A stretch of 64,000 nt of DNA from Siphonodentalium dalli (Eukaryota; Mollusca; Scaphopoda; Gadilida; Siphonodentaliidae), in the NCBI GenBank assembly GCA_032622095.1, contig CP136066.1, positions 43,165,835 through 43,229,834 on the forward strand, given 5' to 3'. The position numbers and the translations under genes are program-made. Shown here piece after piece: positions 1 to 64,000 of this stretch (the stretch's first letter is position 1; the number at the start of each line of letters is the position of its first letter). The notes under the pieces were generated by a model. It saw nothing but the letters and a program-made list of their open reading frames with translations, did not search any database and was not told the DNA's origin.

Positions 1-153
1 GGTTGAAGAACCTTCTGTTTTTATAAAACATTTGCTAATTTTATGGAATTACCTGCAGACGCATAACCGCATCATGTCGCTCTCTGGCATTCTACAGTCG
101 GTAAAATCATCAAAGTTATGAACTCATATACCATTTCGTTTCAATATTTACAG

Positions 154-1664
154 GATTCAAGTACTCTGCGCTACAGTTCTCTAAGCACTGTTTCTGCGAC
201 AACAAATTTGGAAAATATGGTAAAATTGATGCAACGAAATGCAACATGAAATGTCCCGGTAACAAAAAAGAAACCTGTGGAGGAAGTTGGGCCAATATGA
301 TCTATAAACTTGGTGGTAAGTTTCAGTATTCACAAGCGCCATACGGCCAAAGAAAATTAAATGTCTGGTTGGGGGTATAATTCGAAACAAAATAGATGCG
401 CCTGTGTTGCTATAGACGAACTGCTAGCCCAGTATTCCAATCATTGTCCTCAGTGTTACTGCTTCAACTGATCTTAGATTTTAATGAAGATATAGCATAC
501 AAATTGAACAAGTTCAATATTCATCATCTCAAAGAATTGATAAATGGCTTCTAGACGTGAGCGTAACAGATTTCTTTACTAAATACTCGCTGACGAGTAG
601 TTATCTCCAAAGAAATGTTCAGATAATAAGTTCAACAAACGACCATATGCAATTTGTGAACACAATATATGAACATGCCACTTCCGTAAACAGCGCTCCT
701 TCTGCGTTTGTATTATCTGCATTCTGCTCATTCTTCCTGAAATCCCTACAGATGAATAACTGATCATTTGGATGTATACTCTTTTACCTGGGTGCGAGAA
801 TCCATTTAGTATAGAAATTGTTAATGATCATTTCTCTCAAAGTTTGACTGCAAAACCGTTTTACCACATATTCGTTAATAATTATGTAATCTAATTTTAT
901 AACACTGGGAAACCATCATGGGTAGCAGTTTTCCTGTATATTGAAGCATTATTTAGTTCAAACTTTAACCATTTATTTACTAAATTAAACTTCCACAGCG
1001 GGAATAAAGGTATCAAAGTGAATATCATCAGATGAAAAGTATAGTTACGCTATTAATTCCAGGTAAACGTGTGAGCAGCAGCACATCTGACGGAGGATTA
1101 AGTGGACTTGGTGAGATCCATATATTATTCAGTGTCTCTCCGATTATGTTAGATTACTTCAGCCCGCTTCGATTGTTAGTCATCTTACTCTGAATAACTG
1201 AGCTGGTGTTGGTGTCTCAGATTTACTCATATAAGCTTTGGACACATCTGTGTGTGCATTGGCAATCTTTACACTTGAGTGTTTTCTATTAAATTCCTCC
1301 GGAATCTTTCTAGCAAGTAGTCTTATGTGAGTAGAGGTATCGCCAAATGTCAGAAATGACGTTATTAACCCAGTTATGATTTATACTGTGGTCTCGTTAA
1401 GGTGACCAAAGAAATTGGTCTAAATGAAGCTTATACATCGAATAGTAATAATTAAGAGTTTGTGAAGTAGCCAAGTGGTCCATGCTTGTTGATTCCGGGC
1501 TTTAGCAAACTCCACACACTCCAATCAATGGCCAATCGATACAACATTGGAGCCAAAATATGCAACATAACATTGCCTGTTGTAACATGTCACAACGAAG
1601 TTGTTTCGAGTTTAAATTGTTACATTGTATTTGTTTACAGGAACAGCAATGAGCGTGTCATGGC
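154..1664 (+). CDS. WSC module 1: second half-exon plus two linker exons
   Basis: Exon B 154-315 encodes the second half of a WSC domain: an HCFC motif, a CNMKCPG motif and a CGG motif, the last five of the eight WSC cysteines. Its partner exon A lies left of the window. Exon C 1063-1110 (GKRVSSSTSDGGLSGL) and exon D 1641-1664 (GTAMSVSW) encode a short Gly/Ser linker to the next WSC domain. Each exon is a multiple of three and phase 1-1. Splice sites: ttacag before 154, gtaagt after 315, ttccag before 1063, gtgaga after 1110, ttacag before 1641, gtaagt after 1664. Confidence 0.72.
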
Positions 1665-4600
1665 GTAAGTATTCTAAATATGAGGATAATGAACATATTT
1701 CTGCAACTTTACCTCCATATGTTTCATATTCAAACCGTACTTACATGCGTGTTTAGATTATTATTTTATAATAATTGACACAGATTTTATTTTGAAGTTC
1801 AATTTTGTGTTGTCAACTGAGTTTGTCGGGAAAATGAAATAGGGTGTCGAATAGGTTATGTAATATTCTGGTAACATGGCGCTTGGTGTCGAAACATGTC
1901 ATGTAATACGTGGGTAACATTGTGCTTGGAATGGGATAGCTCGAGTTGAGGTATCGCCATCTTTGTTGTGGTTATAAGGATTTTCTATCTTTAGGAAATT
2001 GTTCAGGGATGAGATAGAAAGATTTTTTTAATTCTCTCTGAATCACTCCTGTTCGGAATGGAAGTTATCAAATGTTAACGTTATTACCTTTGCGTTATTA
2101 TTCTGATCGTTTCTGTTCGCAGGTTCAATTGGATGCTATAAAGACACTCGCAAAAGAGATCTTGTTGGTGATTGGGTCGTACTCAAAGACAACTCTATCC
2201 GGAAATGTGCAAAGCACTGTTTTGACAAAGGTAAGTGTGGATATTTCTTGAATGAGTGATATTGATAGAGACAAACATGTGTTATCTGTGCGACAATATA
2301 ACTGATGATATATGCGAGTAGCATTATAACCCTCCAGTAGTATCAATTTGCATGTGTGGTTGTAAGATTGCTGCAACTCGTAACTTCTTAGAGTATGTGG
2401 ATGTGTTGCTCTTTTCTTCAGTTATCCGATTATTTATATTTGCTATTTACGTATCATGTGATGGTTGAAAATCCTCCTATTTTAATAAATACAAGGGGGA
2501 ATCTCACAAAATAAATGATTATCTTCAGGCTTTAGCATAATTATAAGGGATATCGTTTGTTATCAAGATTTCTAGTTTTATCATGGTTGAAGAACCTTCT
2601 GTTTTTATAAAACATTTGCTAATTTTATGGAATTACCTGCAGACGCATAACCGCATCATGTCGCTCTCTGGCATTCTACAGTCGGTAAAATCATCAAAGT
2701 TATGAACTCATATACCATTTCGTTTCAATATTTACAGGATTCAAGTACTCTGCGCTACAGTTCTCTAAGCACTGTTTCTGCGACAACAAATTTGGAAAAT
2801 ATGGTAAAATTGATGCAACGAAATGCAACATGAAATGTCCCGGTAACAAAAAAGAAACCTGTGGAGGAAGTTGGGCCAATATGATCTATAAACTTGGTGG
2901 TAAGTTTCAGTATTCACAAGCGCCATACGGCCAAAGAAAATTAAATGTCTGGTTGGGGGTATAATTCGAAACAAAATAGATGCGCCTGTGTTGCTATAGA
3001 CGAACTGCTAGCCCAGTATTCCAATCATTGTCCTCAGTGTTACTGCTTCAACTGATCTTAGATTTTAATGAAGATATAGCATACAAATTGAACAAGTTCA
3101 ATATTCATCATCTCAAAGAATTGATAAATGGCTTCTAGACGTGAGCGTAACAGATTTCTTTACTAAATACTCGCTGACGAGTAGTTATCTCCAAAGAAAT
3201 GTTCAGATAATAAGTTCAACAAACGACCATATGCAATTTGTGAACACAATATATGAACATGCCACTTCCGTAAACAGCGCTCCTTCTGCGTTTGTATTAT
3301 CTGCATTCTGCTCATTCTTCCTGAAATCCCTACAGATGAATAACTGATCATTTGGATGTATACTCTTTTACCTGGGTGCGAGAATCCATTTAGTATAGAA
3401 ATTGTTAATGATCATTTCTCTCAAAGTTTGACTGCAAAACCGTTTTACCACATATTCGTTAATAATTATGTAATCTAATTTTATAACACTGGGAAACCAT
3501 CATGGGTAGCAGTTTTCCTGTATATTGAAGCATTATTTAGTTCAAACTTTAACCATTTATTTACTAAATTAAACTTCCACAGCGGGAATAAAGGTATCAA
3601 AGTGAATATCATCAGATGAAAAGTATAGTTACGCTATTAATTCCAGGTAAACGTGTGAGCAGCAGCACATCTGACGGAGGATTAAGTGGACTTGGTGAGA
3701 TCCATATATTATTCAGTGTCTCTCCGATTATGTTAGATTACTTCAGCCCGCTTCGATTGTTAGTCATCTTACTCTGAATAACTGAGCTGGTGTTGGTGTC
3801 TCAGATTTACTCATATAAGCTTTGGACACATCTGTGTGTGCATTGGCAATCTTTACACTTGAGTGTTTTCTATTAAATTCCTCCGGAATCTTTCTAGCAA
3901 GTAGTCTTATGTGAGTAGAGGTATCGCCAAATGTCAGAAATGACGTTATTAACCCAGTTATGATTTATACTGTGGTCTCGTTAAGGTGACCAAAGAAATT
4001 GGTCTAAATGAAGCTTATACATCGAATAGTAATAATTAAGAGTTTGTGAAGTAGCCAAGTGGTCCATGCGTGTTGATTCCGGGCTTTAGCAAACTCCACA
4101 CACTCCAATCAATGGCCAATCGATACAACATTGGAGCCAAAATATGCAACATAACATTGCCTGTTGTAACATGTCACAACGAAGTTGTTTCGAGTTTAAA
4201 TTGTTACATTGTATTTGTTTACAGGAACAGCAATGAGCGTGTCATGGCGTAAGTATTCTAAATATGAGGATAATGAACATATTTCTGCAACTTTACCTCC
4301 ATATGTTTCATATTCAAACCGTACTTACATGCGTGTTTAGATTATTATTTTATAATAATTGACACAGATTTTATTTTGAAGTTCAATTTTGTGTTGTCAA
4401 CTGAGTTTGTCGGGAAAATGAAATAGGGTGTCGAATAGGTTATGTAATATTCTGGTAACATGGCGCTTGGTGTCGAAACATGTCATGTAATACGTGGGTA
4501 ACATGGTGCTTGGAATGGGATAGCTCGAGTTGAGGTATCGCCATCTTTGTTGTGGTTATAAGGATTTTCTATCTTTAGGAAATTGTTCAGGGATGAGATA

Positions 4601-7600
4601 GAAAGATTTTTTTAATTCTCTCTGAATCACTCCTGTTCGGAATGGAAGTTATCAAATGTTAACGTTATTACCTTTGCGTTATTATTCTGATCGTTTCTGT
4701 TCGCAGGTTCAATTGGATGCTATAAAGACACTCGCAAAAGAGATCTTGTTGGTGATTGGGTCGTACTCAAAGACAACTCTATCCGGAAATGTGCAAAGCA
4801 CTGTTTTGACAAAGGTAAGTGTGGATATTTCTTGAATGAGTGATATTGATAGAGACAAACATGTGTTATCTGTGCGACAATATAACTGATGATATATGCG
4901 AGTAGCATTATAACCCTCCAGTAGTATCAATTTGCATGTGTGGTTGTAAGATTGCTGCAACTCGTAACTTCTTAGAGTATGTGGATGTGTTGCTCTTTTC
5001 TTCAGTTATCCGATTATTTATATTTGCTATTTACGTATCATGTGATGGTTGAAAATCCTCCTATTTTAATAAATACAAGGGGGAATCTCACAAAATAAAT
5101 GATTATCTTCAGGCTTTAGCATAATTATAAGGGATGTCGTTTGTTATCAAGATTTCTAGTTTTATCATGGTTGAAGAACCTTCTGTTTTTATAAAACATT
5201 TGCTAATTTTATGGAATTACCTGCAGACGCATAACCGCATCATGTCGCTCTCTGGCATTCTACAGTCGGTAAAATCATCAAAGTTATGAACTCATATACC
5301 ATTTCGTTTCAATATTTACAGGATTCAAGTACTCTGCGCTACAGTTCTCTAAGCACTGTTTCTGCGACAACAAATTTGGAAAATATGGTAAAATTGATGC
5401 AACGAAATGCAACATGAAATGTCCCGGTAACAAAAAAAAAACCTGTGGAGGAAGTTGGGCCAATATGATCTATAAACTTGGTGGTAAGTTTCAGTATTCA
5501 CAAGCGCCATACGGCCAAAGAAAATTAAATGTCTGGTTGGGGGTATAATTCGAAACAAAATAGATGCGCCTGTGTTGCTATAGACGAACTGCTAGCCCAG
5601 TATTCCAATCATTGTCCTCAGTGTTACTGCTTCAATTGATCTTAGATTTTAATGAAGATATAGCATACAAATTGAACAAGTTCAATATTCAACATCTCAA
5701 AGAATTGATAAATGGCTTCTAGACGGGAGTGTAACAGATTTCTTTACTAAATACTCGCTGACGAGTAGTTATCTCCAAAGAAATGTTCAGATAATAAGTT
5801 CAACAAACGACCATATGCAATTTGTGAACACAATATATGAACATGCCACTTCCGTAAACAGCGCTCCTTCTGCGTTTGTATTATCTGCATTCTGCTCATT
5901 CTTCCTGGTCCCTACAGATGAATAACTGATCATTTGGATGTATACTCTTTTACCTGGGCGCGAGAATCCATTTAGTGTAGAAATTGTTAATGATCATTTC
6001 TCTCAAAGTTTGACTGCAAAACCGTTTTACCACATATTCGTTTATAATTATGTAATCTGATTTTATAACACTGGGAAACCATCATGGGTCGCAGTTTTCC
6101 TGTATATAGAAGCATTATTTAGTTCAAACTTTAACCATTTATTTACTAAATTAAACTTCCACAGCGGGAATAAAGGTATCAAAGTGAATATCATCAGATG
6201 AAAAGTATAGTTACGCTATTAATTCCAGGTAAACGTGTGAGCAGCAGCACATCTGACGGAGGATTAAGTGGACTTGGCGAGATCCATATATTATTCAGTG
6301 TCTCTCCCATTATGTTAGATTACTTCAGCCCGCTTCGATTGTTAGTCATTTTACGCTGAATAAATGAGCTGGTGTTGGTGTCTCAGATTTACTCATAGAA
6401 GCTTTGAACACAATTATGTGTGCATTGGCAATCTTTACACTTGAGTGTTTTCTATTAAATTCCTCCGGAATATTTCTAACAAGTAGTCTTATGTGAGTAG
6501 AGGTATCGCCAAATGTCGGAAATGACGTTATTAACCCAGTTATGATTTATACTGTGGTCTCGTTAAGGTGACCAAAGAAATTGGTCTCAATGAAGCTTAT
6601 ACATCGAATAGTAATAATGAAGAGTTTGTGAAGTAGCCAAGTGGTCCATGCTTGGTGATTCCGGGCTTTAGCAAACTCCACATACTCCAATCGATGGCCA
6701 ATCGATACAACATTGGAGCCAAAATATGCAACATAACATTGCCTGTTGTAACATGTCACAACTAAGTTGTTTCGAGTTTAAATTGTTACATTGTATTTGC
6801 TTACAGGAACAGCAATGAGCGTGTCATGGCGTAAGTATTCTAAATATGAGGATAATGAAAATATTTCTGCAACTTTACCTCCATATGTTTCATATTCAAA
6901 CCGTACTTACATGCGTGTTTAGATTAATATTTTATAATAATTGACACAGATTTTATTTTGAAGTTCAATTTTGTGTTGTCAACTGAGTTTGTCGGGAAAA
7001 TGAAATAGGGTGTCGAATAGGTTATGTAATATTCTGGTAACATGGCGCTTGGTGTCGAAACATGTCATGTAATACGTGGGTAACATGGTGCTTGGAATGG
7101 GATAGCTCGAGTTGAGGTATCGCCATCTTTGTTGTGGTTATAAGGATTTTCTATCTTTAGGAAATTGTTCAGGGATGAGATAGAAAGATTTTTTTAATTC
7201 TCTCTGAATCACTCCTGTTCGGAATGGAAGTTATCAAATGTTAACGTTATTACCTTTGCGTTATTATTCTGATCGTTTCTGTTCGCAGGTTCAATTGGAT
7301 GCTATAAAGACACTCGCAAAAGAGATCTTGTTGGTGATTGGGTCGTACTCAAAGACAACTCTATCCGGAAATGTGCAAAGCACTGTTTTGACAAAGGTAA
7401 GTGTGGATATTTCTTGAATGAGTGATATTGATAGAGACAAACATGTGTTATCTGTGCGACAATACAACTGATGATATATGCGAGTAGCATTATAACCCTC
7501 CAGTAGTATCAATTTGCATGTGTGGTTGTAAGATTGCTGCAACTCGTAACTTCTTAGAGTATGTGGATGTGTTGCTCTTTTCTTCAGTTATCCGATTATT

Positions 7601-10600
7601 TATATTTGCTATTTACGTATCATGTGATGGTTGAAAATCCTCCTATGTTAATAAATACAAGGGGGAATCTCACAAAATAAATGATTATCTTCAGGCTTTA
7701 GCATAATTATAAGGGATGTCGTTTGTTATCAAGATTTCTAGTTTTATCATGGTTGAAGAACCTTCTGTTTTTATAAAACATTTGCTAATTTTATGGAATT
7801 ACCTGCAGACGCATAACCGCATCATGTCGCTCTCTGGCATTCTACAGTCGGTAAAATCATCAAAGTTATGAACTCATATACCATTTCGTTTCAATATTTA
7901 CAGGATTCAAGTACTCTGCGCTACAGTTCTCTAAGCACTGTTTCTGCGACAACAAATTTGGAAAATATGGTAAAATTGATGCAACGAAATGCAACATGAA
8001 ATGTCCCGGTAACAAAAAAGAAACCTGTGGAGGAAGTTGGGCCAATATGATCTATAAACTTGGTGGTAAGTTTCAGTATTTACAAGCGCCATACGGCCAA
8101 AGAAAATTAAATGTCTGGTTGGGGGTATAATTCGAAACAAAATAGATGCGCCTGTGTTGCTATAGACGAACTGATAGCCCAGTATTCCAATCATTGTCCT
8201 CAGTGTTACTGCTTCAATTGATCTTAGATTTTACTGAAGATATAGCATTCAAATTGAACAAGTTCAATTTTCAACATCTCAAAGAATTGATAAGTGGCTT
8301 CTAGACGGGAGTGTAACAGATTTCTTTACTAAATACTCGCTGACGAGTAGTTATCTCCAAAGAAATGTTCAGATAATAAGTTCAACAAACGACCATATGC
8401 AATTTGTGAACACAATATATGAACATGCCACTTCCGTAAACAGCGCTCCTTCTGCGTTTGTATTATCTGCATTCTGCTCATTCTTCCTGAAATCCCTACA
8501 GATGAATAACTGATCATTTGGATGTATACTCTTTTACCTGGGCGCGAGAATCCATTTAGTATAGAAATTGTTAATGATCATTTCTCTCAAAGTTTGACTG
8601 CAAAACCGTTTTACCACATATTCGTTAATAATTATGTAATCTAATTTTATAACACTGGGAAACCATCATGGGTCGCAGTTTTCCTGTATATAAAAGCATT
8701 ATTTAGTTCAAACTTTAACCATTTATTTACTAAATTAAACTTCCACAGCGGGAATAAAGGTATCAAAGTGAATATCATCAGATGAAAAGTATAGTTACGC
8801 TATTAATTCCAGGTAAACGTGTGAGCAGCAGCACATCTGACGGAGGATTAAGTGGACTTGGTGAGATCCATATATTATTCAGTGTCTCTCCGATTATGTT
8901 AGATTACTTCAGCCCGCTTCGATTGTTAGTCATCTTACTCTGAATAACTGAGCTGGTGTTGGTGTCTCAGATTTACTCATATAAGCTTTGGACACAACTG
9001 TGTGTGCATTGGCAATCTTTACACTTGAGTGTTTTCTATTAAATTCCTCCGGAATATTTCTAACAAGTAGTCTTATGTGAGTAGAGGTATCGCCAAATGT
9101 CGGAAATGACGTTATTAACCCAGTTATGATTTATACTGTGGTCTCGTTAAGGTGACCAAAGAAATTGGTCTAAATGAAGCTTATACATCGAATAGTAATA
9201 ATTAAGAGTTTGTGAAGTAGCCAAGTGGTCCATGCTTGGTGATTCCGGGCTTTAGCAAACTCCACACACTCCAATCAATGGCCAATCGATACAACATTGG
9301 AACCAAAATATGCAACATAACATTGCCTGTTGTAACATGTCACAACTAAGTTGTTTCGAGTTTAAATTGTTACATTGTATTTGCTTACAGGAACAGCAAT
9401 GAGCGTGTCATGGCGTAAGTATTCTAAATATGAGGATAATGAAAATATTTCTGCAACTTTACCTCCATATGTTTCATATTCAAACCGTACTTACATGCGT
9501 GTTTAGATTAATATTTTATAATAATTGACACAGATTTTATTTTGAAGTTCAATTTTGTGTTGTCAACTGAGTTTGTCGGGAAAATGAAATAGGGTGTCGA
9601 ATAGGTTATGTAATATTTTGGTAACATGGCGCTTGGTGTCGAAACATGTCATGTAATACGTGGGTAACATGGTGCTTGGAATGGGATAGCTCGAGTTGAG
9701 GTATCGCCATCTTTGTTGTGGTTATAAGGATTTTCTATCTTTAGGAAATTGTTCAGGGATGAGATAGAAAGTTTTTTTTAATTCTCTCTGAATCACTCCT
9801 GTTCGGAATGGAAGTTATCAAATGTTAACGTTATTACCTTTGCGTTATTATTCTGATCGTTTCTGTTCGCAGGTTCAATTGGATGCTATAAAGACACTCG
9901 CAAAAGAGATCTTGTTGGTGATTGGGTCGTACTCAAAGACAACTCTATCCGGAAATGTGCAAAGCACTGTTTTGACAAAGGTAAGTGTGGATATTTCTTG
10001 AATGAGTGATATTGATAGAGACAAACATGTGTTATCTGTGCGACAATATAACTGATGATATATGCGAGTAGCATTATTACCCTCCAGTAGTATCAATTTG
10101 CATGTGTGGTTGTAAGATTGCTGCAACTCGTAACTTCTTAGAGTATGTGGATGTGTTGCTCTTTTCTTCAGTTATCCGATTATTTATATTTGCTATTTAC
10201 GTGTCATGTGATGGTTGAAAATCCTCCTATTTTAATAAATACAAGGGGGAATCTCACAAAATAAATGATTATCTTCAGGCTTTAGCATAATTATAAGGGA
10301 TGTCGTTTGTTATCAAGATTTCTAGTTTTATCATGGTTGAAGAACCTTCTGTTTTTATAAAACATTTGCTAATTTTATGGAATTACCTGCAGACGCATAA
10401 CCGCATCATGTCCCTCTCTGGCATTCTACAGTCGGTAAAATCATCAAAGTTATGAACTCATATACCATTTCGTTTCAATATTTACAGGATTCAAGTACTC
10501 TGCGCTACAGTTCTCTAAGCACTGTTTCTGCGACAACAAATTTGGAAAATATGGTAAAATTGATGCAACGAAATGCAACATGAAATGTCCCGGTAACAAA

Positions 10601-13600
10601 AAAGAAACCTGTGGAGGAAGTTGGGCCAATATGATCTATAAACTTGGTGGTAAGTTTCAGTATTCACAAGTGCCATACGGCCAAAGAAAATTAAATGTCT
10701 GGTTGGGGGTATAATTCGAAACAAAATAGATGCGCCTGTGTTGCTATAGACGAACTGCTAGCCCAGTATTCCAATCATTGTCCTCAGTGTTACTGCTTCA
10801 ATTGATCTTAGATTTTAATGAAGATATAGCATACAAATTGAACAAGTTCAATATTCAACATCTCAAAGAATTGATAAATGGCTTCTAGACGGGAGTGTAA
10901 CAGATTTCTTTACTAAATACTCGCTGACGAGTAGTTATCTCCAAAGAAATGTTCAGATAATAAGTTTAACAAACGACCGTATGCAATTTGTGAACACAAT
11001 ATATGAACATGCCACTTCCGTAAACAGCGCTCCTTCTGCGTTTGTATTATCTGCATTCTGCTCATTCTTCCTGATCCCTACAGATGAATAACTGATCATT
11101 TGGATGTATACTCTTTTACCTGGGCGCGAGAATCCATTTAGTATAGAAATTGTTAATGATCATTTCTCTCAAAGTTTGACTGCAAAACCGTTTTACCACA
11201 TATTCGTTTATAATTATGTAATCTGATTTTATAACACTGGGAAACCATCATGGGTCGCAGTTTTCCTGTATATAGAAGCATTATTTAGTTCAAACTTTAA
11301 CCATTTATTTACTAAATTAAACTTCCACAGCGGGAATAAAGGTATCAAAGTGAATATCATCAGATGAAAAGTATAGTGACGCTATTAATTCCAGGTAAAC
11401 GTGTGAGCAGCAGCACATCTGACGGAGGATTAAGTGGACTTGGCGAGATCCATATATTATTCAGTGTCTCTCCCATTATGTTAGATTACTTCAGCCCGCT
11501 TCGATTGTTAGTCATCTTACGCTGAATAACTGAGCTGGTGTTGGTGTCTCAGATTTACTCATAGAAGCTTTGAACACAATTGTGTGTGCATTGGCAATCT
11601 TTACACTTGAGTGTTTTCTATTAAATTCCTCCGGAATATTTCTAACGAGTAGTCTTATGTGAGTAGAGGTATCGCCAAATGTCAGAAATGACGTTATTAA
11701 CCCAGTTATGATTTATACTGTGGTCTCGTTAAGGTGACCAAAGAAATTGGTCTCAATGAAGCTTATACATCGAATAGTAATAATTAAGAGTTTGTGAAGT
11801 AGCCAAGTGGTCCATGCTTGGTGATTCCGGGCTTTAGCAAACTCCACACACTCCAATCAATGGCCAATCGATACAACATTGGAGCCAAAATATGCAACAT
11901 AACATTGCCTGTTGTAACATGTCACAACTAAGTTGTTTCGAGTTTAAATTGTTACATTGTATTTGCTTACAGGAACAGCAATGAGCGTGTCATGGCGTAA
12001 GTATTCTAAATATGAGGATAATGAACATATTTCTGCAACTTTACCTCCATATGTTTCATATTCAAACCGTACTTACATGCGTGTTTAGATTAATATTTTA
12101 TAATAATTGACACAGATTTTATTTTGAAGTTCAGTTTTGTGTTGTCAACTGAGTTTGTCGGGAAAATGAAATAGGGTGTCGAATAGGTTATGTAATATTA
12201 TGGTAACATGGCGCTTGGTGTCGAAACATGTCATGTAATACGTGGGTAACATGGTGCTTGGAATGGGATAGCTCGAGTTGAGGTATCGCCATCTTTGTTG
12301 TGGTTATAAGGATTTTCTATCTTTAGGAAATTGTTCAGGGATGAGATAGAAAGTTTTGTTTAATTCTCTCTGAATCACTCCTGTTCGGAATGGAAGTTAT
12401 CAAATGTTAACGTTATTACCTTTGCGTTATTATTCTGATCGTTTCTGTTCGCAGGTTCAATTGGATGCTATAAAGACACTCGCAAAAGAGATCTTGTTGG
12501 TGATTGGGTCGTACTCAAAGACAACTCTATCCGGAAATGTGCAAAGCACTGTTTTGACAAAGTTAAGTGTGGATATTTCTTGAATGAGTGATATTGATAG
12601 AGACAAACATGTGTTATCTGTGCGACAATATAACCAAGAAAACTAAGATGCATGCATCAGGTCAGCCATGAACTATTTAGCATAGAATAATTCAGTTCGG
12701 TTGCAGTTTCACAACGTTACAACTGACATACGATTACACAAGACGAACCTTGAATGTAGAACTATGTAAGAGTGAATATTAATGTTCTAAATCCCATGTT
12801 TCACCTTTAGTGGTAATGGGGTCGTACTTTATTAACACGCAAGTAGTGTAATTAAGTACGGGTAATTAGAAGTAACAAATCGTTTAGTTTCTATCGTATC
12901 GGCTAAAAGGGGTGAGCAGATTGCTGATGATGAATGCTCTCGTTAGCTGCCAATATAATGTGCATATTTGCCCCGTTACGTTTATACACTGTAGCATTGG
13001 CGGGCCAGAGTGTGTTGACATGTTAAGTGTTTGGTTCATTAATAACAGATCAGCAGGGATTTGTCGTGATAACGTATACGTGGAAATATGCTACCTAAAC
13101 GGTTAAATTAACGGTTGATCTATTACACCAACGTGTATACTCGGTTTAAATAGGTATATTATATAGGGACGTGTGCTCAATTTTGGTGCGGACCGATGAT
13201 CAAAACAAAATCAGAGGTAAATGTCGGCGGGCGGGAGGGAGGGCCATTTTTTCAATAATTTTTAAAGAAATTGAACAGTTGCAGCAGCAGCAAAAAAAAG
13301 GGTGTACAATTGGCAAATGATGAGGGGCGGCGTGACGTGTAACTAGGATCGAAATTAGATATGCAATTTGGAGATTATTGGATGAGGGATGTTATATAAA
13401 TTATATTAAAGGGACGAGGGGGCTTAGTTGTCGAAAATATTCATATTTGTTCCAAACACCGTAAACAGAAAAATATTAAAACGCATACATTTTGGTTCAA
13501 ATATACGATCACTATCGCGTAAACATCATGCTCACATAAAGACCTACTAAATTTTACCTAAACAAGAGTCTGATTGTGTTATAGAAGGCAGCACAATGCT

Positions 13601-16600
13601 ACTGGCTAATCACACACAAATGGTATAAACGCTCTTTATTATTTCCAAATAAGGAATTGAGCAACAAAGAACGCTCTTTATGTTTACCATCATAATATAA
13701 AGAAACACCAAGAAAGTAACTTTTTATGCTTTGTTTACATAACAATCGTCAAATTTGCGACAATAACATACTGTTTATGAGATATTTCTCATTTGTATAT
13801 TAACAAAGTATGTCTATATTTGAATATTATTTTCGTTTGTAGCGGTTTTTGACAGGTGGAAATATGTTCACAGGATACCCACCAAGGCCTTCCGTACCTT
13901 TAAGGTATACTGCAACTTTTTTTCTTGTCAATAGCAGAATACATAATGCTATTAAGAAGTGGCATAAAACACAGAACATTTTTTTTAATTATAAGTATTG
14001 AGCAGTGAGAAATATTTGAGTCGAGGAAACCAGTAACGAAAGGCGATATTAACATGATTTCTGTCAGCGAATAATTGTTTACGTTTCAATGAATATTAAA
14101 ATGTACTGAAAACAAACTGCTAATGGGTGCCAGACTTTCATAAACACAAATTATGTATTAATGGTGTAACGACATATTTCGTTCTTAATTGTCTAAAAAA
14201 ATAGGGGATGGGGATGTTTGGATCTCTAGTTTAACGACATTTTTCGGTCTTTGTAGTTTAACGACATTTTTCGGTCTTTAATAGTTTAATGACATTTTTC
14301 GGTCTTTATAATATCTCAAGATATAGGGGGTATTTGGATCTCTAGTTTAACGACATTTTTCGGTCTTTATAGTTTAACGACATTCTCGGTCTTTAATATT
14401 TCAAGATATAGGGGCCCTTAGTGGGTATTTGGATCTCTAGTTTAACGAAATTTTTCGGTCTTTGATAGCAAAATGGAAGAAGTACATCTTTGGAAAGATG
14501 TGGTGGCCCTAAAAAGGAAAGTTGTTTGGTGATCTTGAAATGCAGTCTTCCTTGATTAAAGTGATGTGAAACACTCCGGCAGACAACGGGCAGAGTGATC
14601 AAATAGAAATTAAGAATAATCTTTCTCAAAGTAGTTATTTGTTACGAATATTAATCTAAATGGATGATACACAACGTCATTCTTAAATATTAGTTAAATG
14701 CAATGACTCTCGATGGCAAATTCATTTTTGTTTAATTATAGCCGATAGTTGCGCCCCGAATCGAGATGTAAAATATTTACAATTTGGAGTAGTTCAGACG
14801 ATGTTCTCTATGAAGTGGTGTGGTAGATTTTTTTTGGAAATTTTCAGTGATGTTAGTAGAATGATAACATTCCCCAGGTTGGCAAAGTGCCTGAGCACTA
14901 ACTTATCAATTTCTCGCACCCGAAAAAGTCCATAACAAGTCCATAATATGTCTTTAAGCATATATATAAATCTCCGAAAACCAAAATTCTAAAGCATTAA
15001 ACGATTTCTTGAAATGCAGTTTTTCTGAACAGTTTTCCTTGATTAAAGTGATGTGAAACACTCCGGCAGACACCGGGCAGAGTGATCAAATAGAAATTAA
15101 GAATAATTTTTCTCAAAGTAGTTATTCGTTACGAATATTAATCCAAATGGATGATACACAACGTCATTCTTATATATTAGTTAAATGCAATGACTCTCGA
15201 TGGCGAAATCATTTTTGTTTAATTATAGCCGATAGTTGCGCCCCGAATCGAGATGTAAATATTTACAATTTGGAGTAGTTCAGACGATGTTCTCTATGAA
15301 GTGGTGTGGTAGATTTTTTTGGAAATTTTCAGTGATGTTAGTAGAATGATAACATTCCACAGGTTGGCAAAGTGCCTGAGCACTAACTTATCAATTTCTC
15401 GCACCCGAAAAAGTCCATAACAAGTCCATAATATGTCTTTAAGCATATATATAAATCTCCGAAAACCAAAATTCTAAAGCATTAAACGATTTCTTGAAAT
15501 GCAGTTTTTCTGAACAGTCTTCCTTGATTAAAGTGATGTGAAACACTCCGGCAAACACCGGGCAGAGTGATCAAATAGAAATTAAGAATAATCTTTCTCA
15601 AAGTAGTTATTCGTTACGAATATTAATCCAAATGGATGATACACAACGTCATTCTTATATATTAGTTAAATGCAATGACTCTCGATGGCGAAATCATTTT
15701 TGTTTAATTATAGCCGATAGTTGCGCCCCGAATCGAGATGTAAATATTTACAATTTGGAGTAGTTCAGACGATGTTCTCAATGAAGTGGTGTGGTAGATT
15801 TTTTTGGAAATTTTCAGTGATGTTAGTAGAATGATAACATTCCCCAGGTTGGCAAAGTGCCTGAGCACTAACTTATCAATTTCTCGCACCCGAAAAAGTC
15901 CATAACAAGTCCATAATATGTCTTTAAGCATATAAATAAATCTCCGAAAACAAAAATTCTAAAGCATTAAACGATTTGCTATATTTCCAGGGCATATATT
16001 TCATCTGATTTTGCGAGAATCCATATATACTTTTTCACGAGAATCCAGGGGAATTTGCGAGAATATTTACGAGAATCTAGATTTGGATTCTCGCCGAAAT
16101 ATAAGCCCTGATTTCACTCTGAAGTGCGCCTAAATGGCATAAATTGTACCGTGGTTCCCATGTTCGCCAAAGTGGCATAAATTTATTTCAGGATAATACT
16201 AATTTTAGGCATTCATTTATATCACTGATATCAGGACAATAAATAGCCATTTCCATTGCATGGAACAAAGAGCGTTATTGTTTATCGGTGTTGTTTTTGG
16301 AAGTGCTGGTAGTTAAATTTTATACATTTCGACCCCCAATAAGTATTTCCGAACAAATGAATTATTAACAAGCGTGACATGACATCATTGACGAAGATAA
16401 TTAACACCGATCTACAAGCAATTAAAGTCTTAAAATGAGCTAAAATTTAACATTTTCTTAAACAAATTTACATTTTTATCTCTCGCGACATAATTGTCAC
16501 CAATAAAAACAAATTTGATTCATCGTGGAAGTTAGTCGGTGACTATAAATAATGTCACCATTCAACTGAATGTTGTTGAGCATATTTCAACCAATTTTGG

Positions 16601-19600
16601 AAGTTTAAATGAATATTTTCTTCACACGCAAAGTAAAATTGACAAATTTCAGGATTTTAGCCTGCTTCGTTGGGACCAAAATTTGTTGTGCACACTCAAG
16701 AAACGTCTACCGACACTCGCTAGGCCAAATTATGCCATGACCATGCTATAAACTAGCTTGAAATTGGCAAAACAATGAATTTTTTTTGGTTGAAAAAATT
16801 TACATGGGAATCTCCAGTCCATAGGCATAGAGAACGATTATTTTTCGATAAAAACGAAAATAATGCGAAATGAAAGTCGGCACTCGTCAGAATGGTGCAG
16901 AATAACATACGAGTCTTGTTATATGCGAAAATTTGACCTCATTCGATAAATTAGTCTCGTAATTAAGGAATCAATAGCGCTCGGACATGTGGAATTCCGT
17001 CGCACTGTTAGTGTTACTGTACAAACAGTACATGGCAGGCGCAATTTTGAAATGTAAACACGCATCAAACACGCATCAAATTTACCTTTTGTGAGAATAA
17101 CAAAAGCGCAACCTTGATCAAAGTAATACAATACACAACAACACATAGAATAAAACTGATATAAACACGGTATAAGTGAGAATAAGACGCGTATTCAGAC
17201 GTGGAATTTGACAACATTTCTTCGCTTCGACGCTATAAATATATCTGATCCAGATAACCGAGATGCAGCTATCTGATTTGAAACAAATACCAAGCAATAA
17301 TCTTAACGTTTCATAATCGAACTGCGGACCTGATAATTATCGAAATATGTAGGCGAAATAATTTTTAATTGGTTAATCACATGATAGAGACTTCAACACA
17401 CTCTTAAAGACGCAATACAGCGCCATTTAATGTCATTATTTAACTGGGTCGGTGTTTGTTGTTATCATTATTGCTTCGTTTTTAGTAAGACCATTGTATC
17501 TGTTTTGCGCACGTCACTTTCCATATTTGGAATTTCCATATATGGGATTTGTGTTAACCTCAATACCGATCAAGTTATCTTAGCATAAACATAAAATATA
17601 TTGTAATTTATGCAACTACGACCCTGGTAACCCTGATAACTAATAAAATATACCGGCCAATTCATTTTAAGATCGTTATTTCACTTTGCTTTAGGCATAA
17701 ATACACTCTTAAACGCACATAAACGACCCATTGGCGTTAAATTAAATAAACTCGGTATTTATTAATATTAGTTTTTTATTGCTCAGTATAGAGTTAGACC
17801 CTTGACACCTGTCAATATATTTGGGCTGAATTCATATGATGCGGTATTATTCCTCGAAATAAACAACAAAGCCGTCGTTACTTAGAAATGTCGTTTGGGC
17901 TAACATTTACACAAATCCTCCGTGTGTTCTCCTCAATTGACACACAGGTTCTCAGTCGACACACAGGTTATCCCAGAAACACGTGTGAAATAAACAGCCA
18001 AGGTTTGGCTGAAATGATGATATATGCGAGTAGCATTATAACCCTCCAGTAGTATCAATTTGCATGTGTGGTTGTAAGATTGCTGCAACTCGTAACTTCT
18101 TAGAGTATGTGGATGTGTTGCTCTTTTCTTCAGTTATCCGATTATTTATATTTGCTATTTACGTATCATGTGATGGTTGAAAATCCTCCTATTTTAATAA
18201 ATACAAGGGGGAATCTCACAAAATAAATGATTATCTTCAGGCTTTAGCATAATTATAAGGGATGTCGTTTGTTATCAAGATTTCTAGTTTTATCATGGTT
18301 GAAGAACCTTCTGTTTTTATAAAACATTTGCTAATTTTATGGAATTACCTGCAGACGCATAACCGCATCATGTCGCTCTCTGGCATTCTACAGTCGGTAA
18401 AATCATAAAAATTATGAACTCATATACCATTTCGTTTCAATATTTACAGGATTCAAGTACTCTGCGCTACAGTTCTCTAAGCACTGTTTCTGCGACAACA
18501 AATTTGGAAAATATGGTAAAATTGATGCAACGAAATGCAACATGAAATGTCCCGGTAACAAAAAAGAAACCTGTGGAGGAAGTTGGGCCAATATGATCTA
18601 TAAACTTGGTGGTAAGTTTCAGTATTCACAAGCGCCATACGGCCAAAGAAAATTAAATGTCTGGTTGGGGGTATAATTCGAAACAAAATAGATGCGCCTG
18701 TGTTGCTATAGATGAACTGCTAGCCCAGTATTCCAATCATTGTCCTCAGTGTTACTGCTTCAATTGATCTTAGATTTTAATGAAGATATAGCATACAAAT
18801 TGAACAAGTTCAATATTCAACATCTCAAAGAATTGATAAATGGCTTCTAGACGTGAGTGTAACAGATTTCTTTACTAAATACTCGCTGACGAGTAGTTAT
18901 CTCCAAAGAAATGTTCAGATAATAAGTTCAACAAACGACCATATGCAATTTGTGAACACAATATATGAACATGCCACTTCCGTAAACAGCGCTCCTTCTG
19001 CGTTTGTATTATCTGCATTCTGCTCATTCTTCCTGAAATCCCTACAGATGAATAACTGATCATTTGGATGTATACTCTTTTACCTGGGCGCGAGAATCCA
19101 TTTAGTATAGAAATTGTTAATGATCATTTCTCTCAAAGTTTGACTGCAAAACCGTTTTACCACATATTCGTTAATAATTATGTAATCTAATTTTATAACA
19201 CTGGGAAACCATCATGGGTAGCAGTTTTCCTGTATATAGAAGCATTATTTAGTTCAAACTTTAACCATTTATTTACTAAATTAAACTTCCACAGCGGGAA
19301 TAAAGGTATCAAAGTGAATATCATCAGATGAAAAGTATAGTTACGCTATTAATTCCAGGTAAACGTGTGAGCAGCAGCACATCTGACGGAGGATTAAGTG
19401 GACTTGGTGAGATCCATATATTATTCAGTGTCTCTCCGATTATGTTAGATTACTTCAGCCCGCTTCGATTGTTAGTCATCTTACTCTGAATAACTGAGCT
19501 GGTGTTGGTGTCTCAGATTTACTCATATAAGCTTTGGACACATCTGTGTGTGCATTGGCAATCTTTGCACTTGAGTGTTTTCTATTAAATTCCTCCGGAA

Positions 19601-22600
19601 TCTTTCTAACAAGTAGTCTTATGTGAGTAGAGGTATCGCCAAATGTCAGAAATGACGTTATTAACCCAGTTATGATTTATACTGTGGTCTCGTTAAGGTG
19701 ACCAAAGAAATTGGTCTAAATGAAGCTTATACATCGAATAGTAATAATTAAGAGTTTGTGAAGTAGCCAAGTGGTCCATGCTTGTTGATTCCGGGCTTTA
19801 GCAAACTCCACACACTCCAATCAATGGCCAATCGATACAACATTGGAGCCAAAATATGCAACATAACATTGCCTGTTGTAACATGTCACAACGAAGTTGT
19901 TTCGAGTTTAAATTGTTACATTGTATTTGTTTACAGGAACAGCAATGAGCGTGTCATGGCGTAAGTATTCTAAATATGAGGATAATGAACATATTTCTGC
20001 AACTTTACCTCCATATGTTTCATATTCAACCCGTACTTACATGCGTGTTTAGATTATTATTTTATAATAATTGACACAGATTTTATTTTGAAGTTCAATT
20101 TTGTGTTGTCAACTGAGTTTGTCGGGAAAATGAAATAGGGTGTCGAATAGGTTATGTAATATTTTGGTAACATGGCGCTTGGTATCGAAACATGTCATGT
20201 AATATGTGGGTAACATGGTGCTTGGAATTGGATAGCTCGAGTTGTGGTATCGCCATCTTTGTTGTGCTTATAAGGATTTTCTATCTGTAGGAAATTGTTC
20301 AGGGATGAGATAGAAGGTTTTTTTTTAATTCTCTCTGAATCACTCCTGTTCGGAATGGAAGTTATCAAATGTTAACGTTATTCCCTTTGCGTTATTATTC
20401 TGATCGTTTCTGTTCGCAGGTTCAATTGGATGCTATAAAGACACTCGCAAAAGAGATCTTGTTGGTGATTGGGTCGTCTTCAAAGACAACTATATCCGGA
20501 AATGTGCAAAGCACTGTTTTGACAAAGGTAAGTGTGGATATTTCTTGAATGAGTGATATTGATAGAGACAAACATGTGTCATCTGTGCGACAATATAACT
20601 GATGAAATATGCGAGTATCATTATAAACCTCCAGTAGTATCAATTTGCATGTGTGGTTGTAAGATTGCTGCAACTCGTAACTTCTTAGAGTATGTGGATG
20701 AGTTGCTCTTTTCTTCAGTTATCCGAATATTTAAATTTGCTATTTACGTATCATGTGATGGTTGAAACCCCTTCTATTTTAATAAATACAAGGGGGAATC
20801 TCACAAAACAAATGATTCTCTTCAGACTTTAGCATAATTATAAGGGATGTCGTTTGTTATCAAGATTTCTAGTTTTATCATGGTTGAAGAAGCTTCTGTT
20901 TTTATAAAACATTTGCTAATTTTATTGAATTACATGCAGACGCATAACCGCATCATGTCGCTCTCTGGCATTCTACAGTCGGTAAAATCGTCAAAGTTAT
21001 GAACTCATATACCATTTCGTTTCAATATTTACAGGATTCAAGTACTCTGCGCTACAGTTCTCTAAGCACTGTTTCTGCGACAACAAATTTGGAAAATATG
21101 GTAAAATTGATGCAAAGAAATGCAACATGAAATGTCCCGGTAACAAAAAAGAAACCTGTGCAGGAAGTTGGGCCAATATGATCTATAAACTTGGTGGTAA
21201 GTTACAGTATTCACAAGCGCCATACGGCCAAAGAAAATTAAATGCCTGGTTGGGGGTATAATTCGAAACAAAATAGATGCGCCTGTGTTGCTATAGACGA
21301 ACTGCTAGCCCAGTATTCCAATCATTGTTCTCAGTGTTACTTCTTCAATTGATCTTAGATTTTAATGAAGATATAGCATACAAATTGAACAAGTTCAATA
21401 TTCAACATCTCAAAGAATTGATAAATGGCTTCTAGACGGGAGTGTAACATATTTCGTTACTAAATACTCGCTGACGAGTAGTTATCTCCAAAGAAATGTT
21501 CAGATAATAAGTTCAACAAACGACCATATGCAATTTGTGAACACAATATATGAACATGCCACTTCCGTAAACAGCGCTCCTTCTGCGTTTGTATTATCTG
21601 CATTCTGCTCATTCTTCCTGATCCCTACAGATGAATAACTGATCATTTGGATGTATACTCTTTTACCTGGGCGCGAGAATCCATTTAGTATAGAAATTGT
21701 TAATGATCATTTCTCTCAAAGTTTGACTGCAAAACCGTTTTACCACATATTCGTTTATAATTATGTAATCTGATTTTATAACACTGGGAAACCATCATGG
21801 GTCGCAGTTTTCCTGTATATAGAAGCATTATTTAGTTCAAACTTTAACCATTTATTTACTAAATTAAACTTCCACAGCGCGAATACAGGTATCAAAGTAA
21901 ATATCATCATATGAAAAGTATAGTGACGCTATTAATTCAAGGTAAACGTGTTAGCAGCAGCACATCTGACGGAGGAATAAGTGGACTTGGTGAGATCCAT
22001 ATATTATTCAGTGTATCTCCCATTATGTTAGATTACGTCAGCCCGCTTGGAATGCTAGTCAGCTTACTCTGAAAAACTGAGCTGATGTTGGTGTGTCATA
22101 TTTACTCATAGAAGCTTTGAACACAATTGTGTGTGCATTGGTCAATGTTTACACTTGAGTGTTTTCTATTAAATTCCTCCGGAATCTTTCTAACAAGTAG
22201 TCTAATTTGGAAAATATGGTAAAATTGAAGCAAAGAAATGCAACATGAAATGTCCCGGTAATAAAAAGGAAACATGTGGAGGAAGTTGGGCCAATATGAT
22301 CTATAAACTTGGTGGTAAGTTGCAGTATTCATAAGAGCCTTACGGCCAAAGAAAATTAAATGTCTGGTTGGGGGTATAAATCTAAACAAAATAGATGCCC
22401 CTGTGTTGCTATAGATGAACTGCCAGCCCAGTAGGTCAATCATTGTCCTCATCGTTACTGCTTCAATTGATCTTAGACTTTAATGAAGATATAGCATACA
22501 AATTGAACAAGTTCAGTAATCAACATCTCAAAGAATTGACAAATGGCTTCTAGACGGGAGTGTAGTTATCTCCAAAGAAATGTTCAGATAATAAGTTCCA

Positions 22601-25600
22601 CAAACGACCATAGGTAATTCGTAAACTTAGTATCTCAACAATTTGCTTCCACAAACAGTGTTCCTTCTGTATTTGTATTATTTTCCTTCTGCTTATTTTT
22701 TTCTGAAAACTCCTACACATTAATTATTAGTATTTCGAGTTTATACTCTTTTACCCATTTTTGACACAATTAGTCATGATCAAACATTTTGACTGCACTA
22801 TTATCCGATTCCCTGAGGATGTTCTCGTCACAAGTACAGTATTTCCATTTTAGGAGCTGTGGTCTCGCTGACAAACGTGGCACTCAATAAGCCATCAGTG
22901 AGATCAACGAAATGGCGTGGAAACAATATAGGTGTCCCTCAGAACGCCAACGACGGGAATCGGGATTCGAATTTCTTTCATTATTCGTGTACAGAAACGA
23001 ATAATCAGCTGAATCCATACTGGTATGTTGATTTGGGAGCCATGCACACTGTTACTGGTGGACTCATTGTCAACAGAAAAGATTGTTGTTGTGAGTATTA
23101 TATTAGGTTGGCGTAAAGCTGGGATTATTTCATCGATAGTTATCACAATTTCTTCCAGTAATGGAGCTTCATCTTCAACATGCCTGAGTTTAGTGTGTCT
23201 CATTTGCAGAATGAGGTCACCAGAGGGTGAATGTAGTGACTCTATCCCGCAAACCCACATTGTATAATCGGGGTTCCCAATGGGTGTACATCACAATATT
23301 CACGACTTGAGAACTTCAATCTGAGTATATGTTTCCCATGTCAGATGAGGCCATGTAGAATGGGGTTCCTAGAGGGTTAATTTGGTGTGCGGGATAGCGT
23401 CACTCAATTGACCCTCTGGGGACCTCATTCTGGAAATGACAGCCGCACTAAACTCAGAATTGCTTCGTTCGACATAACTCGGACATTCAAGTACAAGGAT
23501 TCATTTGTTTTCGGCAGAAAGTTTACTAGATAACAATACCATGTGCATGTATTAAATACAAATGTGATTCTTTTACCGATTCAACTAATTATCGATTTAC
23601 TTTGTTATATTTTTCTGCTGAAAAATGTCATGTTCACTTATGAAATACCCCTTCCTTACATGTTAACGGTTTCTAAAGTTCATGATGAGAGAAATTATCA
23701 AGATATATACATGATCATGATATGATTAGCCAATTAACATTACATAAGAATGAAGCACAGTCCCATAGGAAATGTTCAGATAATAACGACCATCTAAACA
23801 TTTCCCTCAGTAAATAGGACTCCTTCTGTACTTTAATGTATATGTCGCCTAATCAAATACCTGTACATCCCTGCAAATCAAAAACATACCGGGAGAATTA
23901 ATTTAGTATAGAAAGGGTTATTGTTATCCATCCCTTAACTAACACCATTTCCGATTGGGCAAAAGCCGCCACGTGATAATCCCGGAAAAAGTCATATTGG
24001 ACTCCCGAAAGTCATATTGTACTCCCAGGTGTGCAATATGACTTTTTTATCGGGACTCCGTGACGTCACGAATTAACTGTTGCGAAATGAATCGGTGAAA
24101 TTGTGATGCGCGCGCAACACTGGCGGATTTAGCAGACGATTCACTTCCGCATTGAGTTTTTTTTCATATCCGTGTTTACTTTTCCAAATCATGCTTTCTG
24201 GCGATCAAATACAGGCTTTTATAGAGAATTAACTGCTGACAAATACCAAAAATAACCAGAAAAGTTTTATTCCCAAAATTTAGATAAACATACAGATGGA
24301 TAATAAAAATGTTATTATACAATGTTGTGTACAGTATGAGTTTTTCTTGTACTCGTCCCGGTTGTGGGGTAAAGTCATATTGGACTCGACACTGCGTGTC
24401 TCGTCCAATATGACTTTTCACCACAACCTGGACTCGTACAAGAAAAACACATACTGTACACAACATTGAATAATAACTTTATAATACCACACACAAGGTG
24501 AAGAAGTCACTGCCACTCGTCTGTCGTTTTTGGTTGTGATGTGCGAATTGTTTAAGATAGCTGAAGCAAGATTTCAAAATGCAACAGTCCGACATAATTA
24601 TATTATATTGAACCGGATTGGACAGTGGATAATATGGAAACATATTTTTGTTGCCGTCATCTTGGGAGTGGTTATTATATATGTCAGTATTTCCATATGC
24701 AGTGTAGTGAAACATGCACGTCACAAGCATATGGCAATACAACGACCGCGGTTGCTGACTTTCAACGTGTTGATTTCGAACATAGTCAACTGGTTCGGCG
24801 TATTGCTGGATATAATTATAACGAGCTGCAATAATGTACGTCGTCCCTGCAAATATGATCTGGACTCTCCCCGGTCAAGTTTCTTAGTGATGAACACACC
24901 CGATAAGGTGTTTGTTTCACATAATTTGTTTCAATGCAGCCAAACATCATATGAGGAACTTCACAATTGATGGCGCCGTAGAGATGGCTGCAGCCGACGA
25001 TATGGCAGCTTTCACCAGCAAATGTTTCTACTTTCCTGGGGTCGCGTCGGCTGGACAACTGATTTTCTTCAACTGCACAGAGCCAATCAATGTCCGATAT
25101 ATGCGCATAGTGATATGGGGCAACAATCTGCGGATCATGATGTGCGAGATGGAAGTGTATGGATACAAGTTGCAACAGAATGGTAAGACGAAACGCTGAT
25201 AAATAATCGTAGAGTATCGTGTCAATCAATGGCTTCTAATAAAGTTTTGTTGAAATCGCGTGTAGCTATACCGATGAATTTTGATCGTTCTTGACGATCA
25301 CTGCTAGTAATAAGTAACATGTACATTAAAGACATATTATGGACTTGTTCGGTGCGTGAAATTGATAAGTTAGTACCCATGCGCTATGCCAACCTGGGGA
25401 ATGTAGCATTCGACTAACATCGCCGAAAATTTCAAAGAAATTGACCATACCACTCCATAGAAAACATCGTCTGAACTACGTTCAATTGTAAATATTTACA
25501 TCTCAATTAGGGACGCTACTATCGACGATCAACACACATAAATGACATCGCGATCGAGATTCATTGCATTTAATTAATATATCAGAATGACGGTGTGATG

Positions 25601-28600
25601 TCAATTTTGATTAATATTCGCAAAAATAACTACTTTGATCAAGATCATTCTTCATATCTATTTGATCACCCTACCGGGGTGTTTCACACCACTTTAATAG
25701 GAGATTGTTGGTGAGATCGTCGTTGCGATGCAGGCTTTTACTGCTGTTCATGAGATGTTACTCATCGACGGATATGGGTTGACCTCTTGCCTTCTGATTA
25801 CGACGATAGTACCGTTCTACTAGGCGGCATTTCTGGTCTCCACTTGGTCGGTAACTGTTATAAATTGGTGACGTCATAAAATAAGATATAGCCTATCTAC
25901 AAAATAAGGCTTTTTTTCGTTATTACAAAAAACACATACATCCCAATTGTGCATTTGAATTAAAACAGCGTGTTGACTATAAAAACATATTTGCAGGTAG
26001 CCTAAGACACATTTTTACTTATATCGTGTACACTTTCAGTAAATGGTAACTGGAGCAACTGGTCAACATGGAGTGCATGTGGCGCCAAATGTGGGCGTGG
26101 CAGAAGGACACGGTCAAGGACGTGTACTAACCCCGCCCCAGTCCGTGGCGGCAAAACATGTGCGGGCAGCGCCATGTCATCTGGGCCTTGTTACTCAAAA
26201 CCATGTCGAGGTATTTCATTAAATGGTTGCTATATATTAATATTATTAAAGATGTGTTATGTTGTCTGCTAAGATTTTACTTGGTTGTTCGGTATCACAG
26301 TGCTCAGAGTGTCGAACTTGTAATGGTGTTAACGCACCTACATGAGTTCGCGCCCTCCTGTGGCTATCGTCTCCACAACAGTTGCGTGGTAGGATACAGC
26401 TATATGTGTGTTCATGCGCCGCACGCTGTTTAGATCTCGCGCCAGATTGTGACCCCTGAGCAGGTCACTTGTACTGTGCTCACTTCGTCGTACCTAGACG
26501 ATTAATAGAGTCCTGAGTGTTGCGGAAGTCATTAAAATGGTAGCAGACATACAACGCGGCATTACTCGCCAGCTAGGGTGATACTGTGAAGCGCTTAGGG
26601 TCTACTTGTATAGAATATAAGCGCTATATAAGCATCATTATTACCCCTATTTAGTTCTATAAAATAGAATTGCTACATGGTAGTACTTCACTTCCTTAAC
26701 TATAGCTCAGTTTATCACTACCTCCCAAATGTGCACAACGCCGACAAGGATCACTAAATATTTGTTCTGATCAAAGACATGCCACCTTGTGACACATTTT
26801 TACTCATATCGTGTACACTTTCAGTAAATGGTAACTGGAGCAACTGGTCAACATGGAGTGCATGTGGCGCCAAATGTGGGCGTGGCAGAAGGACACGAGC
26901 AAGGACGTGCACTAACCCCGCCCCAGTCAGCGGCGGCAAAACATGCGCGGGCAGCGCCATGTCATCTGGGCCTTGTAACTCAAAACCATGTCGAGGTATT
27001 TCATTAAATGGTTGCTATATATTAATATTATTAAAGATGTGTTATGTTGTCTGCTAAGATTTTACTTGGTTGTTCGGTACCACAGTGCTCAGAGTGTCGA
27101 ATTTGTAATGGTGTTAACGCACCTGCATGAGTTCGCGCCCTCCTGTGGACTATCGTCTCCACAACAGTTGCGTGGTAGGATAAAGCTATATGTGTGTTCA
27201 TGCGCCGCACGCTGTTTATATCTCGCGCCAGATTGTGACCCCTGAGCAGATCACTTGTACTGTGCTCACTTCGTCGTACCTAGACGATTAATAGAGTCCT
27301 GAGTGTTGCGGAAATCAGTAAAATGGTAGCAGACATACGACTCGGCATTACTCGCCAGCTAGGGTAATAATGTGAAGCGTTTAGGGTCTACTTGTATAGG
27401 AGATAAGCGCTACATAAGCATCGTTATTACCCCTATTTAGTTATATAAAATATAATTTCTGCATGGTAGACTCCATTTTGTTTTTCAGTTCTTGACACTT
27501 CCTTAACTATAGTTAATTTTATCATTGACTCTCTATCTCCCAAATGTGCACAACGTCGTCAGGTATCTCCCAATGATATACAACGACACCCGTCATTTCC
27601 CAAATATACAAAAAGGCACCCCCCTGGGTTGTTCGGTATCACAGTGCTCAGAGTATCGAACTTGTAATGGTGTTAACGCACCTGCACGCTGTTTAGATCT
27701 CGCGCCAGATTGTGACCCCTGAGCAGGTCACTTGTACTGTGCTCACTTCGTCGTACCTAGACGATTAATAGAGTCCTGAGTGTTGCGGAAATCAGTAAAA
27801 TGGTAGCAGACATACAACGCGGCATTACTCGCCAGCTAGGGTGATACTGTGAAGCGCTTAGGGTCTACTTGTATAGAATATAAGCGCTATATAAGCATCA
27901 TTATTACCCCTATTTAGTTCTATAAAATAGAATTGCTACATGGTAGTACTTCACTTCCTTAACTATAGCTCAGTTTATCACTACCTCCCAAATGTGCACA
28001 ACGCCGACAAGGATCACTAAATATTTGTTCTGATCAAAGACATGCCACCTTGTGACACATTTTTACTCATATCGTGTACACTTTCAGTAAATGGTAACTG
28101 GAGCAACTGGTCAACATGGAGTGCATGTGGCGCCAAATGTGGGCGTGGCAGAAGGACACGAGCAAGGACGTGCACTAACCCCGCCCCAGTCAGCGGCGGC
28201 AAAACATGCGCGGGCAGCGCCATGTCATCTGGGCCTTGTAACTCAAAACCATGTCGAGGTATTTCATTAAATGGTTGCTATATATTAATATTATTAAAGA
28301 TGTGTTATGTTGTCTGCTAAGATTTTACTTGGTTGTTCGGTATCACAGTGCTCAGAGTGTCGAATTTGTAATGGTGTTAACGCACCTGCATGAGTTCGCG
28401 CCCTCCTGTGGACTATCGTCTCCACAACAGTTGCGTGGTAGGATAAAGCTATATGTGTGTTCATGCGCCGCACGCTGTTTATATCTCGCGCCAGATTGTG
28501 ACCCCTGAGCAGATCACTTGTACTGTGCTCACTTCGTCGTACCTAGACGATTAATAGAGTCCTGAGTGTTGCGGAAATCAGTAAAATGGTAGCAGACATA

Positions 28601-30785
28601 CGACTCGGCATTACTCGCCAGCTAGGGTAATAATGTGAAGCGTTTAGGGTCTACTTGTATAGGAGATAAGCGCTACATAAGCATCGTTATTACCCCTATT
28701 TAGTTACATAAAATATAATTTCTGCATGGTAGACTCCATTTTGTTTTTCAGTTCTTGACACTTCCTTAACTATAGTTAATTTTATCATTGACTCTCTATC
28801 TCCCAAATGTGCACAACGTCGTCAGGTATCTCCCAATGATATACAACGACACCCGTCATTTCCCAAATATACAAAAAGGCACCCCCCCTGGGTTGTTCGG
28901 TATCACAGTGCTCAGAGTATCGAACTTGTAATGGTGTTAACGCACCTGCACGCTGTTTAGATCTCGCGCCAGATTGTGACCCCTGAGCAGGTCACTTGTA
29001 CTGTGCTCACTTCGTCGTACCTAGACGATTAATAGAGTCCTGAGTGTTGCGGAAATCAGTAAAATGGTAGCAGACATACAACGCGGCATTACTCGCCAGC
29101 TAGGGTGATACTGTGAAGCGCTTAGGGTCTACTTGTATAGAATATAAGCGCTATATAAGCATCATTATTACCCCTATTTAGTTCTATAAAATAGAATTGC
29201 TACATGGTAGTACTTCACTTCCTTAACTATAGCTCAGTTTATCACTACCTCCCAAATGTGCACAACGCCGACAAGGATCACTAAATATTTGTTCTGATCA
29301 AAGACATGCCACCTTGTGACACATTTTTACTCATATCGTGTACACTTTCAGTAAATGGTAACTGGAGCAACTGGTCAACATGGAGTGCATGTGGCGCCAA
29401 ATGTGGGCGTGGCAGAAGGACACGAGCAAGGACGTGCACTAACCCCGCCCCAGTCAGCGGCGGCAAAACATGCGCGGGCAGCGCCATGTCATCTGGGCCT
29501 TGTAACTCAAAACCATGTCGAGGTATTTCATTAAATGGTTGCTATATATTAATATTATTAAAGATGTGTTATGTTGTCTGCTAAGATTTTACTTGGTTGT
29601 TCGGTATCACAGTGCTCAGAGTGTCGAATTTGTAATGGTGTTAACGCACCTGCATGAGTTCGCGCCCTCCTGTGGACTATCGTCTCCACAACAGTTGCGT
29701 GGTAGGATAAAGCTATATGTGTGTTCATGCGCCGCACGCTGTTTATATCTCGCGCCAGATTGTGACCCCTGAGCAGATCACTTGTACTGTGCTCACTTCG
29801 TCGTACCTAGACGATTAATAGAGTCCTGAGTGTTGCGGAAATCAGTAAAATGGTAGCAGACATACGACTCGGCATTACTCGCCAGCTAGGGTAATAATGT
29901 GAAGCGTTTAGGGTCTACTTGTATAGGAGATAAGCGCTACATAAGCATCGTTATTACCCCTATTTAGTTATATAAAATATAATTTCTGCATGGTAGACTC
30001 CATTTTGTTTTTCAGTTCTTGACACTTCCTTAACTATAGTTAATTTTATCATTGACTCTCTATCTCCCAAATGTGCACAACGTCGTCAGGTATCTCCCAA
30101 TGATATACAACGACACCCGTCATTTCCCAAATATACAAAAAGGCACCCCCCTGGGTTGTTCGGTATCACAGTGCTCAGAGTATCGAACTTGTAATGGTGT
30201 TAACGCACCTGCACGCTGTTTAGATCTCGCGCCAGATTGTGACCCCTGAGCAGGTCACTTGTGCTGTGCTCACTTCGTCGTACCTAGACGATTAATAGAG
30301 TCCTGAGTGTTGCGGAAATCAGTCAAATGGTAGCAGACATACAACGCGGCATTACTCGCCAGCTAGGGTGATACTGTGAAGCGCTTAGGGTCTACTTGTA
30401 TAGAATATAAGCGCTATATAAGCATCATTATTACCCCTATTTAGTTCTATAAAATAGAATTGCTACATGGTAGTACTTCACTTCCTTAACTATAGCTCAG
30501 TTTATCACTACCTCCCAAATGTGCACAACGCCGACAAGGATCACTAAATATTTGTTCTGATCAAAGACATGCCACCTTGTGACACATTTTTACTCATATC
30601 GTGTACACTTTCAGTAAATGGTAACTGGGGCAACTGGTCAACATGGAGTGCATGTGGCGCCAAATGTGGGCGTGGCAGAAGGACACGAGCAAGGACGTGC
30701 ACTAACCCCGCCCCAGTCAGCGGCGGCAAAACATGCGCGGGCAGCGCCATGTCATCTGGGCCTTGTAACTCAAAACCATGTCGAG
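154..30785 (+). CDS. Modular WSC / fucolectin-like / TSP1 extracellular protein gene (5' end outside window, 3' end unresolved)
   Basis: Every exon found here begins and ends in phase 1, so modules can be added or skipped without shifting the frame. Order: at least seven WSC modules, one fucolectin-like F5/8C module, five TSP1 modules. All three domain families are extracellular, cysteine-rich and bind glycans or matrix, so a secreted or membrane-anchored adhesion or recognition protein is inferred. No signal peptide or membrane anchor was seen in the window, because the first exon lies to the left and no terminal exon was found. Splice sites are mostly canonical (gtaagt, gtgaga donors; ttacag, ttccag acceptors). 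The join from the last linker exon (ends 21,989) to the fucolectin-like exon (starts 22,854), and from 25,182 to the first TSP1 exon at 26,040, keeps the frame. I do not recognise a named orthologue. Confidence 0.75.
2123..4248 (+). CDS. WSC module 2 with linker (exons 2123-2230, 2738-2899, 3647-3694, 4225-4248)
   Basis: This is the first complete module. Exon A (108 nt) gives SIGCYKDTRKRDL, then the CAKHC motif; GCYxD...RDL is the usual WSC opening. Exon B (162 nt) gives HCFC, CNMKCPG and CGGSW. All eight WSC cysteines are present. WSC domains occur in polycystin-1, Kremen and fungal wall sensors and are thought to bind carbohydrate; the ligand here is unknown. Exons C and D add the 24-residue Gly/Ser-rich linker. 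The four exons total 342 nt (114 codons) out of a 2,584-bp genomic unit. Confidence 0.75.
4707..6830 (+). CDS. WSC module 3 with linker (exons 4707-4814, 5322-5483, 6229-6276, 6807-6830)
   Basis: Same four-exon layout as module 2. A g-to-a change in exon B turns the KKE of other copies into KKK; cysteines are unchanged. The intron between B and C is 2 bp shorter than in module 2. The donor after exon C reads gcgaga instead of gtgaga, so this intron would be of the GC-AG class. The module belongs to the second sequence type of the array, shared with modules 5 and 7. Confidence 0.72.
7289..9414 (+). CDS. WSC module 4 with linker (exons 7289-7396, 7904-8065, 8813-8860, 9391-9414)
   Basis: Complete WSC module; the exons encode the same residues as module 2 as far as I can read. 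The donor after exon C is the normal gtgaga. The intron sequence is a mosaic: it resembles modules 1, 2 and 6 through most of the B-C intron, then matches modules 3 and 5 in the C-D intron and at the acceptor of exon D (ttgcttacag). This indicates recombination or gene conversion between the two unit types. Confidence 0.72.
9873..11996 (+). CDS. WSC module 5 with linker (exons 9873-9980, 10488-10649, 11395-11442, 11973-11996)
   Basis: Complete WSC module with all eight cysteines. The donor after exon C is gcgaga, as in module 3. Small intron changes (for example ctgatccctac at about 11,070) mark it as the same unit type as modules 3 and 7. Exon D has the ttgcttacag acceptor. Confidence 0.72.
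12455..19960 (+). CDS. WSC module 6, split by a 5.4-kb insertion and with a broken exon A donor (exons 12455-12562, 18450-18611, 19359-19406, 19937-19960)
   Basis: Exon A (12455-12562) is intact as coding sequence, but the donor that reads gtaagt in all other units reads ttaagt here (g to t at 12,563). About 70 bp later the unit is interrupted by foreign DNA (12,635-18,014), after which intron sequence resumes at the matching point and exons B, C and D follow with good splice sites. Because every exon is phase 1-1, skipping exon A6 would keep the reading frame but leave a half WSC domain. Whether the two half-domains are still used together cannot be told from sequence. Confidence 0.6.
14227..14464 (+). 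repeat. Minisatellite with tagtttaacgacatttttcg units
   Basis: About six imperfect copies of a roughly 26-bp unit ending in gtcttt, interspersed with the words atatctcaagatata and ggatctctag. It lies inside the 5.4-kb insertion. Confidence 0.75.
14534..15977 (+). repeat. Three tandem copies of a 474-485 bp repeat
   Basis: Copies start at cttgaaatgcag at 14,534, 15,008 and 15,493. They differ by few substitutions and short indels. No coding potential is apparent. A diverged copy in the opposite orientation lies at about 25,321-25,715 in the fucolectin/TSP1 intron, so the unit is a dispersed repeat of this genome. Confidence 0.85.
15988..16110. mobile_element. Small hAT-like MITE
   Basis: The ends CAGGGCATATATTTC and GAAATATAAGCCCTG form terminal inverted repeats with one mismatch; CAGGG is a common hAT-type end. 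Inside are repeated gcgagaat / acgagaat words. No clear 8-bp target duplication was seen (only ATTTC is shared by the flanks), so the class is tentative. Confidence 0.45.
20420..21989 (+). CDS. WSC module 7, most diverged full copy (exons 20420-20527, 21035-21196, 21942-21989)
   Basis: Exon A differs from the others at VFKDNYIRK (others VLKDNSIRK); exon B has KKCN for TKCN and CAGS for CGGS; exon C has GGISG for GGLSG. All eight WSC cysteines remain. No exon D follows: the intron after exon C runs directly into a truncated copy of exon B. Exon C7 could splice straight to the fucolectin-like exon at 22,854, which is also phase 1. Higher divergence at the array edge is expected when inner units are homogenised by unequal exchange. 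Confidence 0.68.
22204..22314 (+). pseudogene. Truncated eighth WSC exon B
   Basis: These 111 nt match positions 52-162 of exon B (from the AATTTGG of NKFG to the end), followed by a gtaagt donor. The first 51 nt and the acceptor are missing. The sequence jumps from the C-D intron (ends about 22,203) directly into mid exon B, so exon D, exon A and their introns were removed in one deletion. Without an acceptor it is unlikely to be used as an exon. Confidence 0.75.
22854..23090 (+). CDS. Fucolectin / F5-8C-like domain, first exon
   Basis: 237 nt, phase 1-1, acceptor ttttag, donor gtgagt. It encodes LTNVALNKPSVRST, then NANDGNRDSNF, SCTETNNQLNPYWYVDLG and VNRKDCC. The pattern ALNKP...DG...SCT.T...P.W.VDLG...V..V...NR.DCC is that of the fucolectin/tachylectin-4/pentraxin-1 (FTP) group of F5/8C lectins, which bind fucosylated glycans. 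The histidine usual in the SCTHT motif of this group is Glu here, so fucose binding may be changed or lost (inference from memory of the family motif). It follows the WSC array and joins the exon at 24,940. Confidence 0.75.
23184..23457. mobile_element. MITE-like inverted repeat
   Basis: The left arm (ctgagtttagtgtg ... actctatcccgca, to about 23,251) is matched in reverse by the right arm (tgcgggatagcgtcactc ... cactaaactcag). Arms are about 70 nt, imperfect; the middle is unrelated. No target duplication was identified. Confidence 0.55.
24306..24480. repeat. Long imperfect hairpin with gtcatattgga core
   Basis: The left arm (gttattatacaatgttgtg, cagtatgagtttttcttg, gactcg) is mirrored by the right arm (caagaaaaacacatactg, cacaacattgaataataac). 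The tip is aaagtcatattggactcg facing cgtccaatatgactttt. The word gtcatattg also recurs three times at 23,990-24,055, suggesting a related element next door. Confidence 0.7.
24539..24835 (+). pseudogene. Possible GPCR TM5-TM6 fragment
   Basis: An open frame gives two hydrophobic helices, HIFVAVILGVVIIYVSISIC and LLTFNVLISNIVNWFGVLLD, separated by a basic loop (KHARHKHMAIQRPR). Spacing and the NxxxWF motif resemble TM5, loop 3 and TM6 of rhodopsin-type receptors, loosely of the LGR/relaxin-receptor kind. No TM7 or NPxxY follows before the fucolectin-like exon at 24,940, and nothing upstream resembles TM1-4. It may be a captured exon or relic. The assignment rests on pattern memory only. Confidence 0.25.
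24940..25182 (+). CDS. Fucolectin / F5-8C-like domain, second exon
   Basis: 243 nt, phase 1-1, acceptor aatgcag, donor gtaaga at 25,183. It continues after the Cys-Cys pair with MRNFTIDG, then CFYFPG, FFNCTEPINVRYMRIVI and MCEMEVYGYKLQQNG. Alternating beta-strand segments ending in the LCEVEVYG-type strand are typical of the C-terminal half of FTP/F5-8C domains. If the donor is not used, the frame ends at a TGA at 25,197-25,199 after NGKTKR, which would give a short isoform lacking TSP1 domains. Confidence 0.72.
25183..26039 (+). other. Intron before the first TSP1 exon
   Basis: It contains a diverged reverse-orientation copy of the 485-bp repeat (about 25,321-25,715), recognisable from gacatattatggacttgtt, gtaaatatttacat and ggggtgtttcacacc. 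The remaining part (25,720-26,030) has a TGACGTCA word at 25,869-25,876 but no other structure I can name. Confidence 0.6.
25321..25715 (-). repeat. Diverged inverted copy of the 485-bp repeat
   Basis: Matches the reverse complement of the unit at 14,534-15,977 along most of its length with many substitutions. It is much older than the three tandem copies. Confidence 0.7.
26040..26210 (+). CDS. TSP1 domain 1
   Basis: 171 nt, phase 1-1, acceptor tttcag, donor gtattt. It encodes a thrombospondin type-1 repeat: VNGNWSNWSTWSACG with the WxxWxxW layers, GRGRRTRSRTC, and the closing SGPCYSKPC. Six cysteines are present. The WxxW tryptophans are typical C-mannosylation sites. This copy differs from domains 2-5 at RSRT (RART), PVRGG (PVSGG) and PCYSK (PCNSK), and is the only one on a shorter unit with a single SINE copy. 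Confidence 0.8.
26283..26643 (+). mobile_element. SINE-like element, founding copy
   Basis: Runs from ggttgttcggtatcac to gcgctatataagcatcatta. The 3' end aagcgctatataa...attatta resembles the shared tail of many animal SINE/LINE elements. It has the full-length body seen in the long copies and the tail variant seen in the short copies, so it may represent the state before the 1,263-bp unit formed. Confidence 0.6.
26825..26995 (+). CDS. TSP1 domain 2
   Basis: 171 nt, phase 1-1, same splice sites as domain 1. Encodes WSNWSTWSACG, RTRARTC and SGPCNSKPC. It is the first copy on the 1,263-bp unit. Confidence 0.8.
27068..27430 (+). mobile_element. SINE-like element, long copy (also at 28331-28693, 29595-29957, 30858-31220)
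   Basis: Each lies about 70 bp after a TSP1 exon and shares the body of the founding copy, including the piece catgagttcgcgccctcctg. The tail reads gaagcgtttagggtc and gcgctacataagcatcgtta. Four near-identical copies move with the TSP1 units. Confidence 0.6.
27627..27906 (+). mobile_element. SINE-like element, short copy (also at 28891-29170, 30154-30433, truncated 31417-31617)
   Basis: Same family, but lacks about 80 bp between gcacctgca and cgctgtttag. The deletion is flanked by short gcac repeats. The last copy stops at ggcatta (31,617), where the minisatellite begins. Confidence 0.6.
28088..28258 (+). CDS. TSP1 domain 3
   Basis: Identical in translation to domain 2, 1,263 bp downstream. 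Phase 1-1 exon with tttcag acceptor and gtattt donor. Confidence 0.8.
29352..29522 (+). CDS. TSP1 domain 4
   Basis: Identical in translation to domain 2, 1,264 bp downstream of domain 3. Phase 1-1. Confidence 0.8.
30615..30785 (+). CDS. TSP1 domain 5 (last one in the window)
   Basis: Same as domain 2 except NWGNWSTWS (Ser to Gly, a-to-g change). The WxxWxxW core is kept. Reading through its donor would add about 21 codons, mostly hydrophobic, ending in a TAA at 30,843-30,845; the same read-through exists in every copy. No further coding exon was found downstream, so this could be the natural 3' end or the gene may continue beyond the repeats. Confidence 0.75.
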
Positions 30786-31618
30786 GTATTTCATTAAATG
30801 GTTGCTATATATTAATATTATTAAAGATGTGTTATGTTGTCTGCTAAGATTTTACTTGGTTGTTCGGTATCACAGTGCTCAGAGTGTCGAATTTGTAATG
30901 GTGTTAACGCACCTGCATGAGTTCGCGCCCTCCTGTGGACTATCGTCTCCACAACAGTTGCGTGGTAGGATAAAGCTATATGTGTGTTCATGCGCCGCAC
31001 GCTGTTTATATCTCGCGCCAGATTGTGACCCCTGAGCAGATCACTTGTACTGTGCTCACTTCGTCGTACCTAGACGATTAATAGAGTCCTGAGTGTTGCG
31101 GAAATCAGTAAAATGGTAGCAGACATACGACTCGGCATTACTCGCCAGCTAGGGTAATAATGTGAAGCGTTTAGGGTCTACTTGTATAGGAGATAAGCGC
31201 TACATAAGCATCGTTATTACCCCTATTTAGTTATATAAAATATAATTTCTGCATGGTAGACTCCATTTTGTTTTTCAGTTCTTGACACTTCCTTAACTAT
31301 AGTTAATTTTGTCATTGACTCTCTATCTCCCAAATGTGCACAACGTCGTCAGGTATCTCCCAATGATATACAACGACACCCGTCATTTCCCAAATATACA
31401 AAAAGGCACCCCCCTGGGTTGTTCGGTATCACAGTGCTCAGAGTATCGAACTTGTAATGGTGTTAACGCACCTGCACGCTGTTTAGATCTCGCGCCAGAT
31501 TGTGACCCCTGAGCAGGTCACTTGTACTGTGCTCACTTCGTCGTACCTAGACGATTAATAGAGTCCTGAGTGTTGCGGAAATCAGTAAAATGGTAGCAGA
31601 CATACAACGCGGCATTAC

Positions 31619-32480
31619 CCATATAAAAATGTACCCGGGTAAATCCACCCAGGTTTTTTGGGCCAAAACCCGGGTATAAATCTATCTACCAAGACATCCA
31701 CCAACCATCAAGACCCCCTGAAACCTGGGTTTTATCATCATTAACCCAGCTGAAACTGGATAAAAACCCTGGTGTGGATAAACCTGGTGTGATTACCCAG
31801 GTGACCACACCCAGGTGTACCCTGGTGTTTCCTACCTGGGTGTTTCCCACCCAGGTGTACCTTGGTGTTATTCATCCAGGTGTTTCCTACCCAGGTGTTC
31901 CCTACCCAGGTGTATCTTGATTTTTCCAACCCAGGTGTACCTTGGTGTTTTCTTACCCCGGTGTACCTTGGTGTTTTCTTACCCGGGTGGATTTCCCAGT
32001 GTTTCTACCCAGGTATACCTTGGTGTTTTTACCAGGGTATACCGCGGGTATTTTAAGCAGGTACCACTCGCTTATATTTTACCCTGGTGTACCCCATCAT
32101 TTTCACCCAGATGTATCCCAGGTATACTACTCTGTTATATCCTGGTGTTGGAACACCAGGGTCTATCTGGGTGGTTGCACTTGGGTTAAACCTGGGTAAA
32201 AATACTGGGGTACACCAGGGTAAATCCGTGAGTTGAGCCTGCTTAAGAACACCTGGGATATACCCTGGTAGAAACACCTGGGGAAACACTGGGGTCGAAA
32301 ACACCAAGGTACACCTGGGTGGAAACATTGAGATGCACCTGGGTTAGAAAACCCCAAGGTACACCCAGGTAAAGAAACACCAAGGTGCACCTGGGTAGGA
32401 AAACCCCAAGGTACAACTGGGCGGGAAACACAAAGGAACACCTGGGTGAATAACACCAAGGTACACCTGGGTGGGGATAC
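31619..32480. repeat. GT-rich minisatellite arranged as a large imperfect palindrome
   Basis: The left half repeats words like cccaggtgtaccttggtgtt; the right half repeats the reverse complement, aacaccaaggtacacctggg. The axis is the perfect 20-bp palindrome at 32,141-32,160 (cctggtgttggaacaccagg). Unit length is about 20-30 bp and is irregular. Open frames on both strands here are by-products of the repeat. The array starts exactly where the last TSP1 unit is cut. Confidence 0.8.
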
Positions 32481-32679
32481 CAGAGTGAAATGGTGAGGAT
32501 GGCAATGCAGTAGGTTGGGATGGGATGCAGGGGTATTGTTATCAATGGAGTTGTTTTAGTATAATAGAACATTAAGGAAACTGATTGTGGAGCAATACAA
32601 ATTTATTCAAGATCAACAAACTAACTAAAGATTAAATACATGTATAGAAACACATGTAATACATAAATATATAAACTCA

Positions 32680-33114
32680 TTAAAGGTACTCAATCCGATC
32701 AGAGGGTCCTGTATTACTATTTCTTTTGGCTTTGGGGGTAAAAAATATTTGATTTGAGTCGAGGAACCCATCAAACAAAGCTCAGAGTTATTAGATATTG
32801 ATTTTTGATTTGTTATTTTCTCGAGATTAGTACTAATAATTGCCTCTAACTCCGTAATTTGCTCGAGATATGTACACCAGAAACACTATTCAAACAGACA
32901 AGGATGGATAACTATAAAATCAAGTGGTAATCATAACGCAATTTTGATCGTGTTCTGGGACAGAAAGAATAGAACTAACAAAATTTCAAATATCGATATC
33001 TGATCAGCCTGAGCTTTGATTGGTAGGTTCCTCGACTCGAATCAATTATGTTTTACCCCCCAAAGCCAAAGAAATAGTAATATAGGACCCTCTGATCGGA
33101 TTGAGTACCTTTAA
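32680..33114. mobile_element. MITE with TTAA ends (family 1, copy 1)
   Basis: Starts TTAAAGGTACTCAATCCGAT and ends with its reverse complement ATCGGATTGAGTACCTTTAA; the inverted arms extend about 110 bp, through gctttgggggtaaaa and gagtcgaggaaccca. The middle is AT-rich and non-coding. TTAA may be the target duplication, as in piggyBac-type elements, or part of the inverted repeat. Confidence 0.75.
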
Positions 33115-34762
33115 ACTGCATGGGTTGAAACTTACTGTCAAGAGTTGGGTTAAAATTTTGATTAAAAAACACTTTCCCTCTTCATACATGTATATGGTAT
33201 GTTAGGCAAGTTACATGTACATGTAGTTGCAATGTATACCAGTACATGACATACCGGTGGGCACAAAAATCATTATTTTAGTTCCAATGGCATTTACAAG
33301 TATACATGTACCTTGCAACTACATACAGAGTGAGGTAGTTTTGTCTCATTTAATATTTCTAAATGAGTTTCTCCCTTTGAATGACATAAACTAATGTGAG
33401 TATACACATGAGCTCTGATGTGAAATACATAATGTATGTATACCAAAAAATCATTATTTCTTAGTCTAAGGACATGTTTCCTGTCATTATCTTACTGCTT
33501 AAAAATATAGATTTGTAATAGTATGCTGTAATGCTCCAGAAATAGCCATATTTTGTCCTGGTTCATAAGAACACATTATTTCTTAGTGTTAGAAGGACAT
33601 GTTGGCTTATTATATGACTCATAAACCCCCAAATGTACATGTAAACAGTACATTTGGGAAAGAGACACACCATCTTTATCTTTTTTATATCGGTAGCAAT
33701 TGATCAGCTAGCAATATATGCTATAAATAGTATTCAGATGGTAGAGATTAAACAATTACACTAATTGCACCAACTCGAAACAGTTAAAATACCCTGTATA
33801 ATACAGACTCTGATCAAGGACTATGTCACACATACACACCCCCACCCCGCTTTGGTATGCGATATTCAGGCCATTTTCAGGTGGTATGCTATATACATAC
33901 CCAATGTTATCTGGTACTAGGATTTCACACGGCAATATAACCGGCATTCAGGATTCAGCAAAAAGGCTGGTATGCAGATATTATAGCACAAAATTAAATT
34001 TTGAGTATTTTCCAGCCCAAACAGACCCGAGTGATATATTTGTATCTAATTCAGTATAATACCTCTTGATATGTTGATGTTTTGGATACTATTCCAGCAA
34101 ATGTGAGAACACTGTTAACTGGTGATCAGTATTCATGGGTGGTAGGGGGTAACACCCTCATATATGCCAATCACAATTGAATAGACCAGTCTGGGAGGGG
34201 TCGCCGCCTCGCCCCCTCAATACCAGTTAATGTAAAAGGTTGAATCATGCGTACCAGTTACAAGTAAGAAAATATTGAATGAAAACTAATATTAAACTAA
34301 TAATATAGTTTTCATATACATGTACTAGTATTTGCTGAAGTTGTATCCATAACTGCTACATATACTATAGATAATAGATTGAATTACATCATAAATATCA
34401 TTTGGGCTGGTAAATAGTAAAACAAAATTAATTTTGTGCCACAAAATCTGCGAACCAGGCTTTTTGTTGAATCCTGAATACCGGTTAAACTGTGCAAATG
34501 AATCCCGACTACCAAATTAGCAGAGGGGTATGAATCATGCATACCGCCTGAAAATTGTACTTAAATGTTTTCAATTTACTTCATTTACAAGTATATGTAC
34601 CTGCACATGTAGCTGATTCACCTAACAATTTTTTTATCTTTAAATATGTGAGATCCAATCGGAAATCATGTGAGTACTGTGCATTAGTCCGAGAGTCTGA
34701 TAACCTGGGTGTTTAATAGTCCCACTGTTTGGTTATTATACAGTGTATATTGTCTCAAAATG
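33115..34762. other. Intergenic, no gene seen
   Basis: AT-rich, with many tacatgta words. The short open frames show no exon-like signals or domain patterns. Two stretches near 33,840-33,960 and 34,420-34,550 share words in inverted order (ccattttcaggtggtatgc against gcataccgcctgaaaattg), so an old inverted element may lie between about 33,830 and 34,560. Confidence 0.45.
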
Positions 34763-36040
34763 TGTAATCTTCATGCCAAGTTTATAGCGAGGCTGTCAGA
34801 TCACAAAATATCTTCCCAAAAGCATCCTTACATGTATGCATAAACTATCAATTGCATAAATATTGCATTAATTTGTGTACATTTTTATGGGCAATACATG
34901 TTATGTCATGAGTAATTTATTTTGTATGGGGGTAAGACTATTACCATACATGTATATAACTAAAATTAATGTGTTGTAAAACACAATCAATTCTTTCAAA
35001 CCCGGGTACCATGCATTGAACCGTTGGACCATTTGAACCTCATAATATTGAACTTCCTGACAATCGAACTACTAGTAATGAACACTCTGACTAACGCACT
35101 GTACATGATTGAGTTAATTGTTATGTGACCTCAGGAATTGGTCCAAGTAATTTTTCTGATTTACTAGTAAATGTCATTCAAATTGTTCCAATTGTATCGA
35201 CCTACCGATTTTGTGTTTTCATCCAAATTGCAATAAAGGACTACACACATGTACCAGTACACGTAAATGTACCAAGACGGTCCAAGAGTCCCCCATTTAC
35301 AATGAGAGGCCGCAATAATAATAGTCTCCCAAGTTGTAATCTTCAGGCCCAGTTTATAGCGACAGTTACATGTAGGTAACATACTAGTAGTAGACACCCA
35401 ATTATACACGAAATATCTTCCCCGAAGCATCTATCAGTACATCTACATGCCCAGGCCCCTGGGGAAAAAACTGAAATACCAATATAGACTATACCAGTCA
35501 CTGGCATAGTCTATATTGGTATTATTGTATTTTTCTCCAGGGGCTTGTTAAGTTGTGAGTAGATATATTCATAAAATATCAATTGGATAAAACATGCATT
35601 GTGTACATGTACATGTATATCGACAATACATGTTAAGTCTCAAGTAAATAACTTTGTACGACAGTAATTGATACTCTCAACCCGGGTAACACTGAACCTT
35701 TGGACTATTGAACCCTCAAACTATTGAACTTCTTGACAATCGAACCCATCGGACTACTAGTAACGAACACTCGGACTAACGCACTATCATTTAATCATCA
35801 TAAATATGATTGAGGTATATGTAATAATGTACATGTACATGATTGAGGTAATGGTTCTGTGACCCTATGAATTGGTCCAAGCTATATTTCTGCTTTAAAT
35901 GTCAATATAATTGACCGAATTGTATGGACTTATCGATTTTTGGTTTTCATCAATTTCATCCAAAAAGCCAAATTACACTGAGGAACTATACACATGTAAA
36001 TGTATTAAGAGCCCTCCATTTGCAACGAGAGGCTGCAAAT
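34763..36040 (+). repeat. Tandem duplication of a 570-700 bp non-coding unit
   Basis: Unit 1 (34,763-35,334) and unit 2 (35,335 to about 36,040) share tgtaatcttca, tttatagcga, caatcgaac, actactagtaa, gaattggtccaag and other words in the same order, with roughly one base in five to ten changed. Unit 2 also has an extra hairpin (35,455-35,544). Confidence 0.75.
35455..35544. repeat. Hairpin present only in the second copy of the duplication
   Basis: Arms gcccctggggaaaaaa ... ataccaatatagactat and atagtctatattggtat ... tttttctccaggggc fold into a stem of about 40 bp with a short tip around accagtcactgg. Unit 1 lacks this segment at the corresponding place, so it was gained after duplication or lost from unit 1. 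Confidence 0.75.
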
Positions 36041-36644
36041 GAGTAAGGCGGTGATGCAGTGTGCAACTGCACCAATTCTATAATCTAAACCCACAAAGTG
36101 ACATATAATGGTCTATCCCTAAATAGAACATATGGTACATGTACGTCATGGTAAGTACTGTAAAAAATTATCTGGCTGAAAGGCTGTCATGAGAAAAATT
36201 AATGTGGTGTACCACGGGTGAAACACTGCAGTAATTCACGTGGTTACAGCCGTTAAAAAAAATATTACTGCAGTAAGATTTAATACCAGCGGATACTGCA
36301 TCAGTGTTGAAATGGTTTGGGTTTTTCATAGTTGACTAATCGACAATAAAAAATCAAGTCGAAGTACATGTAGACTAATCGACCCATTTCCATGGAAAAC
36401 TTCCAATTTACTATGTGGTTATTGAGTTAAAATCAATGAGAGATAACTGTAGTTCCCATTTTGTGTGGGACGTAATGATTCATTGTATTGGGATACACTG
36501 TCAATGATACACGTATCATATCATGTGTATTGTGATACAGGAAATCAAGTAATATTTTAAGATGGGAATGTGTAAACTTGAGCAAAACCTGCAATTTCCA
36601 AAGTTTAAATGCCTGTTATGTGTATTAACTCATATAGCTAACTA

Positions 36645-37104
36645 TTAAAGGTGCTCAATCAGATTTGAATGTCCCCATATAATCAGATTCCAACAACAAC
36701 ATTTTTAAAAATTCTGCTTCATTTATCAGCATCGATTAATTGCCCAAATATAATGCTAACCACTGTCAACTACATGTATAGTATAAAATTGCCCGATACG
36801 TGATATTTATCAACATGTTGTTCGATGAAGTTTGGCCTTATTATCAACACAAAGCCTCTTGATTTTAGAGTTATCCATTTTCATCCCAATTTGGTCTGAG
36901 ACTGTCGGCTCATGAAATTTTTCTGGGCCACTAATAAGTCTCGATTGTGAAATTTATTAAGATTTCAAAAATTAATATGTAATAACTCTGAGCTTGATAC
37001 ATGTAGGTGGGTTCCTCGACTTGATTCAAATAATTTTTACCCCTGAATCCATATACATGTAAATAGTAATTGAGTGGGCACTTAATCGGATTATGCATCT
37101 TTAA
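36645..37104. mobile_element. TTAA MITE (family 1 relative, copy 2)
   Basis: Begins TTAAAGGTGCTCAATC and ends with cggattatgcatctTTAA. It contains the family words ggttcctcgacttgattcaa and ttttacccctgaatcc. Diverged from the copy at 32,680. Confidence 0.65.
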
Positions 37105-37117
37105 ACTGTATTTGAAT

Positions 37118-37440
37118 TTAAAGATGCATAATCCGATTAAGGGCTCCCTCGGTTACTATTTATTTGGACTTGAAGGTTAAAAAATATTTGGTTCGAGTCG
37201 AGGAACCCACCTATCAAAGTTCAGAGCCGACGTTCTCAGACCAAATTTCAGATGAAGATCGATGACTCTAAAACCAAGAGGCTCTCTGTTAATAAGGCCA
37301 ATTTTTTTAGAACAACATGTTGATAAATAACACATGTTGGGCAATTTTATACTATAGTTGACAGTGGTCAGCATTTCTAAATATGTTGTTGTTGGAATCT
37401 GATTATATGGGGATCATCGAACAAGATTGAGTACCTTTAA
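37118..37440. mobile_element. TTAA MITE (copy 3, inverted against copy 2)
   Basis: Begins TTAAAGATGCATAATCCG and ends gattgagtacctTTAA. It lies 13 bp from copy 2 in the opposite orientation, so the pair forms a large palindrome centred near 37,111. Internal words such as caacatgttgataaat match copy 2 in reverse. Confidence 0.65.
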
Positions 37441-38794
37441 AATGAACTGTAGAAAGAGAATAGAAATACTCAGATAATTAGTTTTTGACCATTATTACAA
37501 CTAGAAAACAAACACAACTAACACTAAATCATCAAATAAAGCAATAAATTGTCATTTTATGGCAGTACTAGGGGAGGCCAGCTCCAACTTAGGGCTGTGG
37601 CCTTCAGATATGACTTTGGCATATAAAACAGGTGTCCCCAAATAATTACTGGAAACTACACTGGCTGTTCCATCCGATTATAGTTCTGAATTCATCACAA
37701 TATACGAAAACTACTCAGAATAAACATTCAAATGCACCACTAAATAAATTTGCGCAAAGCTGAAAATAATAGTTACCATGGCGACCATCTTGGGTGGCCG
37801 ACCGGAACCAAAATGGGACGTTCTCATCATGGGGTCATAATGAGTTACTCAACATGCAAAGTTCAAAGAAAATTTATGTATAAATGCGGTAGACTGTGAA
37901 AAAGGAATCCATGATGGCTGTAATGGCGTTCATTTTGTGTGGCCGACAGGAACCAAAACAGGCCGTTCTCGTCTAAACATTAATCCTAACATGTATATTA
38001 AATTTGGTAATGATCCAATTAGAAATACGGCTTGTAGACTATTAGCACATATATTCAATTTTTTAACGTAGCGTGATACGTTGCGGAACTACAAATAGAG
38101 ATTATGTCCCATGGAAAAAAAGATATATGAAGTTAGGTATTTTGCATAAACAAGCATTGAACATAAATCCTACCAAATTATGACTGCGCATTCGCCATTA
38201 CGAGGACCCCCTTATGGGCAATTCTATGATAAGAGACACTCGAGGATGATGTTTATGAGCAATGCGACTGATTTTGACCATCATTTTGTTCAAATTATAG
38301 GAGAACACACGAATAAATTCCAAGCTTCATTATAGTCTCGAATTTCACTTAAAATGACGCAACTGCACGTATTTACACAGCCCATGCTATTTCCTTTCCA
38401 AAAAGGTATGAAGAGTAATATAGGCGACATATGCAGTGCGACAGGGACAAAATACAGACACTACCACCGGACCGGTATACCTGTCTTAGTACGGGATATA
38501 GCAAAGGCCATCAAAGATAAATAAGTCAATTGTTTCCGGTTACGTGGCTAAAAAATTCCAGGTAGGTAGGTAGGAATTGTTTTTATTTTGCATTTAAAAA
38601 AAACTAATTTATTTTGAATTTCACGCTAAAATTATGGGTAATATTGACTGCAATATCCATGGGTGAAATAAAATGCTACCATTATGATTGCATCATTGAA
38701 ATTCCCTCCAAATAATATGTCCTGTGAGGAAATGTTTATCACAGTGAAGATTATTGAACAGCTTCACATAGAGTATGCAATTTATTGACAAGGC
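37441..38794. other. Intergenic, with relics of a dispersed repeat
   Basis: The stretch 37,770-38,060 shares words with the tandem array at 55,100-56,100 (accaaaa, ggccgttctcgt, ttggtaatgatc, tgtagac), so it is probably an old member of the same family. At 38,560 a run of taggtaggtagg occurs; a similar word is seen at 39,540, beyond the next MITE. No gene seen. Confidence 0.45.
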
Positions 38795-39394
38795 TTAAAG
38801 GGATACTGTACCCAAATGTTGTTGTTGGTTTCTATAGTCTCTGAGTCGGAGAATAAGGTAACAATTTTCCATTATTTGAAAGTCTATTGAGTACGAAGAA
38901 GTGTTACGGATGGCAAATTTACCAGAATGCAAAAATACAAATTGTTGTTGTCGAGTAATTTTTGTACAGTTTTCAACCAAATGTATCAAATAAAAGTTAT
39001 ATTATATATGCATACTAGTCCCATGTACTCATTTATGTTATTGTATCATCACTAGTCAGTGAGTGGCTTGAGTATTCTCCCCGTATCAGCATAATGTTTC
39101 AAACGATCGTGTGTGCAATGGGTTTACTAATCCAGTATCCCTCAATTATAATTTGATTACGTCTTGTACAAGGAAATTCGTATTTTAATTTACGCCATTT
39201 TATGGCTCCAGCCATAAATTCAATTTATATTAAATTATTAACTTTTAAATTATTAAATTTTAAGATAGCCTATTAACCTGAGCGTTTACAGAATACATCT
39301 TCGACTCAAATTACTTATGTTTCTATATATTATCGATAATAGATCGTTGTTATCACCGGAAATTTATTGCAAATGGCGTACAGTACCCCTTTAA
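38795..39394. mobile_element. MITE with TTAAAGGG ends
   Basis: Starts TTAAAGGGATACTGTACCC and ends GCGTACAGTACCCCTTTAA; about 19 bp of terminal inverted repeat with few mismatches, flanked by TTAA. The 560-bp interior is AT-rich and non-coding. A piggyBac-like origin is possible from the TTAA. Confidence 0.65.
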
Positions 39395-39633
39395 AATGTA
39401 GACTTCTACCATACAAATCAAATTATGCATCAGTACATAACTGTTGCATTCTAAGGTAAATATATGTTGGAATAGTCAATACAAATGAGTCGCATCAGTT
39501 AACTTTTAAAAATTATTTTTCCAGGTATCACAAATTTTTCCAGGTAGGTAGGGTACTAGTAATAGGAAACAAAAACGTTATTTTGTTAGGCCTAAGTTTC
39601 GAACCAGTATACTCGTCTTACAGGTTGAAAGGG

Positions 39634-40025
39634 TTAAGTTTCCTCACTGTGTACATACAATTTATTGTTTTTTATGAAAAACTTAATCTGGTCCCAGGGT
39701 CGAGCACTAAGGACAGGAGCCTTCCTCATAGCCTCCAGACATTGAAATTTCCCTGGTAGGCTATTAGAAGTGAAATACTTTCCTAACTGCTGATGGATAG
39801 CAGCCTTTTCTTCATCTGTCCATTTTTTCCGGACGTTCGATTTTCTCCTTTTTGATTTTGGTTGTTCTGAGGAAGTGGCATGTGTGACATCTTTCGTCCT
39901 TTGTTTTGTAGAAGACGTATGTATTTCTTCTGATTGCACATGTATGTCTTGTATATCTTCTGATTGTTCTGCATCATCAAATTCTGTCAATTTATCAAAG
40001 AGGTAATTATACATTCTGATGACAA
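39634..40025 (-). CDS. Fusion gene, terminal exon with Myb/SANT-like domain
   Basis: 392 nt; acceptor gcgcag, stop at 39,634-39,636. Joined with the previous donor it reads EVVVIRMYNYLFDKLTE, then an acidic stretch, a basic stretch (PKSKRRKSNVRKK) and KKWTDEEKAAIHQQLGKYF with PWDQIKFFIKN. W-T-x-E-E and the later W suggest a Myb/SANT-like helix-turn-helix. The same tail occurs in related recombinase-like proteins of other animals (from memory). It is open here, but out of reach if translation stops at the upstream lesions. Confidence 0.68.
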
Positions 40026-41482
40026 CTGCGCACCCTGAATGCCCTCTAACAGAGAAATGTGCATTGATTGATCACTTTACTTACTTAACACATATCCACT
40101 GAGCTATAAAACAGCCAATGTCAAAAGCTTAGCTTGCAAGAAATTTGACCCAATGTCGGTCACAATGTTGTTTACTGCGCAATACTGATTAGGTTACATT
40201 GCAACATAATTGGGCTGAATATAGAAAATTTGTTGTGCCCATAAAAAGAACAGTCCAGAATCCTCTGGCGATATTTGGGCTATGCCCATCTGCTAGTGAA
40301 GAGTTTGATGCCAAGATATTTGAGATCGCGTACCAGCATGCAGTCCAAAAATGGATTCATTTAATACACACATGTGATATAAGCATGTGACAAACATGAC
40401 AGACAAAGGACAAACACTTCTTCATAATATAAGTATACTAGCTATGTGCCTGCTGACTCCGTTGTAGATTTCATGTCAAGGTCATATGATAGGGGCAGTA
40501 AGACTCCGTAAATATGGTACCCACTGTGAGATTACCCTGCATACAAAAAGTGAAGTCTATCCGAAATATTGTTCCCAAGATAAGGCTAAAGGTCATTGTG
40601 GGTACCTGTATGGAAGGATAGGGACAGACATGATGAGGTTACTGCCCACCCCAAAATACCCCTATATACCAAACTTAATCTCTATAGGCAATTTAGTTCC
40701 TGAGATAACAGTGTCACTTGGTCATACACCGTGTCTGTTTCAAGGTTACAGGAACATCGGAAGGGCAAATCATCTTGACAGCATTCCCAAAATACCCTTC
40801 CAGTCCCAAAATACTTTAGAAAGCAAATTTGTTTGATATAGGCCCAACAGTTTACGTGTGTACCTGATTAAGAGAAAGCATGTATCATATTCTGACCCAA
40901 GTTATAAATTTAAAGGGGTATATGTCAGAAACTATTAGAATTAATATTCTGAGAAATTCGTTTGCTGTTTTAATTAAGGTCTTCAAAATCTAGAAATAAT
41001 CCAGTAACAATTTAAACCAATATCTTTCAAGTGACTGTATAACTAAAGTTATTTATTATACGACAGTATTTCTCTCCCCGTATCTTGCTGAAATATGTTA
41101 TGATCTGAATTAAAAGATGTTCATTTAGTAACTAATTGAACCGTGTTATGAATATTCTTTTGTTATAGCAATCCGAGTTATTATTATTTGCTGATCGTCG
41201 AAGTCTCAAAATATCAATCGACCGTGGGAGAAAATTCTCATTTTTCATTGAACTTTTGGAAACTCTGAATGCCAGTAGACATATAATAAACGCTTTATCA
41301 ATACAGGGTAGTTATATGTATCACAGTATCATGTCTCGTTGAGGAGATCATATCACTGTATCAACCTCACTGCCAAAGGCAGCTCGTTTGATACAGATCT
41401 GACTTCAACTCGACTTGATATGGCAGACCATATCACTATACTGTACTGATAATGGGTATGTATAACAACTAAAGTTACTTAC
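40026..41482 (-). other. Intron of the fusion gene between recombinase and terminal exons
   Basis: AT-rich, no other gene seen. The open frame at 40,486-40,836 on the plus strand has no domain pattern; proline-rich cccaaaatacccc words recur in it, so it is probably a repeat by-product. Confidence 0.5.
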
Positions 41483-44096
41483 CAACTTCTGAATCTGTAT
41501 CCATCTCTATTTCATCCAAAGATTTGCCCTGATACTTGTGCATGTTCCCCTTCTCTACCTCTAGAAGCAGTTTACTGACTTTACATAGTTGTAGAGTCTC
41601 TTCCGGTAGTCTGTAATATTCTCTGTGAGTGCGTATATATCGTGTCCCATAAAGTTAGCTAAAACATCCAACTCATTGTTCTTCAAATTCATTATCTGTG
41701 ATATAGTTGCCACATGTTTTCTCAATTGAGTTGATGTTAACAGTTCAGGCTTTGTAGCACCACATTCTTTTGACATTCTTCGTATAACGTCACTGCATCT
41801 GATTGGGGTCTCTGTACAACCTGCTCTAGCAAAGACATAAGGGTTGTCCTCCTTTATATTTCCTTACTTTCGACACTTTTCGTCACTGAGAATATCCATT
41901 TGCAGTCTTAGTTTTTTTGTGATTAGGACGGCTACGCGTCTCCCTTTTTTACCCCTCAATTCTACTCTGTCCATTGCCTCAGCAAGTTTTATTTCAAAAG
42001 AAGAGAGTGACTTTTTTATTTCACCCTGAAGTTCTGCTTTATTATTAATTCCAGACTTGTAAATATCAACAGGCAACAGCTCCACCTCACCTCCTCTTCT
42101 TCTGTTGAACAGGACAAGTTGCCCGAGAGTCACCTCTGCTAATGCCCGGAAGTTAATTTCATCGATATCTGAAGATAGATTTGCTGAATACTCAGAAGCC
42201 TTGGACTCCATGTATTTGTGTAATTTTCTCAGATCCTCTGTCAGTGGTACTCGTTTTGGATTGTTAAATTTTCTTCGACTCAGGGTTTCCCTTGCAGGGG
42301 CATTAACTTCATATTTCCAGTTACTTCCACAAAGTTCCATAAATGCAGCAGCATTATCTTTTTCTTCAACTTGGCCAGCGATGCTTGCTTTATCTTTCAC
42401 TATTTGACCACATTGAATTAATGCAGTTCCCAGTTTGACAGCCAAACTTGGAGTTTTGTAAGAAAGGTTTTCCTCATTAAAACATGCAGTGCTCTTCACT
42501 GCTTTGACAACATCCCAGAACACCTTGGGTTTGACGCAATCTGCCATGGTCTGAATATTCGTATTTATTTGCCTTATATTCAACAGGAATCTTGCAAGTT
42601 CTCTTATTTTATTTCTCACATATTGGTACTGTCTTTTATTTAATCCACACGACTTAAGAAGTCTTTGGCCGAAATCAACAATAACCGTATCATTTCTTGC
42701 TGCAAGCGACACTTCATCAACTGATAATTTGTCCAAGATATTTTCTCGAAAAGCAATTTCGGTGTTGTGTGATACTGGCAAAAGCGAACTACCTGCACGC
42801 TGATGGTAGGTTCTTCCCTCGTGTGTTTTCTGGACCATCTTGATGCAATTTTTTGAATGTCTCCACAATTCACTTTTTGAGAAGAAACCTCTGCAATGTT
42901 GACAAGGTAAATAATCCATCCACACATTTTTCCTTGAAGGCCGTCTGATAACACTTCCATCATTAGAATCGAGAACAATCATGTTATGCATGAAGTTTCC
43001 TCGGTTAAATAAATCCTGGAAAGCATCATTACATTCTTTACTGCCTTTCCTAAAATTTGTTGCAATGATAACATCTGATTCATTTTAGTGAATGGATTCC
43101 AAGTATCTTCTTAACTTCTTATACCCTTTCCGACAAAACGAACAATAATTTATTCTATTGTAGATTCTTTTTTCACCACATTTTTCAGTTGTATCAACTG
43201 CTATCAAACTATTAACGTCTTCTGAACAACAAGATGTGCTATCTGGCTCAGTTATGTCAGTAGCCTGTTCTGTACAGTATGTTGATGTGCTTTCTAGCAC
43301 CGAATGAGTAAGTATATTGTCAGTAGATTTGTACTCACTCATACATGTACTTGTGCTTATAGCTTCATTTTGGCACTTCATCAATTCAGGGAATGGATAG
43401 ATGTCTGAGAATTCATCCTCTGAACATGGCACCTTATCCTCATCATCTGAACTTTGTTCCCCACTTGGTTGATACTCAGAACCACTACTTGCCAATTCTT
43501 CCTCACTTGGTTGATACTCGGAACCACTACTTGCCAAATCTTCATCATCTGACAAACTGATGTCCGCAACCTGAAGGTTCTGAGAAGGTACTACATACTC
43601 AATGTTACAAGGAGGTTCCTTGTCCTCGATTTTCTGAGAAGGATCTGCAACCTGTATGTTCTGATCATGTTCCAAGTGAACAATGTTATGAGAAAGTTCA
43701 ACATTATGAACAGGCTCCAAGCAACCAATGTTCTGAGAAGGTTCTGCAACTTTTATGTTTAGAGAAGGCTCCGCATCCTTGATATTTTCAGAAGGCTTCA
43801 AATCGCCCATGCTTTTCTGAGGTTCTGCATACTTGACGTTCTGAGAAGGTTCTACACATTCTATGTTCTGCAACTTTTATGTTTAGAGAAGGCTCCGCAA
43901 CCTTGATATTTTCAGAAGGCTTCAAATCGCACATGCTTTTCTGAGGTTCTACATACTTGACGTTCTGAGAAGGTTCTACACATTCTATGTTCTGAGAAGG
44001 TTCTGCAACTTCTATGCTCTGTGAAGGTTCTGGGTAGTCGATGTTCCCCGAAGGCGCTCCATCATATTCTGATTTTTTCTTTTTTTTAACTGTGAC
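41483..44096 (-). pseudogene. Linker, zinc-finger and tyrosine recombinase exon with four disabling lesions
   Basis: 2,614 nt; acceptor gttccag, donor gtaagt. It starts VTVKKKKKSEYDG, then a linker of Glu-Pro-Ser-Gln-Asn-(Ile/Val) repeats of about 12-13 residues and an acidic Ser-rich stretch. Then a finger YCSFCRKGYKKLRRYLESIH, in which the usual first His is Tyr, and a second finger LPCQHCRGFFSKSELWRHS. The recombinase core shows FNRRRGGE (Arg box), LRGKKGRRVAVLITKK (Lys strand), STQLRKHVATIS and NFMGHD (His/Arg boxes). HREYYRL, with the candidate nucleophile Tyr, is readable only in the +2 frame. Lesions: 11-bp deletion at 43,870; TAA at 43,085-43,087; TAA at 41,864-41,866; extra TA in tatatat at 41,634-41,640. 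Apart from these, the frame stays open across the exon. Confidence 0.75.
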
Positions 44097-44465
44097 CTGG
44101 AACAGAAATTATGAGAAATTAGTCAGTATTAGTGTCAACTCAAACATTTGGCTGTTTTCTTCATTTACTGCAATTAGTGTGGAAACAATATGTCAATTAT
44201 GATAAAGATACAAATAAAATTTGATGCTAAATTACCTCTTAATGATTTTGTTGAAAAAACTCCTTACAATGTTTTTAGTAAAATTGAATGTTCGGCGATA
44301 TAAAACACATGTTTATAATGGGTTTTTTCAATTACTTGAACATTCCACTAAAATTATTCAAAAATCTGGCAGACCGGGAATCTATACCCTCATTCTTGGA
44401 CCGAGGTATGAAAACTAAGATAAGAAATCTCTATCAATGTGAATCTGATCTTCCCCTATGTACAT

Positions 44466-45275
44466 TAGGGCTGCAACGATTCACCGCGGTTTCGGTGAAT
44501 CGCGATGTTTACCGGCGGTGCGATACGCGGTTCGTTTCGTAATTATTCCGGTACGTTTTCGATCCGCATTTTTGTCACCCAAGCTCTCTGAGAGGACACT
44601 TTTCATTGGCTGTAACCGCAAAGATTCCGTATTTTCCTTTTCTGTTAACCAATCAAAATCGTTCTTCCGCGAGGGTCAGTTGAATATATTTGACATTTAA
44701 AATCAAAACAAATTAACATGTCGGAAGTATCGCATGATAAAAGTTCTCAGCCAGTCGGAGACGGGCCTGGCGGGATAACTCGAAAAATTGTCGGGGCGCT
44801 GGCGAAGTTTATATCGCCGGTGTGGAAGCACTTTGGGTTTTGTGCGTTCAAGTTGAAAGTCTGATGCCCTAAAGCAGTTTGTTTTCAGTTAATTTTAATT
44901 TTCATTGGAACATAAATTAATTATCCTCAAACAGAAATCATGACAGACGCAAAAACTAAAGGTTACTCAGAAGGATATCTCAAAACATGTGCACCCTTCA
45001 GCACTTTTTTTGGTGAGAGTGATCCTTTGACCTTAGGAATCTTTGATTGCCAAATAACTGTACAGGGTGCCGAGATGGTATAACATCAAGTGTGGTCATA
45101 ATTAAAGTACATGGCTGAATAATAGTACACATAATGGCTATTAATGCAACAGAACAATCCAAAGTTGTAAACTGATCCAATTTTCAGTCTGCAATGTATC
45201 GCGATACGTATCGTATCGTTGCAAAAAATAGTGATACGTATCGAATCGCGAGGTGGGCGTATCGTTGCAGCCCTA
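44466..45275 (+). mobile_element. hAT element, 810 bp, internally deleted
   Basis: Terminal inverted repeats TAGGGCTGCAACGAT and ATCGTTGCAGCCCTA; both sides carry the 8-bp target duplication ATGTACAT (44,458-44,465 and 45,276-45,283). Eight-base duplications are a hAT hallmark. Subterminal cgatacgtatcgtatcg words near the right end are typical transposase-binding-type repeats. It lies in an intron of the fusion gene. Confidence 0.85.
44718..44864 (+). pseudogene. BED-finger start of a hAT transposase
   Basis: ATG at 44,718 opens a 48-codon frame ending SPVWKHFGF and CAFKLKV with TGA at 44,862. S.VWKHFGF is the opening of the BED zinc finger at the N-terminus of hAT transposases (ZBED relatives). 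The rest of the transposase is missing, so this is a non-autonomous relic. Confidence 0.65.
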
Positions 45276-45283
45276 ATGTACAT

Positions 45284-47163
45284 TGCGGTCAGGTGGAAGC
45301 TCGGATTAAGATCCTTAGTCCTCACAAGGCTACACAAAGAGAAATATCCTCATAATATATAAGGACACATGTTAGCACAGATCTATAGTCCTCACTAAGC
45401 TACACAAATAGAAATGTCCTCATAATATATGTGTGCATAAACTACAAGGCATGTAGCATAATTATCATCAAAGATTATATTTTAAACTGTGAGTGTTTTA
45501 TGTCTAACATATGCTCATTATGCTGCAATACTTGAATGGACCAAAAGGGGTGACACAAAAAGATGGTGCTCATTATATACAATCATCTATTATAGACCTA
45601 CTATCAAATTTGTATTAATTTCTAATAAACTCCATGTTCCTGTAGTCCAAGACCATGAACATGTTCCCTGGGACCTTCACAGGGGACAGAAAATTACAGT
45701 TTTTGTTCTAAAGTCATAGAAATCATGCCTGGTCATCTCATTTTTGTAGTAATTTCAAAGTATTCCCAATCGATCATACAATACAACGTGCCCAAGACAA
45801 TACAATGTGCACTGACATGTTGCCACAATGAGACATAGTTACGTCAGGAGTCTTAATTCCTTGGACCAAAAACTGGTTGCATAAAACATTACATATTTTA
45901 TAGTGAGTTCAATAATATGCAATGACTGCTTTTTTGTGATTAGGTATTTATGATTTCTTCTCCAAGGGCAAAAAAATAAAATGTTGTGTTCAGGGTTTCC
46001 CGACCAACCTTAGTAAAAGTGTGCGACCATAAACTTTTTATTCAACTTTAAACAAAATTTTATTATCAATGTTTTTTATCTTTTTATCCAACGGAAGTCT
46101 GCGGATTCCATGAATTGAAATTTACCCATACGTCGCCCCTCCATTTATAACACACGCACCGGAAGATATCTACTTATGACGTATCTTTTCCGCTTTGTAT
46201 TAAGACACGAAGCCCAAACATGATTTCTGCGACTGAATTGCAGGTTTGTTTTGAATAGGTCCCCAAAACCCCTATAAACCATAATGAAAAATCCCATCTG
46301 CACCTATAGTGTGTGGTTGTCATAGCACTCGGAGGTTCCCAGCGGTAGCTTTATACCCGTATAAAACATAATGAACAATGCCATCTGCCCTTACTATAAT
46401 TTAAACAAATTTATCAAATAAATTCTCATCAATCGACTTGAAATTTCAACATTGAAATACTTCTAAAACACAAACAGCCAAATACCGAAATTTGTCAGTT
46501 AAAATGTCAAAAGAAAATCGCAGTCTGGCGTGTTTGTTTCCTTCGTTTTCGAGATAAAACCTTTACTATTTGGAAAATTCGGTACAGTCGGTACATGTCC
46601 TACTATGTAATTCATTCATATGAAACTACTGTTGTTGAATAAAATATGTAACAAAATTGTAAATTCTTCCGCATGAAATATAATGCTGCCAACAATCCAT
46701 CCCTCGAAAAACTAAGTAGGCAACCAGGAAATCAGCACCAGTTAATCGAGCATTCAGTTCTATCAAGTGTTGTTTTAATACCTGTTTATCGGTTGGTCTG
46801 TGCTGATCTGAATTATACCACCGAAAAAAAGAAGAGAAAAAGACCTACCTACCTGAAATTTTTGAGTGTATGTAACCCTAAACACAGGTATTATTTTTTT
46901 TGGCCCAATGAAAACATCCACAAGTAAATACCAAATAGTATGCATGTTGCTCTGCCTCCCTTCCTCAGACGTTGAGGTTGTTTGCCATGGATTATACCCG
47001 ACACCTATACTATGAGGTAGTGTAGTTTAATGGGGACTATAACCTCTCAAATATTTATTAATTTGTTTCCTCGTGAAATAAAGTAAAAGGATAATGTAAT
47101 GTTAAGTAATTTCAGCTGATGCTCACCACTACTGAATTTGGGAAAATTAAAAAGCTCACAAAC
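45284..47163 (-). other. Intron of the fusion gene, right of the hAT element
   Basis: A short direct duplication with cctcataatatat and agctacacaaa words sits at about 45,330-45,430. No other gene, RNA or strong repeat was seen. Confidence 0.45.
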
Positions 47164-47380
47164 CTGTAAGAGATCATCAGTCTCCCACGGTGGATGCTTG
47201 ATTCCATAATCATAGAGAAGTTCTTCTCCTGGGTTGATAGCTTTGATGGCATATAGGCAAAGGTATGGTACCCCATTGTGTTCTACTGCTTGCATTTTGC
47301 AATTTCGTAGATTTTTATTGTCATGGTTGACTAGACGACCCATCACGAAACCCTTAGTACACTCTTCCGTTGCATCAATG
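47164..47380 (-). CDS. KMT5A-like SET domain, catalytic part
   Basis: 217 nt; acceptor atttcag, donor gtttgt. Encodes CIDATEECTKGFVMGRLVNH, then NCKM, GVPYLCLYAIKAINPGEEL and LLYDYG. The DAT, GRLVNH (cofactor pocket, pseudoknot) and GEELLYDYG (catalytic tyrosine strand) motifs identify a KMT5A/SET8-type lysine methyltransferase; the family methylates histone H4 lysine 20. NHD replaces the usual NHS. The tail IKHPPWETDDLLQ replaces the KMT5A end. No lesion is seen in the SET exons. Phase 2 to 0. Confidence 0.8.
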
Positions 47381-47587
47381 CTGAAATTAAACATGACATA
47401 AGTCAAAGAATACATATATTTTGCATAAATCACTTTCAAAACATTTCAAAAATAAGAAATCTTATTTTATTAATTCCTATTTTTTTAATCTTATACATAA
47501 TACAGTCCAAAAATAAATGTGTAAATAACCTAAATATGATTCCACAAGGTAATTTCAACTTTTATGTATGTCCTTATTTAAATGTCC

Positions 47588-47819
47588 TTAACCCTTTGAG
47601 TGCCAGGGGCCGATCTCATCGGCCCTAAATCTACAAAATAAGTCTGTTAAAGAATATAAGAATAAATTATTAAAATTGTAAAAAAAAAAACATTGTTAGG
47701 CCAATGCATTCTCTTATATATGGGAGGCGACCTATGGTCGACTCGCATATATAAGAGAATACATTGGCACAGGGTATATGGGTTGATACAAAAATCGGAC
47801 CTGGCACTCAAAGGGTTAA
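47588..47819. mobile_element. piggyBac-like MITE
   Basis: TTAA, then CCCTTTGAGTGCCAGG, and on the other side CCTGGCACTCAAAGGG, then TTAA. TTAA target and CCC-starting inverted repeats are the piggyBac signature. A second perfect-to-near-perfect stem (ttctcttatatat against atatataagagaa) sits inside at about 47,709-47,758. It lies in the intron between the two SET exons. Confidence 0.75.
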
Positions 47820-48939
47820 TTAACGCTTGAAAACAGAAAAACTAACATAAAAGTTTTTTTTAATATCTAATTCCCCCCGAATGAATAATTCAACAATGTT
47901 GGCAATTTAAATGCAATTACTTTATGACTATAATTAGTAATACAGTTTACAAAATAAAGACTACAAGCTAAAATCTCATTTAATCTTTTTGCGATGTCTG
48001 ATCAAGCTATTGAAAACACAGAGGTTGGTCATGGATGGTCATCTCAACATTCTCATTTTAATGCGTTTCATCTGAAGTTCAGAATTAAATTTATTCGGGC
48101 ACAATCACACAATAATTTTATTTGTGTTAACATTTGATGAGGTATAAAGGGAACATCGTGTTGTGTGTTTGGTGGTGGGTAATTAAAATAACTTACAACA
48201 AACTTGCGTTTATTGCCAAACACCAAATATGTAGACTGAGTCACTTTAAAGAGCTAGTAGGCTTTAGCTACATGATAAAATATTCTCTTGGTAAAAAATG
48301 TAAAAGTCTACAGAACACATATATTCATACAAAATAAGGATTATTATTATTGAATTAGACTGAAAGATTCCAAATTGAGTCTACAAGCTTGATCGAGTCT
48401 TAGGATAGAATCTAAGCTAGAAGTTTAATTGGGCCCTATTATTAATTAAAAATTTTTTAAGTCGGAACAGGGACAACAACTCGTGCAAAAATCATAATAA
48501 ATGAACCACAGCATGACTTTACATCAGAATATTGTTCATTCATAAAACAAGTTTGTGTTGATTGATCAATCCTATCGAAGTTTCAATTGAATCCAACAAA
48601 GCATGGAGCAGAGAAGATAAGTGTCAAATATTATAATCGTCATGTACGACCTTGATCTTCAACGAGACACAATTTTTTTTCCGCTACACATCATCTCCTC
48701 ATGGGGAACAATGATAACAAGTTTCTTTCAACTGAAGCATGTGTTAGTTATGGAGCAGAGACAAAGGCCTCATGTGAACAACCATAGCAAGTTTCAAAGA
48801 AATCCGAAGCATTTAGGCATTATGAAGTGGACATGAAAATCTGTATAGACAGAAAGTCAGAACACTACATGCCCCCCACCCCCCCCCCCCCGAAAAAAAA
48901 ATTCAGGGTCATAAATCAAAGGATATCATATTAACTTAC
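47820..48939 (-). other. Remainder of the intron between the SET exons
   Basis: AT-rich; a homopolymer C run at about 48,872-48,890 followed by A. No gene seen. Confidence 0.5.
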
Positions 48940-49099
48940 CAATAACGACATTCCTTGAAACAAAAAAAATATCTAAATGAATTGGCTGATTGATCATGAT
49001 CCTCTCTTGCATCTCCTTCTGCACCTGTCAATAATTCACCGCCATAAACAAGGAGGAAGTCTCCTGTCTCAAATGACTGCTTTGCCCTTATTCCTCGCC
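48940..49099 (-). CDS. KMT5A-like SET domain, first part
   Basis: 160 nt; acceptor ttacag, donor gtaagt. Joined to the previous exon it reads KGRGIRAKQSFETGDFLL then VYGGELLT. GRG.....F..GDF...Y.GEL is the SET-N motif that contributes to S-adenosylmethionine binding. Then DQSANSFRYFFCFKECRYC leads into the next exon. Phase 1 to 2. Confidence 0.78.
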
Positions 49100-50251
49100 C
49101 TGTAATAAAGTAATAATGTAAGTTGATTATCTGTTTCTCAAATACACTTTTTAAAACCTGACAGGCAGGTTTTTATATTTCCTTTTTATGCTGTTTTATG
49201 ACTTAAATTTACTGGCAGGCGGTCGTTTAATTCTAAATTTTTTTAAACAAAAATATATTTTTTTAGATACTTGGCAAGGTCCACATCCCTTCTATTGGAA
49301 AGGATCCATTTTCCTTCCAATTGGGAAATTTTGTAGCATAATGATACAAATTGGGGTGTTTTTATATGCCTTTCAAACTGGTAAATGTTCATATTAGTCC
49401 AAAAAGTTAATGATTTCTTTCACGGGCGTTGGTGCACAGGATGTCAACCTCAACACTAAATCTTTTTATTTTACTTTCAAAAATTTATATCTTCCAAATT
49501 TCAGATTGACAATGCAATCAACAAAATTAAGTGACAGTTCACTATTTTGAAAGTAATGCTAGCTGCAAGGTATTTTTCTATACCTATTGTTTTTCAGTTA
49601 TACAAGGGTAACAACCGATGGGTAACAATCAATGACCAGAAAATACATATAGGAGCAACAGATAGTTTGTAAACATGCACCATTCATGCCCAGATCTATG
49701 GGCGCACCTGCATGGAGGACTCATGTCTTGGAACATGTGCTCTTTATGACAAAAATCAGGACGCAGACTAGAATGGACAAACTGTTACTGTTGTGGTGTT
49801 CGAGACTAGACCCAATGGCAATGGGATCATTAATCATATCTATTTCAAAATGTGGTTTTGTGATATAGATGTTGTTGAAAAATTAAGTTTTTGTTGGCTT
49901 CAACTTATTCAGACAGACTATGGTTAAACGTTTTGAGCCCGGTCACATGCACTTATTAAAAAGTTTCTATTCAAAAGCAGATCAAATAAATGCAGTTATT
50001 ATGGATGTTGGTATAAATGCAATATCGAACATAGTTGGACAGTCCACTTGATATACCTTTGACTCTGCCCTTGCAAATAACCATAAAAACGATTCATACT
50101 TAATAATTCTTGGGACAATATCAAACTGAAAGAGTGAATGTAATTAGAGTATAGCGAAGGAAAGAATGAACAATATGAGTTCATGTTGTATAGGTCTCGA
50201 GAAAATAATAATACCCTCCCTCACTGAAAAACAAATGTAAAAAGAACTTGC
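49100..50251 (-). other. GC-AG intron of the fusion gene
   Basis: Lies between the pre-SET exon and the first SET exon; its donor is gc, its acceptor ttacag. No repeat or gene was recognised. Confidence 0.55.
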
Positions 50252-50344
50252 CTTTTGGGGGAATTTCATCTATGACAAATCCAGCTGGGTCAGTATTGTT
50301 TATCAAGCAGTTAATAGCTGCATTGATTGGCTTTATCCTCTTCC
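50252..50344 (-). CDS. Fusion gene, pre-SET exon
   Basis: 93 nt; acceptor tttccag. The donor is gcaagt, a GC-AG intron with an otherwise perfect consensus. Encodes KRIKPINAAINCLINNTDP and AGFVIDEIPPK. The INCLINN...AGF segment is typical of the region directly before SET in KMT5A-like proteins of fish and invertebrates (from memory of the family). Phase 1 to 1. Confidence 0.7.
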
Positions 50345-50816
50345 CTGGAAATAATGTATAAATTCAAGCACATAAAAATAGTAGAAACTGCAGATCTGAA
50401 GATGTTTAGAGTTGATAGTTCACAAGATAATTTTTCCAAATTTCTGTTTATTAAAGTCTCAAGCCACCTCCCATCCATGGTTTTGAGAAAGGATTATTGC
50501 AATTCTTCGCAAATTTGTTGTTACATCAGTCTAAAGACACTACATCAATTTCACCTATAGAAATAAATGTTTTAATATTTCCTGATATTATTAGTTGTGG
50601 TAGTTTAGTTGGCAGATATAATGTCATATTGGGTGATGTGTGAACAATGTTGGTGCTTGAGAGTGTATGTTTTCACAAATAATGCTATTTTGCTGAATCT
50701 CGAAATCTGTTACGTCAAACACAATAATTGTAACTGGTCAAATTTCCATTGGTATTAAATAAATACAATAATTCAATATGTTTTTATATGTTTAGGTTAT
50801 ATATTCCGAGACTCAC

Positions 50817-51030
50817 TTCTGGTTCTGCAACTCATGTCTCTCTGGGGCTCTTTCATTGTATTATCTTCATGTGATGATGATGTGTAATGGGGTGAGCCCT
50901 CTCCATATTCAAATCTGAAGTCCCTGCTACCAACTGAAATCACACTTTTATGGAGAACACAGGCAAATCCTAGATATGTAACTGGTAGGTTGTTCAAACA
51001 GGTAGGCTGGCTGATATTCACAAGAAAGAC
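50817..51030 (-). CDS. Fusion gene, second visible exon
   Basis: 214 nt; acceptor tttacag, donor gtgagt. Encodes VFLVNISQPTCLNNLPVTY, then a basic tail CRTRR completed by the next exon (RRKRIKP). The start may belong to a small beta-rich domain; the rest is acidic and Ser-rich. Phase 0 to 1. Confidence 0.62.
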
Positions 51031-51220
51031 CTGTAAATTATACAAATATATCAGCTATTCACTAGTGTTGCCATAATTTTTTATTCTCAGAATCAATAAA
51101 TCGTTCATCATAATAAAATGTACCTGAGTGGACCACATATTTGATGAAGAAATGGTACAGAATTTCAGATAATTCTGAAGTTTGTTCACTGAGGGACAAA
51201 TACTAGCTAAATAAAATAAT

Positions 51221-52581
51221 GTCTATCGAATCCAGAAGACAAGATTTATTGACAAGAAGATAACTAACTCTCTCATACCTAACAGGGTCTATTATCAACT
51301 GGTACATAAAGTAAAAGTTGAGTGTGCGGGGTATGTGGTTTGGGGGGCTAACCACAGGATGGTCGAATAGTTGAGTGTGACAACAGATGAAGTGCTAAAA
51401 TAGCTTGACTGTGAGCGGATTATACTGAGCATGCATCAACATTAAGAGGCCGGGCAAAATGGCACATATGTGATTGTGTTCGTTTTCGTTGCGTTGGGAG
51501 GACGCATATGTACTTGCACACCAACATTGCGAGGACAATTTTATTTATGAGGACATTGTGTGTACATCGGATGTATATAGAATGAGACGTAGGGATCGAA
51601 ATAACCAGTAACAAATCGCAATTTGCGACACATAAAGGCACTATTACGATAAGATTACACTCATTCTATCAAATTTAGCGACATTATTTGTTAACATCCC
51701 TGTCCGTTCCCGTTCAATCACTAAAATGCATTAGGACTCTCCCATTCTATGGAACCTATCTTTTTTATTTCAAAACTACATTGGAGGAATTATTTACAAG
51801 AGGAGAGTGTAAACTTATTAGGAAAATCATTCAATATAATATAGTCCAACACTCTTGTTCATACGAAAGTATATAGCAATTTGCAATTCATTTTTCAAAA
51901 CTTATTTTGATCCAAGATGAGACGTCTATCGTATCCAGAAGACAATATTTATTGACAAGAAGATAACATTATCAACTGGTACATAAAGTAAAAGTTGAGT
52001 GTGACAACATATGAAGTGCTAAAATAACTAGACTGTGAGCGGATTATACTGTGCATGCATCAACATTAAGAGGCCAGGCAAAATGGCACATATGTGATTG
52101 TGTTCGTTTTCGGTACTTGCACACCAACATTGAGAGGACAAATTTATTTATGAGGACATTGTGTGTACATTGGATGTCTGTAGAATGAATGAGACGTAGG
52201 GATTGAAATAACTGGTAACGAATCGCAATTTGCGATAAATAAAGGCACTATTACGATAAGATTACACTCATTCTATCACAGTTATGTGGTCAACATCTCC
52301 GTCCGTTCCCGTTCAAACACTAAAATGCATTAGGACTCTCCCATTCTATAAAACCTATCTTCTTTATTTCAAATCTGCATTGGAGGAATTATTTACCAGA
52401 GGGGAGTGTAAATCCTCACACTCGTCACACAAACACTTGTGAATACATCCAGTGATATTTCTAATAACCAACTTATTAGAAAAATCATTCAATATAATAT
52501 AGTCCAACACTCATGTTCATGTGAAAGTATATAGAAATTCGCTATTCATTTTTCAAAACTTATTTTGATCCAAGATGAGAG
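51221..52581 (+). repeat. Tandem duplication (two units of about 703 and 658 bp) in a fusion-gene intron
   Basis: Unit 1 starts gtctatcgaatccagaagac at 51,221; unit 2 starts gtctatcgtatccagaagac at 51,924; both contain ctgtgagcggattatact, ggcacatatgtgattgtg and aggactctcccattctat. A stub of a third start (ggtctatga) occurs at 52,580. Unit differences are small substitutions and indels. Confidence 0.8.
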
Positions 52582-54513
52582 GTCTATGAGGACTTTCATC
52601 AAAATATATCCACAGATTGGACTGTTTGCGTGACATTTTTGTTTAATGTATGAAGGGGTATGGACCAATTAAAGTAGTTCGTTCAGATTCACGGGTGAGA
52701 ATGAGAGACAAACCATATTCCTGACCGATAAATCAACCAGTAGCCATAGGAATGAAATCACGGCTTTATTCTGTCGGCAATCAGCGATGAACATAAAAAA
52801 TAGAAGCCTTTCAAATTCTTTGAAGATGACCGACATATGTCGACGTTCATGAATTTGATGGCCAAATTCGTTCAAGGTCGATTTACATCGCTTTCGAATC
52901 ACTTGCCTTCGATAGGGACATGGTCATTAGGTTCTATTATCGGGTGGTCGGCGGGATACACTGAAGCCTTCGTGCCAATTATACCATGGTGAGTGGTCTA
53001 ATCAGGGTTCAAACAGGTTCCCAAAGTCTAAATTTAAGCTCTAAAGTTCAAGGACTTTATGGGCTTTTTCAAGGACCTTCCCATTACTGTACAATGCCAC
53101 ATGTATGGATATGGGAGGGGTATTACTCATGCTCCACGAAGGCACAGAATAAATTCAATGTGGATCACTGAATTGTTACTATCCATGTTTCACTTCAGTT
53201 CGAATTCGCGCCTTGCGCTTGCCTAATTTTGATTCAGAATACGCATTTTATTGCGTGCCTAAAACAAACAATTAATGCTGTGTGCGATGTTGACAATACA
53301 ATGCTTCTCTTGTTCCAAATAAGTATAAATGGGAGATCACCCAATAGCAAGAACCAAACACATATGAACTGGGTTAAATTCAATAGCTGCACCGATTCTT
53401 TGAAGTGCAAACATGAGTGACGTCAGTGACCACGTGTTTCAGAGCAGCGGCGTTGAGTCTTTGATGTTCCAACACCGATCACTACCTCGGATCGTCGAGC
53501 ATTGTCTCAAAATGAAAACTGTGTCATAATGTTATGATGGCAAGACGTGTCTTGGTTGATTGACAGGCGGGATTGCATTGGACAACCTTGCAAGTTGTAC
53601 TTTTTGCCCACATGCCGGGGTTACTAGGCACATTCCACGTACGCGGTTTATCGTGTTTGTGAAACAAACATTCAATTCCATGACCATAACAATTCCATGA
53701 CCCATACACCACTTACATAGTTCCAAACTAGTAGACAGACGATCACTCAAGAGCGGTAACAAAATTCCATGCGCGCAGGCAGCAAATTAACTGGTATCGC
53801 ATCGCAATTTGCTACCCATTTTGGATAATAGCTATGCAATTTGGTATGAATTTTATATGATTTTAGAACAATGCTTTCTAATCATGCCAATGTGAGGTTA
53901 TATGCTAATAACAATTTCAAAAGTAATTTGCTCCCTGCATGCGCGGTGTTAAATTCTACAGCGACATCATGTCTTTGAAGTCGTGTTGACATCTTTCGGT
54001 TATCGCATGTATTCAGATAGAGTTCAGAGCAGCATCGAGGCTTTGAGTTGTAAACACCAATGAGTTCCGACTTTCGTAAATCAGTATCCCGATATATTTT
54101 ACAGCGATATGTCATGACGTAAGTGCTGCGTGCTTTGGTTGACAAGATCGTCATGTGTCATTCCAAGATCTTCCGCGCTGTATTGAACTAATTTATTAAT
54201 TGTTCTGGAAAAAGTGGATTGATTTTGTACTCTGCATGTATTGTGATTTAATTCTTCGTGTAAAATGGAATGAATTACATACAAAAATCACAGCATATTA
54301 TTCAGGAGAGCGATTTGCCCTCCTAAGTAATCTGTCAGGCAAGCGATTTTCTGCCACCCTGGATTTTATATAAACACCAGGCCTGGACAATGGAAACAGA
54401 TATAATTTTGTTTGGCCCAGTTCAGTTTAATAACATAATACCCCACACTGTTAATTTTTCAGAACGTATTATCAACTGGTCCTATTTCTCCACTTCCATA
54501 TATTTAAACATAC
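52582..54513 (-). other. Rest of the large fusion-gene intron
   Basis: TGACGTCA at 53,418-53,425 is followed within 10 bp by the E-box CACGTG. Sequences at 53,530-53,760 and 53,880-54,150 are open in several frames but lack domain patterns. No gene supported. Confidence 0.4.
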
Positions 54514-54595
54514 CTCACCATCTTTATTAACCTCAAGTTGACAGTGTCTTTCATCAACAGTGGGCAGTCCAATGCAAATGTCACAACTTTTATTC
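54514..54595 (-). CDS. Fusion gene, first visible exon
   Basis: 82 nt; acceptor ttttttcag, donor gtatgt. Encodes NKSCDICIGLPTVDERHCQ and LEVNKDGE with three cysteines. Phase 2 in, phase 0 out, continuing into the exon at 51,030. No domain recognised. The preceding exon was not found. Confidence 0.6.
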
Positions 54596-55100
54596 CTGAA
54601 AAAAAAGCCACACATCATGGATGGATATTATATTTTACATATATCTGGGTATGGAGGAGCTCTATTAACAAATACATTAAGTGCACATGACATTTACATC
54701 AGAGATGACAGGAGATTTATTTAAATAGGTAAAGAAAGAATATGATAAGATTTTATTGTAAACCTAGTTCAGCCAGACCGCTGATCAGATTGCGGTTGTT
54801 AGCGATGGCATATGGCTGATCTATTGTAAATCATGGAACAATCAAACAATAGAAAATGTGACTTGATTTCTTTCACAGATGACATGTACAGCATGCTTTC
54901 CAAAAACAAGTACATTGAAACCTCCGCTCATAAGCATTTTAAAATGCCATGGTTGAGACTCTTTCTCTGAACGTCAACTAAATAGCAAGACAAGTTCATC
55001 TTTTGAACTTGAGTATTATAAATCAACACATCTTCCTTTCCAGCTTCCGTAAAAGTTATATTTGTTGGGCTAGATTGTCTTGTTTCAATATTAATAACAT
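54596..55100. other. Region upstream of the first visible fusion-gene exon
   Basis: No further exon of the minus-strand gene recognised. AT-rich single-copy-looking sequence. Confidence 0.4.
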
Positions 55101-56150
55101 AAATTTAGTGAAGCAAAGAGTAAATTCTAAAATGGCCACCGGCGCCTTGTTTTTTCTGCCGAATGACACCAAAATGACTCGTTCCCATCTACATGTCAAC
55201 ACCCATGACAAATTTCATGAAGATCAAAAAACAGACCAGTCTATAACCCATGATAATGGATTTTGTAAAAATATTTAGTCATACAAAGAGTAAAATCCAA
55301 AATGGCCATTTGTGGCCATATTTTTTTGCCAAATGACCCCAAAATGACTCGTTCCCATCAAGAGGTCACCCTGATGATCCATATGAAGTTTGGTGATGAT
55401 CGAATCAGGGATGTGGTCTGTAGGATGTGTCAAAGGATTTAGTGATGCAAAGAATAAAATCCAAGATGTTTTTTTGGCCGATTGATCCTAAAATGTCTCG
55501 TTCCCATCTACATTTAAATGTCAACATTCATGACAAATTTTATAATGATCATACTTACAGTATGGCCTGTAGCCCGCGCCAATGGATTCAAATTTGAAAT
55601 CCAAGATGGCCACCAGCGGCCATGTTTTTTGGCCGAATTACCCCAAAATGATTCATGCCCAACTAGGTGCCACCTCAATGATGAATATGAAGTTTTGTGA
55701 TGATCGGATCAGGGTTGTGGTCTGTAGGGTGTGTGAAAGTATTGAGTGATGCAAAGAGTAAAATCCAAGATGGCTGACAGTGGCCATGTTTTTTGGCTAA
55801 ATGGCCCCAAAGTGACTCGTTCCCATCTACATGTCAATTTCAACATTCATGAAAAATTTCATAAAGGGATCCGACCAAGATACGACCTGTAGCCCGCGCG
55901 AAAGCATTTAGTGATGCAAAGAGTAAAATCCAAGATGGCTGACAGCGGTCATGTTTTTTGGCCAAATGACTCCAAAATGACTCGTTCCTATCTACATGTC
56001 AATTTCAACATTCATGACAAATTTCATGAAGAATAGACCAAAGATACGACCTGTAGCCCGCTCCAAAAGAAATTGTTGACGGACACACGGACGATGGACA
56101 CCAACCCATGGCAATAGCTCAAACTTAATGTGCAAAGTAAGTTGAGCTAA
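55101..56150 (+). repeat. Tandem repeat of about 165-170 bp, six imperfect units, with element-like end
   Basis: Each unit contains caaagagtaaaatccaa, gatggc, catgttttttggcc, ccaaaatgactcgttcccat and atgacaaatttca. Units start near 55,115, 55,275, 55,447, 55,590, 55,751 and 55,917. The 3' part reads gttgacggacacacggacga and caatagctcaaactt, an ending I associate with dispersed repeats in mollusc genomes (memory, not verified). A related relic lies at 37,770-38,060. Confidence 0.7.
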
Positions 56151-56927
56151 AAACAAAGTTACATGTATATTGATACATTAAACAGAGGCGAGTGTGTATT
56201 TAATGTATGTGATATCCATGCACTGACGAAGGTATCATGATTTCTTGCATTTCATGTCAAAAAATATATTCAGCTATGTTATATACACCTCTTTTTGGCG
56301 ACGTATACATTGTGTAAGACAGCTTTGAAATTGGGCTGATTTAATCGGTCCCAAATCTCCCCCTTACCCATCCACCTTTCCAGTTTATTTCCATAAATTC
56401 ATCAAAAGTGGTGTTACAATGAATTTCTGTTATTCCGTAAAAGTAGTCTCTTTATACTAGTATTCCCAAATAGCATGAAACACTAAAGAATTAAAAAATA
56501 CATGGCTTTCTAAAACCACTAATTTTAATACCTTCCAAACAAACAGACTGTCGACACTAATGGGAAATGAGCACCATCTTCACCACCATGTTTGATAACA
56601 ACAATCGTTCCATATAACATCTAACACAGTCTGAATAATAAATTAATAAATAAATAAATGATTTGAAAGTTAAATTTAATTTAATTTTTCCAAGACTTCT
56701 GAAGCAACAAAACAATATTAGTATTGCACTCACATGTCGGCTACCGGAAACAGAATCTAAATTGGACACTATATATATTATTGGCTGTTGTAATCCAATG
56801 TAATTGAATGACAAACTGAGTTCACTGTGAATTAACGAAAACAGTGCTATTTTTATATTATGCCCTATGAGGACCTATGAAATGTCCTCATTTAAAACCA
56901 AATTGTCCTCACATAGTTGGTGTGCAA
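56151..56927. other. No gene seen
   Basis: AT-rich sequence. The minus-strand frame at 56,557-56,814 shows no domain pattern or exon signal. Confidence 0.4.
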
Positions 56928-57030
56928 CACAGGTCCTCAGAAAAAAAATTGACCCCACCCCCAATAGTACTTAATCCTACAGGATTAAGTACTATTGGGG
57001 TGGGGTCAATTTTTGTTCTGGGGACCTGTG
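56928..57030. repeat. Long hairpin
   Basis: Arms cacaggtcctcag...ttgaccccaccccc aatagtacttaatcct and aggattaagtactatt ggggtggggtcaattttt...ggggacctgtg pair almost perfectly, about 50 bp each, with a tip of only a few bases. Confidence 0.85.
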
Positions 57031-58973
57031 GTGTGCAACAGTGCAAACTACTTTAAAGATGTACACGTATGTCCTCTCAATGCTAAATACAAACAGTACA
57101 TTACTGAGATCATGCACATAAGTCAGAAGTTTTTACGTATAAGTCTGTATTTAGTTCTTCTGTAGGGACTCATAACAAATTTAAAATTTTAGATTTTCTT
57201 TGATAAGTCTAGCATTTCAGCTAGCAAGCAACATACAAAACGTAAAACATCAATTGACCATTGATCTCAGATTGAAATCAGAGCATTCTATTCACCTAAA
57301 CTGTCTAAGCTAGTTGATTAATGAAAGTGTCAATAACACTGAAGCTCAACTTGTGTAGCAAATTTTTGGAGAGGTCTTTGTGCATGATTTGTTGACTGTT
57401 ATCTGAATGTAGAGGAATATATTGAAGCAGATGACCGACACTAAATTGATGCAATAGGCTATGTTTTCTGGGCTGCTAATCGGAATTGGAAAACATCATC
57501 AGGAATATGAGCTAGGTCCTAGAATTGTTCAACTGTGCATTATATAAGCTTTTCGCAGTTTATACGATTACCAAGTGGTTTTCATGGAACTTGTCCACAT
57601 GTACTTCCTAGCGGCAGCACTGAATGTTTATAGTCTGAGTCTTTGCATACTGTTACCGCTAATTCTGACTTGGCTAACAGTCTTGAGTGCAGAGTTCATG
57701 TTTGCAGGTCGCAGAAACCGAATTGATCTTAAAACTTCTCTCTCTGGTGACAAATAAAATAAATGAAGCTTATTGTTAGTACGTTCATATGAACACAATG
57801 TTCCACCGATAGTAATTTCACCTAGACATACCTGAATGCGCAAGTTCGTATGAAAATGTAAACAAAATAGGAGTAATCATGTTTTAGGCCCAACAAGTAT
57901 AGCTGAAATCTTCTGGGGAATAAACATATCTTTTCGCTGTGGATTTGGTTTGACCGGAAACTGAAGTTATGAGACCTCGGTACATAACCTTCAAAAAAGT
58001 GTGCAGACTCGTCTGCTCCAACTGCCAATCATCCAAACGTCAATTTATCCAGCAGTGTTAATTTGGATTGATCTGCATATACCTTGATGCTCTAGACATA
58101 CTAGTAACATTTTCAAACAGTGACACTGTTAAACCATATATTTTTCACCCAAGCAATAGGAGAGATACTACTCAATGCATATCAAAAAGTATATTCTTTA
58201 TGGCATGAACACCAGAAGGTTTCGCAAATAATGGGAAAAACCATGTGAAGAATAGGGTGCATCAAAGGAGTATACATAGAATTTGTCATCCTTCATAAGA
58301 CTGAATATTTTAAGGTTCCTATAACTATGAGTCTATGACAGTATAAAAACGCTTGTGAATAAAATAGTATAAATACATGCAGATATATATTTAAACTCAG
58401 GCTATGTATTTATACTACGATCGCCATTGTAAAAGCATTGCACGCATTATGTGACTCACTGTTTGTTATTTTCCAATAACAACAGAGTCGCAGGTCATTC
58501 ATTATAGCCAAAACAGGTGCGTTATTCTCACCTACAATGGCTTCCGTGACTTGCGTTATTAAATTGGGCGTATTTGAACTTATTCTGGGATTCCCACAAT
58601 CAGCTGCTTCTTTGCGACTATAAGGGGAGACAATACACAGTTTATAAATCCACATAATTCAGTGTTCGAGTTTTACATTTTTAATTGTTTTATTCCATGA
58701 ATAATTGTTATTTATTCAAATAATTCACATCGAAATAATAGAACTTCTTCCTGTGACTCAGTCGCCGACATATACTCGGCAGTTTTTGTTTGGGTTCAAG
58801 TTGGTTTGCAGGTGTGGCGAGATCATTTTCACTGGGTGTGTTTTAGCATCATTCTGTATATCTTGTCTCATTTAAGTGTGTAAATATAAGTTAAAGTATG
58901 AATCTACGTAGTCCAAAATTGACTATACATTGAAATGTATCTTTAGTATCCCGTAGATTTTCGACTAGAATCT
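57031..58973. other. No gene supported
   Basis: Small open frames at 57,575-57,757 (+), with a hydrophobic N-terminal half, and 58,410-58,655 (-) lack splice context or family patterns. Nothing else recognised. Confidence 0.4.
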
Positions 58974-59088
58974 ACGATGTTCATGCGATTTGACACTAGA
59001 AAAAAAAATCAACAAATTCTTTTTGAACTCCTTCGGGGTTCATAGAATTTGTTGATTTTTCTCTTGTGTCAAATCGCATGAACATCGT
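58974..59088. repeat. Long hairpin
   Basis: acgatgttcatgcgatttga...caacaaattct is mirrored by agaatttgttg...tcaaatcgcatgaacatcgt. The tip, gaactccttcggggttc, itself folds back. The stem is about 50 bp with a few mismatches. Confidence 0.85.
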
Positions 59089-59147
59089 GAATATTGGGCT
59101 GACTTTTTGTAAGTATCGTATCCCAAACCTCCCCGATCGATGCAGTC

Positions 59148-59721
59148 CAGGGTCCGCGCTGGACCGAAATTTACTTTTGCCAAATAATTTGCCAAATGAA
59201 AATATTTTTTGCCAAATTCTATTAGAAGTTGCCAAATGTTATCCCTGATAGTATCATTTTTTTGCAACATTGATTTAGTTTTTTTTCGACGCTCGTTTGA
59301 ATGACATTTGATACCGATAGGAAAGCAGTTAGTTAATTATATTCGCATCTATATTGTGGTTTATCATTTAATAATAGATCAATCACCGAACAATAAAATG
59401 TTAGAAGGGTTGCTTCATCAGAAGGGAACATCACAAGATGATTAGCTGTGTAAACCTACCATCACATTAAATATTGATAATCCCTCCACCCATCGATAAT
59501 AATGTTACCAGATAAACTGCATATTAATGGAGGTGTTAAGGTTTCCGAAAGCATATAAAACACCACTAATATAATGTTATTGTAATAGTTTCCTAAAATG
59601 AATGGTATTGATTGATTGATTAAAGTGACTTGCCAAAATTTTTGCCAAATGAAATAATTTTTTACCAAATGTGAATTATTTCTGCCATTGGCAAAATTGG
59701 CAAGTGGCAGCGCGAACCCTG
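59148..59721. mobile_element. hAT-type non-autonomous element, 574 bp
   Basis: Ends CAGGGTCCGCGCTG and CAGCGCGAACCCTG; 8-bp target duplication ATGCAGTC at 59,140-59,147 and 59,722-59,729. The subterminal word tgccaaat recurs on both sides (ttgccaaataatttgccaaa and its relatives near 59,630-59,690). No coding frame. Confidence 0.85.
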
Positions 59722-59855
59722 ATGCAGTCCCATCCTATAACAATTTCATTTGCAATATACATCAGAGGATTTTCGCCGAAAATGGTGTTTTAAAGAATAC
59801 ATGTTATTCAGTAAAACTGACTTTTACTGAGTAACACACTTTAGAGTTATCGACA

Positions 59856-59972
59856 CAGCCCTCGAAATTAGGATTTTTCATCTACGGCATTTTCTACGGC
59901 AGTAATGTACAAAGATACAAAATGTATGATTCATTTCGGCAAATTCTATGGCATTGCCGATTTCGAGGGCTG
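59856..59972. mobile_element. 117-bp MITE with CAGCCCTCGAAAT ends
   Basis: CAGCCCTCGAAAT opens and ATTTCGAGGGCTG closes it; TCGACA flanks both sides (59,850-59,855 and 59,973-59,978). The end sequence looks hAT-like, but only 6 bp of target duplication are seen. Confidence 0.7.
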
Positions 59973-59978
59973 TCGACA

Positions 59979-61950
59979 ATTGTTGACTTCAACATTGGGA
60001 GTCACCGCTGACGGGCTTAATCAAGTTAATGTAATAGTACTAATACAATGCCCAACTAAGAACATATCTTCATTTGCGACTAATATTAATAATAAAATAT
60101 GATCATGTACGTAAACGTAATTTGCGCCCGCTTGTTACATGGGATTATCGGATGAATTGTTATCTTTATAGAAGGATTTGATAAACCCTAAGGGTGGATA
60201 CACACGTGCATGTAATCTCTGTAATTATCGTGTATTTGGCGTTTTACATGGATCATACAGACGATGTAATAGGTGTCCACTGACAACCCAATCATTGCCT
60301 ACGTGTTGAACGCACTGAGTTCTAGTTCCAATTAAGTCGGAATGTAGATAAGCCGTTATCTTGGACCGAGTCGACAGGCCACTTAAAATAATTGATCGTG
60401 GGATAACACATATGGTAGACTTTCTATTTAAATAATTACCAGTCGTCTCTATTGGACTGGTGGATCACGATTTCCCCGACGCATGCAGGGGCTATATATG
60501 ACCCCGAAAGCAACCAGGCGGGGGTGGCTAACCCTATTTAAGTAAAACATATCATATTGTACCTTCTTGCCCAGATTATTCCGACCGATACATTCAACTA
60601 AGTCCCTTAGCGATTTGAAGCTTTCGAGACCCCACCCAAACAAGCATCATGGTTGAAAATGTTTTACATCAAGCCTGTATATACCATACGTATGGATTCT
60701 GGTGGTCGTGCATTAATAAAATGCCAGTTATCACACAGACTTGACTAATTTCGGCATCCGTGAGAGAAGACATGTTTTGGACTGGCCTTAAATGAACTGA
60801 AAGAAGACAATTTGACTTCGCTTAGCACTGCTCACTTGTCTGGCCTGTTAACAATGAACCGCTCGCACGCAGGTGATTATTGTTGTCAATTATTGGTGTG
60901 GCCATGTAAAATACATGTATTTTACATACATAAATTACATGCATGTGTGCATCCACCCTAATTATAATGGGACACAAGAAAATGATATATACAATGTATG
61001 TAAATAATCACATATAACGTAAATGTGGATATTTAGCCTGCCATGTAATACGAGTCTCAGCTGTCTGGCCATCGACGCAGTCCTGTCTGGAATTTTGCGC
61101 GCCGGTGTAGGTAGTGACGTCATGATGTACGTCTTGATGTCATGACGCCTTTACTGGTTTCCCAAGAAGCAATCTTAAAATGACTCTGCGATCTTTCAAT
61201 CGGAATTTAAAGTTTCCGTTTTTCGGCCTTGAACTTTAAGAATATTTCATCAATTGTTTAGGCAGAAATACCGTTAGAAAATTGAAGATAATATGTAAAC
61301 GGACAGCAAGGTCGCTAGATTCCTCTTTCGGGGTAAATATTTTTTATAATTTTATGAAATATGTAAACAAAACTTTTTCATGCAATTTAACTTTTTGTTA
61401 ACCAGAGCTTTTGTTCAATTTACATTCACTTTTTGAAAATATATTTGGCTTTAGGAGCTGATGTTCCTACATATGATGAAGTATAGCTAACAGTTGCTAG
61501 ATCAAAGTTTTTTATTTTTGCCCTGGAGCATTTTGCCCAATTACACATTTCGAGGTGGCATGATTAATCTACTAGTATACAAAATGGCGACCGTTGCCAA
61601 CAATATAATTTTGGACTCCGCTGACCCTGGCTGACCCTTCAGTTATGAATAAATTATCCTATTTTAGGTGCTTTCAATTTATTTTTAGATTGGGCCGAAA
61701 AAGTCGATTAGTATATATCTCATATTCGCATACGTATACCCTGGTCGCTTCGCTTCCGCGGCTTCGCCGCGGGAGAGCGGGCGCTATAATATCAATTAGA
61801 ATACTGTATGAACTTGAATTTGTTTGGTGAAAAGAATACACTGGAAATATTTTACATACTTCCCCTGGACCCACAAATATCTGTGTTGGGTGACAAGCAC
61901 AACCATGACACAATTAGTTGATTTTACATGAGGTCAAGACAGACAAAAAT
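59979..61950. other. No gene supported
   Basis: Contains tttacatgg/ccatgtaaaa words at 60,250 and 60,900 in inverted order, which may mark an old inverted element (about 60,190-60,960, with cacacgtgcatgtaat against ttacatgcatgtgtg). A TGACGTCA word lies at 61,115-61,122. A short GC-rich palindrome, ccgcggcttcgccgcgg, lies near 61,755. Confidence 0.4.
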
Positions 61951-62090
61951 CACAGTTACTGGACATAAAGTCCCAAAAATAAGGTTTTAATCGAGTTTAG
62001 AAATCGGTATCCTTCTACTTCGTTATAAGGATACCGATTTCTAAACTCGATTAAAACCTTATTTTTGGGACTTTATGTCCAGTAACTGTG
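61951..62090. repeat. Hairpin with 64-bp perfect arms
   Basis: Arm 1 is 61,951-62,014 (starts cacagttactggac, ends cggtatcctt) and arm 2 is 62,027-62,090, its exact reverse complement. The loop is the 12 bases ctacttcgttat. No mismatch was found on base-by-base comparison. Confidence 0.95.
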
Positions 62091-62220
62091 CAAAAATAGA
62101 ACAATCTAGTTGTGTCATTCCGGACAGGCCACTGGACCTGGACGTATATTTACTCGACGATTACATGTACCTAATTTGGATTTAATTCTTCTACTAGCTT
62201 ACAGGTTGGTTTGGTTTTTT

Positions 62221-62469
62221 TTAAATCTCGGCGTCTTTCGCCCACAATCGCAAAACATTGAAAACCGAGAATGACAAAATTCGCGCTGTACCTAAAAATA
62301 TTAATAAACTGGTCACGGAGAACGGGGACCAAAATAGAGCGACAAACACGCCCGTAGGCCCTCGCAAATTAAATGATATTTTGTAAAAATCGATCCCAAT
62401 AGTATAAGTGATCCAGATTCCCATAAATATTAAATTGAATAAGATCTGGACAGCCTTTATATTGCTCAT
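62221..62469 (-). CDS. Open frame with two hydrophobic segments, unknown
   Basis: An 82-codon frame starting MSNIKAVQILFNLIFMGIWI, with a second hydrophobic stretch FVALFWSPFSVTSLLIFLG. It could be a small membrane protein, a single exon, or chance. The start context is weak and no neighbouring exon was found. I do not recognise a family. Confidence 0.2.
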   Translation of the reverse strand: MSNIKAVQILFNLIFMGIWITYTIGIDFYKISFNLRGPTGVFVALFWSPFSVTSLLIFLGTARILSFSVFNVLRLWAKDAEI

Positions 62470-62520
62470 TCAAATTTCGAAACCACTGTTGCAGTGTCCT
62501 TGAAGGTGTCAAACTAACAG

Positions 62521-63203
62521 GCCCCATATGAAAACGGCCCCATGCGAAGTCGGCCCCATTAATTAGAAGGGATTAAATCGGCTTAATTTTATTGACATAG
62601 TGTTTATGTTGGCTAATTTTGAGGTCCCCAACTTAATTTGATTGATTTAGTATAGTGTTTGTGCAGGCCAATTGTGAAGTCCACAATGTTTTCTTAGTTG
62701 TCATAACAAAATGAACTACACTTTTGGGCAGTCACGGACTGCGGCTCAGTTATAATAACAATGATAGTTGTCGACAGACAATTAAAGAAAGCGCGAAGTA
62801 CATGTACTGTTGATTGCTGCTTTATAGCGAACGAAGCCATTAGCTCATTATTCTCACTCGGATTTATAGACGTAGCCTACTAATATAAGGTTAGCCCAGC
62901 TGTCCGATTTTTATACATTCCTTAATAATTCGGCACAATGCCTGTTGACTGCGTTTTCTCATAGGCCTACATATGATTTGATAAGTCAGCTACTACGATG
63001 GATCGCAGAGATTGAAATTGTTAATTGAATTTATTATTATATTGTCATTATTATTATTATTATCAGTTTCATAATTCATATCATAAAATAACTAAAGAAT
63101 GATTATAATCAATGGTTTTGTTATATTTGGGTGACAACTTATCTGGGACCGACTTCGCATGGGGCCGTCTTCGTTTGGGGCCGACTTCGTTTGGGGCCGA
63201 CTT
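62521..63203. mobile_element. MITE-like element with ggccccat / atggggcc inverted ends
   Basis: The left end reads gccccatatgaaaacggccc, then catgcgaagtcggccccat; the right end reads gaccgacttcgcatggggcc, gtcttcgtttggggccg, repeated. The ends are inverted copies with internal repetition. The interior is AT-rich with an attattatt microsatellite at about 63,030-63,063. Confidence 0.6.
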
Positions 63204-64000
63204 CTCATGTATTCCTTGCATCTTTTGAACCATATTCGTATATCCTAATTTCCATGCATCACAATACTTTTCCTAAAACTAAACTGTTTTAATATAATTT
63301 CCTGAATATTACTTGGTTAAAACTGGACAAGAAGCCAACAGTTATTTATTATATTTGCAGTTCAACTTTACTGATGATATGAAGCACCGATGACAGCATA
63401 CACATGTAGTGTTTAACGTACCAAGGGTCAAGCAAATTTGAAATTATTGTTGTTGTTGTGTTGGACATCCCTCCTTTATTAATGAGGAGCACCCCACGTG
63501 TGGGTTAAAATAAATATAAAACCTAGTCTTAGTTGTGAGACAATAAAATGTGAGGTTAAACTGTAATGGTTAAAAGGTAATGGTTAAGAATAAGATTGCA
63601 TTACTTATGTACACTTGGTTTGTTTGTTTGTTTTTTATTTTCTGTGCGATGTTTATGTACATGTGATTTTGAGCTTCAATTAGCTCTCAGTAGCTCATAC
63701 AGCTCTATTATTACAGCACCAGGACCTTGAAATTGAATAAACGATAGAGAGATCACAGAACACAACAACAATGTCAACATTAACAGTCAACAACAATTCA
63801 ATTTAAAATTAAAAAAAAATCTCCAATTTAGTCAGATAATGTTTGTTTGTTTTATTCTGTAGTCACTCTTCACTGACTAAATTGTCACTGGTGAAAAGTA
63901 TTCTCTGGTGTTTAAGTTTAATCACATGTGCTGTTCACGGAGCTGCGACAGACATTTCCAAATCACGAAAAATGAAAATCAAATGGTCAATCCCGTTTTC
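63204..64000. other. No gene seen
   Basis: AT-rich sequence up to the window edge with ttgttgttg and gtttgtttgttt microsatellites. Nothing recognised. Confidence 0.4.

Follow-up and report, generated by a model that had tools for sequence, protein, structure and literature searches.

The 64,000-nucleotide stretch of Siphonodentalium dalli DNA analysed here (the window) very probably contains a decayed copy of a large, intron-bearing tyrosine recombinase (YR) DNA transposon, whose gene most likely encoded a single protein from spliced exons, running from an FHA domain of Ki-67 type and a SET domain of KMT5A type through an acidic/repeat linker and C2H2-type fingers to a YR core and a small tail (Table 1). 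The best reading of the data is a TG-repeat-targeting lineage of YR DNA transposons, apart from the Cryptons of this genome by profile, that acquired SET and FHA domains. Directly readable from the DNA are the recurrence of this domain set across several families, the catalytic columns, the element ends and their (TG)n surroundings, dispersed near-identical copies, a deleted derivative and uninterrupted target repeats.

Table 1 Features of the window, with the evidence for each; positions are counted from the first letter of the window.
Feature	Position	Strand	Evidence
FHA exon 1 (Ki-67-like FHA, middle part; acceptor phase 2)	54514..54595	-	Pfam FHA 1.1e-5 for the frame; splice sites
FHA exon 2	50817..51030	-	Joined FHA: Pfam 7.5e-6, Ki-67 structures 5.3e-5; in-frame join
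SET exon a (GC donor)	50252..50344	-	In-frame join; C3:52.08 Mb and C6:90.0 Mb carry exons 97% identical to it
SET exon b	48940..49099	-	Pfam SET sub-threshold alone, strong once joined; KMT5A best
SET exon c (NH and YDYG motifs)	47164..47380	-	Pfam SET 1.8e-10; KMT5A best
Broken exon with repeat linker, two finger motifs and YR core	41483..44096	-	Motif positions; stops and frame changes; relatives
Repeat linker, 27-bp period, with a 124-bp near-identical tandem duplication	43563..44059	-	Sequence
Open frame with C-terminal tail exon (start approximate; tail domain ~39634-39885)	39634..40071	-	90 related genome rows; same frame as YR at C6:99.6 Mb
Finger and recombinase motifs	43144-43112, 42907-42845, 42112-42086, 41953-41924, 41737-41705, 41650-41639, 41618-41598	-	Motif scan
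Dispersed 600-bp repeat within the element	38795..39394	.	At least 38 other rows, ~query 303-922, 97-99% (13352 candidates)
Homology span to the 18-kb derivative	37776..64000	-	5' end of the element is 584 bp beyond 64000, within (TG)n

With regard to the gene of the window, the five FHA and SET exons form a single open frame with consensus-like splice sites. The first of them begins in phase 2 and therefore requires an upstream exon, which was not found ahead of 54595-54514. The donor at 47164 and the acceptor at 44096 are both in phase 0. The frame entered at 44096 halts at a stop at 43790-43788, past the 124-bp tandem duplication, where the frame changes. Two more stops follow, at 43087-43085 and 41866-41864, and a second change of frame occurs near 41.6 kb. 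As exon 44096-41483 carries these stops and frame changes, the window copy is a pseudogene. The first-pass annotation had described seven cleanly joining exons: the five FHA and SET exons do join open, but exon 44096-41483 is not one open frame. The repeat linker, the finger motifs and the tyrosine recombinase motifs that it had described were all located in this exon, though the exon is broken. Its Myb/SANT label for the tail finds no backing in Pfam, which gives only two sub-threshold, unrelated families for this part, and it had left the FHA domain unnamed although the FHA exons (54595-50817) lie within its coordinates. Elsewhere in the window, positions 24001-32000 have a G+C content of 0.42-0.45, compared with about 0.36 around them.

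A search of the genome (2.23 Gb in 9 sequences) gave 60 SET rows and 103 rows for the YR of the window. All 60 SET rows and 87 of the 103 YR rows entered the pairing count, from which 16 rows of a tandem array at C9:153.78-153.82 Mb were dropped. Nine of 46 SET clusters lie no more than 25 kb from one of 60 YR clusters, against about 0.06 expected, and all nine pairs have both parts on the same strand with SET 5-21 kb upstream; conversely, at the thresholds used, at least 51 of the 60 YR clusters stand without a SET cluster in that range. That a SET gene and a recombinase are neighbours by chance is conceivable for parts that are both multi-copy, but the excess of pairs and their constant order and strand make it vanishingly improbable, and for this genome the pairing count refutes it. 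The nine pairs include five families, namely those of the window, C6:99.6/C4:2.4 Mb, C6:179/C3:139 Mb, C1:264/C8:182.7 Mb and C8:17.2 Mb; the identity of their YRs to that of the window ranges between 100% and 23%. The joint SET and recombinase architecture, which the first-pass annotation had singled out, is conserved in several diverged families of the genome. The domain order is FHA-SET-YR in the window family versus SET-FHA-YR at C6:99.6 Mb, the FHA exons at C4:2.43 Mb and C6:99.61 Mb lying downstream of SET and upstream of YR; at C8:17, C6:179 and C1:264 Mb no FHA was detected in the sequence read, which stops short of the intervening 13-20 kb. At C9:74.1 Mb the distance from the SET rows to a YR is 54-67 kb and the order is reversed, and this locus is outside the nine.

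Several other arrangements of these parts were observed. At C6:90.0 Mb (L024, L025), which is among the nine, window-type SET exons are near-identical to those of the window and the YR about 9 kb downstream is only about 30% identical; this pairing may be a chimera or the result of neighbouring insertions. In a tandem array at C5:4050794-4088129, at least eight SET-coding units recur every 4.68 kb or so, with open frames and no YR row nearby. Another array, at C9:153781685-153818804, repeats a YR fragment about every 2.17 kb in 18 rows, each with a stop, and amounts to a satellite-like repeat derived from part of a YR. Three related YR loci (C3:167.09, 167.19 and 167.33 Mb) exhibit a tail-like exon about 4 kb upstream of the YR, not downstream.

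Once its three exons are joined, the SET domain of the window is complete (Pfam SET, E=1.1e-18), and the 14 best PDB rows among solved structures are all KMT5A/SETD8 (best 3.2e-23), in agreement with the KMT5A-like SET domain of the first-pass annotation. The joined FHA exons rebuild most of that domain, with a Pfam FHA score of 7.5e-6 and Ki-67 as the two best solved structures (5.3e-5 and 6.3e-5); its N-terminal strands were not found. Both domains exceed the Pfam cut-offs in two families, with 26.7 and 32.1 bits for FHA at a cut-off of 20.7, and the FHA intron and two SET introns match in place and phase between the window family and the C6:99.6/C4:2.4 Mb family. Among the catalytic motifs of SET, the asparagine of NH and the tyrosine of YDY/YNY are kept in all five families, while the histidine of NH is kept in one and the other four exhibit ND. 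The KMT5A-like domains may be methyltransferases, the loss of the NH histidine in four families tempering the expectation of activity.

The catalytic set of tyrosine recombinases comprises R, K, (H/K)xxR, H/W and Y columns. In an alignment of seven YR sequences the invariant columns include R222, K268, R341, H367 and Y376, which presumably fill these roles, and the first histidine of box II is replaced by T or S. AlphaFold models of two YRs have mean pLDDT values of 70.5 and 79.5. In a fold search of the PDB with these two models, Xer recombinase chains were the 9 and 7 best matches, respectively, and the next match had a probability of 0.20 and 0.14; the best E-value was 1.3e-3, none reaching 0.001, and the TM-scores were low. 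Since these E-values and TM-scores are weak, the assignment is based on fold and motifs jointly, and the two together identify the product predicted for this exon family as a tyrosine recombinase. Among viral structures, the nudivirus VLF-1 matched the fold best and integrases were among the following five; a PHROGs search gave nothing useful.

None of the five YR frames matched a Pfam recombinase family at E<=1, the phage integrase profile that the first-pass annotation had put forward as a check included. In the genome, the DUF3504 (Crypton) profile has abundant matches, many of them open and near-identical (best 150 of 1168 candidates scored), and the Phage_integrase profile has many (best 150 of 1445 candidates scored); among the matches listed for the two profiles, none is at a SET/FHA-YR locus. 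As these profiles match other sequences and none listed at these loci, the YR looks like a separate branch, within the sight of the profiles. Crypton or Phage_integrase membership by profile was ruled out, there being no match in the YR frames and, among the matches listed, none at these loci.

The boundaries between the domains bear on whether they belong to one protein. The phases of the SET donor and the YR acceptor are 0/0 in the window, 1/1 at C8:17.2 Mb, 1/1 at C6:179 Mb and 0/0 at C1:264 Mb, and those of the FHA donor and the YR acceptor at C6:99.6 Mb are 1/1; the phases at the SET-YR or FHA-YR boundary therefore match in all five families, with splice sites picked by eye, a second possible acceptor at C6:179 Mb and room for intermediate exons. 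At C6:99.6 Mb, fingers, YR and tail form one open frame of 797 aa. No methionine precedes the first finger in the YR exons of L007, L019 and L021 (nor in L051, a near-duplicate of L021), which represent three families, so in these the YR exon cannot start a protein alone. At least one methionine is present before the first finger in L023, L044, L045, L047, L048 and the window, in a count that leaves out L046, L049 and L050. A single element with two genes, in which SET/FHA and the recombinase travel together and are made as separate proteins, would accommodate these last five fetched frames and the window, as well as the many YR rows that have no SET row nearby. We consider it unlikely, given the matching phases, the exons lacking a methionine and the unvarying arrangement of the pairs, with SET upstream of YR on the same strand. 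These features of the sequence suggest, instead, that FHA, SET and recombinase are translated as one chain.

With regard to mobility, the copies at C4:2.4 Mb and C6:99.6 Mb extend over about 30 kb and are mostly 97-99% identical, with 90-92% in the tandem repeats toward the 3' end and three stretches present in the C4:2.4 Mb copy only. Their SET, FHA and 797-aa finger-YR-tail frames are open. The notion of open copies elsewhere in the genome thus holds for this related family, but not for the window family, in which both copies with YR sequence (the window and C3:52.08 Mb) are broken. The two open elements start after a (TG)n run, and a third place, C6:232.36 Mb, exhibits the same start base after (TG)n with a different flank and has no YR row listed. 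More diverged relatives have a similar terminal sequence at their start, again after TG-rich sequence (6 of 8 further rows fetched), and the 3' end runs into (TG)n at three of four further fetched places, homology being lost earlier at C4:143.95 Mb. Overall, 12 of the 13 examined 5' ends and all 7 examined 3' ends have a TG run of 10 nt or more within 60 bp, as do 0.22% of positions drawn at random from this material; in these counts two ends share one run at C8:106.67 Mb and two ends at C5:20 Mb are possibly not independent. The exception, at C3:52.09 Mb, has a TG run of only 8 nt. The host repeat that is split by the C9:97.9 Mb copy is uninterrupted over the TG run in all 40 rows scored (the best 40 of 87 candidates; one insertion), and within (TG)n a target-site duplication is unreadable. 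At C5:48.04 Mb, an element end is followed by the apparent start of another inside the same TG run. For the C3:139/C6:179 Mb pair, the 5' end was not reached, and a plausible 3' end, seen in one copy, is at about C6:179029279, where (TG)n precedes the host repeat also found beside C9:97.9 Mb.

Simple terminal inverted repeats were rejected, as the end-to-end local alignment scored 25 against a shuffle maximum of 33, and for this reason only CGGGGAC motifs near both ends are claimed. The CGGGGACTATTTTT motif, which belongs to the C6:99.6 Mb family, matches nowhere in the window, and the end sequences of the window family differ from those of that family. The 5' end of the window element is reached 584 bp beyond the window, within (TG)n; no 3' end was located for this element. 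A 10.3-kb segment of the window that includes FHA exon 1 (52739-63071) is missing from the C3:52.08 Mb copy, which may reflect an insertion in the former or a deletion in the latter.

The window family also comprises a derivative of 18 kb, recognised by its broken tail exon at 37 places (of 90 tail rows), of which four were fetched and two had their ends seen. It matches the window from 64000 to 37776, largely in order, without 61809-54395 and 51119-41715, deletions that take out all FHA and SET exons as well as the greater part of the YR exon, and it is flanked by (TG)n. The four fetched copies are about 96-99% alike, so movement was recent. Two copies, at C8:106.66 and 106.68 Mb, are in tandem with one TG run at their junction. 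Of the two possibilities raised by the first-pass annotation, a mobile or a domesticated recombinase, the first is supported by the (TG)n termini, the near-identical dispersed copies, the internally deleted derivative and the uninterrupted target repeat.

The second would imply a host gene with a recombinase-derived domain, duplicated together with its surroundings. The intron-rich structure, the large duplicated blocks and the incompletely found boundaries of the C3:139/C6:179 Mb pair would be compatible with it. However, the FHA and SET exons of the window differ from those at C3:52.08 Mb at 6/467 positions and the introns at 94/6996, and from those at C6:90.0 Mb at 2/470 and 65/4206, respectively (p=0.06), with six replacement codons versus two silent among the exon changes. 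Because the exons diverge at about the intron rate, domestication is disfavoured, and for the broken window copy it was rejected. Together with the sharp (TG)n ends at unrelated flanks and the existence of non-autonomous derivatives, this makes a domesticated host gene very unlikely.

For the transposon, the following mechanism can be proposed. The fingers and the tail would bind repeats near the element ends (CGGGGAC in one family), and the recombinase would exchange strands between these ends and (TG)n without leaving a target duplication that can be read. The SET domain could methylate a nucleosomal lysine while the FHA domain tethers the complex to a phosphorylated chromatin partner, both acting on chromatin at the donor or the target and helping the element to work there. 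KMT5A and Ki-67 are cell-cycle chromatin proteins, and for this reason SET and FHA might also couple movement to the cell cycle. That the FHA/SET/YR chain marks or targets chromatin, as the first-pass annotation suggested, is what we infer from its domains. A histone-methyltransferase domain in a recombinase gene would make it possible to ask directly if mobile elements mark chromatin in order to select their targets or to survive there, and the substrates of what would be a (TG)n-targeting eukaryotic recombinase, a terminus and a simple repeat, are easy to build and test.

In the literature listings searched we found no earlier report of a YR element carrying SET or FHA, and the lineage extends the YR DNA transposons. 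No SET/KMT5A or FHA domain together with a tyrosine recombinase in a transposon was reported in the titles and abstract starts searched (Repbase and most subscription literature being outside this search); KMT5A with tyrosine recombinase gave no literature match, and tyrosine recombinase with FHA, in the accessible portions of the records, appeared only in plant bacterium and algal virus contexts. Multi-copy 'KMT5A-like' genes are annotated in other animals. If our reading is true, transposon-borne copies could account for them, and some 'KMT5A-like' annotations may be transposon parts.

Among known systems, the CryptonA/I elements of animals resemble the window lineage in being YR-only DNA transposons with abundant non-autonomous derivatives, and the accessible part of their description reports neither a C-terminal domain nor terminal repeats for animal Cryptons (PMC3212892). 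In contrast, the window lineage has no DUF3504 match, is large and multi-exon, and exhibits SET and FHA, a C-terminal tail and (TG)n surroundings. Whether it amounts to a separate superfamily apart from Cryptons, that is, giant intron-bearing animal YR transposons with one polypeptide that would read phosphorylated chromatin (FHA), methylate nucleosomes (SET) and recombine at TG repeats, is in our judgement evenly balanced. The YRs of endogenous nimaviruses carry a C2H2 zinc-binding domain, insert into simple repeats and are not close to DIRS, Enterprise or Cryptons, according to the accessible part of their description, and can be likened to the window lineage in the first two respects by description only (PMC10871703). 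They differ, according to the same text, in targeting telomere repeats or 28S rDNA and in belonging to a large viral genome, whereas the window lineage is associated with (TG)n and has one recognised gene with SET and FHA (PMC10871703). A nimavirus-like endogenous virus, which this similar YR layout and repeat targeting might evoke, is nevertheless extremely unlikely: in the C6:99.6 Mb element, searched piecewise, the only frames of at least 130 aa are the YR exon and a 149-aa repeat-like frame, and of seven pattern matches in viral contigs none was confirmed.

As domain sources, KMT5A/SETD8 and Ki-67 are the best solved-structure matches of SET and FHA, at a distance (85 and 26 bits), and the transposon SETs differ from KMT5A/SETD8 in the NH motif, which reads ND in four of the five families. 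SETMAR/Metnase is a single domesticated primate fusion of SET to a mariner transposase, and its SET structure is a weaker PDB match to the window SET than KMT5A. It resembles the window lineage in joining a SET domain to a transposon enzyme; in the window lineage, however, the enzyme is a tyrosine recombinase and the SET fusion is part of a mobile family.
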